Part shown: one piece after another, positions 1 to 64,000 of the stretch
Numbering within the stretch: the first letter of the stretch is position 1
Layout: the number at the start of each line of letters is the position of its first letter
Source: Halomonas sp. 54_146
GTDB lineage: Bacteria > Pseudomonadota > Gammaproteobacteria > Pseudomonadales > Halomonadaceae
Reading direction: 5' to 3'
NCBI RefSeq assembly: GCF_001507855.1
Contig: NZ_LGEN01000012.1
Location: 1 to 64,000 of the forward strand
DNA length: 64,000 bases
Notes under the pieces: generated by a model
What the model saw: only the letters and a program-made list of their open reading frames with translations
Told to the model about the DNA's origin: nothing
Databases searched by the model: none
Program-made: the position numbers and the translations under genes

Positions 1-78
1 GCTAACCTACTGACAACCCGAAGGTTTTCACCTTCATCCACCGCTGGTAACGCTTGGCGTCCCCGGCAGCGGATGCGT

Positions 79-107
79 ACTTTACGGGCTCAGCGCCGCG
101 TTGGCAA
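79..107 (-). promoter_or_regulatory. Strong sigma70-type promoter firing leftward out of the window; stable-RNA-like
   Basis: On the minus strand TTGCCA (102-107), 17-nt spacer, TAAAGT (79-84), followed by a GC-rich discriminator (ACGCATCC). Confidence 0.45.
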
Positions 108-130
108 GGGGTATTTTGGAAATAGTTGCA

Positions 131-1282
131 TTATGAGTCGCGCAGCGAACTCGACACCAACGAGTCTGCACTGATATCAGCGATACTGCGCGCGCCGGTG
201 AGCGTCATTGCAACTCTCATCTCCTTTTCAAATAGCTCAAGCAGATGGGAAACGCCAGATTCACCCGCGGTAGCCAATGCATAGATGAAGGCGCGCCCAA
301 TCAATGCAGTATCAGCGCCCAACGCGATCATCCGCACAACATCAAGCCCGTTGCGCACACCAGAATCCGCCAGAATGGCCAAATCACCTTTAACTGCATC
401 AGCGATAGCAGGCAAAGCACGTGCAGTAGAAGGCACACCATCAAGCTGGCGGCCGCCATGGTTGGAAACCACAATACCATCCGCACCGAAACGAACCGCA
501 TCACGGGCATCTTCAGCATCGAGTATGCCCTTAATGATCATTGGACCATCCCACTGCTCACGAATCCAATCCAGGTCTTTCCAAGAGATAGAGGGATCGA
601 AATTGTCACCCAGCCAGGCGATGTAGTCTTCAAGCTCTGTGGGCTTACCGCGATAATCAGACACGTTGCCCAAATCATGAGGGCGGCCATGAATGCCCAC
701 ATCCCACGCCCAGAAAGGATGCATTGCGGCCTGAGCCATTCGCCTCATCGGCCCGTTCTTACCGCTCATGCCTGAATGCGCATCGCGATAACGCGCCCCT
801 GGAACTGGCATATCGACAGTAAAGATGAGCGTCTTGACCCCTGCCTCTTTAGCCCGCTCCAAGACATGCTTCATAAAGCCCCGGTCTTTCAGCACATAAA
901 GCTGGAACCAGATAGGCCGATCAACGGCCGCTGCCACTTCGGCAATGGGGCATACCGATACCGTCGACAGCGTAAACGGTATGCCTTTTTTGGTCGCTGC
1001 CCGCGCCGCCTGCACTTCACCGCGCCTAGCGTACATACCGGTCAACCCCACCGGTGCCAGGGCAAGAGGCATCGCCATCTTTTCGCCAAACAGCTCGGTC
1101 TCCAGAGACAGAGAAGACATGTCTTTTAGCACCCGTTGACGCAACGCAACACCGGCAAGGTCCTCGACATTACGCCGCAGCGTATGCTCCGCATAAGAGC
1201 CCCCGTCGGCGTAATGAAACAGAAAAGGAGGAATACGGCGCTTGGCCGCTTGGCGGTAGTCCGTGGATGCTGAAATGATCAT
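131..1282 (-). CDS. lldD: L-lactate dehydrogenase (FMN-dependent)
   Basis: 383-aa ORF; N-terminus [30 protein letters not shown] and [13 protein letters not shown]-dependent alpha-hydroxyacid dehydrogenase motif. Confidence 0.93.
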
Positions 1283-1330
1283 GGCGACCCCTATACAGTG
1301 GATGCGCTACTCACCGGCACCCAACGCGAA

Positions 1331-1347
1331 AATTGGTAAAACCAATT
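1331..1347. promoter_or_regulatory. LldR/FadR-subfamily GntR operator 1
   Basis: Perfect palindrome AATTGGT-AAA-ACCAATT in the lldD/lldR divergent intergenic region; fits TTGGTNNNACCAA. Confidence 0.75.
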
Positions 1348-1520
1348 GACAATAATTGACAGCACTCACATTAATGAGACGTTAATGGCGTGTCAAACCA
1401 TGATGTCGCTATGCGGCGCTTAACAAACTTATACTTTAGTTAAACGCTTAATGCATAAGCGCCGTTAGCATTGAGTTTAGACACCGCTAGCCCTTGAGCT
1501 AGTGATACAAAGCCCTTAAC

Positions 1521-1535
1521 ATTGGTAAGACCAAT
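1521..1535. promoter_or_regulatory. LldR/FadR-subfamily GntR operator 2
   Basis: ATTGGT-AAG-ACCAAT palindrome, same consensus as operator 1. Confidence 0.72.
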
Positions 1536-1581
1536 TTAGAGACGCTATTGAATATGAGTCATTCACTATGAGCACGTCATT

Positions 1582-2355
1582 ATGAGCTACCCACCGCTCC
1601 GCCAGCAGCGCTTGGCCGATGTCATTACTGAACGCCTAGAAGCCATGATATTAGAAGGCAGCCTAAAACCGGGGCAGCGTTTACCTCCAGAGCGCCAATT
1701 AGCCGAGCGTTTTGGTGTTTCGCGCCCCTCTTTGCGTGAAGCTATTCAAAAGCTAGCCGCTCGCGGGTTGCTCACCAGCCGCCAAGGCGGTGGCACCTTT
1801 GTTAACGACGACCTCAGCAGTGGCTATACCGACCCGCTGCTGGAAATGCTCTCCCGTCATGACGAATTTCAGCTGGATCTACTCGAATTTCGCGATGCAA
1901 TGGAAGGCATTTCTGCCTATTACGCGGCGCTACGCTCTACACCGGCAGATAAAGCCATACTGCTTCAGCGTTTTGAAGAGCTCGACGGCGGCTTTGCAGG
2001 CGCTGACCCGATCAAAGAAGCTAAGTTAGATGCGGCGTTTCACCTGGCTATTGCTGAAGCCGCGCACAACGTTTTATTGCTGCACACCATGCGCGGCATT
2101 TTCCACCTGCTGGAAAAAAGCATTGTGAATAACCTGGCACACTTATTTGCTATGCCGGGTTCGCGCAGCCAACTTATGCAGCAACACCGTGCCCTGCTGG
2201 ATGCCATTTTGGAAGGCCGCGCTGAAGATGCCCGCACTCGCGCTCACGAACACCTGGTGTTCGTTGAAGAAGGGCTGCTCGAAATGGCGCGTGCAGAAAC
2301 ACGGGCTCAACGCGCCCTGCGCCGTGCCCAAGGCACCAACACGACCCCCGCCTGA
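1582..2355 (+). CDS. lldR: GntR-family (FCD domain) regulator, LldR-like
   Basis: wHTH GntR N-terminus (RLPPERQLAERFGVSRPSLREAIQKLAARGLL) plus FCD domain; divergent from lldD. Confidence 0.85.
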   Translation: MSYPPLRQQRLADVITERLEAMILEGSLKPGQRLPPERQLAERFGVSRPSLREAIQKLAARGLLTSRQGGGTFVNDDLSSGYTDPLLEMLSRHDEFQLDLLEFRDAMEGISAYYAALRSTPADKAILLQRFEELDGGFAGADPIKEAKLDAAFHLAIAEAAHNVLLLHTMRGIFHLLEKSIVNNLAHLFAMPGSRSQLMQQHRALLDAILEGRAEDARTRAHEHLVFVEEGLLEMARAETRAQRALRRAQGTNTTPA

Positions 2356-4259
2356 TGAGCACTCAACACCCTGCCCCTTTAGCGCTGCGCTGGCGGCGCC
2401 TATGGCTATTACTCATACCCTTAGGCTTAGCGATCTGTATGTGGCAGGCCGCGCAGCTGGCACGTGAACAAGCCCTGTCTAATTTGCAGGATGATGCGGA
2501 AAACGAGCTAAGGCTCTCTGCCGCTAACTTAAACGGCTATCTGCTGCGTTATGACTATTTGCCGCAAATGCTCGCCACGCGCGAAGGCGTGCAGCGCTTT
2601 TTAGCCTCCCCTGATAGCCAAGACCCAATGCCGCTGAATATGCTGCTGGATCGTTTCCGCTTTACCGCGGGGGTATCAGATGTCTATTTGCTAAACCGCG
2701 AGGCCGATACCATCGCCGCCAGTAATTGGCACCGCCCTAACACCTTTATTGGCCAGAATTACGCTTTTCGTTCCTACTATAGCGATGCCATTGCGGGTGG
2801 CCTGGGGCGCTTTTTTGGCTTGGGTGTTCAATCGCTTGAGCGGGGATACTACTTTTCATCGCCGGTATGGTTAGACGACACCTCGCCAGATTCACGGCCA
2901 GACGGCGTCATAGTGGTTAAAGTCCTGCTCGATGACGTTGAAGAAAGCTGGGCGGAACAAGACGCCGAGCTATTTGTGACCGATAGTGACGACATTATCT
3001 TCATGACCAGCCACCCGGAGCTGCGCATGAACGCGCTCTACCCGCTCACCGACGAGCAACGCCAAAGCCTGCGCGAAACCCGCCGCTATGCCATGGAGCC
3101 GTTGACGCCTTCCGGCATTGAAATCAACGCCCCTTACGGCCCGGGCAGCCAATTGGTCAGCTTTTCCCAAGGGCCGTTAAGTGGCGGCGACTACCTAAGC
3201 TTAACGCGTCACATCCCGGAGTTTGGCTGGCAAATGCATATTTTAAAGCCGCTTACACCGGTGATTAGCGCTCAGTGGATCGCGGCACTCATGGCCGGCG
3301 GCCTCTACGGCGTGGTTACACTTGGCGCGGGTATTGGCTGGCAGCGGCTCAGGCTGCGCCGTGAGCGGGAGGCATTTGCCGAACGCGAACGCAATACCTT
3401 AGCCCGCGTTCGCGACGAATTAGAGGTCAGCGTCGAACGCCGCACCCGCGACCTAGTGGCCAGCAACCAGCGCCTTTCTGACGAAATTGAAGAACGCCGC
3501 CGCGCTGAGGCCAACCTGCGCCAAACGCAAGATGAGCTTATTCAAGCTGCCAAACTTGCGGTGCTTGGCCAACTCGCCGCCGGTATCAACCACGAGCTCA
3601 ATCAGCCGCTAGCGGCTATACGCGCTTACGGCGAAAACGCCCGGCGTTTTTTGGCGCTATCACGTTACGATCAAACGGATGCTAACCTTGAGCAAATTGT
3701 TGAGCTAACCGAACGCATGGCGGATATTAGCGCGCAGCTGCGCCAGTTCTCGCGCAAGAGCAGCGAGCGCCAGGAGACGATTTCGGTACAAGCCTGCATT
3801 GACTACGCGCTACGCCTGTTTCAAAGCCGCCTGCGCGAGGGCAATATCAAGATTATTCTGGATTGGCCCGATGAAACGCTATGGGTGAAAGGAGATCTCG
3901 TGCGCCTTGAACAAGTGCTGGTGAATTTAATTGGCAACGCGCTTCAAGCCATGAAAGCATCGCCGTCTCCGCAACTTACCTTAGGGGCGCACATCCACCA
4001 ACAGCAGGTCGTTATTAGCGTTAGCGATAACGGCCCGGGCATTCCCGAAGAGCACTTGGGGCATATTTTCGAACCCTTTTTTACGACTAAAGCGCCGGGG
4101 AGCGGCTTAGGGCTAGGGCTTTCCATCTCGTCACGTATCATGGACGATTTAGGCGGCAAGCTACAGGTCATCAACCAGCACGAAGGCGGTGCTCGCTTCA
4201 CTATCACCCTGCCCCACTCGCCGCTAGCCCACCCCCAGGAGAACCCTTCTTATGCATGA
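2355..4259 (+). CDS. dctB: Two-component sensor histidine kinase, DctB family
   Basis: N-terminal TM plus periplasmic sensor, GQLAAGINHELNQPLAAIRAY H-box, GLGLGLSIS ATPase motif; starts in a TGATG overlap with the preceding gene. Confidence 0.88.
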   Translation: MSTQHPAPLALRWRRLWLLLIPLGLAICMWQAAQLAREQALSNLQDDAENELRLSAANLNGYLLRYDYLPQMLATREGVQRFLASPDSQDPMPLNMLLDRFRFTAGVSDVYLLNREADTIAASNWHRPNTFIGQNYAFRSYYSDAIAGGLGRFFGLGVQSLERGYYFSSPVWLDDTSPDSRPDGVIVVKVLLDDVEESWAEQDAELFVTDSDDIIFMTSHPELRMNALYPLTDEQRQSLRETRRYAMEPLTPSGIEINAPYGPGSQLVSFSQGPLSGGDYLSLTRHIPEFGWQMHILKPLTPVISAQWIAALMAGGLYGVVTLGAGIGWQRLRLRREREAFAERERNTLARVRDELEVSVERRTRDLVASNQRLSDEIEERRRAEANLRQTQDELIQAAKLAVLGQLAAGINHELNQPLAAIRAYGENARRFLALSRYDQTDANLEQIVELTERMADISAQLRQFSRKSSERQETISVQACIDYALRLFQSRLREGNIKIILDWPDETLWVKGDLVRLEQVLVNLIGNALQAMKASPSPQLTLGAHIHQQQVVISVSDNGPGIPEEHLGHIFEPFFTTKAPGSGLGLGLSISSRIMDDLGGKLQVINQHEGGARFTITLPHSPLAHPQENPSYA

Positions 4260-5634
4260 ACCGTCGACGCTGCCGGTCATGGTGATCGACGATGAACCGC
4301 ACCTACGCATCACCGCCAGCCAAACCCTCGAACTTGCCGGCTACACCCCTTACTGCTTTGAATCGGCAGAGCAAGCGCTGGCGGCATTAACGCCCGACTT
4401 CCCCGGCGTTATTGTCAGCGATATCCGTATGCCGGGAATGGATGGCATGGCACTGCTGCACGAATTACACAGCCGCGATGCCACACTGCCGATTATTTTA
4501 ATTACCGGCCACGGCGATATTTCCACGGCGGTTGAAGCCATGCGCGCAGGTGCCTGGGATTTTCTTGAGAAACCCTTTGCCGGTGATCAGCTGCTGGATG
4601 TAGTACGCCGTGGCATTGAGAAGCGCCAGCTGAGCCTTGAAAACCACCGCCTTAAAGCCGAACTTGAGGTGCAACAGGCCGCATTAGGGCCACGCTTGGT
4701 TGGCCGCACGCCGATCATCTCGCGGCTGGCCGCGATGATTCAGCGCATCAGCCAGGTGGAAGCCGATGTGCTGCTGTTTGGCGAAACGGGCACTGGCAAA
4801 GACTTGGTCGCCCGCGCCATTCACGAGCGCAGCGGGCGGCGCAACAGCCCGTTTATGGCCATTAACTGCGGCGCAGTGCCCGAAAACACCATTGAGTCTG
4901 AGCTGTTTGGCCACGAAAAAGGTGCCTTCACCGGTGCCGTCGAGCGGCGTATCGGCAAGTTTGAACACGCCAATGGCGGCACGGTGTTTCTGGATGAGAT
5001 TGAATCGATGCCCATAGCGCTGCAGGTCAAATTGCTGCGCGTGCTGCAAGAGCGCAGCGTTGAGCGGTTAGGTGCCAATGAAACCGTTCCGCTGGATATT
5101 CGGGTGATTGCCGCCACCAAGGTCGATCTCAAAACGGCGTCTGAGGAGGGAAGTTTTCGCGAAGACCTTTACTACCGCTTAAACGTCGTGACCCTGCCGC
5201 TACCCGCGCTGCGCGAGCGGCGCGAAGATATTCCCTTGCTGTTTCAGCACTTTGCCGTGGTCGCTGCCAATCGTAGCGGGTTGGAAGCACCGACCCTGGA
5301 TAGCCCCGATATCGCCGCCCTGCTGGCTCATGATTGGCCCGGCAACGTGCGCGAACTGCGCAACCTTGCTGAGCGCTACGTGCTGCTGGGCGCTGCCTTT
5401 GATTATCGCCTGGATGCGCTGCTGGAAGGGGTCAACGCCGACACCGCAGAACCCACCCTGCCGCGCCAGGTAGAGCTGTTTGAAAAAAGCTTGATCAGCC
5501 AATCGCTAGCGCGCTACCACGGCCGGGTAACCGACGTGTGTCGCCACCTGGGCATTCCGCGTAAAACCTTTTACGACAAGCTCAAAAAACACGGCCTCAA
5601 TGCTGACGACTACCGCCACAGCAATGAACCCTGA
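4252..5634 (+). CDS. dctD: Sigma-54-dependent response regulator, DctD family
   Basis: Receiver domain, GETGTGKDLVARAIHE and GAFTGA AAA+ motifs, C-terminal Fis-type HTH; overlaps dctB by 8 nt. Confidence 0.9.
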   Translation: MHEPSTLPVMVIDDEPHLRITASQTLELAGYTPYCFESAEQALAALTPDFPGVIVSDIRMPGMDGMALLHELHSRDATLPIILITGHGDISTAVEAMRAGAWDFLEKPFAGDQLLDVVRRGIEKRQLSLENHRLKAELEVQQAALGPRLVGRTPIISRLAAMIQRISQVEADVLLFGETGTGKDLVARAIHERSGRRNSPFMAINCGAVPENTIESELFGHEKGAFTGAVERRIGKFEHANGGTVFLDEIESMPIALQVKLLRVLQERSVERLGANETVPLDIRVIAATKVDLKTASEEGSFREDLYYRLNVVTLPLPALRERREDIPLLFQHFAVVAANRSGLEAPTLDSPDIAALLAHDWPGNVRELRNLAERYVLLGAAFDYRLDALLEGVNADTAEPTLPRQVELFEKSLISQSLARYHGRVTDVCRHLGIPRKTFYDKLKKHGLNADDYRHSNEP

Positions 5635-6281
5635 TGCAATAACTCGCCTAATACGGACCACGGCGGCACCCAAGGCACCAGCGTTAACGTGGCAATCAGC
5701 ATAAGCAGATTGGACATTGGCCGCCGGCTATCGCCCAGCTTCAGCGCCGTACCAAATGAGCGCTTAAGCCGCGCGCCTTCAAGATCAACGCTATACACTT
5801 CATCCAAGGTCAAATGAATCACAAACCCCGCTAACACCGCCACCCCGTGAGACCACGCCAGCCACGCTGGCTGGTTGAGTAAATTGAAACTTACCGCGGC
5901 CGTTGCCAAGCCACACAGCACGCCTGCCAGCAGCGAATGCCAAATACCCCGATGCACGGTAAAGCGCGAAAACACCACGCCTGCCAAATAACGCACGCCG
6001 AAGTAAATTCCACCGCAGGCGACCAGCAATAGCCCTGGCGTTAACCAAGGCTGCAGCAGAAGCACCCCAAGCACTAACGACGGCACTGAAAGTAGATTAA
6101 AGATCAAGCGGATAGAGCGAGAACGGTCGGCGTCGATGTCGGGCAAAATGCCGCCAAAGGCGACCAGCGCCACTACCAGCAGCGACTGGTTAACGGGCCA
6201 CCATTGAGCCTGCCAGCCTCCAAAGGCTATTAGCACGCCGCCCGCCGCTGCCACCGTAATATGCGTGCGAAAATTAGCCAT
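5610..6281 (-). CDS. Membrane-bound metal-dependent hydrolase, YdjM family
   Basis: Multi-TM ORF with PDIDADRSRS and HRGIWHSL motifs; tail-to-tail overlap with dctD. Confidence 0.75.
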   Translation of the reverse strand: MANFRTHITVAAAGGVLIAFGGWQAQWWPVNQSLLVVALVAFGGILPDIDADRSRSIRLIFNLLSVPSLVLGVLLLQPWLTPGLLLVACGGIYFGVRYLAGVVFSRFTVHRGIWHSLLAGVLCGLATAAVSFNLLNQPAWLAWSHGVAVLAGFVIHLTLDEVYSVDLEGARLKRSFGTALKLGDSRRPMSNLLMLIATLTLVPWVPPWSVLGELLHQGSLLWR

Positions 6282-6409
6282 GACGCGGCATCCCAGAGTC
6301 TGTAAAACAGAAAACTGGATAAATTACCAGATTCCTAACACCTACGACATGGCTAAGTAAGAAAAAAGGTTGGCTTAGCAACCGCTTAGGGTAAACCTAG
6401 ACAACGTTT

Positions 6410-6958
6410 CTAGCCGGTGGCCTCGGCCAGAAAGCGGTCTTTCAATTTAACGTAGTTACCTGCGGTATAAGGAAAGAAGGCGCGCTCTTTATCTTTTAGC
6501 GGGCGCAGCGCTTTAGCCGGGTTGCCCGCATAAACATAACCACTTTCCAAATGCTTACCCGGCGTTACCACCGCCCCTGCGGCAATAATCACCTCGTCCT
6601 CTACAACCGCGCCGTCCATCACTATGGCACCCATTCCCACCAGGATTCGGCTACCCAAGGTACAGCCGTGCAGAATTGCTTTATGGCCGATGGTCACGTC
6701 ATCGCCAATCGTCAGCGGAAAGCCATCCGGGCTGAAGTCACTGGCATGGGTAATATGCAGCACGCTGCCATCTTGCACGCTGGTGCGCGCACCAATGCGA
6801 ATGCGGTGCATATCGCCTCGAATCACCGTCATCGGCCATACCGAGCAGTCATCGCCTAACACCACATTACCGATGACCACACTGGCGGGGTCAATATAAA
6901 CGCGCTCTCCCAATTCGGGAGAAATACCTTGGTAACTTCTTAACGCACTGCTCATCAC
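6410..6958 (-). CDS. Gamma-carbonic anhydrase family protein (left-handed beta-helix)
   Basis: Hexapeptide repeats with GDMHRIRIGARTSVQDGSVLH and TIGHKAILHGC. Confidence 0.88.
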   Translation of the reverse strand: MMSSALRSYQGISPELGERVYIDPASVVIGNVVLGDDCSVWPMTVIRGDMHRIRIGARTSVQDGSVLHITHASDFSPDGFPLTIGDDVTIGHKAILHGCTLGSRILVGMGAIVMDGAVVEDEVIIAAGAVVTPGKHLESGYVYAGNPAKALRPLKDKERAFFPYTAGNYVKLKDRFLAEATG

Positions 6959-7036
6959 TTGCTCCTTGGGGGTGGTTGAAATAACCCGCTGGTTCGCTTA
7001 TCTCACCGCTTTGCTCACTTGCTACCTTTTAACGTG

Positions 7037-8377
7037 CTACAGCAATCCGGCCAGCAAAACAACGAAGGTCAACGGGATCGATACCCAGCGAATAATAATA
7101 CGCCACATTATATAGCCGTTTTCACCGGCACCTAAGGCGCTGACGACTCTCTCACGGGGCATTACCCAGGCTGCAAAAATCGCGATCATCAAGCCGCCCA
7201 AGGGTAGGAAAATATCGGGCGGTATACTGCTCACCAGCTCGAATATGTTGCGCCCAAGCAGCGGCCGAAACTCCGCCAGTGTCGAGAAAGAAAGCGCCGA
7301 TAACAGGCCAATCAGCCAAACACTTAGCGCCACGATTGCCGTCGAAATACTGCGGCGCAGCCCCAAGCCCTGCAGGGTGGCAACCATCGGTTCTGCTAGG
7401 TTTATCGCCGATGTCCAGGTCGCCAGCAGCAGTAATAAAAAGAACACGCTTAGCCACACCGAGCCCCATGGCAGCTCAGAAAAGGCGATCGGCAACGTTA
7501 CAAACATCAAGCCAGGGCCGTCGGCCGGGTCCATGCCCTGGGCGAAGACCACTGAGAAAATGGCGATCCCCGCCAGCAGTGCCACGCTAATATCCAGCAC
7601 GGCTACCGCTACCGCTGCCCTGGGTAAGCTTTGCTCTTCAGGCATATAAGCGCCATAGGCCATCAATGCACAGGCCCCCACCGCCAGGGTGAAAAATGCG
7701 TGCCCCATGGCATGCACCACCACCGATGGCGTTAGCGCCTCAAAAGAGGGCAAAAACAGCCACGCCAGCGCGGTGCCAAAGCCATCGGTGGTGGAGGCAT
7801 AACCCGCCAACAGCAACAACAGGCCATACAATAGCGGCATTAACAGATTGTTTAATCGCTCCAACCCCTTGGCAACGCCCGCTGCCACCACGGTCATGGT
7901 CATAAACAGAAATAGCGAGTGGTTAAAAATCTGCAGCCCTGGGTTGGCCAAAAACGCCTCAAAGCCCGCGCCAATCTCAGCGGCGCTCGCCCCATTAAAG
8001 CTGCCGTTAACAGACGCCACCAAAAATTCAATCGACCAACCTGACACCACCGAATAAAACGACAAAATGCAGAACACGGTGAGCGCCCCAAACAGCCCCA
8101 GCCAGCGCCAGTGCGGCGTTGCCCCCGCCTCGGCTGCCAACGCCCCCAGCGCTTGCATCGGCCCTCGTCGGCCTGCTCGGCCAATCAGTATTTCCGCCAT
8201 CATCACCGGAATACCTAACAGCAGCACGAACGCCACATAGATCAGCAAAAACGCCGCCCCGCCATTCTCCCCCGCCACGTAAGGGAAACGCCAGATATTG
8301 CCTAACCCCACCGCAGCACCCGTTACCGCCAAGATAAAGGCCCGCTTCGACCCCCAGCGCTCCAGCGTTTCACTCAT
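7037..8377 (-). CDS. Sodium-dependent transporter, SNF/NSS family
   Basis: N-terminus RWGSKRAFILAVTGAAVGLGNIWRFPYVAGENGGAAF typical of NSS transporters. Confidence 0.92.
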   Translation of the reverse strand: MSETLERWGSKRAFILAVTGAAVGLGNIWRFPYVAGENGGAAFLLIYVAFVLLLGIPVMMAEILIGRAGRRGPMQALGALAAEAGATPHWRWLGLFGALTVFCILSFYSVVSGWSIEFLVASVNGSFNGASAAEIGAGFEAFLANPGLQIFNHSLFLFMTMTVVAAGVAKGLERLNNLLMPLLYGLLLLLAGYASTTDGFGTALAWLFLPSFEALTPSVVVHAMGHAFFTLAVGACALMAYGAYMPEEQSLPRAAVAVAVLDISVALLAGIAIFSVVFAQGMDPADGPGLMFVTLPIAFSELPWGSVWLSVFFLLLLLATWTSAINLAEPMVATLQGLGLRRSISTAIVALSVWLIGLLSALSFSTLAEFRPLLGRNIFELVSSIPPDIFLPLGGLMIAIFAAWVMPRERVVSALGAGENGYIMWRIIIRWVSIPLTFVVLLAGLL

Positions 8378-8455
8378 TATATGCTCCTGCCATTGGCGGC
8401 ATTAAAAGGCGGCAAGACTAGCAGGCGCGTGCGTGCAGGCCAAACCCCAGAATTA

Positions 8456-8533
8456 AACCAACATAAGCTAAACCAAACTAAATCAAGCTAAACTAAGTTA
8501 AACCAAACTAAACTAAACTAAACTAAACTAAAC
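8456..8533. repeat. Pentanucleotide tandem repeat, consensus AACTA
   Basis: About 15.6 units in continuous 5-bp register: degenerate on the left (AACCA, ACATA, AGCTA, AATCA, AGTTA), five perfect AACTA plus AAC on the right. Confidence 0.9.
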
Positions 8534-8679
8534 ATTTTTACTCATCATTGAACCCAGCGGCGAGCTAAGTATTATGAGCCAGGCATTGAAACACGGCCTC
8601 ACCGCCCGCACTGTGTCATTATTATTGCGCGTTTTACGCGTGCCTAACGTTTTTAAAGACGATGCCATGTGAGGTGCTT

Positions 8680-10728
8680 ATGTCTACCAACCCGCTGCTT
8701 GAGACACACGAGCTACCCCCTTTCGCTGAAATTCGCGCCGAACACGTCGAACCTGCGCTGGAAACCCTGCTCAGCGAAAGCCGTGAAGCCATTGATCACC
8801 TCGCCCAACAGGCCGCCGCCACTCCGCCATCCTGGGAAAATTTTGCAGCCCCCCTTGAAGCGGTTAACGACCGGCTCTCAAAAGCCTGGTCGCCGGTTTC
8901 GCACCTAAACGGCACAATGAACACGCCGGAGCTTCGCGAAGCGTATCAGGCATGCCTTGAGAAACTCTCAGCGTTTGGCACCTGGGTGAGCCAGCACGAA
9001 GGGCTTTTCCATGGCTGGCAAGCGCTGAAAAATGGCCCCGCCTGGGAAACCCTGGATGCCGCCCAGCAGCGTACCGTGGAAAACGCCCTGCGCGACTTTC
9101 GGTTAGCCGGTGTCGACTTACCCGCCGATAAGAAAGCCCGCTACGGCGAGATTCAGTCGCGGCTCTCACTGCTATCGAACCAGTTCTCGAATAACGTGCT
9201 GGATGCCACCCAGGCCTGGCACAAAGATATCGACAGCCAAGAGGCGTTAGCAGGCGTACCGGAAAGCGCCCTGGAAACCTTAAAAGCCACCGCCGAGGCC
9301 AAAGGCGTAGCGGGCTACCGCATTACCCTGGAATTCCCCAGCTTTTACCCCGTGATTAGCTATGCCGATAACCGCGAGCTGCGCCGCGAGGTATACACCG
9401 CCTTTGTCACTCGTGCCTCTGATGAAGGCCCCGATGCGGGCAACTTCGATAACGCAGCCATTATGGAAGAGATCCTGGCGCTACGCGGCGAACTTGCTCA
9501 GCTGCTTGGTTTTGAGACCTACGCTGATTATTCACTGGCCACCAAAATGGCGGAGTCCCCCGAGCAGGTACTCGATTTTCTAAATGACTTAGCCCGCCGC
9601 GCGTTACCCCAAGCGAAAGAGGAGTTTGCTGAACTCAGCGCTTATGCCCGTGATGAACTAGGCCTGGAAACACTAGAACCCTGGGATATTGCCTACGCCA
9701 GCGAAAAGCTGCGCGAGGCGCGTCACGCGATCTCCCAAGAACAGCTGCGGCCGTATTTCCCTGCACCACGCGTTATCGAAGGTTTATTTCAGGTGGTTGA
9801 GCGCCTTTACGGCCTGCGCTTTGAAGAAGACACCCAGGCACCGCGCTACCACCCTGATGTGCGCTATTTCAAGATTACCGAGCATGGCCAGCCGATTGCC
9901 GGTTTTTATCTTGATCTCTACGCCCGTGAAGGCAAACGGGGCGGCGCGTGGATGGCCGATTGCCGCGTGCGCCGCCAAACGGAGCAAGGCCTGCAACTGC
10001 CCGTTGCCTTTCTGACCTGTAACTTCACGGCCCCCGTCGGCGGCCGCCCTGCGCTACTCACCCACGATGAAGTCACCACCCTGTTCCACGAGTTTGGTCA
10101 TGGCTTGCACCATATGCTGACCAAACAGCATATCGCCGATATTTCCGGCATTAATGGCGTAGCTTGGGATGCTGTCGAGCTGCCTAGCCAATTTATGGAA
10201 AATTACTGCTGGGAGCGTGAAGGCTTAGACTTACTCGCCAAGCATGTTGATAGCGGTGAACCGCTGCCTGCAGAACTGCTTGAACGCCTGCAAGCGGCCA
10301 AGAATTTCCAATCGGCCATGGGCATGATGCGCCAAATCGAGTTTTCGCTGTTCGATTTGCGCCTGCACCACGAACTCACTGCCCCCAGCGCCAGCGACGT
10401 ACAAGCATTATTGGACGAGGTGCGCGACGCGGTCTCCGTGCTGCCCAAGGTATCGTTCAACCGCTTCCAAAATAGCTTTGGTCACGTATTTGCCGGTGGC
10501 TACGCTGCGGGCTACTACAGTTACAAGTGGGCGGAAGTCCTTTCCGCGGACGCCTGGAGCGCCTTTGAGGAAGCCGGCATTTTCGACCCGGAAACGGGCC
10601 AGCGCTTTCGCAGCGAAATTCTCGAACAGGGTGGCGCTCGTGATGCCGCTGAGCTGTTTGTTACCTTTCGTGGTCGCGAGCCAAGTGTCGAGCCGCTGCT
10701 GCGCCATAGCGGCATTCGCGCCGCTTAG
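8680..10728 (+). CDS. prlC: Oligopeptidase A-type M3 metallopeptidase
   Basis: HEFGHGLHHM zinc site; N-terminus MSTNPLLETHELPPFAEIRAEHVEPAL. Confidence 0.93.
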   Translation: MSTNPLLETHELPPFAEIRAEHVEPALETLLSESREAIDHLAQQAAATPPSWENFAAPLEAVNDRLSKAWSPVSHLNGTMNTPELREAYQACLEKLSAFGTWVSQHEGLFHGWQALKNGPAWETLDAAQQRTVENALRDFRLAGVDLPADKKARYGEIQSRLSLLSNQFSNNVLDATQAWHKDIDSQEALAGVPESALETLKATAEAKGVAGYRITLEFPSFYPVISYADNRELRREVYTAFVTRASDEGPDAGNFDNAAIMEEILALRGELAQLLGFETYADYSLATKMAESPEQVLDFLNDLARRALPQAKEEFAELSAYARDELGLETLEPWDIAYASEKLREARHAISQEQLRPYFPAPRVIEGLFQVVERLYGLRFEEDTQAPRYHPDVRYFKITEHGQPIAGFYLDLYAREGKRGGAWMADCRVRRQTEQGLQLPVAFLTCNFTAPVGGRPALLTHDEVTTLFHEFGHGLHHMLTKQHIADISGINGVAWDAVELPSQFMENYCWEREGLDLLAKHVDSGEPLPAELLERLQAAKNFQSAMGMMRQIEFSLFDLRLHHELTAPSASDVQALLDEVRDAVSVLPKVSFNRFQNSFGHVFAGGYAAGYYSYKWAEVLSADAWSAFEEAGIFDPETGQRFRSEILEQGGARDAAELFVTFRGREPSVEPLLRHSGIRAA

Positions 10729-10754
10729 CCCGCTCTGAAATCACTTTCCCATAC

Positions 10755-10773
10755 GCGGTGCCTTAGGCACCGC
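10755..10773 (+). other. Intercistronic hairpin
   Basis: GCGGTGCC-TTA-GGCACCGC perfect inverted repeat between prlC and the yheV-like gene; no clear T-tract. Confidence 0.5.
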
Positions 10774-10789
10774 ACGTTTGGAGAACTTA

Positions 10790-11041
10790 ATGTCGACTAT
10801 TAAACGCTTTATCGCCGGTGTTACTTGCCCCCGCTGCGCGGCGATGGACCGTATCCGCGCCTGGGAACAGAACAATATTCGCTACCGCGAGTGCGTCAGC
10901 TGCGATTTTTTTGAGCAACTGCCCATTGAGGATGATGCGCTTCCCGAAATAACTACCCGGGTTAATCAGCTGCGCGATGATCAAAAACAGCAGGATGTGC
11001 AGCCCGTGCGTATTTTAGATCCAGGCAAGCCCTCCCGCTAA
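10790..11041 (+). CDS. YheV-like putative metal-binding zinc-ribbon protein
   Basis: FIAGVTCPRCAAMDRIRAWEQNNIRYRECVSCDF; encoded right after prlC. Confidence 0.82.
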   Translation: MSTIKRFIAGVTCPRCAAMDRIRAWEQNNIRYRECVSCDFFEQLPIEDDALPEITTRVNQLRDDQKQQDVQPVRILDPGKPSR

Positions 11042-11147
11042 CGCCTACTGCCCGCCAAGGATGGCTTATTCACTCTTTTCACTCATTCCCGCCGAATCTC
11101 TGCTGCATTTGTTGCCTGCCCGATGGCTGACGCTCACCCCTTAATAG

Positions 11148-11165
11148 TGTGCGGTTATCCGCACA
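11148..11165. promoter_or_regulatory. Candidate DctD upstream activating site
   Basis: Perfect palindrome TGTGCGG-TTAT-CCGCACA upstream of a sigma-54-like promoter. Confidence 0.6.
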
Positions 11166-11275
11166 TATAAAAGCCAGCAACGTGTGACTTACCGGACACT
11201 TTGCGCCGAGCCCCTGTCTACCAAAGTTTAATAAAAAAATCACAAGCCTATGTTTTTAAAGGCATAGCACTGAGG

Positions 11276-11290
11276 TGGCACAACTATCGC
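11276..11290 (+). promoter_or_regulatory. Candidate sigma-54 promoter of the TAXI-TRAP operon
   Basis: TGGCAC-AACTA-TCGC; GG-N10-GC spacing; one mismatch to TGGCAC-N5-TTGC. Confidence 0.55.
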
Positions 11291-11395
11291 TTTTATTTAT
11301 ATGTATATGCTTTACACCGTATCGGCTGACCGCATCAACATGCGGTCATGTGTACTGTCAATGTATCGTCCCAATAACAGCTAGGAATTCTCGCC

Positions 11396-12382
11396 ATGCG
11401 CACTCATATGCCTAAAACGTTTACTCTACTCGCCAGCAGCGCCCTACTGGTCGCGGCTGCTAGCAGTGCTCAAGCAGACCGTTCAGAGTGGCCCGATAAC
11501 TTTACCGTCGGCACTGCCAGCCAAGGCGGCACGTATTTCGTTTACGGTTCAGGCTGGGCGAACTTTATTGCTGATGAGCTGGGTGTATCTGGCGGTGGTG
11601 AAGTAACCGGCGGCCCCACGCAAAACCTGGCACTCGTACACACAGGCGATATGGCGTTTGGTTTAACCACCATGGGCCCCGCCTCTGATGCCGTTAAAGG
11701 TGAAAGCCCGCTGGCACCTGGCATGAAGATGGACAACGTATGCGCCATGTTCCCCATGTACGAAACGCCGTTCTCAATTACCGCACTTTCAAGCAGCGGC
11801 ATCGAATCAATCTCTGATATTCCTGATGGCGCACGCATCGGTTTTGGCCCGGCTGCCTCAACCTCGGACACCTACTTCCCGGCCATTTTAGAAACCTTAG
11901 GCGTTGACTTTGAGCGCCGTAACGGCGGCTGGTCAGACCTGGGCGGCCAGCTGCAGGATGGCTTGCTTGATGTTGTCGCCTTCGCTGCCGGCATTCCTAT
12001 TCCTGCCGTTAGCCAGTTAGAAGTGCAAACGGACGTCAACATTATCGAATTCAGCGAAGAAGAGCTGGCCACGGTACTAGAAGCCTTCCCGGTTGCTGAG
12101 TTCATGATTCCAGCCAGCACTTATACAACGCTGGAAGAAGATGCTCGCGCTGTTTCTATGTGGAACTTCGCCATCGCTGGCTGTGACCTGCCGGAAGATT
12201 TCGTTTACGAAGTCACCAAAGCCACCATGGAAAACAACGAGCGCATGCGCTCTGTACACCGCAGTGCTGAAACCAGCATTCCGGAAAACATTGTGCACAA
12301 CACCGTTCTACCGTTTCACCCAGGTGCAGCACGCTGGTATGAAGAAAACGGCTATGAAATTGCTGATGACATGATCAACTAA
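11396..12382 (+). CDS. TAXI-family TRAP transporter solute-binding protein
   Basis: Signal peptide, FTVGTASQGGTYFVYGSGWANFI and GPTQNLALVHTGDMAFGL. Confidence 0.9.
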   Translation: MRTHMPKTFTLLASSALLVAAASSAQADRSEWPDNFTVGTASQGGTYFVYGSGWANFIADELGVSGGGEVTGGPTQNLALVHTGDMAFGLTTMGPASDAVKGESPLAPGMKMDNVCAMFPMYETPFSITALSSSGIESISDIPDGARIGFGPAASTSDTYFPAILETLGVDFERRNGGWSDLGGQLQDGLLDVVAFAAGIPIPAVSQLEVQTDVNIIEFSEEELATVLEAFPVAEFMIPASTYTTLEEDARAVSMWNFAIAGCDLPEDFVYEVTKATMENNERMRSVHRSAETSIPENIVHNTVLPFHPGAARWYEENGYEIADDMIN

Positions 12383-12402
12383 GCAACTCCCACCGTGTTC
12401 TG

Positions 12403-12437
12403 ACTGCCTCGTTACCGGCTCGGCCGGGCGGGGCAGT
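12403..12437 (+). other. Intercistronic stem-loop between TAXI SBP and TRAP permease
   Basis: ACTGCC ... CCGG-ctcgg-CCGG ... GGCAGT followed by TTT. Confidence 0.45.
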
Positions 12438-12487
12438 TTTCGCTGCTACCCCCTTTTTGTCTGCTTTTGCTGTGAGGGTGAACTCTA

Positions 12488-14689
12488 ATGAGTCACAACA
12501 CCAACCAAGAACCCAGTGGCCTCAAGGATGATGCCCACGCGGCTTCAGTGATACCAGAGTCCATTGCTAATGGTGTCGATGAAGACGTTGCTGAACCTAA
12601 TCGCCGCCTGTTTACTGGCTGGCAGTTCCTACTATTTGCGGCATTAGCCATTGCTTATTCAAGCTTCCATCTGATTTCACTGAATGTGTATCCCATGGAA
12701 ACGTGGTCGTTTCGTATTGTGCATATTGCCGGTGCGCTGATTCTCGGTTATGGGCTATTTGCTGGTGCCCGCTTTGCCGATGATGACCACCAGGCATCGA
12801 GTGACTGGATCAAGTGGGTCAGCTACGCGCTGCTGATTCCCGCTGCCTATACGCTGGCGCAAGTGTTTTTAATGCAGCAAACGCTCAGCGGCGGTGCCAT
12901 GCGCATCGACCCGAATATCGAAAACTGGCATTACGGCTATCCGTTAATGGCGACCACGGCGGCGGCGATTGCCGTGTCATGGTTTTATCGCCAAGCACGC
13001 CATCGCTTTAACCCCGCCGACCTGGTGCTGATGGTCTGCGCGCTGGCCAGCGCTGGCTATTTGCTGATGGCTTATAACACCAATATCCGCATGTCGACGG
13101 GGACATCTTTCGCGCCTTCAGGCCTTTCCTGGGCAGCCATCGCGGGCTCTTTGCTGATTCTAGAACTGACCCGCAGGGTGGCAGGTTTAGCCTTGGTAGT
13201 GATTTCCGCGGTCTTTTTGGCTTACGTTTTCGTCGGCCCGTATTTACCCGGCTTTTTGGGCTATCCGGGGCTCTCGCTGCAGCGCTTCTTTAGCCAAGTG
13301 TATACCGACGCCGGCATTCTTGGCCCCACCACGGCGGTCTCGTCGACCTACATCATTTTGTTCATTATTTTTGCCGCTTTCCTTCAGGCCTCTAAAGTAG
13401 GCGATTACTTCGTCAACTTTGCTTTTGCTGCCGCAGGGCGCGCCCGAGGCGGCCCGGCTAAAGTATCTATCTTCGCCTCTGGCTTGATGGGCATGATCAA
13501 CGGCACCTCGGCGGGTAACGTCGTTTCCACCGGCTCATTGACCATTCCGTTGATGAAGAAAGTTGGCTACCCGGCACGTAGCGCAGGTGCCATTGAGGCC
13601 GCCGCTTCAACGGGTGGGCAAATTATGCCGCCGATTATGGGCGCGGGTGCGTTCATCATGGCGGAAGTCACCGGCATTCCCTATACCGAGATCGCGCTTG
13701 CAGCGGTGATACCGGCGATTCTTTATTTTGCCTCTATCTACTTTATGGTCGACTTTGAAGCCGCCCGTAAAGGGATGCGCGGTATGCGCAAAGATGAGAT
13801 TCCGCTGTTCTCGAAGCTGATTAAACAGGTCTACCTATTTGCGCCGATTATTATTCTGATTGTCGCGCTGTTCATGGGTTATTCGGTCATTCGTGCCGGT
13901 ACCTTGGCGACCGCCTCAGCCGCTGTCGTTAGCTGGCTTTCACCCCATAAAATGGGGATTCGCTCCATTCTCAAGGCACTCCAGCTAGCCGGCACCATGT
14001 CGATTCAGATTATCGCCGTGTGTGCCTGCGCGGGCTTAATCGTCGGGGTTATCTCGCTGACAGGTGTGGGCGCACGCTTCTCATCGCTACTGCTCGGCCT
14101 AGCCGGTGTCAGCCAGCTATTGGCGCTGGTATTTGCCATGCTGATTAGCATTTTGCTCGGCATGGGCATGCCCACCACCGCGGCCTATGCAGTAGCCGCT
14201 TCCGTGGTCGCTCCTGGCTTGATCAATATTGGTATTGAGCCGCTGGTTGCTCACTTCTTCGTGTTCTATTTTGCGGTCGTCTCGGCGATCACCCCGCCCG
14301 TTGCCTTGGCTTCCTATGCAGCCGCGGGTATTTCTGGCGACAACCCCATGGGCACGTCGGTGGCATCGTTCAAGATTGGCTTGGCCGCCTTCATCGTGCC
14401 GTTTATGTTCTTCTACAGCCCCGCCATGCTGATGGAAGGCTCACCGATGCAGATTCTGCGCGTTGGGGTAACCGCCACACTGGGCATCGTGTTGCTTTCC
14501 GGTATGGTGCAAGCGTGGTTCTTTGGGCCGGTTAATGCCTGGCAGCGCGTGCTGATGCTGGTGGGGGCGATGTTTATGATTTACGGCGGTATTTATACCG
14601 ACGTGCTCGGCCTCGCGATTGGCATCGTGCTATTTGCCATGCAGCGCAAGCTACATGGCAGCGGTAATAAAACGGCGCAAGCTGGCTAG
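12488..14689 (+). CDS. TRAP transporter permease, fused 4TM/12TM subunits
   Basis: Large multi-TM ORF downstream of the TAXI SBP; GLMGMINGTSAGNVVSTGSLTIPLMKKVGY and GMGMPTTAAYAVAASVVAPGL motifs. Confidence 0.92.
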   Translation: MSHNTNQEPSGLKDDAHAASVIPESIANGVDEDVAEPNRRLFTGWQFLLFAALAIAYSSFHLISLNVYPMETWSFRIVHIAGALILGYGLFAGARFADDDHQASSDWIKWVSYALLIPAAYTLAQVFLMQQTLSGGAMRIDPNIENWHYGYPLMATTAAAIAVSWFYRQARHRFNPADLVLMVCALASAGYLLMAYNTNIRMSTGTSFAPSGLSWAAIAGSLLILELTRRVAGLALVVISAVFLAYVFVGPYLPGFLGYPGLSLQRFFSQVYTDAGILGPTTAVSSTYIILFIIFAAFLQASKVGDYFVNFAFAAAGRARGGPAKVSIFASGLMGMINGTSAGNVVSTGSLTIPLMKKVGYPARSAGAIEAAASTGGQIMPPIMGAGAFIMAEVTGIPYTEIALAAVIPAILYFASIYFMVDFEAARKGMRGMRKDEIPLFSKLIKQVYLFAPIIILIVALFMGYSVIRAGTLATASAAVVSWLSPHKMGIRSILKALQLAGTMSIQIIAVCACAGLIVGVISLTGVGARFSSLLLGLAGVSQLLALVFAMLISILLGMGMPTTAAYAVAASVVAPGLINIGIEPLVAHFFVFYFAVVSAITPPVALASYAAAGISGDNPMGTSVASFKIGLAAFIVPFMFFYSPAMLMEGSPMQILRVGVTATLGIVLLSGMVQAWFFGPVNAWQRVLMLVGAMFMIYGGIYTDVLGLAIGIVLFAMQRKLHGSGNKTAQAG

Positions 14690-14717
14690 TTGATTTAAGC
14701 GGCTAAACGCCAAGCGT

Positions 14718-14754
14718 AAAAAACCCCGCTCAACAATCGTTGAGCGGGGTTTTT
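14718..14754. terminator. Rho-independent terminator, probably bidirectional
   Basis: AAAAACCCCGCTCAAC-AATC-GTTGAGCGGGGTTTTT. Confidence 0.93.
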
Positions 14755-14792
14755 AGTGGGCGCAAGGCAGGTAAATAAATGGCCTTAATTAA

Positions 14793-15635
14793 TCAGCCAG
14801 TCAGGTTATCGACAATTTTCAGCACCGGTGCCGCCTGGTTAAGCGTGTAAAAATGCAAACCTGGCGCGCCGCCATCCAGCAATCGTTGGCAAAGGCGGCT
14901 GATCACATCGGTGCCAAAAGCGCTAATCGCTTCGCTGTCGTCGCCATACGATTCCAGCTGCTTGCGAATCCAACGCGGGATCTCGGCACCGCAGGCATCA
15001 GAGAATCGCGCCAGCTTGGTGTAGTTGGTGATCGGCATAATACCGGGAATAATCGGCTGTTCGACGCCAAGGGCACGGGCTTTATCGACGAAATTGAAAT
15101 AAGCATCAGCGGTAAAGAAGTACTGGGTGATGGCCATGTTGGCGCCAGCCTTCATTTTACGCGCAAAATTTTCCACATCTTTATCAAGGTTAGGGGCCTG
15201 CGGATGAGACTCCGGGTAAGCGGCCACCGCAATATCGAAATGATCGCCGGTTTCATCACGAATAAACTCAACCAGTTCATTGGCATAACGCAGCTCGCCT
15301 ATGCTTCCCATGCCAGAGGGCATATCGCCCCGCAGCGCGACTAGGCTATCCACGCCTTCTTCGCGGTACTGCGTTAGCAGGTCACGCAATTGGGCTTTTT
15401 CGCTACCAATGCAAGAAAGATGCGGCGCAGTGGTAATGCCACTTTTACTGACCGCACGCACCACTTCACGGGTGCGCGCCTGGGTAGAACCACCAGCGCC
15501 GTAAGTAACCGAGAAAAAGCGCGGGTTCCGGGCGGCCAGTTCATCGCGAACGTGGATCAGCTTGTCTCGCCCCGCGTCGGTATTGGGCGGAAAAAATTCA
15601 AAGCTGATACCTAACGGATGCTCGTGGCTGCTCAT
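14793..15635 (-). CDS. metF: Methylenetetrahydrofolate reductase
   Basis: SFEFFPPNTDAGRDKL, FSVTYGAGGSTQ, MPSGMGSIGELRYANELV. Confidence 0.93.
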   Translation of the reverse strand: MSSHEHPLGISFEFFPPNTDAGRDKLIHVRDELAARNPRFFSVTYGAGGSTQARTREVVRAVSKSGITTAPHLSCIGSEKAQLRDLLTQYREEGVDSLVALRGDMPSGMGSIGELRYANELVEFIRDETGDHFDIAVAAYPESHPQAPNLDKDVENFARKMKAGANMAITQYFFTADAYFNFVDKARALGVEQPIIPGIMPITNYTKLARFSDACGAEIPRWIRKQLESYGDDSEAISAFGTDVISRLCQRLLDGGAPGLHFYTLNQAAPVLKIVDNLTG

Positions 15636-15777
15636 GGGATTTCCTTAACGTGATCAATAGTGATGATATTTTGGGTTATTCTCGCTGTTCTATCGCGCGG
15701 GGGCTAATGAAAGATTTCACGCTCGGCCTTTAATTTGGCTCATGTTAGCGGCCATGACACTTACGACGGGAGGATAA

Positions 15778-16713
15778 ATGGATCTTGCACCTGGGGCGCT
15801 CGTTGGGCCGCTACTGATGTTACTCAGCTATGTGGCGCTAGGCTGGCTGGCGGCTCAGCGGCTTAAACTAGACCCTCGCCCGATTGCGACGCTGCTGGTT
15901 TACCTGATTGCGCCCTTCACCATTTTTCGTGCGCTGATGAACGGCGGCCCAACCCTTGGCTATCTGTCACTCACCTTAGCGCTGTTCATTGTGGCGAGCC
16001 TGATAGCACTGGCCGTACAACGCCTAACCCGCCACCGCTTTGGTGAGCAGGAAGCCGCCCTGCTGGCGTTTTCCTCAGGAACGGGTAATACCGGCTATTT
16101 CGGCTTACCGATTGCGCTGATTTTGCTGCCCCCAGAGGGCGTTACCCTTTACCTGTTCTGTATGCTGGGCATTAATATTTATGAATTCACCGTGGGCTTT
16201 TATTTAAGTGCGCGCGGCCGTTTTTCAGTGCGTGAGAGCCTGGTGAAAATTTCTCGCTTACCGCTTATCTACGCGTTTCTATTCGCGTTACTGCTTAGCG
16301 CCTTTGAGATCACCGTACCCGCTGCCATCATGAGTTCGCTGGCGGTATTCCCCGCTACGTACACGCTGCTGGGCATGATGATTATTGGCATGACGCTTAG
16401 CCAAGTCACGCTTTCCGCCTGGGATTCGCGATTTGTGGCCACCTGCTTAGGGCTGCGCTATGTGCTATGGCCATTGGTTATGTTGGTGGCCGTAATGGTA
16501 CTGCAGTGGGCAGCGCCGCTTTCCACGGAGCTTGCCTTGGCGCTGCTGCTGCTCGGCGTGGTGCCTATGGCGGCGAATGTGGTGGTAGTGGCCATGGAGC
16601 TGGGCATTCAGCCGCAAAAAGGCGCGCTGGCCGTGTTGGTGACCACGCTGCTGGCACCGCTGCTGATTCCGCTTTATCTCGGTTTAATGCTGCGCCTCAC
16701 CGGGCTGGGTTAA
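15778..16713 (+). CDS. AEC-family transporter
   Basis: About ten hydrophobic segments, SSGTGNTGYFGLPIAL motif; RBS GGGAGG. Confidence 0.85.
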   Translation: MDLAPGALVGPLLMLLSYVALGWLAAQRLKLDPRPIATLLVYLIAPFTIFRALMNGGPTLGYLSLTLALFIVASLIALAVQRLTRHRFGEQEAALLAFSSGTGNTGYFGLPIALILLPPEGVTLYLFCMLGINIYEFTVGFYLSARGRFSVRESLVKISRLPLIYAFLFALLLSAFEITVPAAIMSSLAVFPATYTLLGMMIIGMTLSQVTLSAWDSRFVATCLGLRYVLWPLVMLVAVMVLQWAAPLSTELALALLLLGVVPMAANVVVVAMELGIQPQKGALAVLVTTLLAPLLIPLYLGLMLRLTGLG

Positions 16714-16731
16714 TTGGGCTAGAAAACCTCT

Positions 16732-16855
16732 AATTAACGTTATGAGCGAAGGCTAGACAAGGCAAAAATCAACGAAAAAGCGGAGTTTACGGAGGATGTA
16801 AATGAGCATTTTGAGGCGATTTTTAACGCCGTATTGGCAAGCGCAATAGTTAATT
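16732..16855. repeat. Intergenic long imperfect inverted repeat (REP/MITE-like)
   Basis: Nested inverted pairs AATTAAC/GTTAATT, AAAAATC/GATTTTT, TTAC/GTAA; abuts the ligB stop. Confidence 0.65.
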
Positions 16856-16857
16856 GG

Positions 16858-18546
<1,689 letters not shown>

Positions 18547-18622
18547 TTATCGCTTTTCACTTATCATCTCGCCCTTCACCGGCGCTTATTAAACAGACTT
18601 AGCCTAGCGCATTGAGCATGAA

Positions 18623-18647
18623 CGTTGGGCATAAAAAATGCCCGGCG
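18623..18647. other. Hairpin upstream of ligB
   Basis: CGTTGGGCAT-aaaaa-ATGCCCGGCG (two G-U pairs). Confidence 0.45.
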
Positions 18648-18732
18648 TCAAGCATGTTTCATGAAAGACCTTTAGGTTGAAACCCTATATGGGGCAGTAA
18701 ATTGGGCCCACTCCTAGCTACCCCGCCTAAAC

Positions 18733-18756
18733 ATGACTCCATGGACTAGGAGTCAT
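18733..18756. repeat. Inverted repeat near the accessory boundary
   Basis: ATGACTCC-atggacta-GGAGTCAT. Confidence 0.5.
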
Positions 18757-18868
18757 ATAGGCGCCTTCAGACTTCCCACTCTGGCGTGCCACGGCGGGAG
18801 AGATGTTGACCCTCCAGAACATTTCTAATATATTTAATATTATAAACACTAACTCGGAGCACTCTCAA

Positions 18869-19240
18869 ATGGCAAGGCCCATGGCGCCTGTACCACTTCC
18901 AGTTATGCAAGCCAACGAGGTTCATCAGCAGCTTGGTGAGATGACACAGCGCCTGACGAACAACCCTGACATCGTACGATTTTCTCTCCAGGTCGATAAC
19001 CGCACCGGGATGGTGTCCGCCAATGTGCAGCACCGGGATGGGCGTGTCCAGCACAACGAATGGGTCTCAAGAGGTTTGAGCCAAGCTACTCAGTTCGATC
19101 CTCACTCGCTCACTATTGAAGACCGAAATAGGGCTGTTTTGACCTTGCTCAACCAAGGGCTCACGCAGACGGAAGTGGCGAAACGTATTGGTATTTCTCA
19201 GTCACGGGTGGCACAGATCAAGAAATTGTCTTCTACCTAA
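18869..19240 (+). CDS. Small HTH protein, putative regulator
   Basis: C-terminal GLTQTEVAKRIGISQSRVAQIKKL helix-turn-helix; ATG preceded by GGAG. Confidence 0.65.
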   Translation: MARPMAPVPLPVMQANEVHQQLGEMTQRLTNNPDIVRFSLQVDNRTGMVSANVQHRDGRVQHNEWVSRGLSQATQFDPHSLTIEDRNRAVLTLLNQGLTQTEVAKRIGISQSRVAQIKKLSST

Positions 19241-19288
19241 ATTCACCAAACTATGCCTGCTCAATGGGCTTTCTGAAGGACTCTACAC

Positions 19289-19618
19289 ATGCCGAAACCT
19301 ACTAACATTACGGGCACCGTCGCTGACGGTGCCGTCGATCTCATCGAAAAAGTCTCAAGCCCGGCGTCGCGAGCAGGCTCCGCTGTCGAGCGCGCCGGCC
19401 GCATGCTTGAAGAAAACGTTGATCCAGAAGTCATTGCATTACAAATGACGAAAAACAGCCCGAATGGCAAGCGCTATACCGCTGACAAAGTCTTGGCGTA
19501 TGGCGACCTTTATGAGGACTCGAAGACCAAAGCTCCTCTAACTGCCAAGCAAACCCGCGCGATCATCAAAGATCAGCGCGCCCAGCAGGGAAACGACAGC
19601 GAGCCCGTGCTCGCCTGA
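19289..19618 (+). CDS. Hypothetical protein of the Hachiman neighbourhood
   Basis: 109-aa ORF, ATG start, co-directional with flanking genes. Confidence 0.55.
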   Translation: MPKPTNITGTVADGAVDLIEKVSSPASRAGSAVERAGRMLEENVDPEVIALQMTKNSPNGKRYTADKVLAYGDLYEDSKTKAPLTAKQTRAIIKDQRAQQGNDSEPVLA

Positions 19619-19699
19619 ATATTGAAGTCGTCACGGTGTGCTCGCTGGTACTCCATGACCGCTATCAGAACTGAAACTGATTGATCGGGGAGTAGCATC

Positions 19700-20482
19700 G
19701 TGGGGCTATATGGGAAGTGGTGCGAGCCCACCAAAGAAAAAAACAAACGCAAGCATTACTGGACCTATGTTGAGAAGGATGGCGGCCGCGACGAAATCCG
19801 CGATGACCTCGTAGAGACCATCCGCTCACACTACGATCGACTCGAACGCATTGCTGAAGATGTGAAACGACTCGGATACGAGGTCGCCAGTGAAATCCTC
19901 AACGCTGCGATGCCTCAAACGACCAAGGGTCGCTCCGGCGACCTCGGTGAGATTCTCGCGACCGAACTGGTCGAGGAAGAGGTCGGTCTTCGTGTTCCCG
20001 TGCGCCGACTTCGCTACAAGGACGGCCGCAACATGGCCATGCGCGGCGACGACTTTATCGGCGCCGGATACGACGGCAAGGGTGAGAAGCTCTGGCTCTT
20101 GAAGGGGGAAGCCAAGAGTAACAAGGTACTGGGCAAGACCACAGTCACGAGCGCTCGCAAGGTACTCAACCGTGATAGCGGCCGTTGTACGCCCGACTCG
20201 TTGTTGTTCGTTGCAAATCGCCTGCTGGAAAGCGACGACCTAGATGACAACGATCTGGGTCGCAGCCTTCGCGATGAGGTTGGCCTGAAGTCGTTACATG
20301 CTGATCGCATTGACCACATGCTTTTCACAGTTTCGGGCAACGGCCCACACGCCTCTCTGAAAGATGATCTCGACGCAGCTGAGGCTAATCGGGACCATTA
20401 TGTCGTGAACATACACGTCGAAGATCACCAAGACTTCATCGCAACTATGTACATCGAGGCAGAAAATCTTGGAGACGATTGA
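19700..20482 (+). CDS. hamA: Hachiman anti-phage protein HamA (DUF1837)
   Basis: GRSGDLGEILATELVEEEVG ... GDDFIGAGYDG ... LLKGEAKSNK nuclease-like signature; GTG start; followed by a HamB-like helicase. Confidence 0.82.
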   Translation: MGLYGKWCEPTKEKNKRKHYWTYVEKDGGRDEIRDDLVETIRSHYDRLERIAEDVKRLGYEVASEILNAAMPQTTKGRSGDLGEILATELVEEEVGLRVPVRRLRYKDGRNMAMRGDDFIGAGYDGKGEKLWLLKGEAKSNKVLGKTTVTSARKVLNRDSGRCTPDSLLFVANRLLESDDLDDNDLGRSLRDEVGLKSLHADRIDHMLFTVSGNGPHASLKDDLDAAEANRDHYVVNIHVEDHQDFIATMYIEAENLGDD

Positions 20483-23400
20483 CGAACTAACTGAGTTCCT
20501 GACGACGGCGACCGCTGACGGCATTCTTGGGCGCCTTCTCTATCGTGGCGCCGCTTGGTCACTCATGCGCGAGGAAGGTGTGCTACCGGAGAACGCCCCT
20601 CCTCTTGGCGCGACAATTGAAACAGATCTCGCCGAGCATGGCTTCGCCTTGCTACGAGGCGCAATGGCCATGCGCGCCCAGGCAGGTACTTCAGAACTGA
20701 CCAGCAAAGCCTTCGAGCGCGCCGCGAACGCGTTTGAAGCCTTAGTGCGTAATGGTGACCCTGAGGCCCCAGATCGCGGCTTCCGTCGAACAGTGGCCGC
20801 CGCTGCCTACCATCTGGCCGGCTTCTCGGCCGTCGCCTATTCATTGTTCAATGAGATGACCAATGACCTCAACACCTCGCCTGGCGAAACGGCGATCCGC
20901 TATCTGATTCTACGGGATCTCGATCAATTACGTGATTTCGTTCGCGAATGGCTCGGCGACGAGGCTCATACCGACGAGCAGATAGCAGAGAAGCTGCGGA
21001 GCGAAGCCCCTGACGTTGACGAAGCGCTGTCGACCATTCTCAACACAACGATTTGCCGAGCCCTGGCGTTTTTCGACTTCGCACTTGAAACTGGAGAACC
21101 TGAGCTAGCCGAAAACTCACGGGTCTTGCTCGACAATGCCGTCAGCTTGGCAAACAACGCTGAGAATGTTCCGCTGTGGTGGATCTCGAACCTCTGCGGT
21201 CATCTGATCGACGACCTTTGGCAGCACTCGTTGCACCAAAACCTGCCGATCGAGCCGCCGGAGGGTTCCGAAGAAAAATACCCAGACTTGCGCCGACTAT
21301 TCATCTCGTCGCTCTACACGCGGAAGACGTCCGAGGTAGAGCTATGGCCATCGCAGCGCGAAGCGGCCCAGCGTTCCACAGACGTGACTGACGACCTTGT
21401 CGTCGCCTTGCCGACCAGCGCTGGAAAGACACGAGTGGCTGAGATCGCCGCGCTGATGACTCTTTCGTCGGCTCGCCGGGTGCTGGTGGTCACTCCGCTG
21501 CGTGCGCTTTCGGCGCAGACCGAGCGCTCCTTCAGAAAGACCTTCGCACCGCTCGGCTTCAGCGTTTCCTCCCTTTACGGCGCCAGCGGCCTTTCGGCAG
21601 GCGATGAAGACGCGTTGCGCACCCGTGAAATCATTATCGCAACGCCCGAAAAGCTCGATTTCGCCCTGCGAAGTGACCCATCACTAATCGATGATGTTGG
21701 CCTTATCGTCCTCGACGAAGGTCATATGATCGGTCCGAGCGAGCGTGAGATCCGCTACGAGACGCTGGTGCAACGCCTGCTTCGGCGAGCCGATACTAGC
21801 GAGCGCCGAATTGTATGTCTCTCAGCGATCCTGCCCAGTGGCGATGAACTGGACGATCTTACCGCATGGATACGCTCCGACGAACCCGGCGAACCCGTGC
21901 TTTCCGACTGGCGCCCCACGCGGCAGCGATTCGGTGCGCTTACCTGGCGAGGAAATGATGCGCTGCTTCGGCTCGACCTCGACGACGACGGTCCTTTCCT
22001 CGATAAATTCGTCTTACATAGGCCTGCGCGGGGTCAAGAGAAAAAGCCATATCCGCGCAAAAACTCGCATCTTGCCTTGTTCGCTGCATGGGAGTTCGCA
22101 GGCCAAGGTAAGCGGACTCTGATCTTTTCCACACAGGCGAATTGGGTCGAGAGTTACGGCAAGCAGGTCGTAGACCTTTGTAAGCGAGGCTATTTGGACT
22201 CGCTCCTGGAGGATGAGGCGTCGATCGCTCGCGCTCTAGAAGTTGGAAAGGAATGGTTGGGCGAGGCTCATCCCGCTGTAGCCAGCCTGAAGGCTGGCGT
22301 CGCCATACACCACGGCCGCCTGCCGAGTCCGTTCTTGCGCGAATTGGAAGTCCTCCTGTCCGAAGGCGTGCTGAAAGTCATTGTTGCCTCGCCAACACTT
22401 GCCCAAGGCCTGAACCTCAATGCCGCCGTTCTGCTGGTGCCCGCGCTCTACCGTGCAGGTGAGAAGATCAAGGGTGAGGAGTTCGCCAACGTTGCCGGCC
22501 GTGCGGGGCGCGCGTTCGTCGATGTCGAAGGTCTCATTGTCCACGTCATGTTTGACAAGATCGCCTGGCGAAAGAAAGAGTGGAGGAAACTGGTTGTCTC
22601 CGCCAAGGCTCGCACGCTGAAAAGTGGTCTCATCCAGATCGTTGCTAAAATCCTTGAGCGCCTGTCACGCGAGGGCGTGCTTGATCGCGACGATGCCTGG
22701 GAATATCTCGCCAACGCCCGAGAGGCATGGAGATCACCCGATGAAGAGGCCGAGATGGCCGAGCGCCTGGCCGCAGCCATGGAATACGATGCAGATAGCG
22801 ACGACGATGATGAAGGCGATGAGGACGGCGACGAGGAAAGCATCGACGAAGAGCCGTTGACTCAGATTGTCGAACGCCTCGATGCGACTGTGTTCGGTCT
22901 GATCGATGCGCTAGACGCCGATCGCGCTGACCTACCCAACCTTTTAGACGAGGCCCTCAAAGGATCGCTCTGGGCCCGCCAAATCGCCCGCGAGGACGAG
23001 AACGTCGCCCCGCTGCACAAAAGGGTGTTCGAGGCGCGCGCCGATCTCATATGGAAGGCCACCACGGTACAAGCGCGCCGCGGACATTTCGCAATGGGGG
23101 TTGGCCTAGAGGCTGGCCTCGCCATTGATGCTATGGCGGACGAGCTTGCCGAGCTCCTCGATCGAGCTGATGCTGCAGCACTGAGTGGCGACGTCGACGA
23201 ACTTGTCGACGCCCTTGGTGGTCTCGGCGAACGCCTATTGTTCATACGACCTTTCATCCCGGACAAGGCGAACGCACTGCCGGCAAATTGGAAGGACATC
23301 CTGCGCAATTGGATCTCTGGTGAGGATGTTGCCAAAATCGGGCCGCAAAATATGCGAACCGTCGAAGAGGCCTTCACCTATCGTTTGGTCTGGGCGTTGG

Positions 23401-23975
23401 AAGCTGTCCGTACCCGCCGCATGTCCCTCGGTTGGTCACCGGAGATAGTGGCGGGTGGTGCCGCGGCAGCGGTCGAAACTGGCGTTCCGCAATTTATGAT
23501 GGCGATGCTGATCCGTGCCGGCCTTCCATCACGACGTGCGGCAATGGCCGCAATAGAGGATGCTGAGCCGGTCTTCGTTACGCCGGCAGAGATGCGGGCC
23601 TGGCTCGAATCCGACGAGATCACGGCCTACACCGATGCTGGTGATTGGCCGACTCCGGACTCGGCTGCACTATGGGCGCGGTTCCGAACAGAAGCCCTCA
23701 GCAGCGGCATACAGAGATGGTCGATCAGGCATTGTAGGCGTCTACTCGATATTGGGACTGCCCCACCTGCTGGCCTCTATCGGATTGCCACCGATGAGGG
23801 TGATGGGCGAACCTGGCTAGTCACTCCAGACTATCAGCGGGTCGCCGTGTTCAAGAAGCCAGCGCTCGACCCTAAGCCCAGCCTTTTTTCGGGCCGACTG
23901 CAGGGCAATACAAAGCTTGTGGAAGTCGTGCGTATCGGTCGAGGGAAACTGCGCTGGCCACTCGCCGACACGTGA
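20469..23975 (+). CDS. hamB: Hachiman helicase HamB
   Basis: ALPTSAGKT Walker A, VLDEGHMIG motif II, VAGRAGRA motif VI; TTG start overlapping hamA by 14 nt. Confidence 0.85.
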   Translation: METIDELTEFLTTATADGILGRLLYRGAAWSLMREEGVLPENAPPLGATIETDLAEHGFALLRGAMAMRAQAGTSELTSKAFERAANAFEALVRNGDPEAPDRGFRRTVAAAAYHLAGFSAVAYSLFNEMTNDLNTSPGETAIRYLILRDLDQLRDFVREWLGDEAHTDEQIAEKLRSEAPDVDEALSTILNTTICRALAFFDFALETGEPELAENSRVLLDNAVSLANNAENVPLWWISNLCGHLIDDLWQHSLHQNLPIEPPEGSEEKYPDLRRLFISSLYTRKTSEVELWPSQREAAQRSTDVTDDLVVALPTSAGKTRVAEIAALMTLSSARRVLVVTPLRALSAQTERSFRKTFAPLGFSVSSLYGASGLSAGDEDALRTREIIIATPEKLDFALRSDPSLIDDVGLIVLDEGHMIGPSEREIRYETLVQRLLRRADTSERRIVCLSAILPSGDELDDLTAWIRSDEPGEPVLSDWRPTRQRFGALTWRGNDALLRLDLDDDGPFLDKFVLHRPARGQEKKPYPRKNSHLALFAAWEFAGQGKRTLIFSTQANWVESYGKQVVDLCKRGYLDSLLEDEASIARALEVGKEWLGEAHPAVASLKAGVAIHHGRLPSPFLRELEVLLSEGVLKVIVASPTLAQGLNLNAAVLLVPALYRAGEKIKGEEFANVAGRAGRAFVDVEGLIVHVMFDKIAWRKKEWRKLVVSAKARTLKSGLIQIVAKILERLSREGVLDRDDAWEYLANAREAWRSPDEEAEMAERLAAAMEYDADSDDDDEGDEDGDEESIDEEPLTQIVERLDATVFGLIDALDADRADLPNLLDEALKGSLWARQIAREDENVAPLHKRVFEARADLIWKATTVQARRGHFAMGVGLEAGLAIDAMADELAELLDRADAAALSGDVDELVDALGGLGERLLFIRPFIPDKANALPANWKDILRNWISGEDVAKIGPQNMRTVEEAFTYRLVWALEAVRTRRMSLGWSPEIVAGGAAAAVETGVPQFMMAMLIRAGLPSRRAAMAAIEDAEPVFVTPAEMRAWLESDEITAYTDAGDWPTPDSAALWARFRTEALSSGIQRWSIRHCRRLLDIGTAPPAGLYRIATDEGDGRTWLVTPDYQRVAVFKKPALDPKPSLFSGRLQGNTKLVEVVRIGRGKLRWPLADT

Positions 23976-24027
23976 AAAGGCTGTGTCTCAGTTCTTTTAC
24001 TTCAACCTATTCAACCAGAGAATCCGA

Positions 24028-25161
24028 ATGCCCTTGACAGCTTATTCCATATCAGAACAAAAGGAGGTCGACCTTGAGCAGGTCCTGAACTCCTTGTCTC
24101 GTCGCTACGAAACACGGAAACCTCTGGATGTAAATGAAATACCGGAGGAATGGCGAGCATTTCTTCGAACAGATATCGAATGCCCATGTTGTTTTGTCAC
24201 AGGCGCAGATGTTGTCCGAGAAAGTATCTCCCGTACCTCTAAGAAGGCTATACGACAAGGCTACTTCCGGTTTTCCTCTCCTGGTCATAAGCCCGAATGC
24301 GACTATGCCGGGAATGATTCTGTTGGCTTCACTCCGGAGAACCTGGTTGCTTTTGGTAAGGCGAACTCAAATCTAACCCGAGCTATTCGAGAGCTTGTAT
24401 GCAAGGGCATACAAGCAGGTGTATTTAGCCAGAAGTCCATTCGAGATATGCGAAAGTGGTTTTTCCAAAAGAAAGCCAGTGCGTTGTTTCATGTGAACCT
24501 AGACCCATGCCTTCCCAAGTGGCTAGACAACCTTCATCGTATAACCGGCCCTGTACAGCATATGTTACCCATGGAGGTACCGCTGTCAGCCGACATTGTT
24601 GCGATACCCGGCTTCGACTGGAAAACAGAAGCAACACGCGTCTTAGCTAAACGCCACATAGCCACTCTCGACACCATGCGGGAAGAGCGCCTTTGGCACA
24701 TCCACTCCCTCTCAACTCGCGTTGAGTCCCTCGCAAAGCGCTACCATGGCGAGGATGTATTCGATCCGACGGTGCTCCAAACGGAGTACACTCAAAGTAT
24801 CTCCCTTGCAAGGTTTATATCCCATAACTACGCGCCTTTGGCGTCCGCCAGCAAGAGACGTGATAACGATGTCGCTAGCTGTGTACTTGCCCTATCTGCG
24901 CTTCTTCTTTTCATAAGTGGCTGGAATCTAGCTAAATCTACAGAACTATTCGCACGCATTTCAACCACTCCAGATCAGATTGATCCCATGCTAGGCAATG
25001 TGATCGGGCTGAATCCATTCCATGACTTTGAAGCGTGGGCAATGCTCAAGAAACTTCAAGAAAGTGGATTGCCTGCGCCAGACGGACTTTCTCCTATCGA
25101 TGAGCGGAATGAGATTGAAACAGACCTCCGAGCACGATTCCAAGTTCAGTCGGGGAAATAG
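24028..25161 (+). CDS. Unknown protein downstream of hamB with possible zinc-binding N-terminus
   Basis: 378-aa reading from MPLTAYSISEQ; ECPCCFVTGAD ... GYFRFSSPGHKPECDY suggests a CxxC/HxxxC site. Confidence 0.65.
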   Translation: MPLTAYSISEQKEVDLEQVLNSLSRRYETRKPLDVNEIPEEWRAFLRTDIECPCCFVTGADVVRESISRTSKKAIRQGYFRFSSPGHKPECDYAGNDSVGFTPENLVAFGKANSNLTRAIRELVCKGIQAGVFSQKSIRDMRKWFFQKKASALFHVNLDPCLPKWLDNLHRITGPVQHMLPMEVPLSADIVAIPGFDWKTEATRVLAKRHIATLDTMREERLWHIHSLSTRVESLAKRYHGEDVFDPTVLQTEYTQSISLARFISHNYAPLASASKRRDNDVASCVLALSALLLFISGWNLAKSTELFARISTTPDQIDPMLGNVIGLNPFHDFEAWAMLKKLQESGLPAPDGLSPIDERNEIETDLRARFQVQSGK

Positions 25162-25227
25162 CCTGTATGGCCCCGCCGAGCGACGCACAGAGAAGAGGTA
25201 GCTGGAACGCTCCCCCCTATCCGGCTC

Positions 25228-25446
25228 CTATTTTCTTTCTCGCCTGAACCCCCTATCCCTTGCCATAAATGCTTCCAGCATATGCGGGATCAACGTCACG
25301 GCGTCGACTGCCTCTCCGTAGGTCTGGGCGTGCAGCGCGGCGTAGCGGTCAAGGTCAGTCTTCAGGCTTGCTGGGCAAACGAAAGTCAACTTGGTGGTCT
25401 GATTACTGGGTAGTGGCCCTAGACGTAGTTTTCGAGTCGTTGTCAT
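25228..25446 (-). CDS. DUF2274 family protein
   Basis: KLTFVCPASLKTDLDRYAALHAQTYGEAVDAVTLIPHMLEAFMARDRGF; 4-nt overlap with trbI. Confidence 0.82.
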   Translation of the reverse strand: MTTTRKLRLGPLPSNQTTKLTFVCPASLKTDLDRYAALHAQTYGEAVDAVTLIPHMLEAFMARDRGFRRERK

Positions 25447-26732
25447 TGTGACACTCCCTGGTTGAAGAGCAATGGCTGGTAAGGGCGGAGCACTAAGTCG
25501 CGGTTGACGATGATGCGTACAGGCAGGCCAGGCCTACTGGTCAGTGTCGGCTGAATGTTGAGGTTGCGCCGGGTCATTTCCTGGCCCACCTGATTGATAC
25601 TGTCTTGCGCACTGTCTCGGCCGGCGATGATGACACGGTCGCCATCCTGCCGGTTCTCAGGCGCAGCCAGCTCGGCGCCGACACCTAGCAGCGTCGTCAG
25701 CACGGCGCCGGCAAAGATCCGGTCCCAATGCCAGTCGACGCCATCCTCTAGGCCGGCATAGCCAGCCGGGTCGGTACCGACCAGGTTGTCCAGCGTCAGC
25801 GAGGATGTGTCGGGCAAGATGATGCGGTTCCAGATGACTTGAACCCGGCTCTGCCCATAGCTGACTTGGCTGTTGTAGCGACCCAGGATACGTGAGCCCT
25901 GCGGGATCAGCAGGTGTAGTCCGGTAGCCGTGTCGTAGATCGGCTCTGTGACTGTTGCAATCACATCGCCCGGTAGATCGGATTGGATGCCAGTCACCAG
26001 CGCTCCCGCAATGACCGTTCCAGACATGACCTGATAAGGCGAGGCTGGTAATTGCAGATTCCCGGAATTACGGATTTCAGTGGAAGCGGATTGCAGGAAC
26101 CCTTCTTTTTGGTCCTGACGATTCTGCACGGCAGTCGGATCGGCCAATTGTGCCGTTGTCGACGCTGGCCCGGCGGCCAACGGATCAAAACCCGCCAAGG
26201 TGTTTCCCATGCCTAGCACAGCAGACGGCGACGGTGCTGTGGCTGTCGTGTTGACTTGGTTTCGGTTGCCGCTCTGAAAGAATAGGGACGAAGCCGCTGC
26301 GGCCTCTGCCTCCTCTCGTAGAGCATCGGCAGGATCATGACCGGGTACCGAATAGCTGGCCACCGCTGGCTGTTGCGCGTTCACAATGGCCGGCCCCAGA
26401 TCACCCGGCAAAGGTGGCCCCAGTTCCGGTACATCGCGAGGCAATGCCGACGGCAATTTGGAATAGTCGGTGGGAAGCCGGTCCAGTTGCTCGGAGCGCG
26501 ACACACGCTCGACGTTGTACAGCTCCGTCTGCTCGCTACCCCTGCGCTGTGGCGGCTGCAATGACCAGAGTGTGGCCCCGAGCACAGCGACCGCCAGACC
26601 ACCAGTAAGGATAGCCAACGTACGCCGGTTCAGGCGTGTAATCGGACGTGGCTGGGCACGTAGTGTCACAGTGTCGGGGGGCACCTTATCCGCCTGCGGC
26701 ACGGCCCGGTTGATAGTCTCGTCCTTGCTCAT
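25443..26732 (-). CDS. trbI: Conjugal transfer protein TrbI (VirB10-like)
   Basis: Single N-terminal TM, TrbI C-domain (VMSGTVIAGALVTGIQSDLPGDVIATVTEPIYDTATGLHLLIPQGSRILGRY). Confidence 0.93.
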   Translation of the reverse strand: MSKDETINRAVPQADKVPPDTVTLRAQPRPITRLNRRTLAILTGGLAVAVLGATLWSLQPPQRRGSEQTELYNVERVSRSEQLDRLPTDYSKLPSALPRDVPELGPPLPGDLGPAIVNAQQPAVASYSVPGHDPADALREEAEAAAASSLFFQSGNRNQVNTTATAPSPSAVLGMGNTLAGFDPLAAGPASTTAQLADPTAVQNRQDQKEGFLQSASTEIRNSGNLQLPASPYQVMSGTVIAGALVTGIQSDLPGDVIATVTEPIYDTATGLHLLIPQGSRILGRYNSQVSYGQSRVQVIWNRIILPDTSSLTLDNLVGTDPAGYAGLEDGVDWHWDRIFAGAVLTTLLGVGAELAAPENRQDGDRVIIAGRDSAQDSINQVGQEMTRRNLNIQPTLTSRPGLPVRIIVNRDLVLRPYQPLLFNQGVSQ

Positions 26733-26734
26733 GC

Positions 26735-27727
26735 TCAGTTCCTCCGTGCCACGCCGTCAGTGCGTTCGATGCGCACCACCTCGCCTTTATCCCCGCCCAG
26801 GCGCAGTTCGGCCGCACCGAACAACCGATCGACGATGTAATACGGTGGGCGGAAGCGGTAGTTCACCAGTTGCCCATCCCCCTCGGCGCCGATCACGAAT
26901 AGAGGCGGCAGTTCGCCTTGGGCAATACCTGCCGGGAATTGGATATAGACCTTCCGGCCATCATCAAAAGCACGCAGCGGCTTCCACGGCGGCTGACTGC
27001 CGCTGATCGCGTAGCGAAAGCGTAGGTTTTCCAGCGCCAAACCAGTGTCCACGGGCGCGACCGCCTCGGCGGCCTGATTCCGACGCTGCAAGGCAAGCAT
27101 TTGATCACGCGGGTAATCCCAGGACACCGATGCCATCCACGCTTCGTCCGTTGAAGTCAGCTCCAGCAGGTACGTCCGGCGGTTGGTGGTAATGACCAAA
27201 TTGGTTTTCAGATCCGAACGGATGGGCTTGACCAGCACGTTGACACGTAACTCGTTTCCGCTACCGCTGGACGTGTCGCCCACGACCCAACGCACGGTAT
27301 CCCCGGCCGCCACCGTCACCAGTTCCTCACCCGGCTGGAGCGCAATCACCGTCACTCGTCCGACCGCCGCATAGATCTGGTACAGCGCGCCTTCGGTGAA
27401 GGGCCAGACCTGGATGGCATTGACGTAGCCCTCACGGGTTGGCGCCATTCGCGCTTCCTCATTGGCCGTGGACACACGCAGGGTTTCATCGGCGGGCTCT
27501 GACGTCGCCTCAGCCTTGTCGGTTTCCGGCAACGGCTTCAACTGCGCCGGCATCGGTAGTACCTCCGGCACCATCACCACCTCCACGGCCTTCGGTGGCT
27601 CGGGCAGTGGCTGGGCCTGTATGGCTTCATCGAGTGATATAGTCGGTGGCGGCTTCCCCTGCGTAGCGCAGCCCGACAGGACAAGCAGGGTCAATGGTAA
27701 GGCGTAAAAGTGAAAAGACGGTTTCAT
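26735..27727 (-). CDS. trbG: Conjugal transfer protein TrbG (VirB9-like)
   Basis: Lipoprotein N-terminus, VirB9 fold residues, gene order. Confidence 0.92.
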   Translation of the reverse strand: MKPSFHFYALPLTLLVLSGCATQGKPPPTISLDEAIQAQPLPEPPKAVEVVMVPEVLPMPAQLKPLPETDKAEATSEPADETLRVSTANEEARMAPTREGYVNAIQVWPFTEGALYQIYAAVGRVTVIALQPGEELVTVAAGDTVRWVVGDTSSGSGNELRVNVLVKPIRSDLKTNLVITTNRRTYLLELTSTDEAWMASVSWDYPRDQMLALQRRNQAAEAVAPVDTGLALENLRFRYAISGSQPPWKPLRAFDDGRKVYIQFPAGIAQGELPPLFVIGAEGDGQLVNYRFRPPYYIVDRLFGAAELRLGGDKGEVVRIERTDGVARRN

Positions 27728-28428
27728 GGCCGGGCTCCTTCGGACGTATCCAGTTCACGGCTCCACGACAGACCATTGACGTAGATGCCCACGGGGTTAC
27801 TGCGCAAGCGATCCTCGGTGCGCGGGGGTTGCAGCACGATGGACACCACCGCCGTCCATCGCTCCAGCCCGGCAGCCGCGCCATTGACGTAGCGGCGTTC
27901 TGTCCAGCGCACGTTGAACGACGTGTCGCTGGCGCGCACGACGCTGGTGATCTGCACCGTCACTGACTCGCGACCGATGCGGGCGAACGGGTCGTTGGTG
28001 CGGGCGTAGTCGTTGAGCACCGCCGCACCGCGATCGGTGGTGTAGTCGTAGGCATCGAGCCAGTTCTGTCGCACCACGATCGGGTCGATGGACAGCGAGC
28101 GCACCATCGTGATGAAGCGTGCGATGTGGTGCGCCGTCTGCGCATCGTTAGGCCGGTAAGGCGTAGCGGCTTCACCCACGGCTCGCACTTGTCCGGCCTG
28201 ATCCACCTCCACCACATAGGGCGTGACGATGGACTGCGCTGAACGCCACAACAGGCCACCGGCCATCAACAACGCAAGCACCAGGCAGCCGAAGGCCATT
28301 AATCGCCAGTTCTTCGCTTGCACGCGGGCCGAGCCGATGCGCTCATCCCACACCTGGGCGGCGGATTGGTAAGGGGTGGCTGGTTGCGGCGATTCCGCAT
28401 AGCGCACCCTGGGTCGTTTGAATCGCAT
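27724..28428 (-). CDS. trbF: Conjugal transfer protein TrbF (VirB8-like)
   Basis: One TM and VirB8-like periplasmic domain; 4-nt overlap with trbG. Confidence 0.92.
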   Translation of the reverse strand: MRFKRPRVRYAESPQPATPYQSAAQVWDERIGSARVQAKNWRLMAFGCLVLALLMAGGLLWRSAQSIVTPYVVEVDQAGQVRAVGEAATPYRPNDAQTAHHIARFITMVRSLSIDPIVVRQNWLDAYDYTTDRGAAVLNDYARTNDPFARIGRESVTVQITSVVRASDTSFNVRWTERRYVNGAAAGLERWTAVVSIVLQPPRTEDRLRSNPVGIYVNGLSWSRELDTSEGARP

Positions 28429-28446
28429 GGGTGGTCTCCTTAAAGG

Positions 28447-29814
28447 TCAGGTATCGGAATCATTCAGGCTTGGACCGGAACCCGCACCGCCACCGTCGCC
28501 ACTGCGCAATGTATGGGCGGTCGTCGTAGCGGCTTGGGTGATCTGCTGGCGGCGGTGCAAACGCCTAGCCCAGGCGGGTTGTTGTTGAGGTGGCGATGTC
28601 GCGCTCTGGCCCGCTCCAGCGGTGCCAGAGCCCACGCCATCATTGGTGGCCGAGCCGTTCCAGCCCGCGCGGAAGGGAGCGGCCATGCGTTGTCCAACAG
28701 AGGAAGCACGAGCCGCCGTGCCTCGTCCGGCCGCTTGAGCACCGGACTTGGCGACATGCCCAAGGCCTGCCGCCGCTCCCTTGAGGCCGCCACCAGCTGC
28801 GGTCGAACCGGCCTGAAACGCCGACTGGGCACTGCCGACGGTCGAGGCAGCAGCACGCGCCCCCGTGCCGGCGAGCTTTGCGGCGGCCGGGGCCATGCGT
28901 GCCCCAGCCATCACCGCTCCACCCACCCCCGTTGCAGTGGCGCCAACGGCCACGGCGGTACCGGCAGCGCCAATAGCCGCGCCTGCCATTGCACCGGCAC
29001 CCAATTGCGGTCCGCCAGAAATCAGCCCGGTGGCGATGCCCGGCCCGAAGATGCCCAACGCCAGCAAGGCGAGCGAAGCCAGCATGATGACCAATGCGTG
29101 ATCGATGGACGGCTCGTCAGGATGTACTTGGAACTCGGCGAAAAGCCCCGTGCCGATACCGACGATCACGGCCAGTACCAGCACCTTGACGCCGGAAGAC
29201 ACCACGTTGCTCAGCACCTTTTCGGCAAGGAAGCTGGTCTTGTTCCACAAGGCGAACGGCACCAGCACGAAGCCCGCCAAGGTGGTCAGCTTGAACTCAA
29301 TGAGTGTGATGAAGAGCTGCACCGCCAGTATGAAAAAGCAGACGATGACCACCAACCAAGCGAGAGACATCACCGCGATAGGAGTGAGGTTCACAAACAC
29401 TTCCGGGAAACCCGACATCTCGCTGATCTGTTCCAGAATCGGGGTGCCGGCGTCAATACCGATCTTGGCCAGCCGGCCCGGCTGCAAAAAGTGCTCCATG
29501 CTCACGGTCGAGCCGCTGGCCGTCAGGCCTAAGCCGGCAAAGGAGCGGAAGACGATACTGGCCAGCCAATTGAAGTTGCCGATGATGTAGGCGAAGGCCC
29601 CGACGTAAAGCACCTTGCGCAGCAGCTTGGCGATCACGTCCTCGCCCTGGCCTGTGGCATGGCTCATCGCCCAGTAAAGACCGGCGATGGTCATGTCGAT
29701 AGCGATCAGTGTGGCGGTCAGAAACGCCACCTCACCCTGCAACAGCCCGAACCCCGAGTCGATGTAGGTGGCGAAGGTGTTGAGGAAACGATCGATGACC
29801 GTCACGTCATTCAT
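28447..29814 (-). CDS. trbL: Conjugal transfer protein TrbL (VirB6-like)
   Basis: Multi-TM N-terminus, Ala/Gly-rich C-terminal tail, gene order. Confidence 0.92.
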   Translation of the reverse strand: MNDVTVIDRFLNTFATYIDSGFGLLQGEVAFLTATLIAIDMTIAGLYWAMSHATGQGEDVIAKLLRKVLYVGAFAYIIGNFNWLASIVFRSFAGLGLTASGSTVSMEHFLQPGRLAKIGIDAGTPILEQISEMSGFPEVFVNLTPIAVMSLAWLVVIVCFFILAVQLFITLIEFKLTTLAGFVLVPFALWNKTSFLAEKVLSNVVSSGVKVLVLAVIVGIGTGLFAEFQVHPDEPSIDHALVIMLASLALLALGIFGPGIATGLISGGPQLGAGAMAGAAIGAAGTAVAVGATATGVGGAVMAGARMAPAAAKLAGTGARAAASTVGSAQSAFQAGSTAAGGGLKGAAAGLGHVAKSGAQAAGRGTAARASSVGQRMAAPFRAGWNGSATNDGVGSGTAGAGQSATSPPQQQPAWARRLHRRQQITQAATTTAHTLRSGDGGGAGSGPSLNDSDT

Positions 29815-29826
29815 AGCCCAGCCTCA

Positions 29827-30570
29827 TCAGTTGCCGTAGAAATCCACACGCTGTGGCGTGTAGGGCGTGCCGTTGCCCAGGAAGCGGCGTGTCACCTCGC
29901 GACCACGCTCAGTCGCGGCGGCTTGGCGTGCCAGCTCCAGAGCTGCCGCCCTTTCCTGGGTAATTTGAAGTTGCTGGGCCTGAATCGACTGCTTGGCCTG
30001 CAAGGCTAGAAGCTGGTTCGTCGCCTGCGTGGCTTGCAAGGCGCCTTCTGCCGACTGGCTCTGACTCACCAGGTCGGCCAGTACGTGTTCGTCCTGTGTC
30101 AGGTTCTGCGATACTTGGGCTTGCATCCGCATAGCGGTGTGCAACCCGTCGAGTGTGTACTTCCAGCGTTCCTGCGCATCCTGGTACATCTGATCGCCGC
30201 TGACGGTGGCGGCGTACGCTTCCGGATACAGCCGTGCGAACTCGCGGTCGAGGTTATGCACGTCATAGGCCAGACCCTGCGCCTCAGCTATCAGGCGCTC
30301 GGTGGTGGCCAGCGTTGAGCGCAACCGATTGACTGTATTGAAATCCAGACCTGCAAGATTGCGTGCCTGGTTCCTCAGCATTTGCGCCTCGTTCTGAAGC
30401 TGGTTGATCTGGTTATTGATCTGCTCCAGTGTGCGGATCGCGGTCAGCGTGTTCTGCACGAAGTTAGAAGGGTCGAATACAGTGAATGCGGACGCGGACT
30501 GCACGGTCATCAGCGACACCGACAGAACGGCTGCCAGCGAGAAGGACAACAAGCGGGGTTTAGTCTTCAT
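29827..30570 (-). CDS. trbJ: Conjugal transfer protein TrbJ (VirB5-like)
   Basis: MKTKPRLLSFSLAAVLSVSLMTVQSASAFTVFDPSNFVQNTLTAIRTLEQINNQINQLQNE. Confidence 0.92.
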   Translation of the reverse strand: MKTKPRLLSFSLAAVLSVSLMTVQSASAFTVFDPSNFVQNTLTAIRTLEQINNQINQLQNEAQMLRNQARNLAGLDFNTVNRLRSTLATTERLIAEAQGLAYDVHNLDREFARLYPEAYAATVSGDQMYQDAQERWKYTLDGLHTAMRMQAQVSQNLTQDEHVLADLVSQSQSAEGALQATQATNQLLALQAKQSIQAQQLQITQERAAALELARQAAATERGREVTRRFLGNGTPYTPQRVDFYGN

Positions 30571-30581
30571 AAAGGAGTCTC

Positions 30582-33029
30582 CTACGGTTCGATATTGGGA
30601 TTGAAAGCGGTCGCTGACGGAAGGACAGTAAACGAAGGCAACAGGTCGGCGCCCCAATCAAGACCACGATGGCGCAGCCAAGCGGCGGCGAAACCTGGTG
30701 CACCTGCATCTCCCAGTACGCGGTCGATGTCACGCTGATCCTGCGGTGCAGAGGCGCCCGCAAATGCCAACGCAATTGGCCCCAAGTCGAGATCAAACAG
30801 ACGATTTCCCAAGCGCGACTGGTAGTAGTAGTCCCGTTTTGGTTCGGCGCTAGCAACGATCTCAATTTGCCGATTGTTAAGGCCAAAGCCCTCATAGATA
30901 GTGCGAATCTGCGGCTCGGTGGCCTGTGGGTTTGGCAGGAAAATGCGGCTGGCGCAGCTTTCAATGATGGCCGGGGCGATACTGGAGTCTTTGATATCGG
31001 CCAGTGACTGCGTGGCAAAGATGACGCTGACATTCTTCTTGCGCAGCGTCTTAAGCCATTGGCGGATACGCGCCGCGAACACTGGGTCATCGAGGAACAG
31101 CCAGGATTCATCGAGAATCAGCAGCGAAGGAGCGCCGTCAAAGCGTTCGTCAAAGCGCGCGAACAGATAGCCCAGCACGGCCAGTACCGCCGCCTTGCTG
31201 TGCATCAGCTCCTCCATCTCGAAGCCCTGCACGTCGGCGCTGCCGAGCCGGTCATGATCGGCATCGAGCAGCTTGCCGTGGGCGCCGCCCAGTACATAAG
31301 GCGCCAGCGCCTGGCGCAGCGCATTCGATTGCAGCAGCACGGAAAGCCCGGTCATCGTGCGCTGTTCGATCGGCGCACCGGCGAGACTGCCCAGCGCCGA
31401 CCAGAGCGTGGCCTTCTCGTCGGGGCCAACCGTCACGCCTTCGTGCAGTAGCCGACCTTCCACCCATTCCGCCGCCCAGGTGCGGTAGCCCTCGGTGTCG
31501 ATGCGGGCCAGCGGCTGGAAGGCGATCTCGCCATCGTTGCCCAGGTCGTAATGCTCGCCGCCCAGGCCGAGGATGGTGGCGCGCATGGAGCGGCCCATGT
31601 CGAAGGCGAAGATGCGCGAACCGGCGTAGCGGCGGAACTGCATCGCCAGCGTGGCCAGCAGCACGGACTTGCCCATGCCGGTCGGTCCCACGACCAGGGT
31701 GTGGCCCACGTCGCCGATGTGCGTCACCAGCCGGAACGGCGTCGCGCCATCGGTACGGGTGACGATCAGCGGCGGGCCATCGAGATGCGGGTTCTTCTCC
31801 GGCCCGGCCCACACCGCCGATACCGGCATCATGTGCGCCAGGTTCAGCGTCGAGACGATGGGCTGGCGCACGTTGGCGTAGGCGTTGCCGGGAACGGACG
31901 ACAGCCAAGCATCCACGGCGTTGAGCGTTTCGGGGATGGTGACGAAGCCCCGGCCCTGGATGACACGCTCCACCAAGCGCTGCTTCTCGTCGGCCAGGGC
32001 CGGGTCGGCATCGAGTACCGTCACCGTGGCGGTGAGGTAGCCGAACGCGACCTGATCGCTGCCCAGCTCCTGCAAAGCGGCATCGGCGTCCGCCGCCTTG
32101 TTGCTGGCATCGGTATCCACCAGCGGGCTTTCCTGCTGGAAAATGGTTTCGCGCAGCAGCGCCACCACGTTCTTGCGCTTGGCGAACCACTGGCGACGCA
32201 GGCGGCCCAGCTCCTTTTCCGCCTCGGCCTTGTCCATGCACAGAAAGCGCGTGCTCCAGCGATAGGCAAAACCCAGCCGGTTGAGGTCGTCCAGCAGACC
32301 GGGCCAGGTCGAGGTCGGAAAGCCCCGCACCGACACCACGCGCAGGTGTTGATCGTCCAGCACGGGCGCGAGGCCACCGATCAACGCGACATCGGCCAAC
32401 AGCGCATCCAGATAGAACGGCACGTCCGGCACGCCGATGCGGTACTGCCGCGTCGAGATGGTCGAGTGCAGGTAGGTCAGCGTCTGGCTGTCATCCAGCC
32501 AGGCGATCTCCGGCATCACGCCATCGAGCAGGTCGAACACGCGATCGGTTTCCGCCACAAAGGCATCCAGCCGACCCTGCCAATCCACTCCCTCGCCGGG
32601 CGCGTTCTCGTAGAGCACCTTGGCGGCGCGGGCGCGGGATTCCTCCGGCGGCAGGAAAACCAACGTCAGGTAGTAGCCACTCTCGAAGTGCTGGCTCGAT
32701 TCCTCGAACGCGGCGCGGCGTTCCTCATCCACCAGCCAGGACAGTGCCTCGGGAAAGTCGGCCTGCGGATAATCCGCCGCTGGCTGGCGTTGGGCCTCGA
32801 TGAACAGCGCCCAGCCCGAACCGAGCCGGCGCAGCGCGTTGTTGAGCCGCGCCGTGGTGGCGATCATTTCGCCCTGCGTGGCGCTGTCCAGGTCCGGCCC
32901 ACGAAAACGTGCCGTCCTCTGGAACGAACCATCCTTGTTGAGCACCACGCCCGGCGCGGCCAACCCGGCCCAGGGCAGCCAGTCGGCGAGCAAGGCCGGA
33001 CGCTGGCGGTATTCGGCAAGGTTCAGCAT
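30582..33029 (-). CDS. trbE: Conjugal transfer ATPase TrbE (VirB4-like)
   Basis: VGPTGMGKSVLLATLAMQFRRY Walker A, LLILDESWLFLDD Walker B. Confidence 0.95.
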   Translation of the reverse strand: MLNLAEYRQRPALLADWLPWAGLAAPGVVLNKDGSFQRTARFRGPDLDSATQGEMIATTARLNNALRRLGSGWALFIEAQRQPAADYPQADFPEALSWLVDEERRAAFEESSQHFESGYYLTLVFLPPEESRARAAKVLYENAPGEGVDWQGRLDAFVAETDRVFDLLDGVMPEIAWLDDSQTLTYLHSTISTRQYRIGVPDVPFYLDALLADVALIGGLAPVLDDQHLRVVSVRGFPTSTWPGLLDDLNRLGFAYRWSTRFLCMDKAEAEKELGRLRRQWFAKRKNVVALLRETIFQQESPLVDTDASNKAADADAALQELGSDQVAFGYLTATVTVLDADPALADEKQRLVERVIQGRGFVTIPETLNAVDAWLSSVPGNAYANVRQPIVSTLNLAHMMPVSAVWAGPEKNPHLDGPPLIVTRTDGATPFRLVTHIGDVGHTLVVGPTGMGKSVLLATLAMQFRRYAGSRIFAFDMGRSMRATILGLGGEHYDLGNDGEIAFQPLARIDTEGYRTWAAEWVEGRLLHEGVTVGPDEKATLWSALGSLAGAPIEQRTMTGLSVLLQSNALRQALAPYVLGGAHGKLLDADHDRLGSADVQGFEMEELMHSKAAVLAVLGYLFARFDERFDGAPSLLILDESWLFLDDPVFAARIRQWLKTLRKKNVSVIFATQSLADIKDSSIAPAIIESCASRIFLPNPQATEPQIRTIYEGFGLNNRQIEIVASAEPKRDYYYQSRLGNRLFDLDLGPIALAFAGASAPQDQRDIDRVLGDAGAPGFAAAWLRHRGLDWGADLLPSFTVLPSATAFNPNIEP

Positions 33030-33041
33030 CGCGGCATCCCC

Positions 33042-33326
33042 CTACACGTCCAGCAGCGGCTTGTGCTTGATGTGCCGGGCGAAGACCTGCATGAACTGCG
33101 GGTCGAGGCGCGCACCCCAGACCGCCAGCGAATGGCCGACGATCCACAACACTAGGCCCGGAATCCACAGTTGCAGGCCCAGCCCGACGGCGGCGGCCAG
33201 GGTGCCGTTGGCGATGGCGACCGTGCGCGGCGCGCCGCCCAGCAGGATCGGTTCGGTCAGCGAGCGATGCAGTGGAATCTCGAAGCCGGGTGCAAAGCCC
33301 GGCGTTGCTTCGTTGGCGGCGTTCAT
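33042..33326 (-). CDS. trbD: Conjugal transfer protein TrbD (VirB3-like)
   Basis: IPLHRSLTEPILLGGAPRTVAIANGTLAAAVGLGL; 4-nt overlap with trbC. Confidence 0.92.
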   Translation of the reverse strand: MNAANEATPGFAPGFEIPLHRSLTEPILLGGAPRTVAIANGTLAAAVGLGLQLWIPGLVLWIVGHSLAVWGARLDPQFMQVFARHIKHKPLLDV

Positions 33327-33700
33327 ACGACGGCCCCGCCGGAGAAGCTGAAGAACGACAGGAAGAACGAGGACGCGGCGAAGGCGATGCTCAGCCCGAA
33401 CACGATCTGGATCAGCTTGCGGAAGCCTCCGGACGTGTCGCCAAAGGCCAGCGCCAGGCCCGTGGCGATGATGATGATCACCGCCACGATGCGCGCCACC
33501 GGCCCCTGGATGGATTCGAGGATGGCTTGCAGCGGCCCTTCCCAGGGCATCGAGGAACCGGCCGCGTGCGCCGTGCCGGCCATCAGCAGGAACACGAGCG
33601 CCAGCAGCAGCCCCTGTTGCGCCGGCTCGGCCAGGCGGCGCAGGCGGGCAAGACGGAAAGGCGGATTGTCAGAAACGCGCAAAGCATGAGAAGGCGTCAT
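33323..33700 (-). CDS. trbC: Conjugal transfer prepilin TrbC (VirB2-like)
   Basis: Signal plus two hydrophobic segments; gene order. Confidence 0.9.
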   Translation of the reverse strand: MTPSHALRVSDNPPFRLARLRRLAEPAQQGLLLALVFLLMAGTAHAAGSSMPWEGPLQAILESIQGPVARIVAVIIIIATGLALAFGDTSGGFRKLIQIVFGLSIAFAASSFFLSFFSFSGGAVV

Positions 33701-34743
33701 GTCAGTTCTCCAGTGGGGTCAGGGGACGGGGAGGCAGTCGGCGACAGCTCGGGAAACGGCGTTTCCAGCGCGTCCGCCAGTTGGTAGCCCGTGGCGTCGA
33801 AGCCGACGACACGGGTGATGCTTTCGACGTGGCGATTGCGGCCACGCCCGGCGATGCGCACCACGACGTTGATGGCGTCGGCGATCAACGCACGCGGCGC
33901 GTTCGCGGCGACTTCGAGAATCAGTTGCTCCAGGCGCAGCAGCGCGCCTTGCGCGGAACCGGCGTGGATGGTGGCGATGCCGCCCGGATGGTCGGTGCCC
34001 CACAGCTTGACGAGATCCAGTGCCTCGCCGCCGCGCACCTCGCCGACCACCACGCGGTCGGGGCGCAGCCGCATCGTGGCCCGCGCCAAATCCCGCATGG
34101 AGGCCACGTTGCTGTGCGTGCGCAGCGGCACATGGTCGCGGGCCACGCATTGCAGCTCCACCGTGTCTTCGAGCACCAGAATGCGGTCGCCCGTGGTGGC
34201 GATTTCGGCCAGCAGCGCATTGGCCAGCGTCGTCTTGCCGGTGCTGGTGCCGCCCGCGATCAGGATGTTCTGGCGCTCGCGCGTGGCGCGGCGCAGGAAC
34301 TCGGCCTGCGCCGTGGTCAGGATGCCGTCGGCCACATAGCGATCCAGGCTGATGACGTTGATGGCGCGCTTGCGCAGCGCGAAGGCCGGCCCCGGCGCCA
34401 CCGGCGGCAGGACGCCCTCGAACCGCTCGCCCGTCTCGGGCAGTTCGGCGGACAGCAGCGGCTGGCCGCGATGCACTTCCGCCCCGACATGGGCGGCCAC
34501 CAGCCGGATGATGCGTTCGCCATCGGCCTCGGACAGTTCCACGCCCAGGGGCGCGCGGCCGGACGACAGGCGATCCACCCATAGGGTGCGGTCGGGGTTG
34601 AGCATGATCTCCACCACGTCCGGGTCTTCGAGCGCGGCGGCGATCACCGGCCCCATCGCCGTGCGCAGCATCTGGATGCGGCGATCCAGCGAGGTCGCGG
34701 CCGATGAACGGGGTTCGGGCGGGATCTGCGGGACGGCGCTCAT
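33697..34743 (-). CDS. trbB: Conjugal transfer ATPase TrbB (VirB11-like)
   Basis: IAGGTSTGKTTLANALLAEIA, LVLEDTVELQC, GEVRGGEALDLVKLWGTDHPGGIATIHA. Confidence 0.95.
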   Translation of the reverse strand: MSAVPQIPPEPRSSAATSLDRRIQMLRTAMGPVIAAALEDPDVVEIMLNPDRTLWVDRLSSGRAPLGVELSEADGERIIRLVAAHVGAEVHRGQPLLSAELPETGERFEGVLPPVAPGPAFALRKRAINVISLDRYVADGILTTAQAEFLRRATRERQNILIAGGTSTGKTTLANALLAEIATTGDRILVLEDTVELQCVARDHVPLRTHSNVASMRDLARATMRLRPDRVVVGEVRGGEALDLVKLWGTDHPGGIATIHAGSAQGALLRLEQLILEVAANAPRALIADAINVVVRIAGRGRNRHVESITRVVGFDATGYQLADALETPFPELSPTASPSPDPTGELT

Positions 34744-35216
34744 GAGGCACGCTCCGCAGCACGTTCATGGGCTTCGGCCTGCGCCGCCGCGTCATCCATC
34801 CGCATTGGGTCGGGGTGCAGTTCCTCCACCACATCGCGCACCAGGCTGCGCCCGCGCAGCAGGTGGCGGCCCAACTGTTCAACGAACTGCTCGAAACGGG
34901 CCTTGCCCTGCGCGCGGGCCGCGTCCTGATGCGCTTCGGGCACCGGCGTGCTGACCGTCAGGAAGTAGCGCACGAACAGCGCCAGCGTTTCGATCTGGAT
35001 GTTCTGGTCGCGCTCCAGTCGATCGGCCTGCCGCGACAGGCGATCCAGCCGCTTGGCGATGGCCGCCTCGCGCTGGTCGCCCGCGTCCGGCGACAGCCAG
35101 GACGCCAGCGCCGCCGCGACGATGGACGACTTGGACACGCCTTTCTTGGCGGCCAGTTCTTCCAGCCGCTTGGCGTGCTCGTGCTGGATGAACAGATTGA
35201 GGCGGTATTGGCTCAT
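34740..35216 (-). CDS. CopG-family regulator of the tra/trb operon
   Basis: MSQYRLNLFIQHEHAKRLEELAAKKGVSKSSIVAAALASWL; overlaps trbB and traG. Confidence 0.85.
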   Translation of the reverse strand: MSQYRLNLFIQHEHAKRLEELAAKKGVSKSSIVAAALASWLSPDAGDQREAAIAKRLDRLSRQADRLERDQNIQIETLALFVRYFLTVSTPVPEAHQDAARAQGKARFEQFVEQLGRHLLRGRSLVRDVVEELHPDPMRMDDAAAQAEAHERAAERAS

Positions 35217-37213
35217 AGGTCGATTCCGTCGTTGGGGTCGAGGGAAGCCAGCCGGGCCGTGCGCTGCATGGCCGGGTCGAGCTGGCCGGGAAGCGGTAGC
35301 GGCAGGTCGTCGTCGTCATCGAGCAGCCCCAGGTCATTGCCTGCGGACAGCGGTTCGGGGCTGTATTCGGTAACTTCGGATAGCTCCGGCTGGCGGCGCG
35401 GGCCGCCGTCATCGGTGCCGCCCAGGTCGTCGGCGGATGCTGTGGCCGGCGCGGCGGGTACGGCCGGGATCGCCAGCCCGCTCCAGTCGTCGGGCCGCGA
35501 TGGCGGCACGTCGGCGTACTGCCCGGTCGCCAGCGCGGGCGGCGGCAGCACACGGCGCTTGAAATTGGCGTCGGTGTAGTAGCGCAGCTTCTTCGCCTTG
35601 ATCGGCGCGACGCTGGACACCATCACCACGGACTCATCCGGCGGAAGCTGCATCACTTCGCCGGGCGTCAGCAGTGGCCGCGCCGTTTCCTGGCGCGACA
35701 CCATCAGGTGCCCGAGCCAGGGCGCGAGCCGATGGCCGGCGTAGTTGCGCTGCGCGCGAAGTTCGGTGGCCGTGCCCAGCGTCTCGGAGATGCGCTTGGC
35801 GGTGCGTTCGTCGTTGGTGGCGAACGTCACCCGCACATGGCAGTTGTCCAGAATCGAATGGTTCTGGCCGTAGGCTTTGTCGATCTGATTGAGGGACTGC
35901 GCGATCAGGAAGCTGCGGATGCCGTAGCCCGCCATGAAGGCCAACGCCGTCTCGAAGAAATCCAGGCGCCCCAGCGCCGGGAACTCGTCGAGCATCAGCA
36001 GCAGCTTGTGGCGACGCTCGATGCCGTCGGAGCCATCGAGCGATTCCGTGAGCCGTCGTCCGATCTGGTTGAGGATCAGCCGGATCAGCGGCTTGGTGCG
36101 GCTGATGTCCGAAGGCGGCACCACCAGATACAGCGAGACTGGATGTTCTGCGGCGATCAGATCAGCGATGCGCCAGTCGCAGCGTGACGTGACTTCCGCC
36201 ACCGTGGGGTCGCGGTACAGGCCCAGGAACGACATGGCGGTGGAGAGCACACCCGAGCGCTCGTTGTCTGCCTTGTTGAGCACTTCACGCGCGGCGGATG
36301 CCACCACCGGATGCGGCGCATTGCCTAGGTGCCGCGTCGTCATCATCCGATGCAGGGTCAGCTCGAACGGGCACGCCGGGTCGGACAGGAAATTGGCGAC
36401 GCCGCGCAGCGTCTTGTCCTCGCCGGCGTAGAGCACATGCAGGATGGCGCCGACCAGCAGCGCATGGCTGGTCTTCTCCCAGTGATTGCGACGTTCCAGC
36501 GCGCCTTCGGGATCGACCAGAATGTCCGCGATGTTCTGCACGTCGCGCACTTCATGCGCGCCGCGCCGCACTTCCAGAAGCGGGTTGTAGCCAGCCGACT
36601 GCGCGTCGGTCGGGTTGAACAGCAGGCAGTGGCTGAACCGTGAGCGCCAGCCGGCGGTGATCTGCCAGTTTTCGCCCTTGATGTCGTGGATGACAGCCGA
36701 TGCGGGCCAGCTCAACAAGGTGGGCACCACCAGGCCGACACCCTTGCCCGAGCGCGTGGGCGCGAAGGCCAGGACGTGCTCCGGGCCTTCGTGGCGCAGG
36801 TACTGCCGCTCATGCTGGCCGAGAAAGACACCGACGGGCTGGGTCAGTCCGGCCTTGTGGATGTCACTGGCATCGGCCCAGCGGGCCGAACCGTAAGTCG
36901 TGACCCTGCGCGCCTGGCGTGAGCGCCAGATGGACATGCCGATGGCGACCACCACGGCGATGAGTCCGCTGCCGCCCGCGATGGCGCCGCCGATGTCGAA
37001 GACCTCCGGCGCATAGGCGCCGAAGAAGAACCACCACTCGAACAGTTTCCAGGGGTGATAGACCGGCGTGCCAAAGAAGTCGAACCAGGGCGAGCCAAGG
37101 CGTAGCTGATAGCCCAGGGCGGCGGCTGTCCATTGTGTGGCGCTCCACACACCGGCGATCACGATGCCGAATACGACGGCGATCTGCCCGAACAGCACGT
37201 TCGTCCCTTGCAT
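35213..37213 (-). CDS. traG: Type IV coupling protein TraG (VirD4-like)
   Basis: LAFAPTRSGKGVGLVVPTLLSW Walker A; LLLMLDEFPALGRLDFFE. Confidence 0.95.
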   Translation of the reverse strand: MQGTNVLFGQIAVVFGIVIAGVWSATQWTAAALGYQLRLGSPWFDFFGTPVYHPWKLFEWWFFFGAYAPEVFDIGGAIAGGSGLIAVVVAIGMSIWRSRQARRVTTYGSARWADASDIHKAGLTQPVGVFLGQHERQYLRHEGPEHVLAFAPTRSGKGVGLVVPTLLSWPASAVIHDIKGENWQITAGWRSRFSHCLLFNPTDAQSAGYNPLLEVRRGAHEVRDVQNIADILVDPEGALERRNHWEKTSHALLVGAILHVLYAGEDKTLRGVANFLSDPACPFELTLHRMMTTRHLGNAPHPVVASAAREVLNKADNERSGVLSTAMSFLGLYRDPTVAEVTSRCDWRIADLIAAEHPVSLYLVVPPSDISRTKPLIRLILNQIGRRLTESLDGSDGIERRHKLLLMLDEFPALGRLDFFETALAFMAGYGIRSFLIAQSLNQIDKAYGQNHSILDNCHVRVTFATNDERTAKRISETLGTATELRAQRNYAGHRLAPWLGHLMVSRQETARPLLTPGEVMQLPPDESVVMVSSVAPIKAKKLRYYTDANFKRRVLPPPALATGQYADVPPSRPDDWSGLAIPAVPAAPATASADDLGGTDDGGPRRQPELSEVTEYSPEPLSAGNDLGLLDDDDDLPLPLPGQLDPAMQRTARLASLDPNDGIDL

Positions 37214-37448
37214 GACTTGGCCTCCGACTTTTCCTGCGCTGATTCCCCATGAAAAAGCGGCACTTGGATGTGCCTGTCATGGGAGGATCGGTGCCGGGCC
37301 AGTGCCGGTCAAAGACCGTTATCAGAACCTAGGTGATGCAAAAAACATCGTTTCAGGCGGGGGCGAACACGACAAAAACGCCGCCAGCGCGGGCGCGCTG
37401 CGGCGTGTCGGCAAAGAAAAGCGGAATTTGTTGCGAGTGGCCGACGAA

Positions 37449-37727
37449 TCAGAACGTCGGTGGCGTTTCCGGCGGTGTATAGGGCACGTTGCCGTCACCG
37501 AAGAAGCGCCGGTTCGTCGCCTCGGCCACGCGGTTGCACAGCACGTCGCCCAGCCGTGGCCGGTCGGTCTTGCACTGCTCGCGCAGCTCCCTCAATCGCT
37601 CGGGATCGGCGACCAGTTCCTCCACGGTCGGCACGTCAGCCTGGCTGGATGCCTCCTGCCTAGGTGCTTCCGATTGGCCGCAGGCGGCCAGCGCTGCGAC
37701 CAGCAGTAACGGGATGAGTTGTTTCAT
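37449..37727 (-). CDS. EexN-type entry-exclusion lipoprotein
   Basis: MKQLIPLLLVAALAACGQSE lipobox; C-terminus NRRFFGDGNVPYTPPETPPTF; next to traG. Confidence 0.8.
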   Translation of the reverse strand: MKQLIPLLLVAALAACGQSEAPRQEASSQADVPTVEELVADPERLRELREQCKTDRPRLGDVLCNRVAEATNRRFFGDGNVPYTPPETPPTF

Positions 37728-37750
37728 GGCTCGATTTCCTCCTGGTCAGA

Positions 37751-38665
37751 TTAGGACGGCGGCACGGACCTGACGCCTTCGGGGGATTCGATGGCCTGCA
37801 CCCGCTCGATGAAACGAACCAGCTCTTCCGAAATCTCGCCTTCGCGCCGCAGCAGGTAGGTCAGCAGCATGGGCGAACGTCCCGCCAAGGGTCGAGCTAC
37901 TACGCCGGGCTCCCGGCTTGCCGCGATGTGCGGGCCGCCTGCCAGTCCCAAGGCGAAGCCGGCTGAAACCACCACCATCATCAGCTCGAACGAGGCGACG
38001 CGCTCGACGATCAGCGGTTCCCGGTCAGAGCGGCGCAGAACACGCTCGACTTGTCGCGCGAGGCCCTCGCACGCCTGCGGGTCGCATAGCACCAGTGGAT
38101 AGCGCAGCACTTCGTCCAGCGGGATACGTTTGTGCTTGAGCAGCGGATGCCGCGCTGGAACAGCGACCATTAGCGGGTCGCTCCAGATCGGCTCGGCCAC
38201 GATACCATCTCCCACCTCGTCCGACTGTGCGAAACCCACGTCGTACAGGTCGTCATGCAATCCCTTGAGTTGCTGCGAGAGAGGCACCTCAAACAATCGG
38301 ATTTCGACCTCGGGTTCCTCCTGCCGGCAAAGCGCCAGCAAGGACGGCAGGCGTGAGGGTGTGATGCCATCGGACAGCGCGATGCGCAACTGGCCGTGGA
38401 AGCCACTGGCTGCCGCCTTCACGCTGTCGCGGGCCTGCTGCAAGGCGGAGAACACACGCGGCACGTGCTCCAGAAACAGTCTGCCGGCCCGCGTCAGACG
38501 TGTGCTGCGGCTAGTACGGACGAACAACTGCTCGCCCAGGTCTTCTTCCAGTTCCTTGATGGTGCGCGATAGCGGCGACTGCTCGATGTGCAGCCGCTCG
38601 GCCGCACGGGCGAAGTGGAGTTCTTCGGCCACGGCCAGAAAGCAGCGCAAGTGACGAAGTTCCAT
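37751..38665 (-). CDS. LysR-family regulator
   Basis: MELRHLRCFLAVAEELHFARAAERLHIEQSPLSRTIKELEEDLG. Confidence 0.93.
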   Translation of the reverse strand: MELRHLRCFLAVAEELHFARAAERLHIEQSPLSRTIKELEEDLGEQLFVRTSRSTRLTRAGRLFLEHVPRVFSALQQARDSVKAAASGFHGQLRIALSDGITPSRLPSLLALCRQEEPEVEIRLFEVPLSQQLKGLHDDLYDVGFAQSDEVGDGIVAEPIWSDPLMVAVPARHPLLKHKRIPLDEVLRYPLVLCDPQACEGLARQVERVLRRSDREPLIVERVASFELMMVVVSAGFALGLAGGPHIAASREPGVVARPLAGRSPMLLTYLLRREGEISEELVRFIERVQAIESPEGVRSVPPS

Positions 38666-38801
38666 GTGTCCCCTTCCTCACTGGGTGGCTGGCAAATCCT
38701 TGCCGTGATAACTGAGTTCCGCGTTGGCACAGATCTACGTCTCGCGGTGCGTTCTTCTTGTGAGTACTCACCGGCACAGCCGGTCGGTTGCGCCCCGTTC
38801 T

Positions 38802-39251
38802 TTAAGGCTTTCGAGAAGCCAGGAGCTTGCGAAGCGCGCCCAGCATGCCAACGCCAAGAGTCAAGCTGCTGCCAAGATTCTCGATGCGGTGGCCGGCTGC
38901 GGTGGCCAGTTGCACGATGCCTTGCGTATCGGCCGTGACTGTTTCAAGCGCGGCGGCCTCCATTTCGGCAAGTGCCTCCAGTTCAGGGGAATGTGGCTCA
39001 TGCAAGGTGTAACCCAGCAAAATGAGCGCCGCCACCAAGTAAAGGGTAGCGATTGCCAGTGTTGCCCCGAGATCACCGAGAGGAGCTTTGATGGCCAGGA
39101 ACAGCGCATAAGTCGCCAGCCCGGAGGTGGCGATGAACGCCGCGATAGCCAGTGCGGCGGTGATACTGCGCCGAATGAGCTGTCGAAGCAGGACTTGGCG
39201 GCGCAGCAATGCTATGCGGCCGTAGAGTTTTGCAGAGTTGAGAGTCGACAT
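38802..39251 (-). CDS. Small membrane protein, phage holin superfamily III / YqjE-like
   Basis: Two TM segments in a 149-aa protein with flanking amphipathic helices. Confidence 0.6.
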   Translation of the reverse strand: MSTLNSAKLYGRIALLRRQVLLRQLIRRSITAALAIAAFIATSGLATYALFLAIKAPLGDLGATLAIATLYLVAALILLGYTLHEPHSPELEALAEMEAAALETVTADTQGIVQLATAAGHRIENLGSSLTLGVGMLGALRKLLASRKP

Positions 39252-39281
39252 AGGAGACCTTTCAAGGAAAGCACAAATCGG

Positions 39282-39563
39282 TTATCGAGCCTGGTAACCG
39301 ATGACGACGCCCGCAGCCAGGCCGATGCCAAGCGCGGCCAGCGCCGTCAAGCGCGGGTGCCTATTCAGATCGTCCGCAAACTCGTCAAGGGTTTCGTTTA
39401 CAGCTTTCAAGAAAGCGTCGGCATCGTGTAATTGAGAACGTGCTTCGCTGACGCAGCTCACTTCTTCGGTGGGGGGCGGGGCTTCATCTTGCGGCTTCGT
39501 CCGTTGGCGAGCTTGCTCGGCGATCTCTACGCCAAGGGCTTTGATTTCACTTGTCAGATTCAT
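39282..39563 (-). CDS. DUF883/ElaB-YqjD-like membrane-anchored protein
   Basis: Helical N-terminus and C-terminal LTALAALGIGLAAGVVIGYQAR anchor. Confidence 0.7.
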   Translation of the reverse strand: MNLTSEIKALGVEIAEQARQRTKPQDEAPPPTEEVSCVSEARSQLHDADAFLKAVNETLDEFADDLNRHPRLTALAALGIGLAAGVVIGYQAR

Positions 39564-39672
39564 CGCCTTTCCCCTTCAATAGAATTTTCCGGCTGTCACC
39601 TTCCCATGCATCTGCACATGCGCCAGAGACGAGAATGCGCAGGACATGCCTGCGTCTCCGGCATTAGGGAAA

Positions 39673-40380
39673 TTACTTTTTGGCCTCGTCGATGGACTGG
39701 CGGATAGACGCATAGGTTTCGGAGAAAAGCCGCTGGGCTTCCCCATAGCTCTTTTTCGTGGTCTCCCATACCTCGGACGAGGCTTTCGAGACCCGGGCCT
39801 TGGTCTCCTCCACATCTGCATTCAGTGCAGCAATACGCCCTTCAATGGCTGCGCGCTGATCCGCCGCGAGCTTGGCCGCGTCGGCACGCAATCCAGCAAG
39901 CGCTTTCTGCTGCGCATTCAGTTCCGCCTCCAGTACGGCACGCTGCGTAGCGATGCTGGCCTTGCTTTCCTCAAGATATTTGTCTCGGGTGGCCTGGAAG
40001 GTGGCCCAATCGTTGTCAAGTGCCTGACGTGCTTCGGCGATCTGGGCATCGCTCCAGTTCTTTGCGTTGGCTGCGGCATCTTGAGCCCGGTGGCGATAGG
40101 TATCCCGCTGCTTGCGCAGGTCCGCCAACGCCGCATCGGCCTTGGTGCGCGCCTCGCCCCGGAGCCTGCTGGCGTCTTTTTCCAGGGCAGTAATGTTGGC
40201 ATCAAGCTGGGCCAGCCGATCCTGCGACCACGCCAGTGCTTGGTGAACCCTTGAGGGCTCCTTCTGTGCGGCGGCTGAATCGGCCTGTGCTTCTGCATTC
40301 TGTGCCAAGGCGGGAGGAGCTGACAGCAACGCTGTCTGAGCAAGCAGCGCCAAGGCGATTGTGGAAAAGCGAAGTTTCAT
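39673..40380 (-). CDS. Secreted coiled-coil protein
   Basis: Signal peptide MKLRFSTIALALLAQTALLSAPPALAQ then Ala/Lys/Glu/Gln-rich helix. Confidence 0.65.
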   Translation of the reverse strand: MKLRFSTIALALLAQTALLSAPPALAQNAEAQADSAAAQKEPSRVHQALAWSQDRLAQLDANITALEKDASRLRGEARTKADAALADLRKQRDTYRHRAQDAAANAKNWSDAQIAEARQALDNDWATFQATRDKYLEESKASIATQRAVLEAELNAQQKALAGLRADAAKLAADQRAAIEGRIAALNADVEETKARVSKASSEVWETTKKSYGEAQRLFSETYASIRQSIDEAKK

Positions 40381-40428
40381 GGTGATTTCTCCTGATAAGC
40401 CAAAGTAAAAGCAACGTGGCGCCTAGGT

Positions 40429-41037
40429 TCAAAGAACCTTGGAAAAGGCATCCTTGATCTTCTGGACCGTGACGTCGTGAGCTGCCTTGGCATTGGTGAA
40501 CCCCTGCTTGACGGCACGCCAGGATTCATCGCCGGCGTCCTTGACCTCACCGATACGTGCCTGAAATTTCTCGGCCTCAGTGGAAAGGTGATCGAACGCG
40601 GCATCGAGTTCGCCGCGGGCTTTCTCGACGGCATCGGCCGCCTGGTCACGCAACTCCTTCAGGGAGTTTTGCCACGCTTCCCGCTGTGCGTGCGCACGGA
40701 CGACGACGATGCTGCGCGTGGTTTTCACCTGATCGCCGGTCGTGGCGACAAACTGCTGAAGGGCGGACTCGACCTCGACCCATTCGGCTTCGAGCTTGTC
40801 CTGAATTTCGCCCGCTTCCTGCTTCGCGGTGTCCGCTTGGGCGCGCAGATCATCGTAGTACTGCTGCAGCTTCGCGCGGGATGCCGCGAGGCGTGCGCGG
40901 GCTGCGTCGGCTTGCTTGCGGGCATCCTCCTTGATATCGGCGGCCGATTTTTCGACCTCGGAGAGAATGGCATCGGTCTCATCGAGACGCTGCTTCGCCC
41001 ATGCGATGGTTTGGTGTGCGTAGGATTGGAGAGTCAT
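40429..41037 (-). CDS. Cytoplasmic coiled-coil protein
   Basis: No signal peptide; continuous Ala/Lys/Glu-rich helix. Confidence 0.62.
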   Translation of the reverse strand: MTLQSYAHQTIAWAKQRLDETDAILSEVEKSAADIKEDARKQADAARARLAASRAKLQQYYDDLRAQADTAKQEAGEIQDKLEAEWVEVESALQQFVATTGDQVKTTRSIVVVRAHAQREAWQNSLKELRDQAADAVEKARGELDAAFDHLSTEAEKFQARIGEVKDAGDESWRAVKQGFTNAKAAHDVTVQKIKDAFSKVL

Positions 41038-41073
41038 GATGTATTTCCTTTCAGTTGAGAGGGATTGATGGAG

Positions 41074-41775
41074 TCAAGTGGGGCCTGTTTTTCGGTTCGC
41101 GCTGTCATCAGCCGGCCGAACAGCAAGAAAGCCGCTTCGGCAGAGATCGCGGACCATGTCCGTGATCTGCCTGACGGCTTCGTTCTGAATGCTTTGCCAG
41201 TCCATGCCACGGAGCATCACGCCGCGCAGAAACCTGAAACTGAAAATTGCCGTCAGAATTGCGATGACGCGCAGCCGCAGTGCCTCGTCATCGGAAGATC
41301 TGCCGCTAAACTGGCTGGCGGCATGTACTAGACGCTTCTGCAGCGGAGCGATCGCGCGTTCATGAATCAGGGCGAAGGCGTCGTCGTTGTCGTAAGCGCA
41401 GCGGGCCACGAATGCCGTCCAGGCATGCGGCTCGGCCTCGTCCAGCATGGTGTGGAGCACTTGGATCAGTGCGCGTTCGAAGCGAACGGAAAGCTCGATG
41501 TCCGGCGTATCGTCGAGCAAGGCTGCGGCTTCCGCGAAGCGATTGGCCGCATATTCGGCGATCATCTCCGCTGCGGCCAGATAGAGTTCCTTCTTGCTGC
41601 CGAAATGGTAGGGAATGGCCGACAGCGTGGTTTTAGCCGCTTGGGACAAGGCACGTGTGGTTGCCCCCTCGTAGCCAACGGCAGCGACAACGTCAATCGT
41701 CGCTTCGATCAACTGCGATCGGGTCTTGGCACTGCGGGCCTCGTGGCCGCTGGTTGTTTCGGCATGATTTGGCAT
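41074..41775 (-). CDS. TetR-family regulator (CecR/YbiH-like C-terminal domain)
   Basis: RSQLIEATIDVVAAVGYEGATTRALSQAAKTTLSAIPYHFGSKKELYLAA HTH; start with GGAGG RBS. Confidence 0.87.
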   Translation of the reverse strand: MPNHAETTSGHEARSAKTRSQLIEATIDVVAAVGYEGATTRALSQAAKTTLSAIPYHFGSKKELYLAAAEMIAEYAANRFAEAAALLDDTPDIELSVRFERALIQVLHTMLDEAEPHAWTAFVARCAYDNDDAFALIHERAIAPLQKRLVHAASQFSGRSSDDEALRLRVIAILTAIFSFRFLRGVMLRGMDWQSIQNEAVRQITDMVRDLCRSGFLAVRPADDSANRKTGPT

Positions 41776-41804
41776 ACATCCTCCGACTGTTCCGATGAAA
41801 ATAT

Positions 41805-41817
41805 AGTTCATACGAAC
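41805..41817. promoter_or_regulatory. TetR operator candidate A
   Basis: ATATAGTTC-ATAC-GAAC, inverted GTTC/GAAC, about 30 bp upstream of the TetR ATG. Confidence 0.55.
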
Positions 41818-41824
41818 GATCTTT

Positions 41825-44560
41825 TCAATGGTAATGGAATTGCGAAAAATCGGGTGCCTCATGGTCAGTGGCAACGGTCATAGGGGTCTCAAGCCGATGA
41901 GGGACGTCGCCTGGCTGATCCGAAGCTCCTTTGAGGGCTTCGCCGCCTGGACCCAGACCTACCAGGCTGACAGCCTCCTGGAAGCCCTGAATGGGCTCCT
42001 CCAGGCCGCCAAGCGTCAAGCGCGTAGTCGGATCGGCTTCGAGAAGATGCGCGCCGTGCTTTTGCGCATCGCCGTTGGGTTCGACTTCGCCCGGATTAAT
42101 CCGCATGCCGCTGACCCCCTTCGCCCCCCTGCTGCGAGGGTGCAACTGCACACTGGTGCGAGCGAGCGCCGCCATCCTGTGCCACCAGGCGGGCAGGAGC
42201 GCCCACGAAGTACCGGCGGGTACAAATTCACGCCCCTGCGCCGACTCGAACGCCCGAAGCCGCGCAAGGTATGACCGCACGCGGCGCGGCTCCAAACGCT
42301 GCAGGTCAATCCGCCCGTAGTCCTCAACGAGCCGGGTGAACAGCGCGCGCAGGCGATCGGTGCGGGGATGCAAGTCATCTTCGACGTGCTCGGTGGCGAG
42401 TCGGGCGAGCTGGAGCCCGCGGCCGACGAGACGGTGGAACTCCTGTGCGGCGGGGAAGCTGCCCAGGCGTTCGATCCGCTTGAGCGGCAGTTTCACGTAT
42501 ACCGCGAGCAGACGCCGCAAATCGGCGCGGATGGCCTGCGCCAGCGCCAAATGAGGACGGCTGGTCAAGGAGGAGTGCGCAGATTCCGAAGCTGGCCAGC
42601 ATGCCCGCAGGTTCTCCACGTAGAGCCGCCGGTCGCCGAAGTAACCGGTGACCTGCCGGGTCGCTGCCTGCTCAAGCGCATCCCGCGGTGCATCGCTCAG
42701 GACGCGCGCCATCGAGCGCAATGGCTGCCCGACCGACAGCGGAAAACGGGAGAAGCGGTAGCTTGCCTGCGTTCCAGGCAGCAATCGGTAGGCCACCAGT
42801 TCTTCCCGCAAGGAAGTATCGGCCTCGAAGTGCGCCCGCATCCGCTCGAACAAATCCAGCGGCATGCTCGGCAGACCCGCCCGGTCGTACAAGGAGCGGT
42901 CGTCGTAGCCACCGGCGGCGAGAATTCGCGCAACCACGTCGGCGCAATTGAGATCGCTCCTGCTCCAGCGCAGGCTTGCGTCCCGGAATCCGTTTTCGAT
43001 GCGGTGGGCCTCGGCCACCATCGCCGCACGGCGCTCGGCGGGAATGCCCTGGACCCGCAGCCCGAGCGTCTCACGGCCATAGGCCATGCCGTAGGTGTTG
43101 GTGTGAACTTGCGAACGGGACGGACGATGGATGCCGTACAGGTAGTCCGCCAGGCTCACGTGCTGCAGGAAGTTCGGGTCGACGGACGGGTCCGCGATGT
43201 AGTTCGCGCTGTAGACGGTGTCGCCGATGCGCACGGCAAGATGCCCGAACGGGTTTTCGAGAACGACCCGTTGCGGCGTTTTGGACGTGGCGTAGGACAA
43301 CAGCAGCTCGACCTCTGCCGGTGCTTCGGAATCCAGTTGCGCCAGCGCCTGATCGATGCCCTGGACGGGCGCGCCGTTCTCGACGCCATAGCCGGGCAGC
43401 GGGCGGCCTGGCCGGAAGCCATCGTCCAGCGCAAACCGCACGATGCTCGCGATGTCGATGCCCTGCCGGAACTCCTGCTGGGCTCGCAGCATGGCCTCGC
43501 GCTCGGCAGGGTCGCCCAGCAGTTCCATCACGGATCTGCCCGCATCGTCGGCGCTGGCCGCGAACCGGGCCAGGCCCTGGCGCAGGAACAGCGCGGCGTT
43601 TTCGCGTTCATGGCCGCTGATCACGTCGAGCAGCACGGTCGGCACCCCGAGGGCAAAAGCCTCTGCGGGCGTCATCCCGCCGGCCTTGGTGACCAGGATG
43701 TCGGTGGCTGCCATGCACGACGCCATCTCGCTGCGCGGCAGCAGCCCCAGCGGCTTCAACGTCACCGTGTCCGGCAGCCTTTCGCGCAGATCGGCAAGCG
43801 CCTCGTATTGCCGCGTATTCGTGCCGCACACTGCGATGATCTGCAGGCGGCCCGGGCGGCGGCGAACGATGCTTTCGACGACCCCCAGATAGTCGCCCGC
43901 TCCTTCCTTGCCGCCGGTCAGCAGCAGTGTCGGCACCTCCAACGACAGCCCAAGGCCCTGGAGCGTGGCACGGCGGGCGTCGGCGGATGCCGCGGGAATC
44001 CGCACCGGCATGCCGCTGGTAACGATTTTATCGGCCGGAACGCCTGCGGCCAGCCAGCGCGTTTTCAGTTCCGGGTGGGCAAGAAAGGTACGGTCGATCC
44101 GCTTGGAGATGCGCGGGAAATAGCCCTCGAAGAAATCCGTATGCAGCCAACCGATTCTCGTGTCGGACAGCAGTCCTTTTTCCCGCAAGGTTCCCAGCAC
44201 TTGGGCCGCCCCGTAGTGGGTGGCGAGAACGGCATCCGGCCGCTGCGCGGTCAAGTAGGCCGATACGCTTTCTTCTGGATAATCGTTGGGCAGCATCGAC
44301 AGCGAGGCCACACGGCTGCCGCGCGCCTGCATCGTACGGAACAGACTCTCGAAGCACTCCGGCAGATGGTTGGCGACGAACCAGTACAGGCGCTCGTCAA
44401 CCCGTCGCCACACCGGATGCATGAACGTGCGGATGTCCTGCATCAGCACCCGGGTCGCCGGAGATTGCCGCCGTATCTCGTCCTGAATGGATTGCGCGGC
44501 ACTGATGTGTCCGTATCCGATGGAAGAATAGAAGATGACGACCTTCCCGGTGGTGCTCAT
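41825..44560 (-). CDS. MGDG-synthase-family glycosyltransferase with a permuted papain-like (LRAT/YiiX-type) domain
   Basis: VVIFYSSIGYGHISAAQSIQDEI and LLTGGKEGAGDY GT motifs; GHLAVRIGDTVYSANYI ... LNCADVVARILAAGG His-then-Cys order; 4-nt overlap with the upstream UbiB ORF. Confidence 0.78.
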   Translation of the reverse strand: MSTTGKVVIFYSSIGYGHISAAQSIQDEIRRQSPATRVLMQDIRTFMHPVWRRVDERLYWFVANHLPECFESLFRTMQARGSRVASLSMLPNDYPEESVSAYLTAQRPDAVLATHYGAAQVLGTLREKGLLSDTRIGWLHTDFFEGYFPRISKRIDRTFLAHPELKTRWLAAGVPADKIVTSGMPVRIPAASADARRATLQGLGLSLEVPTLLLTGGKEGAGDYLGVVESIVRRRPGRLQIIAVCGTNTRQYEALADLRERLPDTVTLKPLGLLPRSEMASCMAATDILVTKAGGMTPAEAFALGVPTVLLDVISGHERENAALFLRQGLARFAASADDAGRSVMELLGDPAEREAMLRAQQEFRQGIDIASIVRFALDDGFRPGRPLPGYGVENGAPVQGIDQALAQLDSEAPAEVELLLSYATSKTPQRVVLENPFGHLAVRIGDTVYSANYIADPSVDPNFLQHVSLADYLYGIHRPSRSQVHTNTYGMAYGRETLGLRVQGIPAERRAAMVAEAHRIENGFRDASLRWSRSDLNCADVVARILAAGGYDDRSLYDRAGLPSMPLDLFERMRAHFEADTSLREELVAYRLLPGTQASYRFSRFPLSVGQPLRSMARVLSDAPRDALEQAATRQVTGYFGDRRLYVENLRACWPASESAHSSLTSRPHLALAQAIRADLRRLLAVYVKLPLKRIERLGSFPAAQEFHRLVGRGLQLARLATEHVEDDLHPRTDRLRALFTRLVEDYGRIDLQRLEPRRVRSYLARLRAFESAQGREFVPAGTSWALLPAWWHRMAALARTSVQLHPRSRGAKGVSGMRINPGEVEPNGDAQKHGAHLLEADPTTRLTLGGLEEPIQGFQEAVSLVGLGPGGEALKGASDQPGDVPHRLETPMTVATDHEAPDFSQFHYH
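41897..42112 (+). pseudogene. Remnant resembling an ISL3-type transposase C-terminus, antisense to the glycosyltransferase tail
   Basis: Plus-frame peptide FEGFAAWTQTYQADSLLEALNGLLQAAKRQARSRIGFEKMRAVLLRIAVGFDFARINPHA; no start or upstream catalytic region. Confidence 0.5.
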
Positions 44561-46302
44561 CGTCCTCTCCCGCTGCGCAGAATGGAAAGCAGAAGCCATA
44601 GGCTGCCGACTGTCGCGCCAAGGAATCCGAGAAAGCCAAAGACCGGCAACCCCAGGAGCGTCGGCCCTCCCGACACGGTCATGACGATGGACGAACCGAC
44701 GATGAGCGCGGCGACGACGATCCCGATCACCAGACGGTTGGCGGCATTGTCGAGCTGATCGCCGACCCGTCTCAGATGGGTGACGTCGATGTGTACTTCC
44801 AGGCGACCGCGGCGGGCGGCTCGCAGCAACCGGGAGATGTCCTGGGGCAAGCCAGCCAACAACGAGAAGATGTCACCGGCCGCCCGCCGCCCCCGTCTGA
44901 GCAGCGCTGCCGGGGAGTAGCGCGCGTGCATGGCACGCTCCAGCAGCGGCAGTGCCTGGTTGGCCATGTCGAAACCGGGATCGAGTTCACGGCCCAAGCC
45001 TTCCAGTGTGACGAAGGCTTTGACCAGCAGGGACAGATCGTTGGGCAGGGCGAGGTGATGCTGGCGCGGGATCGCCACGAGGTCGGACAACATTACGCTC
45101 AACCGCAGTTGCTTCAGTGGCACGCCGTGGTAGCGATCTATGAAAGACTGGACTTCCGACAACAGATCCTGCTCATTTGCCACACCGTCGCTCGTCCATT
45201 CGAGCATGACGTCGACGACGCTGCGGGCGTCGTTCCTCACCAGCCCCAGCAGCAGGCGGATCAACTGGTCGCGGCGTTCCTCCTCCAGCCTGCCAACCAT
45301 GCCAAAGTCGATGAAGGCGATTCGATTGCCCGGCAAATAGAACACGTTGCCCGGATGGGGGTCAGCGTGAAACACCCCGTCCTCGACGATCATCTTCAGT
45401 ACGGCATTGGCGCCACGCCGTGCGAGCATCTTGCGGTCCAGGCCAGCCTGATCTACGGCCTGAAGCCTGCGCCCGGAAATACCACCAATGAATTCCTGTA
45501 CGCAGACCCGCTCGCCGGTCCACTGCCAATACACGCGGGGAATGACGATGATGGGATGTGCGCCATCCGCGTCCGGCTTCTCCTCGCCCGGGACGACAGG
45601 AGGAGAGTCCTGATCGGTATAGCCGGTGAAGTTCTCGGCGATGCGTTCGGCATTGCGGCATTCGCCGGCGAAATCGAGTTCATTGCGCAGCGACTGGCCG
45701 AACTGGCGCACCATCTCGCGCGGATGCAGGACGCGCCATTCCGCGCTCTCCGTCTCAGCGAGTTCGGCCAAGCGCGCAAGCCAGCGCAGATCGGCTTCCA
45801 GAATGGGCCGAATGCCGGGCCTGCGCACCTTGACCACGACTTCGCCGCCATCTTCGAGACGCGCCCGATGCACCTGCGCAATGGAAGCGGCCGCCAAGGG
45901 CTCGGGATCGAAGGCCGCGAAGATTTCCTCGGGTGGCGCGCCGAGGTCTTCGGTGAGCTGCTGATGTACGGCTGCCCAGGGAGCGGGCGGTGCGCTGTCC
46001 TGCAACTTCCCGAATTCGGCGGTCCACTCGGGTTCGAGTAGATCGACCCGGGTAGCGAGCACCTGGCCGAGTTTGACGAAAGTCGGCCCCATTTCCTCCA
46101 GCGCCCGCCGCACTCGTTCAGGGGGCGTCATGTGGGCGAAGTCTGTCGCTTCGTTCCAGTGCAGTGCCGTCCCCGCCCGCTCCAAGACGTTGGACAGCCC
46201 CATCCGGCGCACCATGTCGCCAAACCCGTAGCGGACTAGGATCGAGGCGATTTCGTGCAAGCGCCGTAGATCACGCATCGCGGTCAGTGCCTGCCAGAAC
46301 AT
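44557..46302 (-). CDS. UbiB/AarF/ABC1-family atypical kinase
   Basis: GPTFVKLGQVLATRVDLLEPEW, AAASIAQVHRARLEDGGEVVVKVRRPGI, FHADPHPGNVFYLPGNRIAFIDFGMVG. Confidence 0.93.
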   Translation of the reverse strand: MFWQALTAMRDLRRLHEIASILVRYGFGDMVRRMGLSNVLERAGTALHWNEATDFAHMTPPERVRRALEEMGPTFVKLGQVLATRVDLLEPEWTAEFGKLQDSAPPAPWAAVHQQLTEDLGAPPEEIFAAFDPEPLAAASIAQVHRARLEDGGEVVVKVRRPGIRPILEADLRWLARLAELAETESAEWRVLHPREMVRQFGQSLRNELDFAGECRNAERIAENFTGYTDQDSPPVVPGEEKPDADGAHPIIVIPRVYWQWTGERVCVQEFIGGISGRRLQAVDQAGLDRKMLARRGANAVLKMIVEDGVFHADPHPGNVFYLPGNRIAFIDFGMVGRLEEERRDQLIRLLLGLVRNDARSVVDVMLEWTSDGVANEQDLLSEVQSFIDRYHGVPLKQLRLSVMLSDLVAIPRQHHLALPNDLSLLVKAFVTLEGLGRELDPGFDMANQALPLLERAMHARYSPAALLRRGRRAAGDIFSLLAGLPQDISRLLRAARRGRLEVHIDVTHLRRVGDQLDNAANRLVIGIVVAALIVGSSIVMTVSGGPTLLGLPVFGFLGFLGATVGSLWLLLSILRSGRGR

Positions 46303-46311
46303 TGCGTTTCC

Positions 46312-47799
46312 TCATCTTTTCGGGGGCTGGTTGATGCCACCGCCCAGCGCCGCGTACAGCCCGATTTGGCTTGACAAGGCCGCCCTGCGTACCTGCACCA
46401 GTTGCTGCTCGACGGCAAGCAGGTCGCGCTCGGCGTCCAGTACCTCCAGGTGCGCCGCCGAGCCAGCATCGAACAGCATCCGCGCCAGTTTCAAACGCTC
46501 GCTCTGCTCGGCGTGGGCCTGGCGCGCCACGACGAGCTGCTCGGTGAGCTTCTGCCTTGCGGCCAGGGCATCGGAAACGTCGCGAAATGCTGCCTGGATC
46601 GCGCGTTCGTATTCGGCAATGGCAATGTCACGCCGCACGACGCTAACGTCGAGATTGGCCTGTCGCATACCGGCATCGAAGATCGGTAGTTCGATCGTCG
46701 GCTGGAACAACCATGCCCGGGTGCCCGACGAAAACAGGTCGCTCAGGCTGGTGCTGACCGAGCCGGCGCCGCCAGTCAGTGCGATGCGTGGGAAGAACGC
46801 GGCGCGCGCCGCACCGATGTTGGCCTGGCGCGCCCGCAGCGCATGCTCGGCGGCCAGGATGTCCGGGCGGTTGACCAAGAGGTCCGATGGCAGCCCGGGC
46901 CTCAGTTCGGGCATGACCAGGGCTTCATCCATCGGGGCTGATGACGGCGGCAATTGGGGTTCGCTGCCGAGCAGTAGCGCCAGGGCATTGCGCTGCTGTT
47001 CGCGCGCAAGCTCCAGTTGCACCTGCAGGGCTTTGCCCTGGCTGAGCAGGGTGCGCACTTGGGTCAGTTCCAGCCGCGAGCCATGGCCCAGCTCCAAGCG
47101 CTTCTGGAAGATTTGCGCCAGCTCTTGCTGGTTTTCAACCGTGCGCCTTGCCAGCGAAATGCGCTCGTCGAGTTCGCGCAGGCCCAGGTAGGCATCAGCG
47201 ACCTGGGCGACCAGCGCCAATTCCACGGCGCGCTGGCCCTGCTCGGTGGCCAGCCATTGCTCCAATGCGGCGGTCTTCATGCTGCGTACGCGGCCCCACA
47301 GGTCCAGCTCCCAACTGCTGATGCCCACGGAGGCTACGTTGACCTCCAGGACCGAGCGGCCCGCCAGCGGCTGTAGCCCATCGGGCAGGCCGGCGCGGAT
47401 TTGCTGCGCCCCCACGCCGACCATTGGCGCCTGCTGCGCACGCTGGATGCGAAAGGCGGCACGCGCTTCCTCGGTGCGCAGCACCGCCACGCGCAGATCG
47501 CGGTTGTTTTCCAGCGCGGTCTCGATCAGCGCCTGCAAGGCCGGGTCGGTGAAGTACTCGCGCCACGCCAGGTCAGCCGCGGCCGCAACGCCCGGCGTGT
47601 CGGGCTGCGTCCGCCAGTTCGATGCGACGGGGAGCGCTATGGGATCGAGCGCGGGTGCCAGTGAGGCGCAACCGCTCAGCATCGCCAGCACCGCCACCGC
47701 CAGCGTGCCGACGAGCCGATGGCGGGCCGATGGGCCGGTCTCATGGCCTGGGCGGGCCTGGCGACTGCGAGGGGATGTACCGCGGTCATTCTCATGCAT
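46312..47799 (-). CDS. RND efflux outer-membrane factor, NodT family
   Basis: Lipobox VLAMLSGCASL, TolC-like repeats, PDILAAEHALRARQANIGAARAAFFPRIALTGG. Confidence 0.92.
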   Translation of the reverse strand: MHENDRGTSPRSRQARPGHETGPSARHRLVGTLAVAVLAMLSGCASLAPALDPIALPVASNWRTQPDTPGVAAAADLAWREYFTDPALQALIETALENNRDLRVAVLRTEEARAAFRIQRAQQAPMVGVGAQQIRAGLPDGLQPLAGRSVLEVNVASVGISSWELDLWGRVRSMKTAALEQWLATEQGQRAVELALVAQVADAYLGLRELDERISLARRTVENQQELAQIFQKRLELGHGSRLELTQVRTLLSQGKALQVQLELAREQQRNALALLLGSEPQLPPSSAPMDEALVMPELRPGLPSDLLVNRPDILAAEHALRARQANIGAARAAFFPRIALTGGAGSVSTSLSDLFSSGTRAWLFQPTIELPIFDAGMRQANLDVSVVRRDIAIAEYERAIQAAFRDVSDALAARQKLTEQLVVARQAHAEQSERLKLARMLFDAGSAAHLEVLDAERDLLAVEQQLVQVRRAALSSQIGLYAALGGGINQPPKR

Positions 47800-50700
47800 G
47801 GTCTGCTCCTGTGGCCGCCGGGGTTGCATGGCGCTTCGCATGCAGCTCGTAGAGCAGCGGTACGACGAACACGGTCAGCGCAGTCGAGACCAGCGTGCCG
47901 AAGATCAGCGAGACGGCTAAGCCCCCGAAGACCGGGTCGGTCACCATGACGGCCGAGCCGAAGATGATCGTCAGCATCGTCAGCAGGATCGGCCGCAGAC
48001 GCACCGCGCCGGCCTCGCGTACGGCATCCTCCAGCGGCATGCCGTGCCTGATGTTGTCCTGGATGAAGTCGATGATCAGCAGCGAGTTGCGGATCACCAC
48101 GCCCGCCAGGGCGATGATGCCGACCATGGATGTCGCGGAGAAATCCACGCCGACCAGCCAGTGCCCCGGAAAAATGCCGATGATGCCCAGCGGCACGGCT
48201 GACATGGCCACCAGCGGAATGATGAACGAGCGGTAATAAGCGACCAGCGCGAAATAAATGATGAGCAGCGCGCCGCTGAGCGAGATCGTGAGATCCCGGT
48301 ATACGTCCAGCGTCATGCGCATCTCGCCGCCCCACAGCAACTGGTAGCCGTCGATGGTGTCGGGCACGTCCTCCTTGAAGCGCAGGTTGCCGGTGCGCAG
48401 CGGACGTCCGTCCGGCGCGGTGATGCCGTGCAAGCGCCGCTGCAGGTCGAGCACGGCGTACAGCGGCACCGAGTCCGACAGTTCCGCGCCGACGAAGGTG
48501 ACCTTCTCGTTGTCGCGGTGCAGGATGGGGCGATCGACCGATGCGGGGACCACTTTGACCAACTCCACCAGCGGCACGGGCTGGCCGGCGGCGTTGTCCA
48601 CGAATACCCGGTCGAGCCGGGCGGGATCGACCTCGAAGCGGCGCGGCACGAAGGCCCTGACTGGCACCGGCAGTTTCTCGTCCGGCAGGTGGGCGCGGCC
48701 GAGGATGGTGCCGCCGTAGACCAGCGCCAGCGCCTCGGCAATCTGCGCAGTCGAGACGCCGGAGAGCGCGGCCTTGTCCTTGTCCGGCACGATGCGGTGC
48801 TCCGGCACGTCTTCCGGCTCGGTATCGGTGATATCGACGATGTCGTAGGTCTGTGCGAAGGCCCCGCGTACCTGGGCCGACAGTGCGCGCAGACCCTCGG
48901 CGTCCGGGCCATAGATTTCCGCCAAAACAGTCGAGCGCAGCGGCGGACCCGGCGGCTGCTCGACCAGCGCCACCTCGGCACCGGGCCAGGCAGCGCGAAT
49001 GGTCTCCACTTTGGGACGCAATTCGCGCACGATGTCGATGGAGCTTTCCTTGCGGTGACGCTTGTCGATGAGGTTGACGCGGATTTCCGCGATGTGGCTG
49101 CCGGCACGCGCGGCCGTGCCCTTGAACAGGCCGTTGAAGTCGGCCACACCTGCCTGGCCGACCCAAGTCTGGTAGTTGAGCACCTGCGATTCCTGCGCCA
49201 GCACTGCGGTGACCTGGCGCACCAGGCGATCGGTGTCTTCCACCGGCGTGGTTTCCGGCATCGAAACCACCACGTTGAAGGTGTTCTGGTCGTCCTTGGG
49301 CAGAAAGCCGATCGGCACGCCCAGCGCGGACACGGCCCCGCCCACGCCCGCCGGACGGACGAACTGCCAGGCGCCTTGCATCAGCGAGACCGTCATCAGC
49401 AGCAGCACCGCCAGAGCGAAGCCGATGCGCACGTTTCTGTATTGCTGTAAGGGGCTGAACAGGCGCAGGTAGAGGCGCTCGATCCGCCCCGGTGCGCCAT
49501 GACCATGGGACTGTTGCCCGTGCGCTGATTCTTCCTGCCGGATGTCGTGGCGATGAAGCCAGCGATTGGATGCCCACGGTACGACGATGTAGGCCACCAC
49601 GATGGAGGCGGCCATGGCAACTGGCACGGTGACCGCCACCGGGAAAAAATACTGGCGCGGCATGCCGGTCAAGGCCAGCAGCAAGGTAATGAAAACCAGC
49701 ATCACCGCGAAGGTGGCCAGGTTGGTGGCGTTGCCGATCTCGTTGGTCGCCAGCACGGTTTCCGCTTCCTTGTCTGCCTTCGGTTTGCGGCTGGCGTAGT
49801 GGCGGTGGATGTTCTCGATGACCACGATGGCGGCATCCACCAGCAGTCCTAGCGCCAGGATCAGGGCGAAAAGCGTGACGCGGTTGATAGTGACGCCGCC
49901 CAGCAGGTTGGCCGTCAGCGTGATACCCATGATCAACGGCACCGTGATCATCACGATCAACGCCTCGCGCCAGCCCAGGAAGAGGATCAGCACCAGGCCC
50001 ACGGTGACCAGGGCGATCGTCAGGTGTTCCAGCAGCAGGTTGACCGCGTCGTCGGCCTTCTGGCCGTCGTTGCGCGTCACCACGACCTGGATGTCCTGGG
50101 GCACGAAGGTGGCCTGCATGCGCTGCATGCGGTCGATCACTGCATTGGCGACCACCACGGCATTGGTGCCCTTCTTTTTGGCCACGGCGATGGTGACGGC
50201 GGGCAGGTCTGTGGCATCGGCCGTGCCAAAGCGTGGATCACCGAGACCGAAGGAGAGGCGGCTGGCCGTGGTTGGCTCCGACGGCGGGCCGTCGGTAACG
50301 GTGGCCACGTCGCGCACGTAAACCGGCCGCTTGTCGCGCACGGCGATGAGCTGGTTACGCACATCCTCGGCCGAGGTGTAGGCCGCATCCAGCTTGATGG
50401 CTTGTACCTGGCCGTCACGTACGGTGGGCGGCAGTGGCAACGTCAGGTTGCTGATTGGGAAGGCCGCTCGGGCTTGGCCCAGGGTCACGCCGTAAGCCTG
50501 TAGGCGATCGGGGTCCAGTTCGATGGTGATTTCGCGGTGCTGCCCGCCGCGCAGCGACACCACCGAGACGTTCTCGGTACTGCGCAGGCGCTCGGCCATG
50601 CGTTCGGCCATGCGGTTGAGCGCGTAGTCATCGTATTTCGACGAAGCCAGCGTGAAGGTGACGATCGGCACGTCGTCCGCGTCGACGCTTTGCACCAATG

Positions 50701-51100
50701 GCGTCGTGGCATCGGCAGGCAGCCAGGCGCGGCTGGCCATCACGCGGTCATAGAGCTTGACCAGTGACTGCTCCTTGGATTCGCCGACCTTGAATTGCAC
50801 CTGAACGATTCCCTGTGAGTTGCGGGAAGTGCTCTCGATGTGATCGACGCCGGGCAGTTCGCTCAGGATGCCTTCGAGGGGCGTGACCACCAGCGATTCG
50901 ACCTCACTGGCAGAGGCGCCCGGCAAGCCGACCATAACGGCGGCGGCGGGCACGATGATCTGCGGGTTCTCCTCGCGCGGGGTCTGCAGCACCGCCACGA
51001 CACCCATCAACGCCACGGCGATGATGAAGACCAGCGTGAGCTTGGAGGTGATGAAGTGCTTCGCGAGAAAACCCGCGAAGTTCAGGCGCCGCGACGTCAT
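47792..51100 (-). CDS. RND efflux permease
   Basis: 1102-aa ORF; LILALGLLVDAAIVVIENIHRHY, GIIALAGVVIRNSLLIIDFI. Confidence 0.94.
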   Translation of the reverse strand: MTSRRLNFAGFLAKHFITSKLTLVFIIAVALMGVVAVLQTPREENPQIIVPAAAVMVGLPGASASEVESLVVTPLEGILSELPGVDHIESTSRNSQGIVQVQFKVGESKEQSLVKLYDRVMASRAWLPADATTPLVQSVDADDVPIVTFTLASSKYDDYALNRMAERMAERLRSTENVSVVSLRGGQHREITIELDPDRLQAYGVTLGQARAAFPISNLTLPLPPTVRDGQVQAIKLDAAYTSAEDVRNQLIAVRDKRPVYVRDVATVTDGPPSEPTTASRLSFGLGDPRFGTADATDLPAVTIAVAKKKGTNAVVVANAVIDRMQRMQATFVPQDIQVVVTRNDGQKADDAVNLLLEHLTIALVTVGLVLILFLGWREALIVMITVPLIMGITLTANLLGGVTINRVTLFALILALGLLVDAAIVVIENIHRHYASRKPKADKEAETVLATNEIGNATNLATFAVMLVFITLLLALTGMPRQYFFPVAVTVPVAMAASIVVAYIVVPWASNRWLHRHDIRQEESAHGQQSHGHGAPGRIERLYLRLFSPLQQYRNVRIGFALAVLLLMTVSLMQGAWQFVRPAGVGGAVSALGVPIGFLPKDDQNTFNVVVSMPETTPVEDTDRLVRQVTAVLAQESQVLNYQTWVGQAGVADFNGLFKGTAARAGSHIAEIRVNLIDKRHRKESSIDIVRELRPKVETIRAAWPGAEVALVEQPPGPPLRSTVLAEIYGPDAEGLRALSAQVRGAFAQTYDIVDITDTEPEDVPEHRIVPDKDKAALSGVSTAQIAEALALVYGGTILGRAHLPDEKLPVPVRAFVPRRFEVDPARLDRVFVDNAAGQPVPLVELVKVVPASVDRPILHRDNEKVTFVGAELSDSVPLYAVLDLQRRLHGITAPDGRPLRTGNLRFKEDVPDTIDGYQLLWGGEMRMTLDVYRDLTISLSGALLIIYFALVAYYRSFIIPLVAMSAVPLGIIGIFPGHWLVGVDFSATSMVGIIALAGVVIRNSLLIIDFIQDNIRHGMPLEDAVREAGAVRLRPILLTMLTIIFGSAVMVTDPVFGGLAVSLIFGTLVSTALTVFVVPLLYELHAKRHATPAATGADHA

Positions 51101-52257
51101 CGCGCGCCCCCGACGGCCTGGATCGGCATGCCGTCATGGACGGTGTCGGCGACGCTGGCGAGGATGGTTTCTCCGTCCGACAGGCCCGCGGTCACCTCCA
51201 CCACATCGCCCAGGCGCTGGCCTGTGCGCAGCCAGCGAAAACGCGCCACACCTTCCTGCAGCACGAACACGCCGTCCAAACCGCCGCGCCGCACGAGGGC
51301 CGTACGCGGCACCGTGACGGCCCGCTTCTCGTCCAGCAGGATTTCGAGACGGCCGAACATTCCCGGCAGCAGGCGCGCGTCCCGCGGCAGCACGATGTCC
51401 ACCTCGTAGCGGCGGGTCACGCCATCGCCCGATGGCACCACGCCCCGGACCCGTCCCTTGAAGCGCTCATCGCCCAGCGCGTCGATGCGCACGGGAATCA
51501 AGTCACCGGACTTGATTGCCGCCAGGCTGCGCTCAGGTACGAACGCCTTGAACAGCAAGACCTCACGCGACTCCACCGTCATCAGCGGCGCGCCGGGAGT
51601 GGCCATCTCACCGCTGCGCCGGGCCACCGAGACGACCACGCCATCCACCGGACTGGTGATGGCCACGTAGTTGCGCTGCGCTTGTGCCGCCGCCAGCGCC
51701 GATTGCGCTTGCTCCAGCGTCGCGCGGGTGGTTTCCTCCCGCACCCTGGACTTGCGCAGCGCGTCGGCCGAGATCGCGCCAGCCGGCACCAGTTGCGCAT
51801 TCTGGTTCACGTCGTACTGCGCATCCCGCCAAGCCTCCTGGGCGGCCTGCACGCCGGCGCGTGCCTGCGCGATAGCCGCGTCGATGTCAGAGGCGTCGAT
51901 GCGCAACAGCAGGTCGCCGCGCCTGACCGCCTGGCCCTCGCGAACATCGAGCTGGCGAATGAATCCGGTCACGCGCGAAGCTACGTCGATGCGTCCGTCA
52001 GAGACGACGCTGCCAGTCACATCGTTGGTAACAGGTAATCGTGCCTGCCGTACCACAGCGACTTCTGCAGCCACCGGCGTGGCCACGGATCTAGACGAGA
52101 TTGAGCCATCAGTGCAGGCAGCGAGCAGAAGTACACACATGGACAGCACGGCCACCGTGCACGCCTGCACGCTCCTGCCCGTGCTCAAAGTGCCAGTCTC
52201 CCGGACCGACGGCACGGGTCTATGGAGGTCGAGCGCATAGGTAGTCAAGCGATTCAT
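51097..52257 (-). CDS. RND efflux periplasmic adaptor
   Basis: RVTGFIRQLDVREGQAVRRGDLLLRIDASD; 4-nt overlap with the permease. Confidence 0.93.
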   Translation of the reverse strand: MNRLTTYALDLHRPVPSVRETGTLSTGRSVQACTVAVLSMCVLLLAACTDGSISSRSVATPVAAEVAVVRQARLPVTNDVTGSVVSDGRIDVASRVTGFIRQLDVREGQAVRRGDLLLRIDASDIDAAIAQARAGVQAAQEAWRDAQYDVNQNAQLVPAGAISADALRKSRVREETTRATLEQAQSALAAAQAQRNYVAITSPVDGVVVSVARRSGEMATPGAPLMTVESREVLLFKAFVPERSLAAIKSGDLIPVRIDALGDERFKGRVRGVVPSGDGVTRRYEVDIVLPRDARLLPGMFGRLEILLDEKRAVTVPRTALVRRGGLDGVFVLQEGVARFRWLRTGQRLGDVVEVTAGLSDGETILASVADTVHDGMPIQAVGGAR

Positions 52258-52296
52258 GAGTGTCTCGAAGGTCTTGGTTATGTCAGATTCTAATAG

Positions 52297-52314
52297 AGTT
52301 CGTACGATCGAACT
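52297..52314. promoter_or_regulatory. TetR operator candidate B
   Basis: Perfect arms AGTTCG-TACGAT-CGAACT, about 40 bp upstream of the adaptor start; minus strand reads ATATAGTTC as in candidate A. Confidence 0.62.
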
Positions 52315-52442
52315 ATATTTTATCGAATAATTTGGTCAAGTGCGGAACGAGCGGATGACCTCCGTGCTCGCTCGATGTTTTCTTGATCGGAAGGTGTGCA
52401 AGCCCTCCGTATCGTGTTGCTAGCTGCGTTTTGTTTACCGCC

Positions 52443-54422
52443 TCAACTGATAGCAGGCCCGCGTGCGCGCCCAATCTCCCAAGACACCCCGCCACCGCGC
52501 ACTGTGGCCGCGAGCTGCTGACCCAGCCGCTGTTCGATCACTGGCTTCCACGGCACCAAGCTGAACCCCATGCCGTCATCGAGCATCGCGTAGCGCCCGC
52601 TGGCGAGCATGATGCTGCGCCGGTAGATACCGGCCACGCGCTGGCCGTCGGCCACCGGACGGTGCTCCAAGCCGGATTCGGCGGCAATGTCCTTGGCGGC
52701 CTGCGCCAGTTCCCGATTGCGCAACGTGCCCAGCAGGTTCCGGGCGAGGATCACGCGCTGCCCGCGCCGCTCGGCCAGCCCTTGTTCGGTCAGGAAGTCG
52801 GCGCGCTGCTGCATGGCCTGCTTGGCCTCGCCGCCAAAGCCCAGGTCGCCCAGGCCCGAGCCGCCAATCAACTGCTGGTCGAGCCAAGTAGCCCCGATCA
52901 CGCGGGCCTGCCGCTCGATGGGCAGGTGCGATTTCAGTTCCACGGCCACGCCGCCCAGGCGCTGCGCGTCGTAGCGGCGGCCCTGCTCGGGCAGGTCGCC
53001 CGGCACCTTCCATAGCCCTTCGGCCACGCGCTCCACGATGCCGGCCCGGCGCAGGGCTTCCAGTCGGCGGACGTGGGCCGCGACGACTTCCTGCGGATCG
53101 CGGCCGGGCACAGCCTGACCCCGCGCCACGGCAAGGTGATGGTCGGTGCGGTACAGGCCACCGCTCGCCAGCGCGGCGATGTTGCGGTCGGCTGCCCGCA
53201 CGTCGGCAGATCCCTTCACCTCCACCACGGCGCCGGCCGGGTAGTTCGCCAACTCGTCGCGGGCGTTGAGCGCGACGTAGTGGGCCTTGCCGTCCACGCC
53301 GTCGATGACCAGATAGCCCCGGTCGCGCAGCTCGTCGGCCAGCCCCTTCGCGGCCACCCGGCCGAGAATGGTTCGGCCATCGTCCCCAGGCTCGAACACC
53401 GCCAGCTCGCGCGGCTCGCCGCGCATGGCCCGCTGCATGGTGCGGATGATGTCGCCACGCTCGCCCAGGGCGCGCAGGGTCTCTTCCGCGTCGGCATAGA
53501 CGGCCCAGGTGCCGGGCTGTATTTCGTCGGCCAGGCCCAGGCGCTGCAAGCGTTGCAGGCGGCCGATTAGCAGCAGGCGCTGGCGTTGCAGCCGCGGTTC
53601 GTTGAAGCGTTCGATCTGCACTCGGCCGTCCTCGCCGACCTCGCGTTGCAGGGTGCGATCCAGGCTCGTCCACCGCTCCTGCTCCACCTCGCGCTGCAAG
53701 GTCTGCTGGATCTCCAGTTCGGTGCGCGGCCCCAGCCATTCGGTCGCCAGTTCGGCGGCGCGATGGCGAAAGCCTTGCGCGATGTAGTCGCCCGAGATGA
53801 TGAGGTCTTTGCCAGTGTCGTCACGCCCGCGCACGATCAGGTGAGTGTGCGGGTTGTCGGTGTTCCAGTGATCTACCGCCGCCCAATCCAGCCGCGTGCC
53901 CAGGTCGGCTTCCATGCGATTCATCAGGTGCCGGGTGTAGGTGCGCAGGTCGTCCAGCTCGGCGCCGTCCTCCGGGGAAACGATGAAGCGGAAATGGTGC
54001 CGGTCGTCGGCGGCCCGCTCCTTGAAGGCGTCGAGGTCGGCTTCGTCGGTTTGCGGCCCGTAGGCTCGGCCCGGCTCGCCATCGCGGCCCGCGCCATCGC
54101 GCTCGATGTAGCGCAGGTGCTTGGCGAGCGATTGCGGGCTGGCATTGCGCTGATTGACCAGCAGCGTCTTGATGGTTACACGCCGCGACAAGGGCGTGAG
54201 CTTCGCGCCCGCGAAGCGCGCCGCCGTATGGCCGCGCCCCAAGCGCGAACCGGGGCGCTGGCCGGCGCGTGCGCCGCTGCCACCGGCTGCGGAATTGCGC
54301 ATAGAGGACTTGCCGCCGCTGGCCTTGCCCGCCTGCTTGAGCACCTTGGAAACGAAGCCCTGGCCCCGGTTCTTCGGGGCACTGGGGCGCACGCGGAAAT
54401 CGTCGTCGCGGCGGTCGCTCAT
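52443..54422 (-). CDS. MOBP-like relaxase (TraI/VirD2-type, DUF3363-like C-terminus)
   Basis: HFRFIVSPEDGAELDDLRTYTRHLMNRME and WAAVDHWNTDNPHTHLIVRGRDD relaxase motifs. Confidence 0.9.
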   Translation of the reverse strand: MSDRRDDDFRVRPSAPKNRGQGFVSKVLKQAGKASGGKSSMRNSAAGGSGARAGQRPGSRLGRGHTAARFAGAKLTPLSRRVTIKTLLVNQRNASPQSLAKHLRYIERDGAGRDGEPGRAYGPQTDEADLDAFKERAADDRHHFRFIVSPEDGAELDDLRTYTRHLMNRMEADLGTRLDWAAVDHWNTDNPHTHLIVRGRDDTGKDLIISGDYIAQGFRHRAAELATEWLGPRTELEIQQTLQREVEQERWTSLDRTLQREVGEDGRVQIERFNEPRLQRQRLLLIGRLQRLQRLGLADEIQPGTWAVYADAEETLRALGERGDIIRTMQRAMRGEPRELAVFEPGDDGRTILGRVAAKGLADELRDRGYLVIDGVDGKAHYVALNARDELANYPAGAVVEVKGSADVRAADRNIAALASGGLYRTDHHLAVARGQAVPGRDPQEVVAAHVRRLEALRRAGIVERVAEGLWKVPGDLPEQGRRYDAQRLGGVAVELKSHLPIERQARVIGATWLDQQLIGGSGLGDLGFGGEAKQAMQQRADFLTEQGLAERRGQRVILARNLLGTLRNRELAQAAKDIAAESGLEHRPVADGQRVAGIYRRSIMLASGRYAMLDDGMGFSLVPWKPVIEQRLGQQLAATVRGGGVSWEIGRARGPAIS

Positions 54423-54484
54423 GGCAGTCTCCAAGGAAAGCTATGGCGTGCCACGGCGTGCGAAGCACGCGGGCCGCCCTGTCT

Positions 54485-54585
54485 TGGCGCGGACTTCGCG
54501 CCACAAGCGGCACGGCGGCGAAGCCGCTGTGTGCCGCGCCACCCCCACGTGCAGACTGGCTTTCGACGCGGCCCTGTGCCGCGTC
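54485..54585. other. Cluster of three hairpins; candidate oriT
   Basis: TGGCGCG-gactt-CGCGCCA (54485-54503), GCGGCAC-g-GCGGC-gaa-GCCGC-tgt-GTGCCGC (54507-54537), GACGCGGC-cctgt-GCCGCGTC (54565-54585), in the gap upstream of the relaxase. Confidence 0.45.
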
Positions 54586-54870
54586 CTTTTGTCTTGCCTT
54601 CCGCCTTTGCCCTTCGCTGTCGCTCCGGGCGTCGGCGGCCCGGCGGCGCTGCGCTGCTTGCAACCCGCCCGCCGGCGAACGCGCCAATGGCTGCAGGCCG
54701 GGCGCGTTCGAGGCAAGACGCCTGCACGTTGGACGGCTGCGCCGGATGTTGCGCGAGGCGCGGCGCGGATGCGCCCGCGCTGCACGCGCGACGACACGGC
54801 GGCAGCCACCGGAACGACATGCCCGATGGCACGATGAGATGCACGGCAACGTGCAGCGAATCGGCGGCCA

Positions 54871-55470
54871 TCATGGGCGTGTTTCCAGCCAGACCGGATA
54901 CGCGACGCCGATCACGGCGGATGCGCTGACCGGCCCGAAATAGCGGCTGTCGAACGACGCTGGATTGGTCACGCTCAACAGGAACAGCTCGCCCGATTCG
55001 AGGCGGCGGCAAAGCTGCAAGGATGGCAGCGGCCGGCCCAGCCGGTCGGCAGGCAGCGCGGCGGCCGCAGGCACGCCGTCGATGCGTACCTGCCCGGCGA
55101 CGATGCAAACGTGTTGCGGCGCGACCGCGCCCACACGTTTGAGCAGCGGAACGCGGGTCGGCAGGTAGCCGCGCTGCGCAGCCAGCATGGCGGCCCTGTC
55201 GGGCAGCGGCACCAGCACGATGCTGTCCACGGACAACGGACGTGGCAGCGAGGCGGTGCGCGGGTCGAACGGTTCGATGCGATACCAGCCGACCGCCACG
55301 CTGTCGGACGGGTTGTAGGTCAGACGCGGCAGCGGCGACACGAAAGCCGCCCAGGCCAGCGCAGCGAGGCCGACGGCGGCGAAGCCCGCCAGCACGATGC
55401 GAACGCGCAGGCGCGAGCGAGGTTGCGGCGCGACTTCGTGCGTGCATGGGGTGTTGGATTGGGTCGTCAT
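54871..55470 (-). CDS. traF: TraF-type S26 signal peptidase
   Basis: LTYNPSDSVAVGWYRIEP catalytic Ser region; lysine region LLKRVGAVAPQHVCI. Confidence 0.87.
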   Translation of the reverse strand: MTTQSNTPCTHEVAPQPRSRLRVRIVLAGFAAVGLAALAWAAFVSPLPRLTYNPSDSVAVGWYRIEPFDPRTASLPRPLSVDSIVLVPLPDRAAMLAAQRGYLPTRVPLLKRVGAVAPQHVCIVAGQVRIDGVPAAAALPADRLGRPLPSLQLCRRLESGELFLLSVTNPASFDSRYFGPVSASAVIGVAYPVWLETRP

Positions 55471-56024
55471 GGCAGCGCCTTTCCGGCCAGCCAGGCGGCG
55501 TGCCGCTCGGCGGTGTATTCGGGCAGCGCCAGGCGGGCCGCCAGACGGTTGCCCAGCGTGCGCCAGTACGCTGGCGACACGTCGATGGCGGCGATGCCTT
55601 GCCCTTCGATGCCGTCGATGCGTTCCAGCACGGCACGCACCGCGTTTTCGCCTTCGGCGTGCAGCAGCAGGCGTGCGCCGGGCCGCACGCCGGGGATGCG
55701 CTGCATGTCGTCCAGCGGCGTGGCGGCTTGCATCACCATGAGCTGCCAGCGGATCGTGCCGTAGTCGTTTGCTTCCCAGCGCACGCGGCAGAACATTGCA
55801 CGCGGCAGGAACACCGCGCAGCGCCGCCAGCGGTCGAGCCGCAACGTGCGTGCCGGTTCGCCGAAACGCAGGTAGAGCTTGAAGCGCGGTTCGATGTAGG
55901 CGAGCGATACGCGCGTCAGCGGCACGCTGCCGGCCTGGCCGGCGAGCGTCGAAAGCGAAGGCGGCGGCGCAGCAGCCGGTGCAGCCGTCGCCGCGTGAGC
56001 GGCAGGCAAGGCGGATGCGTTCAT
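55467..56024 (-). CDS. DUF2840 family protein
   Basis: MNASALPAAH start; TRVSLAYIEPRFKLYLRFGEPARTLRLDRWRRCAVFLP; 4-nt overlaps on both sides. Confidence 0.82.
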   Translation of the reverse strand: MNASALPAAHAATAAPAAAPPPSLSTLAGQAGSVPLTRVSLAYIEPRFKLYLRFGEPARTLRLDRWRRCAVFLPRAMFCRVRWEANDYGTIRWQLMVMQAATPLDDMQRIPGVRPGARLLLHAEGENAVRAVLERIDGIEGQGIAAIDVSPAYWRTLGNRLAARLALPEYTAERHAAWLAGKALP

Positions 56025-56284
56025 GGCAGGTTCTCCGGGCGCTTGTCGGGGAACTCCCGTTCCAGCAAGCCGCGCAGCAACTCGGCCACGGTCACGCCCT
56101 GGCCGAAGGCGGCGATCTTGATGCGTGCACGTAGCGCGGGCGTCACGTCGAGCGTCAGGCGGGCCGTATAAAGGTCGCCCTTGTTGAGCGCATCGGCATC
56201 GCCCTGGCGAATCCACGCCTCGGCGTGCGGATTCGCGGGCGGACGTGCGCCGATGCCGACGCGCTTGCTGCGCGGGATGCTCAT
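56021..56284 (-). CDS. Ribbon-helix-helix-like partition-associated protein
   Basis: MSIPRSKRVGIGARPPANPHAEAWIRQGD ... YTARLTLDVTPALRARIKIAAFGQGVTVAELLRGLLEREF; coupled to parA. Confidence 0.78.
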   Translation of the reverse strand: MSIPRSKRVGIGARPPANPHAEAWIRQGDADALNKGDLYTARLTLDVTPALRARIKIAAFGQGVTVAELLRGLLEREFPDKRPENLP

Positions 56285-56919
56285 GTCGGCCACCGCAGCA
56301 GTTCATCGGTGAGCACGGCGATCTCGCGGGCGGCGGCGCTGTCGGGCGCCGTCTCGCGGGCGAGCCGGCCAGCGGCCACGCTGTCGGCGAAGACGATGCG
56401 CTGGCGCACTTCGCTGCGCAGCGCCGGCAGCGGCTGTTCGGCCAGCGATTGCCGCGCTTCCCTGCCGATGATGGTGGTGCTGACGCGCCGGTTGATGACG
56501 AAGGCCGCGTGCAGCGCAGGCCGGAACACCTGCGCTTCGCGGATCAGCGCCACCATCTCGGCGCTGGCCCACAGGTCATACGGACTGGGCTGCACGGGAA
56601 TCAGCACGCGCTCGGCCGCCAGCAGCGCGGAACGCGCCAATGCGGCGATGCGCGGCGGGCCGTCGATGATGACGTGATCGGCGCGGCGGGCCAGCTCCGG
56701 CGCTTCCTGATGCAGCGTCTCGCGGGCGAGGCCCACGGTGCTGAACAGCCGGGGCAAGCCCTGCTGGCTTCTGCGCTGCGTCCAGTCCAGTGAGGAACCC
56801 TGCGGGTCGGCATCCAGCAGGATGACGTGCAGACCGCGCATCGCCAGTTCGCCCGCGATGTGCGTGGCGAGCGTGGTCTTGCCGACGCCGCCTTTCTGAT
56901 TGAGAAGCGCGAAGATCAT
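56281..56919 (-). CDS. parA: ParA-family partition ATPase
   Basis: MIFALLNQKGGVGKTTLATHIAGELAMRGLHVILLDADPQGSSLDW. Confidence 0.93.
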   Translation of the reverse strand: MIFALLNQKGGVGKTTLATHIAGELAMRGLHVILLDADPQGSSLDWTQRRSQQGLPRLFSTVGLARETLHQEAPELARRADHVIIDGPPRIAALARSALLAAERVLIPVQPSPYDLWASAEMVALIREAQVFRPALHAAFVINRRVSTTIIGREARQSLAEQPLPALRSEVRQRIVFADSVAAGRLARETAPDSAAAREIAVLTDELLRWPT

Positions 56920-57015
56920 GACGCGGCCTCCCATGCTGGAAAGCCGGGATTCGCCTGCCCTGCAAAACGCTGTTCGCTGTGCCGTTTGGCGGTTGTCCAC
57001 CGAAACGGTGCGCTT

Positions 57016-57053
57016 CTACTAAAAGTTAGAGATTTATAGTTAGGTAAGTTAGA
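57016..57053. repeat. AT-rich segment with three AGTTAG repeats (possible unwinding element)
   Basis: AGTTAG at 57024, 57038 and 57047 beside iterons. Confidence 0.45.
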
Positions 57054-57095
57054 GAGGCTGAAAACCCGCGCCATTACTGGCTTTGCGGCGTTTTC

Positions 57096-57160
57096 GTACT
57101 CCTGATAGCACGATAGGCGTACTCCCGATAGCACGATACCGGGTACTCCTGATAGCACGA
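57096..57160. repeat. Iterons, three direct repeats of GTACTCCYGATAGCACGA
   Basis: Copies at 57096-57113, 57119-57136 and 57143-57160, spaced 23 and 24 bp, just downstream of repA. Confidence 0.88.
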
Positions 57161-57184
57161 GGCCGTCCACAGCTTTTCCCGCAG

Positions 57185-58030
57185 TTATCCCCGTGCCGTA
57201 TGCAGCACGGGCCGGAAGGTCAGCAGTTCGGTGTTGTCGTCCGGCATGCGCTCGATGCCGAGGACGTAGCCGGGTAACGACTGCCGTGCCACCAGCACGC
57301 GCAGGTCGTAGGCGAAGTCCGAGAAGCGAGCCGCGCTGCCGGATTTGCGATGCAGATGCCGGAAGTCGAATTGCCAGCCGTGTTCCTGCCGCCCGCCGTG
57401 CTTGCGTACCAAGCGGTACAGCCAGCGTTCGATGCCGCCCTTCAAGCGGAAATAAGCCGGGTCGATGGTCAGCACCAGGGCGGCGTCGAGCACGCCGGCA
57501 TAGAACCAGTCCGGCAGGATCAGCTCGATGCCCAGCGGCGTGCCGCTGGCATCGGCCAGTTCGCGCCATTCGTTGATCCACGAAAAGCGATGCAAGCGCC
57601 TGCCCGTGGTTTCTCGGATGGACGTGGCCACACTGGTCGATTGCAGCCGGTCGAGCGCCGCTTTCAGGCGCAGGTAGTCGTTGAGGGATGTGCCGCGCCC
57701 GATGAAGCGCAGGATCTCGTAGGGCGTGGCGTGTATCCAGCGCGACGGGCGAATGCCCGCGTCGCGTGCCTCCACGATCTGCGAGGCCGCCCAAATCAAA
57801 ACGTCGGCATCCCATATCGTGGCGATGCCGTGCTCGGCCGTGCCTTCCACGCGGATGGTGATGTTCCCGCTGCGGAAGTCGATCGGCGCGATGCGCCGCG
57901 ACTTCGCCAGCGAGAAGAATGGAAAGGCCATCAAGTCCTGGCTGTCGCGTGGCGCCATGTCGCCCGGCAGCGCGCGGAACAGGTCGAGCTGTTCGCACTG
58001 CGGCAAGGCTTGCCCTGGAGGGCCGGACAT
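57185..58030 (-). CDS. Replication initiator protein A
   Basis: FPFFSLAKSRRIAPIDFRSGNITIRVEGTAEHGIATIWDADVLIWAASQI typical of RepA in these elements. Confidence 0.9.
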   Translation of the reverse strand: MSGPPGQALPQCEQLDLFRALPGDMAPRDSQDLMAFPFFSLAKSRRIAPIDFRSGNITIRVEGTAEHGIATIWDADVLIWAASQIVEARDAGIRPSRWIHATPYEILRFIGRGTSLNDYLRLKAALDRLQSTSVATSIRETTGRRLHRFSWINEWRELADASGTPLGIELILPDWFYAGVLDAALVLTIDPAYFRLKGGIERWLYRLVRKHGGRQEHGWQFDFRHLHRKSGSAARFSDFAYDLRVLVARQSLPGYVLGIERMPDDNTELLTFRPVLHTARG

Positions 58031-58056
58031 GGCGAAGGCCACCCACGCGCCGACGA

Positions 58057-58341
58057 TCAGCGGCCATCACGGTAGTCACCCGCGTGGCGTTCGGCGTATT
58101 CCGGGTCGGATGTAGCCTCGTAGCTGCGCTGGTCGGCCCAGGCATCGAGGTCGCTTACTGCGTACATGACGCGGCGACCGAACTTGCGGAACTTCGGGCC
58201 ACCGCCGATCACGCGCTGCTTCTCCAGCGTGCGAGGACTGAGGCGCAGATACTCGGCGGCTTCGTCGTTGGTCAGGTAGCGTTGGGGCTGCGAGGGCGCA
58301 GCGACAGTAGCGGCGGCAGGCCGCAAGGGAGAGGGTCGCAT
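58057..58341 (-). CDS. AlpA/excisionase-like HTH protein
   Basis: RYLTNDEAAEYLRLSPRTLEKQRVIGGGPKFRKFGRRVMYAVSDLDAW. Confidence 0.87.
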   Translation of the reverse strand: MRPSPLRPAAATVAAPSQPQRYLTNDEAAEYLRLSPRTLEKQRVIGGGPKFRKFGRRVMYAVSDLDAWADQRSYEATSDPEYAERHAGDYRDGR

Positions 58342-58455
58342 GGGGTGTACCTCCATCAAGCCCGGCCACACCACGCGGCCGGATAGAGGCACTTTCAAGA
58401 AAGCAAGGCTTCTTGCTAAGGGACGATTTGCAGGGGGCGCGAAACGTCCCCCCTC

Positions 58456-59226
58456 CTAATGCGACGGGAACGGCGGAAGCTGTGCCAGGCGGCGGTAGCC
58501 GCCGCGCATCAGGCTATTGCCCCGGCGTACCAAGCGACGCACGCGGGCACGCAAGGCGCTGTCGGCGTGCCAGTCGTCCGCGACGACATCAGCACCGAAC
58601 AGCCCTTCGGCCACCTCGCGCAAGGACGCACCGGCCAGGGTGGCGTCGAGCGCCTGCAAGGTGTGCAGTTCCAGCAAGTTCGACAGGGAGGGCCGAGGTC
58701 CTGTCAGCGCGACAGGAGGGATGCCGGTGACGGTTGCCAACTTACCCAGCGAGGCCGACAACACCTGGCAGCGTGCGCGGGACGTGCCGGATGCTCGAAT
58801 GGCATAGGCGTAAGCCATGCCATCGGCCAGGTCGGGCGCCAAAGCGAAGTGCAGACAGGCACCCGGCCAGCGGGCCACCAGTATCAATCGCCGCCCATCA
58901 TGGATCAGGTGCTTGTGGCCCGGAAGGCGCCAAAGCGTGAAGACTTCCGTATCGAGCGGTGGGTCGACATCTGGATAGAGTTGGAGTACTGCATCGTGAT
59001 CGGGAAACCAAGCTGGATGCGCTTCGCGCGCATCCACCGCCGGGTTTTCCAGCAGGCGTAAGCCCCAGCGCAGCGCCGCGTCCGACCGGCGCCGACGGCG
59101 TAGCCAGTCTTGGCGATAGTCAGGATGACGGCGCAGGTATTCCCACGCCAGCGCGGGGCCATCTAAGTGCAGAGCATAGAGATAGGCCGCCGCTGGATAC
59201 CAATACTCAGAGCTGCGATCAGCCAT
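58456..59226 (-). CDS. DUF2285 family protein
   Basis: WYPAAAYLYALHLDGPALAWEYLRRHPDYRQDW N-terminus and DUF2285-type C-terminus. Confidence 0.87.
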   Translation of the reverse strand: MADRSSEYWYPAAAYLYALHLDGPALAWEYLRRHPDYRQDWLRRRRRSDAALRWGLRLLENPAVDAREAHPAWFPDHDAVLQLYPDVDPPLDTEVFTLWRLPGHKHLIHDGRRLILVARWPGACLHFALAPDLADGMAYAYAIRASGTSRARCQVLSASLGKLATVTGIPPVALTGPRPSLSNLLELHTLQALDATLAGASLREVAEGLFGADVVADDWHADSALRARVRRLVRRGNSLMRGGYRRLAQLPPFPSH

Positions 59227-59548
59227 GGCGCAACCTCCCTCGGCTTGAGGTACGTCGCCACGGCGGATACTCGTGCTATGGAGCGATCATCAGAATGTCA
59301 TGGGTCCAACGATAAACTGTTAGTGTCAAGACCGATTGGCTCCGAGCTATTGCAAGTTTCGTCCGAATGCGACGGCGGCCTGCCCCAAAATGGCGTGCCG
59401 CATCGGCCAGCCTGCCAAAAGCCGCACCAGACATCATGACCGTTTCGATCAGGTGCGCACCATTTCTATGCAAGGCCGGCCATTGAGACCCAACCGGTCT
59501 GAGGCCAGACCCAAAAAGACACAATGCGCTGGCGTTGTCTCTGATTGT

Positions 59549-59878
59549 TCAGTCGATGATCGAGCCGTTCTCCTCAGCCAGCCGCAGGTATTCCGACAGC
59601 CGCCGCACCGGCTGGAAGTAGTGATCGCGCATCACGGGCTGCCGGTGCGGCCCGACGATGGACGCCAGATCAGACAACTTCACCGTTCCCAACTCAGGCA
59701 TCCCGATCCCTAGGTCGATCAGGCCATGGGCTGTGTCCCCGTCAGCAGGATCGAGCGAGGCCAGCAGCCAGGTAGCGTGAGCGTCCGGGGTGAACAGCCG
59801 CACGACTGGCATCGGGTCCAGGGAGTCGCCGTTGGTGATCAATTGCGCACGCTCCGCGTCGGTGATGAGCAGAGTCAT
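59549..59878 (-). CDS. DUF2958 family protein
   Basis: MTLLITDAERAQLITNGDSLDPMPVVRLFTPDAHATWLLASLDPADGDTAHGLIDLGIGMPELGTVKLSDL. Confidence 0.85.
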   Translation of the reverse strand: MTLLITDAERAQLITNGDSLDPMPVVRLFTPDAHATWLLASLDPADGDTAHGLIDLGIGMPELGTVKLSDLASIVGPHRQPVMRDHYFQPVRRLSEYLRLAEENGSIID

Positions 59879-60099
59879 GGCCGCACGCCTTCCTCAAAGG
59901 AGCAGAACCACCAAACCGCTTCACCATTTGTACGTGAAAACTCAAAAGCGCAACCCCACGAATCAGCCGAAGCGTAGAAGCGTGAAGGCGCATTGGCGTA
60001 GGTCTGGAAAGGCACAAATACGACTCCTCGAATTTGGCGAGATCCGCAAAACCGGATTTCTGTAAAAGCGCGGAACTGGGAATCAATACAAAATGAACA

Positions 60100-60121
60100 C
60101 TATAGATTGTAGCCCTATAGG
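60100..60121. promoter_or_regulatory. Candidate XRE operator
   Basis: Two CTATAG boxes (60100-60105 and 60115-60120, the second in palindrome CCTATAGG), upstream of the XRE start. Confidence 0.4.
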
Positions 60122-60163
60122 ATGCAATAGGTTGTCATCTTGGTTTTTGAGAGGAAACCATAG

Positions 60164-60451
60164 GTGGCGGCAGAGTACTCATTGGCGAGGGCGTTGAAAG
60201 CAGTCAGGAAAGCGCGTGGCTTGAGCCAGGAAGCGTTTTCCGACGTGTCGAGCCGTACCTATATGAGCACCTTGGAACGCGATCTGAAAAGCCCGACCCT
60301 CAGCAAGCTGGCCGAACTGTGCGAGGTGATGGAGGTGCATCCGCTTACGTTGTTGACGTTGGCATATACTGGTGATAGCGAAGACCAAGCCGATCAACTC
60401 CTTGCACAAGTACGGCAGGAATTGGAAGAGATTACTGAAAACAATCTTTAG
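60164..60451 (+). CDS. XRE-family HTH regulator
   Basis: LARALKAVRKARGLSQEAFSDVSSRTYMSTLERDLKSPTLSKLAELCEVMEVHPLTLL; GTG start. Confidence 0.88.
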   Translation: MAAEYSLARALKAVRKARGLSQEAFSDVSSRTYMSTLERDLKSPTLSKLAELCEVMEVHPLTLLTLAYTGDSEDQADQLLAQVRQELEEITENNL

Positions 60452-60578
60452 GTAACTGAGGTTGACTATTTGCTGTCGCAAAGTGCGTAAACACTTCAGA
60501 CTGGTGTGACTGCGCGTACAAATCATCGATCACTAACATCACGTAGGCCGACGAAAAATAATCATACTGGAGGAAGAA

Positions 60579-61754
60579 GTGATCTCTATCAGCGACATTT
60601 ACGATAAGGACGTCAATTTTTTGTTTGGCTCAGGGGCTTCATTTGGACTTCTTCCCACGCTGCAACTCCAGTTATCTAATGAGAATGGTGGAAAATTCAC
60701 GCTAGAGGAACTGGCGACGAAATTCGAGCAAGAACGTGACCGACGTTTCGTTCCGTTGTTCATGCACTATTATTCCACCTGCATCAGGCCCGCAGAACAA
60801 CTCACGCTCGAAACAGCAACGGCTACCGACTCCGGTAACCAGGTCATTGAGAACTATCGTACTTTTCTCACTACGATTTTAGAGATGGTCAAGCGGCGAA
60901 AGGCATTGGATCGCTGTTGCAACGTCTTCACAACGAATTACGATGGATGCTTTCCGCTTGTGGCCGACCAATTGCTCAAAGAGGGGCACACGGACTTTAT
61001 CTTGAACGATGGTTCGCGTGGATTTACTAAGCGGATATTACAGGCTCGAAATTTCGGTTCTTACCTTTGCCAAACTGGTGTCTTCGGCCGTTATCAAACC
61101 AGCATCCCACAGATCAACCTGATCCATCTCCACGGGTCGGTGTACTGGAGCAAAACAGACGGGGCCATCTTGGTCGATTACGATATTTTGTCCAAAGAAT
61201 CCTTGTTGAGCGAGGATTTGACAACTGCGTTGCAGCAGTTTTCTGACGTTCTCGATAGCTCCACCGCCACGCTAGAAGATTTGCAAGAGCCAGATTTTGA
61301 TGACGATGCCCTGTCTGTATTTTGGGCGAAGTATGAACAGATGCCCATCGTCAACCCGACTAAGTGGAAATTCCATGAAACCGTGTATGAGGAGCACTAT
61401 TACCAGATGCTCCGATTGCTCAGTTATGAACTTGAGAAGCCAAATGCAGTACTTATTACCTTCGGTTTTTCCTTCGCTGACGAGCACATCCTCAATCTTG
61501 TGATGCGCTCTTTGTCAAATCCGGGACTACAAGTATTTGTATGCTGCTTTAATACTGCTGAATACCAAGTGATGTGTGAGAAATTCAAGGGCTACCGCAA
61601 CGTCCAGTGTCTTGGCATCGATGGGGAAACCATAGATTTCTCAACGTTTAATAAGAAGATTCTGGCATGGCCAGAGGCATCCATCAAAACGGCACAGCCT
61701 GCGGCTGAGGCAGGATCTGATGTAATCGATGATGGAGCCGAAGCAAGCGTATGA
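60579..61754 (+). CDS. SIR2-like NADase subunit of SIR2-HerA defence
   Basis: NFLFGSGASFG, VFTTNYDGCFPLVAD, INLIHLHGSVYW sirtuin motifs; 4-nt overlap with herA-like ORF. Confidence 0.87.
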   Translation: MISISDIYDKDVNFLFGSGASFGLLPTLQLQLSNENGGKFTLEELATKFEQERDRRFVPLFMHYYSTCIRPAEQLTLETATATDSGNQVIENYRTFLTTILEMVKRRKALDRCCNVFTTNYDGCFPLVADQLLKEGHTDFILNDGSRGFTKRILQARNFGSYLCQTGVFGRYQTSIPQINLIHLHGSVYWSKTDGAILVDYDILSKESLLSEDLTTALQQFSDVLDSSTATLEDLQEPDFDDDALSVFWAKYEQMPIVNPTKWKFHETVYEEHYYQMLRLLSYELEKPNAVLITFGFSFADEHILNLVMRSLSNPGLQVFVCCFNTAEYQVMCEKFKGYRNVQCLGIDGETIDFSTFNKKILAWPEASIKTAQPAAEAGSDVIDDGAEASV

Positions 61755-63553
61755 GTATCCGCGTGGGTGATGTCATCGCTGTTCATGGCACTAAGGTGAT
61801 TCTTAAGATCGACGAACAGTCCAGTAAAGAGACGCTATTTCACGGTGGTAAAAAATACAAAGGTGTATCTATCCGCGAATATCTTTCTATCCAGCGTGGT
61901 TTTCGGGACATCATATGCATGGTTGAAGGTGAATACCTTGACGAAAGCCGAATTGAGACACGGAACGGTAAGCCGTCTTATGTGCGGAAGGTTGAGGTTA
62001 GGCCTATCGGATTCTTTGACCATACAGGCTTCTCCCAAGGGATAAAGTACTTACCGATGATTCAGGACCCTGCATTCCTGATGCCAGAGGAGCGAATCCG
62101 ATCCATTTTCGACCGAAAGTCTGATGGCGAATTCAAAATCGGGCACATGCTTAAAGAGGAGATCGCAATCGGGCTTCCATGGAAACGCCTCTTTAACAGT
62201 CATATTGGCATATTTGGAAATACTGGAAGCGGTAAATCCAATACGTTAGCGAAGCTCTACTCCGTACTATTTGATGAAAAACTTCAGCTAATTGCTGGGA
62301 AGAGCCGTTTCATTATTCTCGACTTCAACGGAGAATATGGGGGCGAGCAGCTAGCCCCAGCGGAACACAAAACTGTCTATCAGCTCTCTACACTGATAAA
62401 TCCTGATCCTGAAGACCTCAATGCCCGCTTCCCATTGGCACCGCAAGAGTTCTGGGATATTGAGACACTATCATTACTTTTCCAAGCGACCACCAACACG
62501 CAGCGACCATTCCTAAATCGGGTCATTTCCGGGAAACTTAAGTACGGAGGCAACCGTGCTGCATTGGCGAACTACGCAAAAATGAAGTTCCGCCAGTCAT
62601 TCTGCGCAGGCGAAGTTAAACCCGCAACGCTAGATCTTATGCGGACGGTTGCTCGGCGCATGAACAACCAAGCCGTTCAGGATCTCTTGGCGGAGGTTAC
62701 GTGGTACCGCAATGGTCGTTTCCATTGTAGGGCGTTCATTGACCCCGATGGAAATCAATACGCGGCACACATCGCACCGACCGTAGACACACTAGATATT
62801 CAAGGTCTCGACGAATTTGATGAGCTCGTTCTTCGTGTCAACCTGCAATTGATGTCTGACTTGAATGCAGGTTATGTCCAGTTCGAGCATATTCAGCCAC
62901 TACTCAAGCGCGTTGAGTCGTCGTTATCCAGTATACGCAAAGTCATTGTGATTGGAGATGCTCCACAACCCGAAAGGTTACTAACGGTCGTTTCTCTACG
63001 CCGCTGCAACAACGAAGTCAAAAAAGTCTTACCGTTGCTATTTGCCAAGCACTACTACAACGCACACAAGGCAGCTGTAGATACTCCTCCCGACCGAACG
63101 ATTCATGTCATTGTCGATGAGGCTCACAACATCCTATCTGACCAATCCACTCGAGAAAGCGAAAGTTGGAAGGATTATCGACTAGAGCAGTTCGAGGAAA
63201 TCATCAAAGAGGGGCGCAAGTTTGGAATGTTTGTCACGATCGCTAGTCAGCGCCCCGCCGACATCTCCCCGACCATTATTTCCCAACTGCACAACTTCTT
63301 CATCCATCGGTTAGTGAATGACCGAGACCTATACCTGATCGACAATACGATTTCAACGCTGGATTCCCTGTCACGAAGCCTCATTCCAGGGCTTTCTCAA
63401 GGTTGCTGTGTGGTAACAGGTACGGCCTTCGATTTACCAATGGTTATACAAGTAGACCGTTTGCCCAGTAATAAGCAACCTAGCAGTGAGGACGTAGACC
63501 TTGAAAAGCTCTGGAACACACCTGCTAATGGCAATGAGGATGCCTGTAGCTAG
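61751..63553 (+). CDS. HerA-like ATPase (DUF87) of SIR2-HerA defence
   Basis: HIGIFGNTGSGKSNTLAKLY Walker A, IHVIVDEAHNILSD, TIASQRPADISPTIISQLHNFFIHRL. Confidence 0.9.
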   Translation: MSIRVGDVIAVHGTKVILKIDEQSSKETLFHGGKKYKGVSIREYLSIQRGFRDIICMVEGEYLDESRIETRNGKPSYVRKVEVRPIGFFDHTGFSQGIKYLPMIQDPAFLMPEERIRSIFDRKSDGEFKIGHMLKEEIAIGLPWKRLFNSHIGIFGNTGSGKSNTLAKLYSVLFDEKLQLIAGKSRFIILDFNGEYGGEQLAPAEHKTVYQLSTLINPDPEDLNARFPLAPQEFWDIETLSLLFQATTNTQRPFLNRVISGKLKYGGNRAALANYAKMKFRQSFCAGEVKPATLDLMRTVARRMNNQAVQDLLAEVTWYRNGRFHCRAFIDPDGNQYAAHIAPTVDTLDIQGLDEFDELVLRVNLQLMSDLNAGYVQFEHIQPLLKRVESSLSSIRKVIVIGDAPQPERLLTVVSLRRCNNEVKKVLPLLFAKHYYNAHKAAVDTPPDRTIHVIVDEAHNILSDQSTRESESWKDYRLEQFEEIIKEGRKFGMFVTIASQRPADISPTIISQLHNFFIHRLVNDRDLYLIDNTISTLDSLSRSLIPGLSQGCCVVTGTAFDLPMVIQVDRLPSNKQPSSEDVDLEKLWNTPANGNEDACS

Positions 63554-63842
63554 TTCGATGGTAATAGCTAGTCCCTTCAAGGATAAGCGGATAGCAAACC
63601 TGGAGCAGCGCGATCCGCAGAGCGGAGACGCAAGGAGGCATTTCGCTTATTATCTATTTGTATGGATTGACTGCCATCATCCAATAGGGAACATTCGTCC
63701 ACCGATCACAACAACGATCCGCTCATGTTCAACGAAGTCGTTCCCCTGTTGGCTTTTGCCAGTAAAACTGTGAGAATCTGGTTTCATGCCTACCAGGTAC
63801 AACCTGTAGATAAGAGTTTCACAAGATTGCAAAAGGTTTGTA

Positions 63843-64000
63843 GTGAGTGAAGAGCAGCCAAATCCTATCATCCTGAATGCAGAAGAACTTAGAGCAAGCA
63901 TGCTCTTAAACATCTTTGCAGGGAACCCCCTCTACGGTCTAGACGAAGAATATGCTTTCTTCTACGATGAAACCAATAACATCCGCAAGTTCTGGATCAG
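63843..64000 (+). CDS. Partial CDS, DUF3800-like start, truncated by window edge
   Basis: GTG start with AAAGG upstream; MSEEQPNPIILNAEELRASMLLNIFAGNPLYGLDEEYAFFYDETNNIRKFWI open to the edge. Confidence 0.55.
   Translation, partial: MSEEQPNPIILNAEELRASMLLNIFAGNPLYGLDEEYAFFYDETNNIRKFWI

Follow-up and report, generated by a model that had tools for sequence, protein, structure and literature searches.

A mobile unit joining an RND efflux pump, a UbiB-type kinase, and a two-domain lipid-type glycosyltransferase is a new variant of Tn4371-family ICE cargo

The window, i.e., the whole 64,000-nucleotide stretch of Halomonas sp. 54_146 DNA that was analyzed, carries a tightly packed unit in which a tripartite RND efflux pump, a UbiB/ABC1-type kinase, and a glycosyltransferase (GT) are encoded together. 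This unit is larger than five genes, as it continues into a CecR-type TetR regulator and two phasin/apolipoprotein-like genes, and the whole set is a new variant of a known ICE cargo type. The same partnership arose independently several times in other bacteria, in two cases next to oil-degradation genes, which makes it probable that the module serves as a transferable kit for dealing with oily compounds. The reading that we prefer, tentatively and at slightly below an even chance, is that of a mobile CecR-controlled module for hydrophobic-compound tolerance and the upkeep of envelope lipids. No paper naming the whole set was found in the literature searched, in agreement with the initial annotation, which was aware of no described function for it. 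The features are as follows:

52443..54434, minus strand: Tn4371-type ICE relaxase (DUF3363), upstream border of the cargo (Pfam DUF3363, 497 bits)
52292..52315, minus strand: candidate CecR operator upstream of the adaptor gene, TAGTTCGATCGTACGAACTCTATT (similar 24-bp box)
51097..52257, minus strand: RND periplasmic adaptor, HlyD/MFP (Pfam HlyD_D23/HlyD_3; NCBIfam RND_mfp above cut-off)
47792..51100, minus strand: RND permease, AcrB/MdtB-like, 1102 aa (Pfam ACR_tran, 504 bits)
46312..47799, minus strand: outer-membrane factor, NodT family (Pfam OEP; NCBIfam outer_NodT above cut-off)
44557..46302, minus strand: UbiB/ABC1-type atypical kinase, non-canonical UbiB (Pfam ABC1, 245 bits; intact motifs)
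41825..44560, minus strand: GT, reported full ORF (Pfam MGDG_synth and Glyco_tran_28_C)
43406..44560, minus strand: GT residues 1-385, MGDG synthase/GT28-like glycosyltransferase (Pfam MGDG_synth, Glyco_tran_28_C)
42224..43405, minus strand: GT residues 386-779, undescribed C-terminal region with conserved GH...NC motifs (without Pfam match)
41825..42223, minus strand: spurious GT tail, residues ~780-911 (~130 codons), read-through of an antisense ISL3 (ISAe1-like) transposase remnant
41800..41823, minus strand: candidate CecR operator upstream of the CecR-type gene, AAGATCGTTCGTATGAACTATATT (similar 24-bp box)
41074..41775, minus strand: CecR-type TetR regulator (Pfam CecR_C, 80 bits, and TetR_N)
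40429..41037, minus strand: phasin/apolipoprotein-like amphipathic protein 1 (weak, sub-threshold Apolipoprotein/ApoLp-III match)
39673..40380, minus strand: phasin-like protein 2 with a signal-like N-terminus (25% identical to protein 1)
35213..37213, minus strand: TraG coupling protein, downstream border of the cargo slot (Pfam T4SS-DNA_transf, 343 bits)

The five core genes are packed as the initial annotation had claimed, with all four junctions exact and the gene families backed by Pfam. The adaptor and permease genes overlap by 4 nt, the permease and outer-membrane factor genes overlap by 8 nt when counted from an internal ATG of the latter (its longest ORF begins at 47841), a 9-nt gap separates the outer-membrane factor gene from ubiB, and ubiB overlaps the GT gene by 4 nt (ATGA). 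This last overlap is kept on two Polaromonas plasmids. In comparisons between the window and its relatives, the dN/dS was 0.14-0.37 for the permease and 0.14-0.24 for UbiB where its full length was compared. In the GT, it was 0.12-0.32 over residues 1-385 and 0.08-0.32 over residues 386-640; the latter are the first ~255 aa of the C-terminal region and are under strong constraint (0.08-0.2 against the close relatives). The values against the close relatives, mostly about 0.1-0.3 across the pump, UbiB, and both real domains of the GT, indicate that these are functional coding genes under selection.

With an adaptor, an ACR_tran permease, and an OEP outer-membrane factor in one unit, the pump has the composition of AcrB/MdtB-type RND systems. 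A sequence search found no solved-structure relative of the permease at E<=1e-60. The kinase has the KxGQ motif, A-rich loop, HADPHPGN (HxDPHxGN), and DFG all intact, which places it in the UbiB/ABC1 superfamily, and it has a hydrophobic C-terminus. It falls short of the NCBIfam equivalog models for canonical UbiB, scoring 447 of 487.55 bits and 341 of 667 bits. Related UbiBs are frequently found next to DUF6781. To our knowledge, the UbiB family is widespread, and most of its members have no known client outside quinone biosynthesis.

The GT comprises two real domains and a false tail. For the N-terminal domain, the diglucosyl-DAG synthase model of NCBIfam scores below its cut-off, and the Pfam matches to residues 1-385 bear out the earlier description of this protein as "MGDG-synthase-like" for the N-terminus; the description does not extend to the undescribed C-terminal domain or to the reported 3' end, which is an artefact. 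Residues 386-779 matched no Pfam family. Relatives of the C-terminal domain occur solely in the same mobile clusters, apart from one distant secreted Cupriavidus protein (26% identity) that retains GH...VYSAN...NCA, and no homologue was found in 369 genomes of the same class as the host, the host itself excepted. The layout of His and Cys residues suggests a putative thiol hydrolase or acyltransferase, with H440 and C539 (numbered in the 911-aa frame) as the predicted catalytic residues. When residues 386-640 were compared with Lnb_N (formerly DUF4105; permuted papain), hhalign aligned just the NC segment with a probability of 0.3%, which is not significant, and the AlphaFold model of the C-terminal region (pLDDT 37) was unusable for the fold. 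This domain is one undescribed protein domain within the new variant of ICE cargo.

The GT residues past 779 match ISL3-family transposase genes on the strand opposite to the transposase, and the DNA at 41889-42120 has 70% identity to ISL3/ISAe1 elements. The alignment to the Polaromonas GT homologues, which have an N-terminal hydrophobic stretch that is absent from the GT of the window, covers window residues 6-779 only. The tail has a dN/dS of 0.52-0.59, a weaker constraint than that on the real GT domains. The antisense ISL3 match and the weaker constraint together indicate that the real GT ends near 42224 and that the reported 3' end is meaningless; given the antisense origin of the tail, the stop of the GT and its "924 aa" length are accidents of an old insertion. 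A full-length GT as a single native protein was thus ruled out. Tepidicella, a Sulfuricella MAG, and two other genomes share this old insertion.

For the regulator, similar boxes lie upstream of the adaptor and CecR-type genes. The best ungapped 24-bp match between the two is 19/24, and none of 300 shuffles reached this value (mean, 14.6; maximum, 18). Tepidicella and two other genomes (G875 and G1031) keep the palindromic core that precedes the adaptor gene, with different flanking bases; a search of the Polaromonas, Roseibium, and G341 loci yielded no copy of the box. Based on these boxes, CecR would control both the adaptor promoter and its own.

The entire block is flanked by the DUF3363 relaxase and TraG on a backbone that also carries S26 peptidase, ParA, and Trb genes, which is the layout of Tn4371-family ICE cargo. 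The region between relaxase and TraG is a known variable slot of these elements (Ryan et al.; PMC2789088), such that the location of the block in this slot of a Tn4371-type backbone agrees with its earlier designation as ICE cargo. ICE integration ends were sought using TTTTTCAT, which occurred no more often than expected by chance; the integrase gene would be located beyond the window.

Related loci in other bacteria differ in content and order. Two Polaromonas plasmids have TetR-hypothetical-DUF883-DUF6781-UbiB-GT-patatin-polyprenyl synthetase-adaptor-RND-TolC, and their outer-membrane factor is of a different type from the NodT-like protein of the window (24% identity over part). Tepidicella has adaptor-RND-OMF-UbiB-patatin-prenyl synthase-GT-CecR-phasins, and its GT is preceded by a 53-nt remnant of a second UbiB end, with 52/53 identical to the window; this scar suggests that direct adjacency of UbiB and GT is the earlier arrangement there. 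The patatin phospholipase and the polyprenyl-synthase-like protein are additions of the fuller versions, and both are absent in the window. In G875 and G1031, the pump, GT, CecR, and phasins are kept and the UbiB kinase domain is deleted; residues ~76-394 and 423-508 are missing from a frame that is otherwise open (187 aa), and no relaxase adjoins this copy. In Roseibium, 3.7 kb with an IS66 separate DUF6781-UbiB from an RND permease gene on the opposite strand; this permease is 76% identical to that of the window and is accompanied by CecR and a phasin-like gene that is homologous to phasin-like protein 1. G341 (locus L117) has TetR-adaptor(MFP)-RND-DUF6781-UbiB-patatin. No GT was found in the pump-UbiB clusters of Roseibium or G341, the contig of the latter stopping right after patatin.

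These loci bear on a possible role of UbiB and its partners in supplying quinone or another isoprenoid under hydrocarbon or membrane stress, with the pump merely co-regulated. The family membership of UbiB and the polyprenyl-synthase-like gene in relatives would fit such a role, as would the two other ABC1 genes in the host genome that cover housekeeping. However, UbiB scores under the equivalog cut-offs, the Pfam scores of the prenyl-synthase-like proteins are at the threshold or slightly over it, these proteins lack the DDxxD motif, and the cluster has no other ubi gene, all of which make this role quite unlikely.

The phylogenies of the pump and UbiB are in conflict. The UbiB of the window clusters with that of Polaromonas (97/96), and those of Roseibium and G341 fall elsewhere in the tree. 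The RND permease of the window, by contrast, forms a group with the Roseibium plasmid pump (100/100) that is joined by the pump of a Sphingopyxis alkane plasmid (100/100), with the Polaromonas and G341 pumps placed apart. This conflict indicates at least three occasions on which the two gene types were brought together, whether anew or again, and conservation of the cluster by descent alone was ruled out. A partnership that recurs is likely to be functional. Nevertheless, it is not obligatory, because UbiB is present in only 1 of the 29 neighborhoods of chromosomal pump relatives (some of these neighborhoods are cut by contig ends), leaving 28 without a nearby UbiB, and this pump is present in 0 of 20 UbiB neighborhoods drawn from genomes. 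The retention of pump and GT without the UbiB kinase domain in G875 and G1031 likewise speaks against obligate coupling, and even in Roseibium the two neighbors are on opposite strands with an IS between them. The linkage inferred from these genomes is real but loose. Accordingly, the genomic-context survey proposed in the initial annotation brought out a recurrent pump/UbiB partnership, but one that most of these pumps do without and in which UbiB has been gutted in two genomes.

Alternatively, the pump may be a stand-alone, ordinary RND pump, with UbiB and GT as hitchhikers that were brought in by IS-driven shuffling and have an unrelated envelope role. The rarity of UbiB beside the chromosomal pump relatives and the two genomes with a gutted UbiB are in line with this explanation, as are the IS remnant inside the unit and a P. 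aeruginosa plasmid that has CecR-phasin genes but not the pump. It is harder to reconcile with a pump-UbiB linkage that arose repeatedly from different pump and UbiB lineages, with the purifying selection on UbiB and GT, and with translational coupling in several backgrounds. We consider hitchhiking plausible but rather doubtful.

Alkane oxidation is the nearest repeated functional context. In Tepidicella and on the Polaromonas plasmid pPNAP01, genes for AraC, AlkB, an AlkJ-like GMC oxidoreductase, and an acyl-CoA ligase adjoin the module, and AlkB (753 aa in Tepidicella) is fused to a ferredoxin/reductase half. The Sphingopyxis plasmid pump (60% identical to the RND permease of the window), which is the nearest pump without UbiB, is located beside an alkane monooxygenase cluster. 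A full AlkB fusion was not found in the genome of the window itself, the Sulfuricella MAG, or two further genomes, and FA_desaturase/AlkB-type proteins are missing from the host genome altogether. Host AlkB-type genes were therefore rejected as the reason for the module; in this host, it is not partnered with AlkB-type alkane oxidation and must be of use without such genes, which are absent from the element as well. The repeated context points to hydrophobic-compound tolerance, and combined with the lack of AlkB in the host, it favors a role in tolerance and envelope homeostasis.

In the preferred tolerance and envelope-upkeep reading, the tripartite pump would remove oily molecules or their oxidized products from the inner-membrane/periplasm side. 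Under the same stress, the membrane-anchored UbiB-type ATPase/kinase and the lipid GT, whose fused domain is a putative Cys/His hydrolase or acyltransferase, would adjust or mobilize membrane lipids, presumably joined in the fuller versions by the patatin phospholipase and the catalytically degenerate prenyl-synthase-like protein, and the phasin-like proteins may coat hydrophobic surfaces. The substrates of the pump, enzyme activities, CecR binding, and lipid role in this scheme are all predictions. Yeast UbiB proteins influence the distribution of a hydrophobic lipid (PMC8346625). In an unlikely extension, the UbiB-type ATPase and the lipid-remodeling enzymes, including the new GT-thiol-enzyme fusion, would pass lipophilic molecules to the RND pump with a phasin-like coat, as a functional analogue of plastid plastoglobules coupled to efflux.

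The initial annotation had instead envisaged one envelope-remodeling or lipid-export pathway. Spelled out, this would have the GT produce a glycolipid that UbiB controls or relocates and that the RND pump delivers to the outer membrane. The sharing of a tight unit by a lipid-type GT, a lipid-associated kinase, and a tripartite pump, the recurring pump/UbiB partnership, and the patatin and prenyl-synthase-like partners of relatives agree with parts of this proposal. A single lipid-export pathway is nonetheless very unlikely, as the permease is AcrB/MdtB-like (ACR_tran) and outside the dedicated lipid-exporter families, pump relatives usually stand alone and mostly lack the GT, none was found in the Roseibium and G341 clusters (as far as the G341 contig extends), UbiB is gutted in two genomes that have pump and GT, and the nearest repeated context is alkane oxidation.

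A mobile unit that repeatedly joins UbiB to an efflux pump and lipid enzymes offers a small transferable system for asking what UbiB acts on. If the module raises hydrocarbon tolerance, this would explain its carriage by ICEs that spread alkane degradation, and it would be useful for bioremediation and for solvent-tolerant production strains.

Compared with known systems, the pump resembles AcrB/MdtB-type RND multidrug pumps in having an adaptor, an ACR_tran permease, and a NodT/OEP outer-membrane factor but differs in that its permease is below all NCBIfam permease cut-offs and in its linkage to UbiB and lipid enzymes. The kinase shares every signature motif with the UbiB/COQ8/ABC1 atypical kinases, along with a solved-structure match to COQ8A, and differs in being non-canonical by the NCBIfam cut-off. 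The N-terminal domain of the GT is similar to MGDG synthase and the UgtP diglucosyl-diacylglycerol synthase (GT28), whereas its fused GH...NC domain is not part of those enzymes. The 62-kb ICE of Pseudomonas putida EM2-4, which carries a 754-aa AlkB fusion and confers growth on octane (PMC12903215), resembles the Tepidicella and pPNAP01 loci in the fusion of AlkB to a reductase-like half; the window lacks alk genes. Another close counterpart is ICETn43716065 on pPNAP01 (PMC2789088), a Tn4371-family ICE with the same backbone order and the same slot, in which the Polaromonas copy carries orthologous UbiB-GT and an RND pump; the window differs from it in lacking the patatin, prenyl-synthase-like, DUF6781, and alk genes and in having a pump, outer-membrane factor, and regulator from other lineages.

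The CecR-type gene and the two phasin-like genes are a unit separable from the pump, UbiB, and the glycosyltransferase (GT), because a conjugative plasmid of P. aeruginosa (locus L148, 9001-11269) carries all three of them, at 91% identity, without the pump, UbiB, or GT. One Roseibium plasmid has two copies of a DUF6781-UbiB-IS66-RND block (loci L072 and L064).

For the related module of Tepidicella (locus L005), we found that the GT is preceded by a 53-nt scar of the UbiB end (9800-10010); this scar is evidence that recombination took place within the cluster. The UbiB kinase domain is deleted with the frame left open in two other loci (L088, 16809-17372; L090, 17530-18090), and the GT downstream is also still open in both. 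At the 3′ end of the GT ORF in the window, an antisense ISL3/ISAe1 transposase remnant (41825-42223) lengthens the ORF by ~130 codons. The GT C-terminal domain has GH...VYSAN...NCA motifs in common with an unannotated secreted protein of Cupriavidus (5929-7083 in both L143 and L144), which has no match in Pfam.

A stretch containing two ORFs (window 60579-63553), located at the margin of the ICE backbone, is likely a separate insertion, since its G+C content of ~47% is far below the 63-71% of the adjoining sequence. Two small genes (window 38802-39563), for which Pfam gave nothing significant, resemble DUF883/YqjD-type and YqjE-type membrane proteins. Together with a LysR regulator (window 37751-38665), they occupy the position of the alk genes in Tepidicella.
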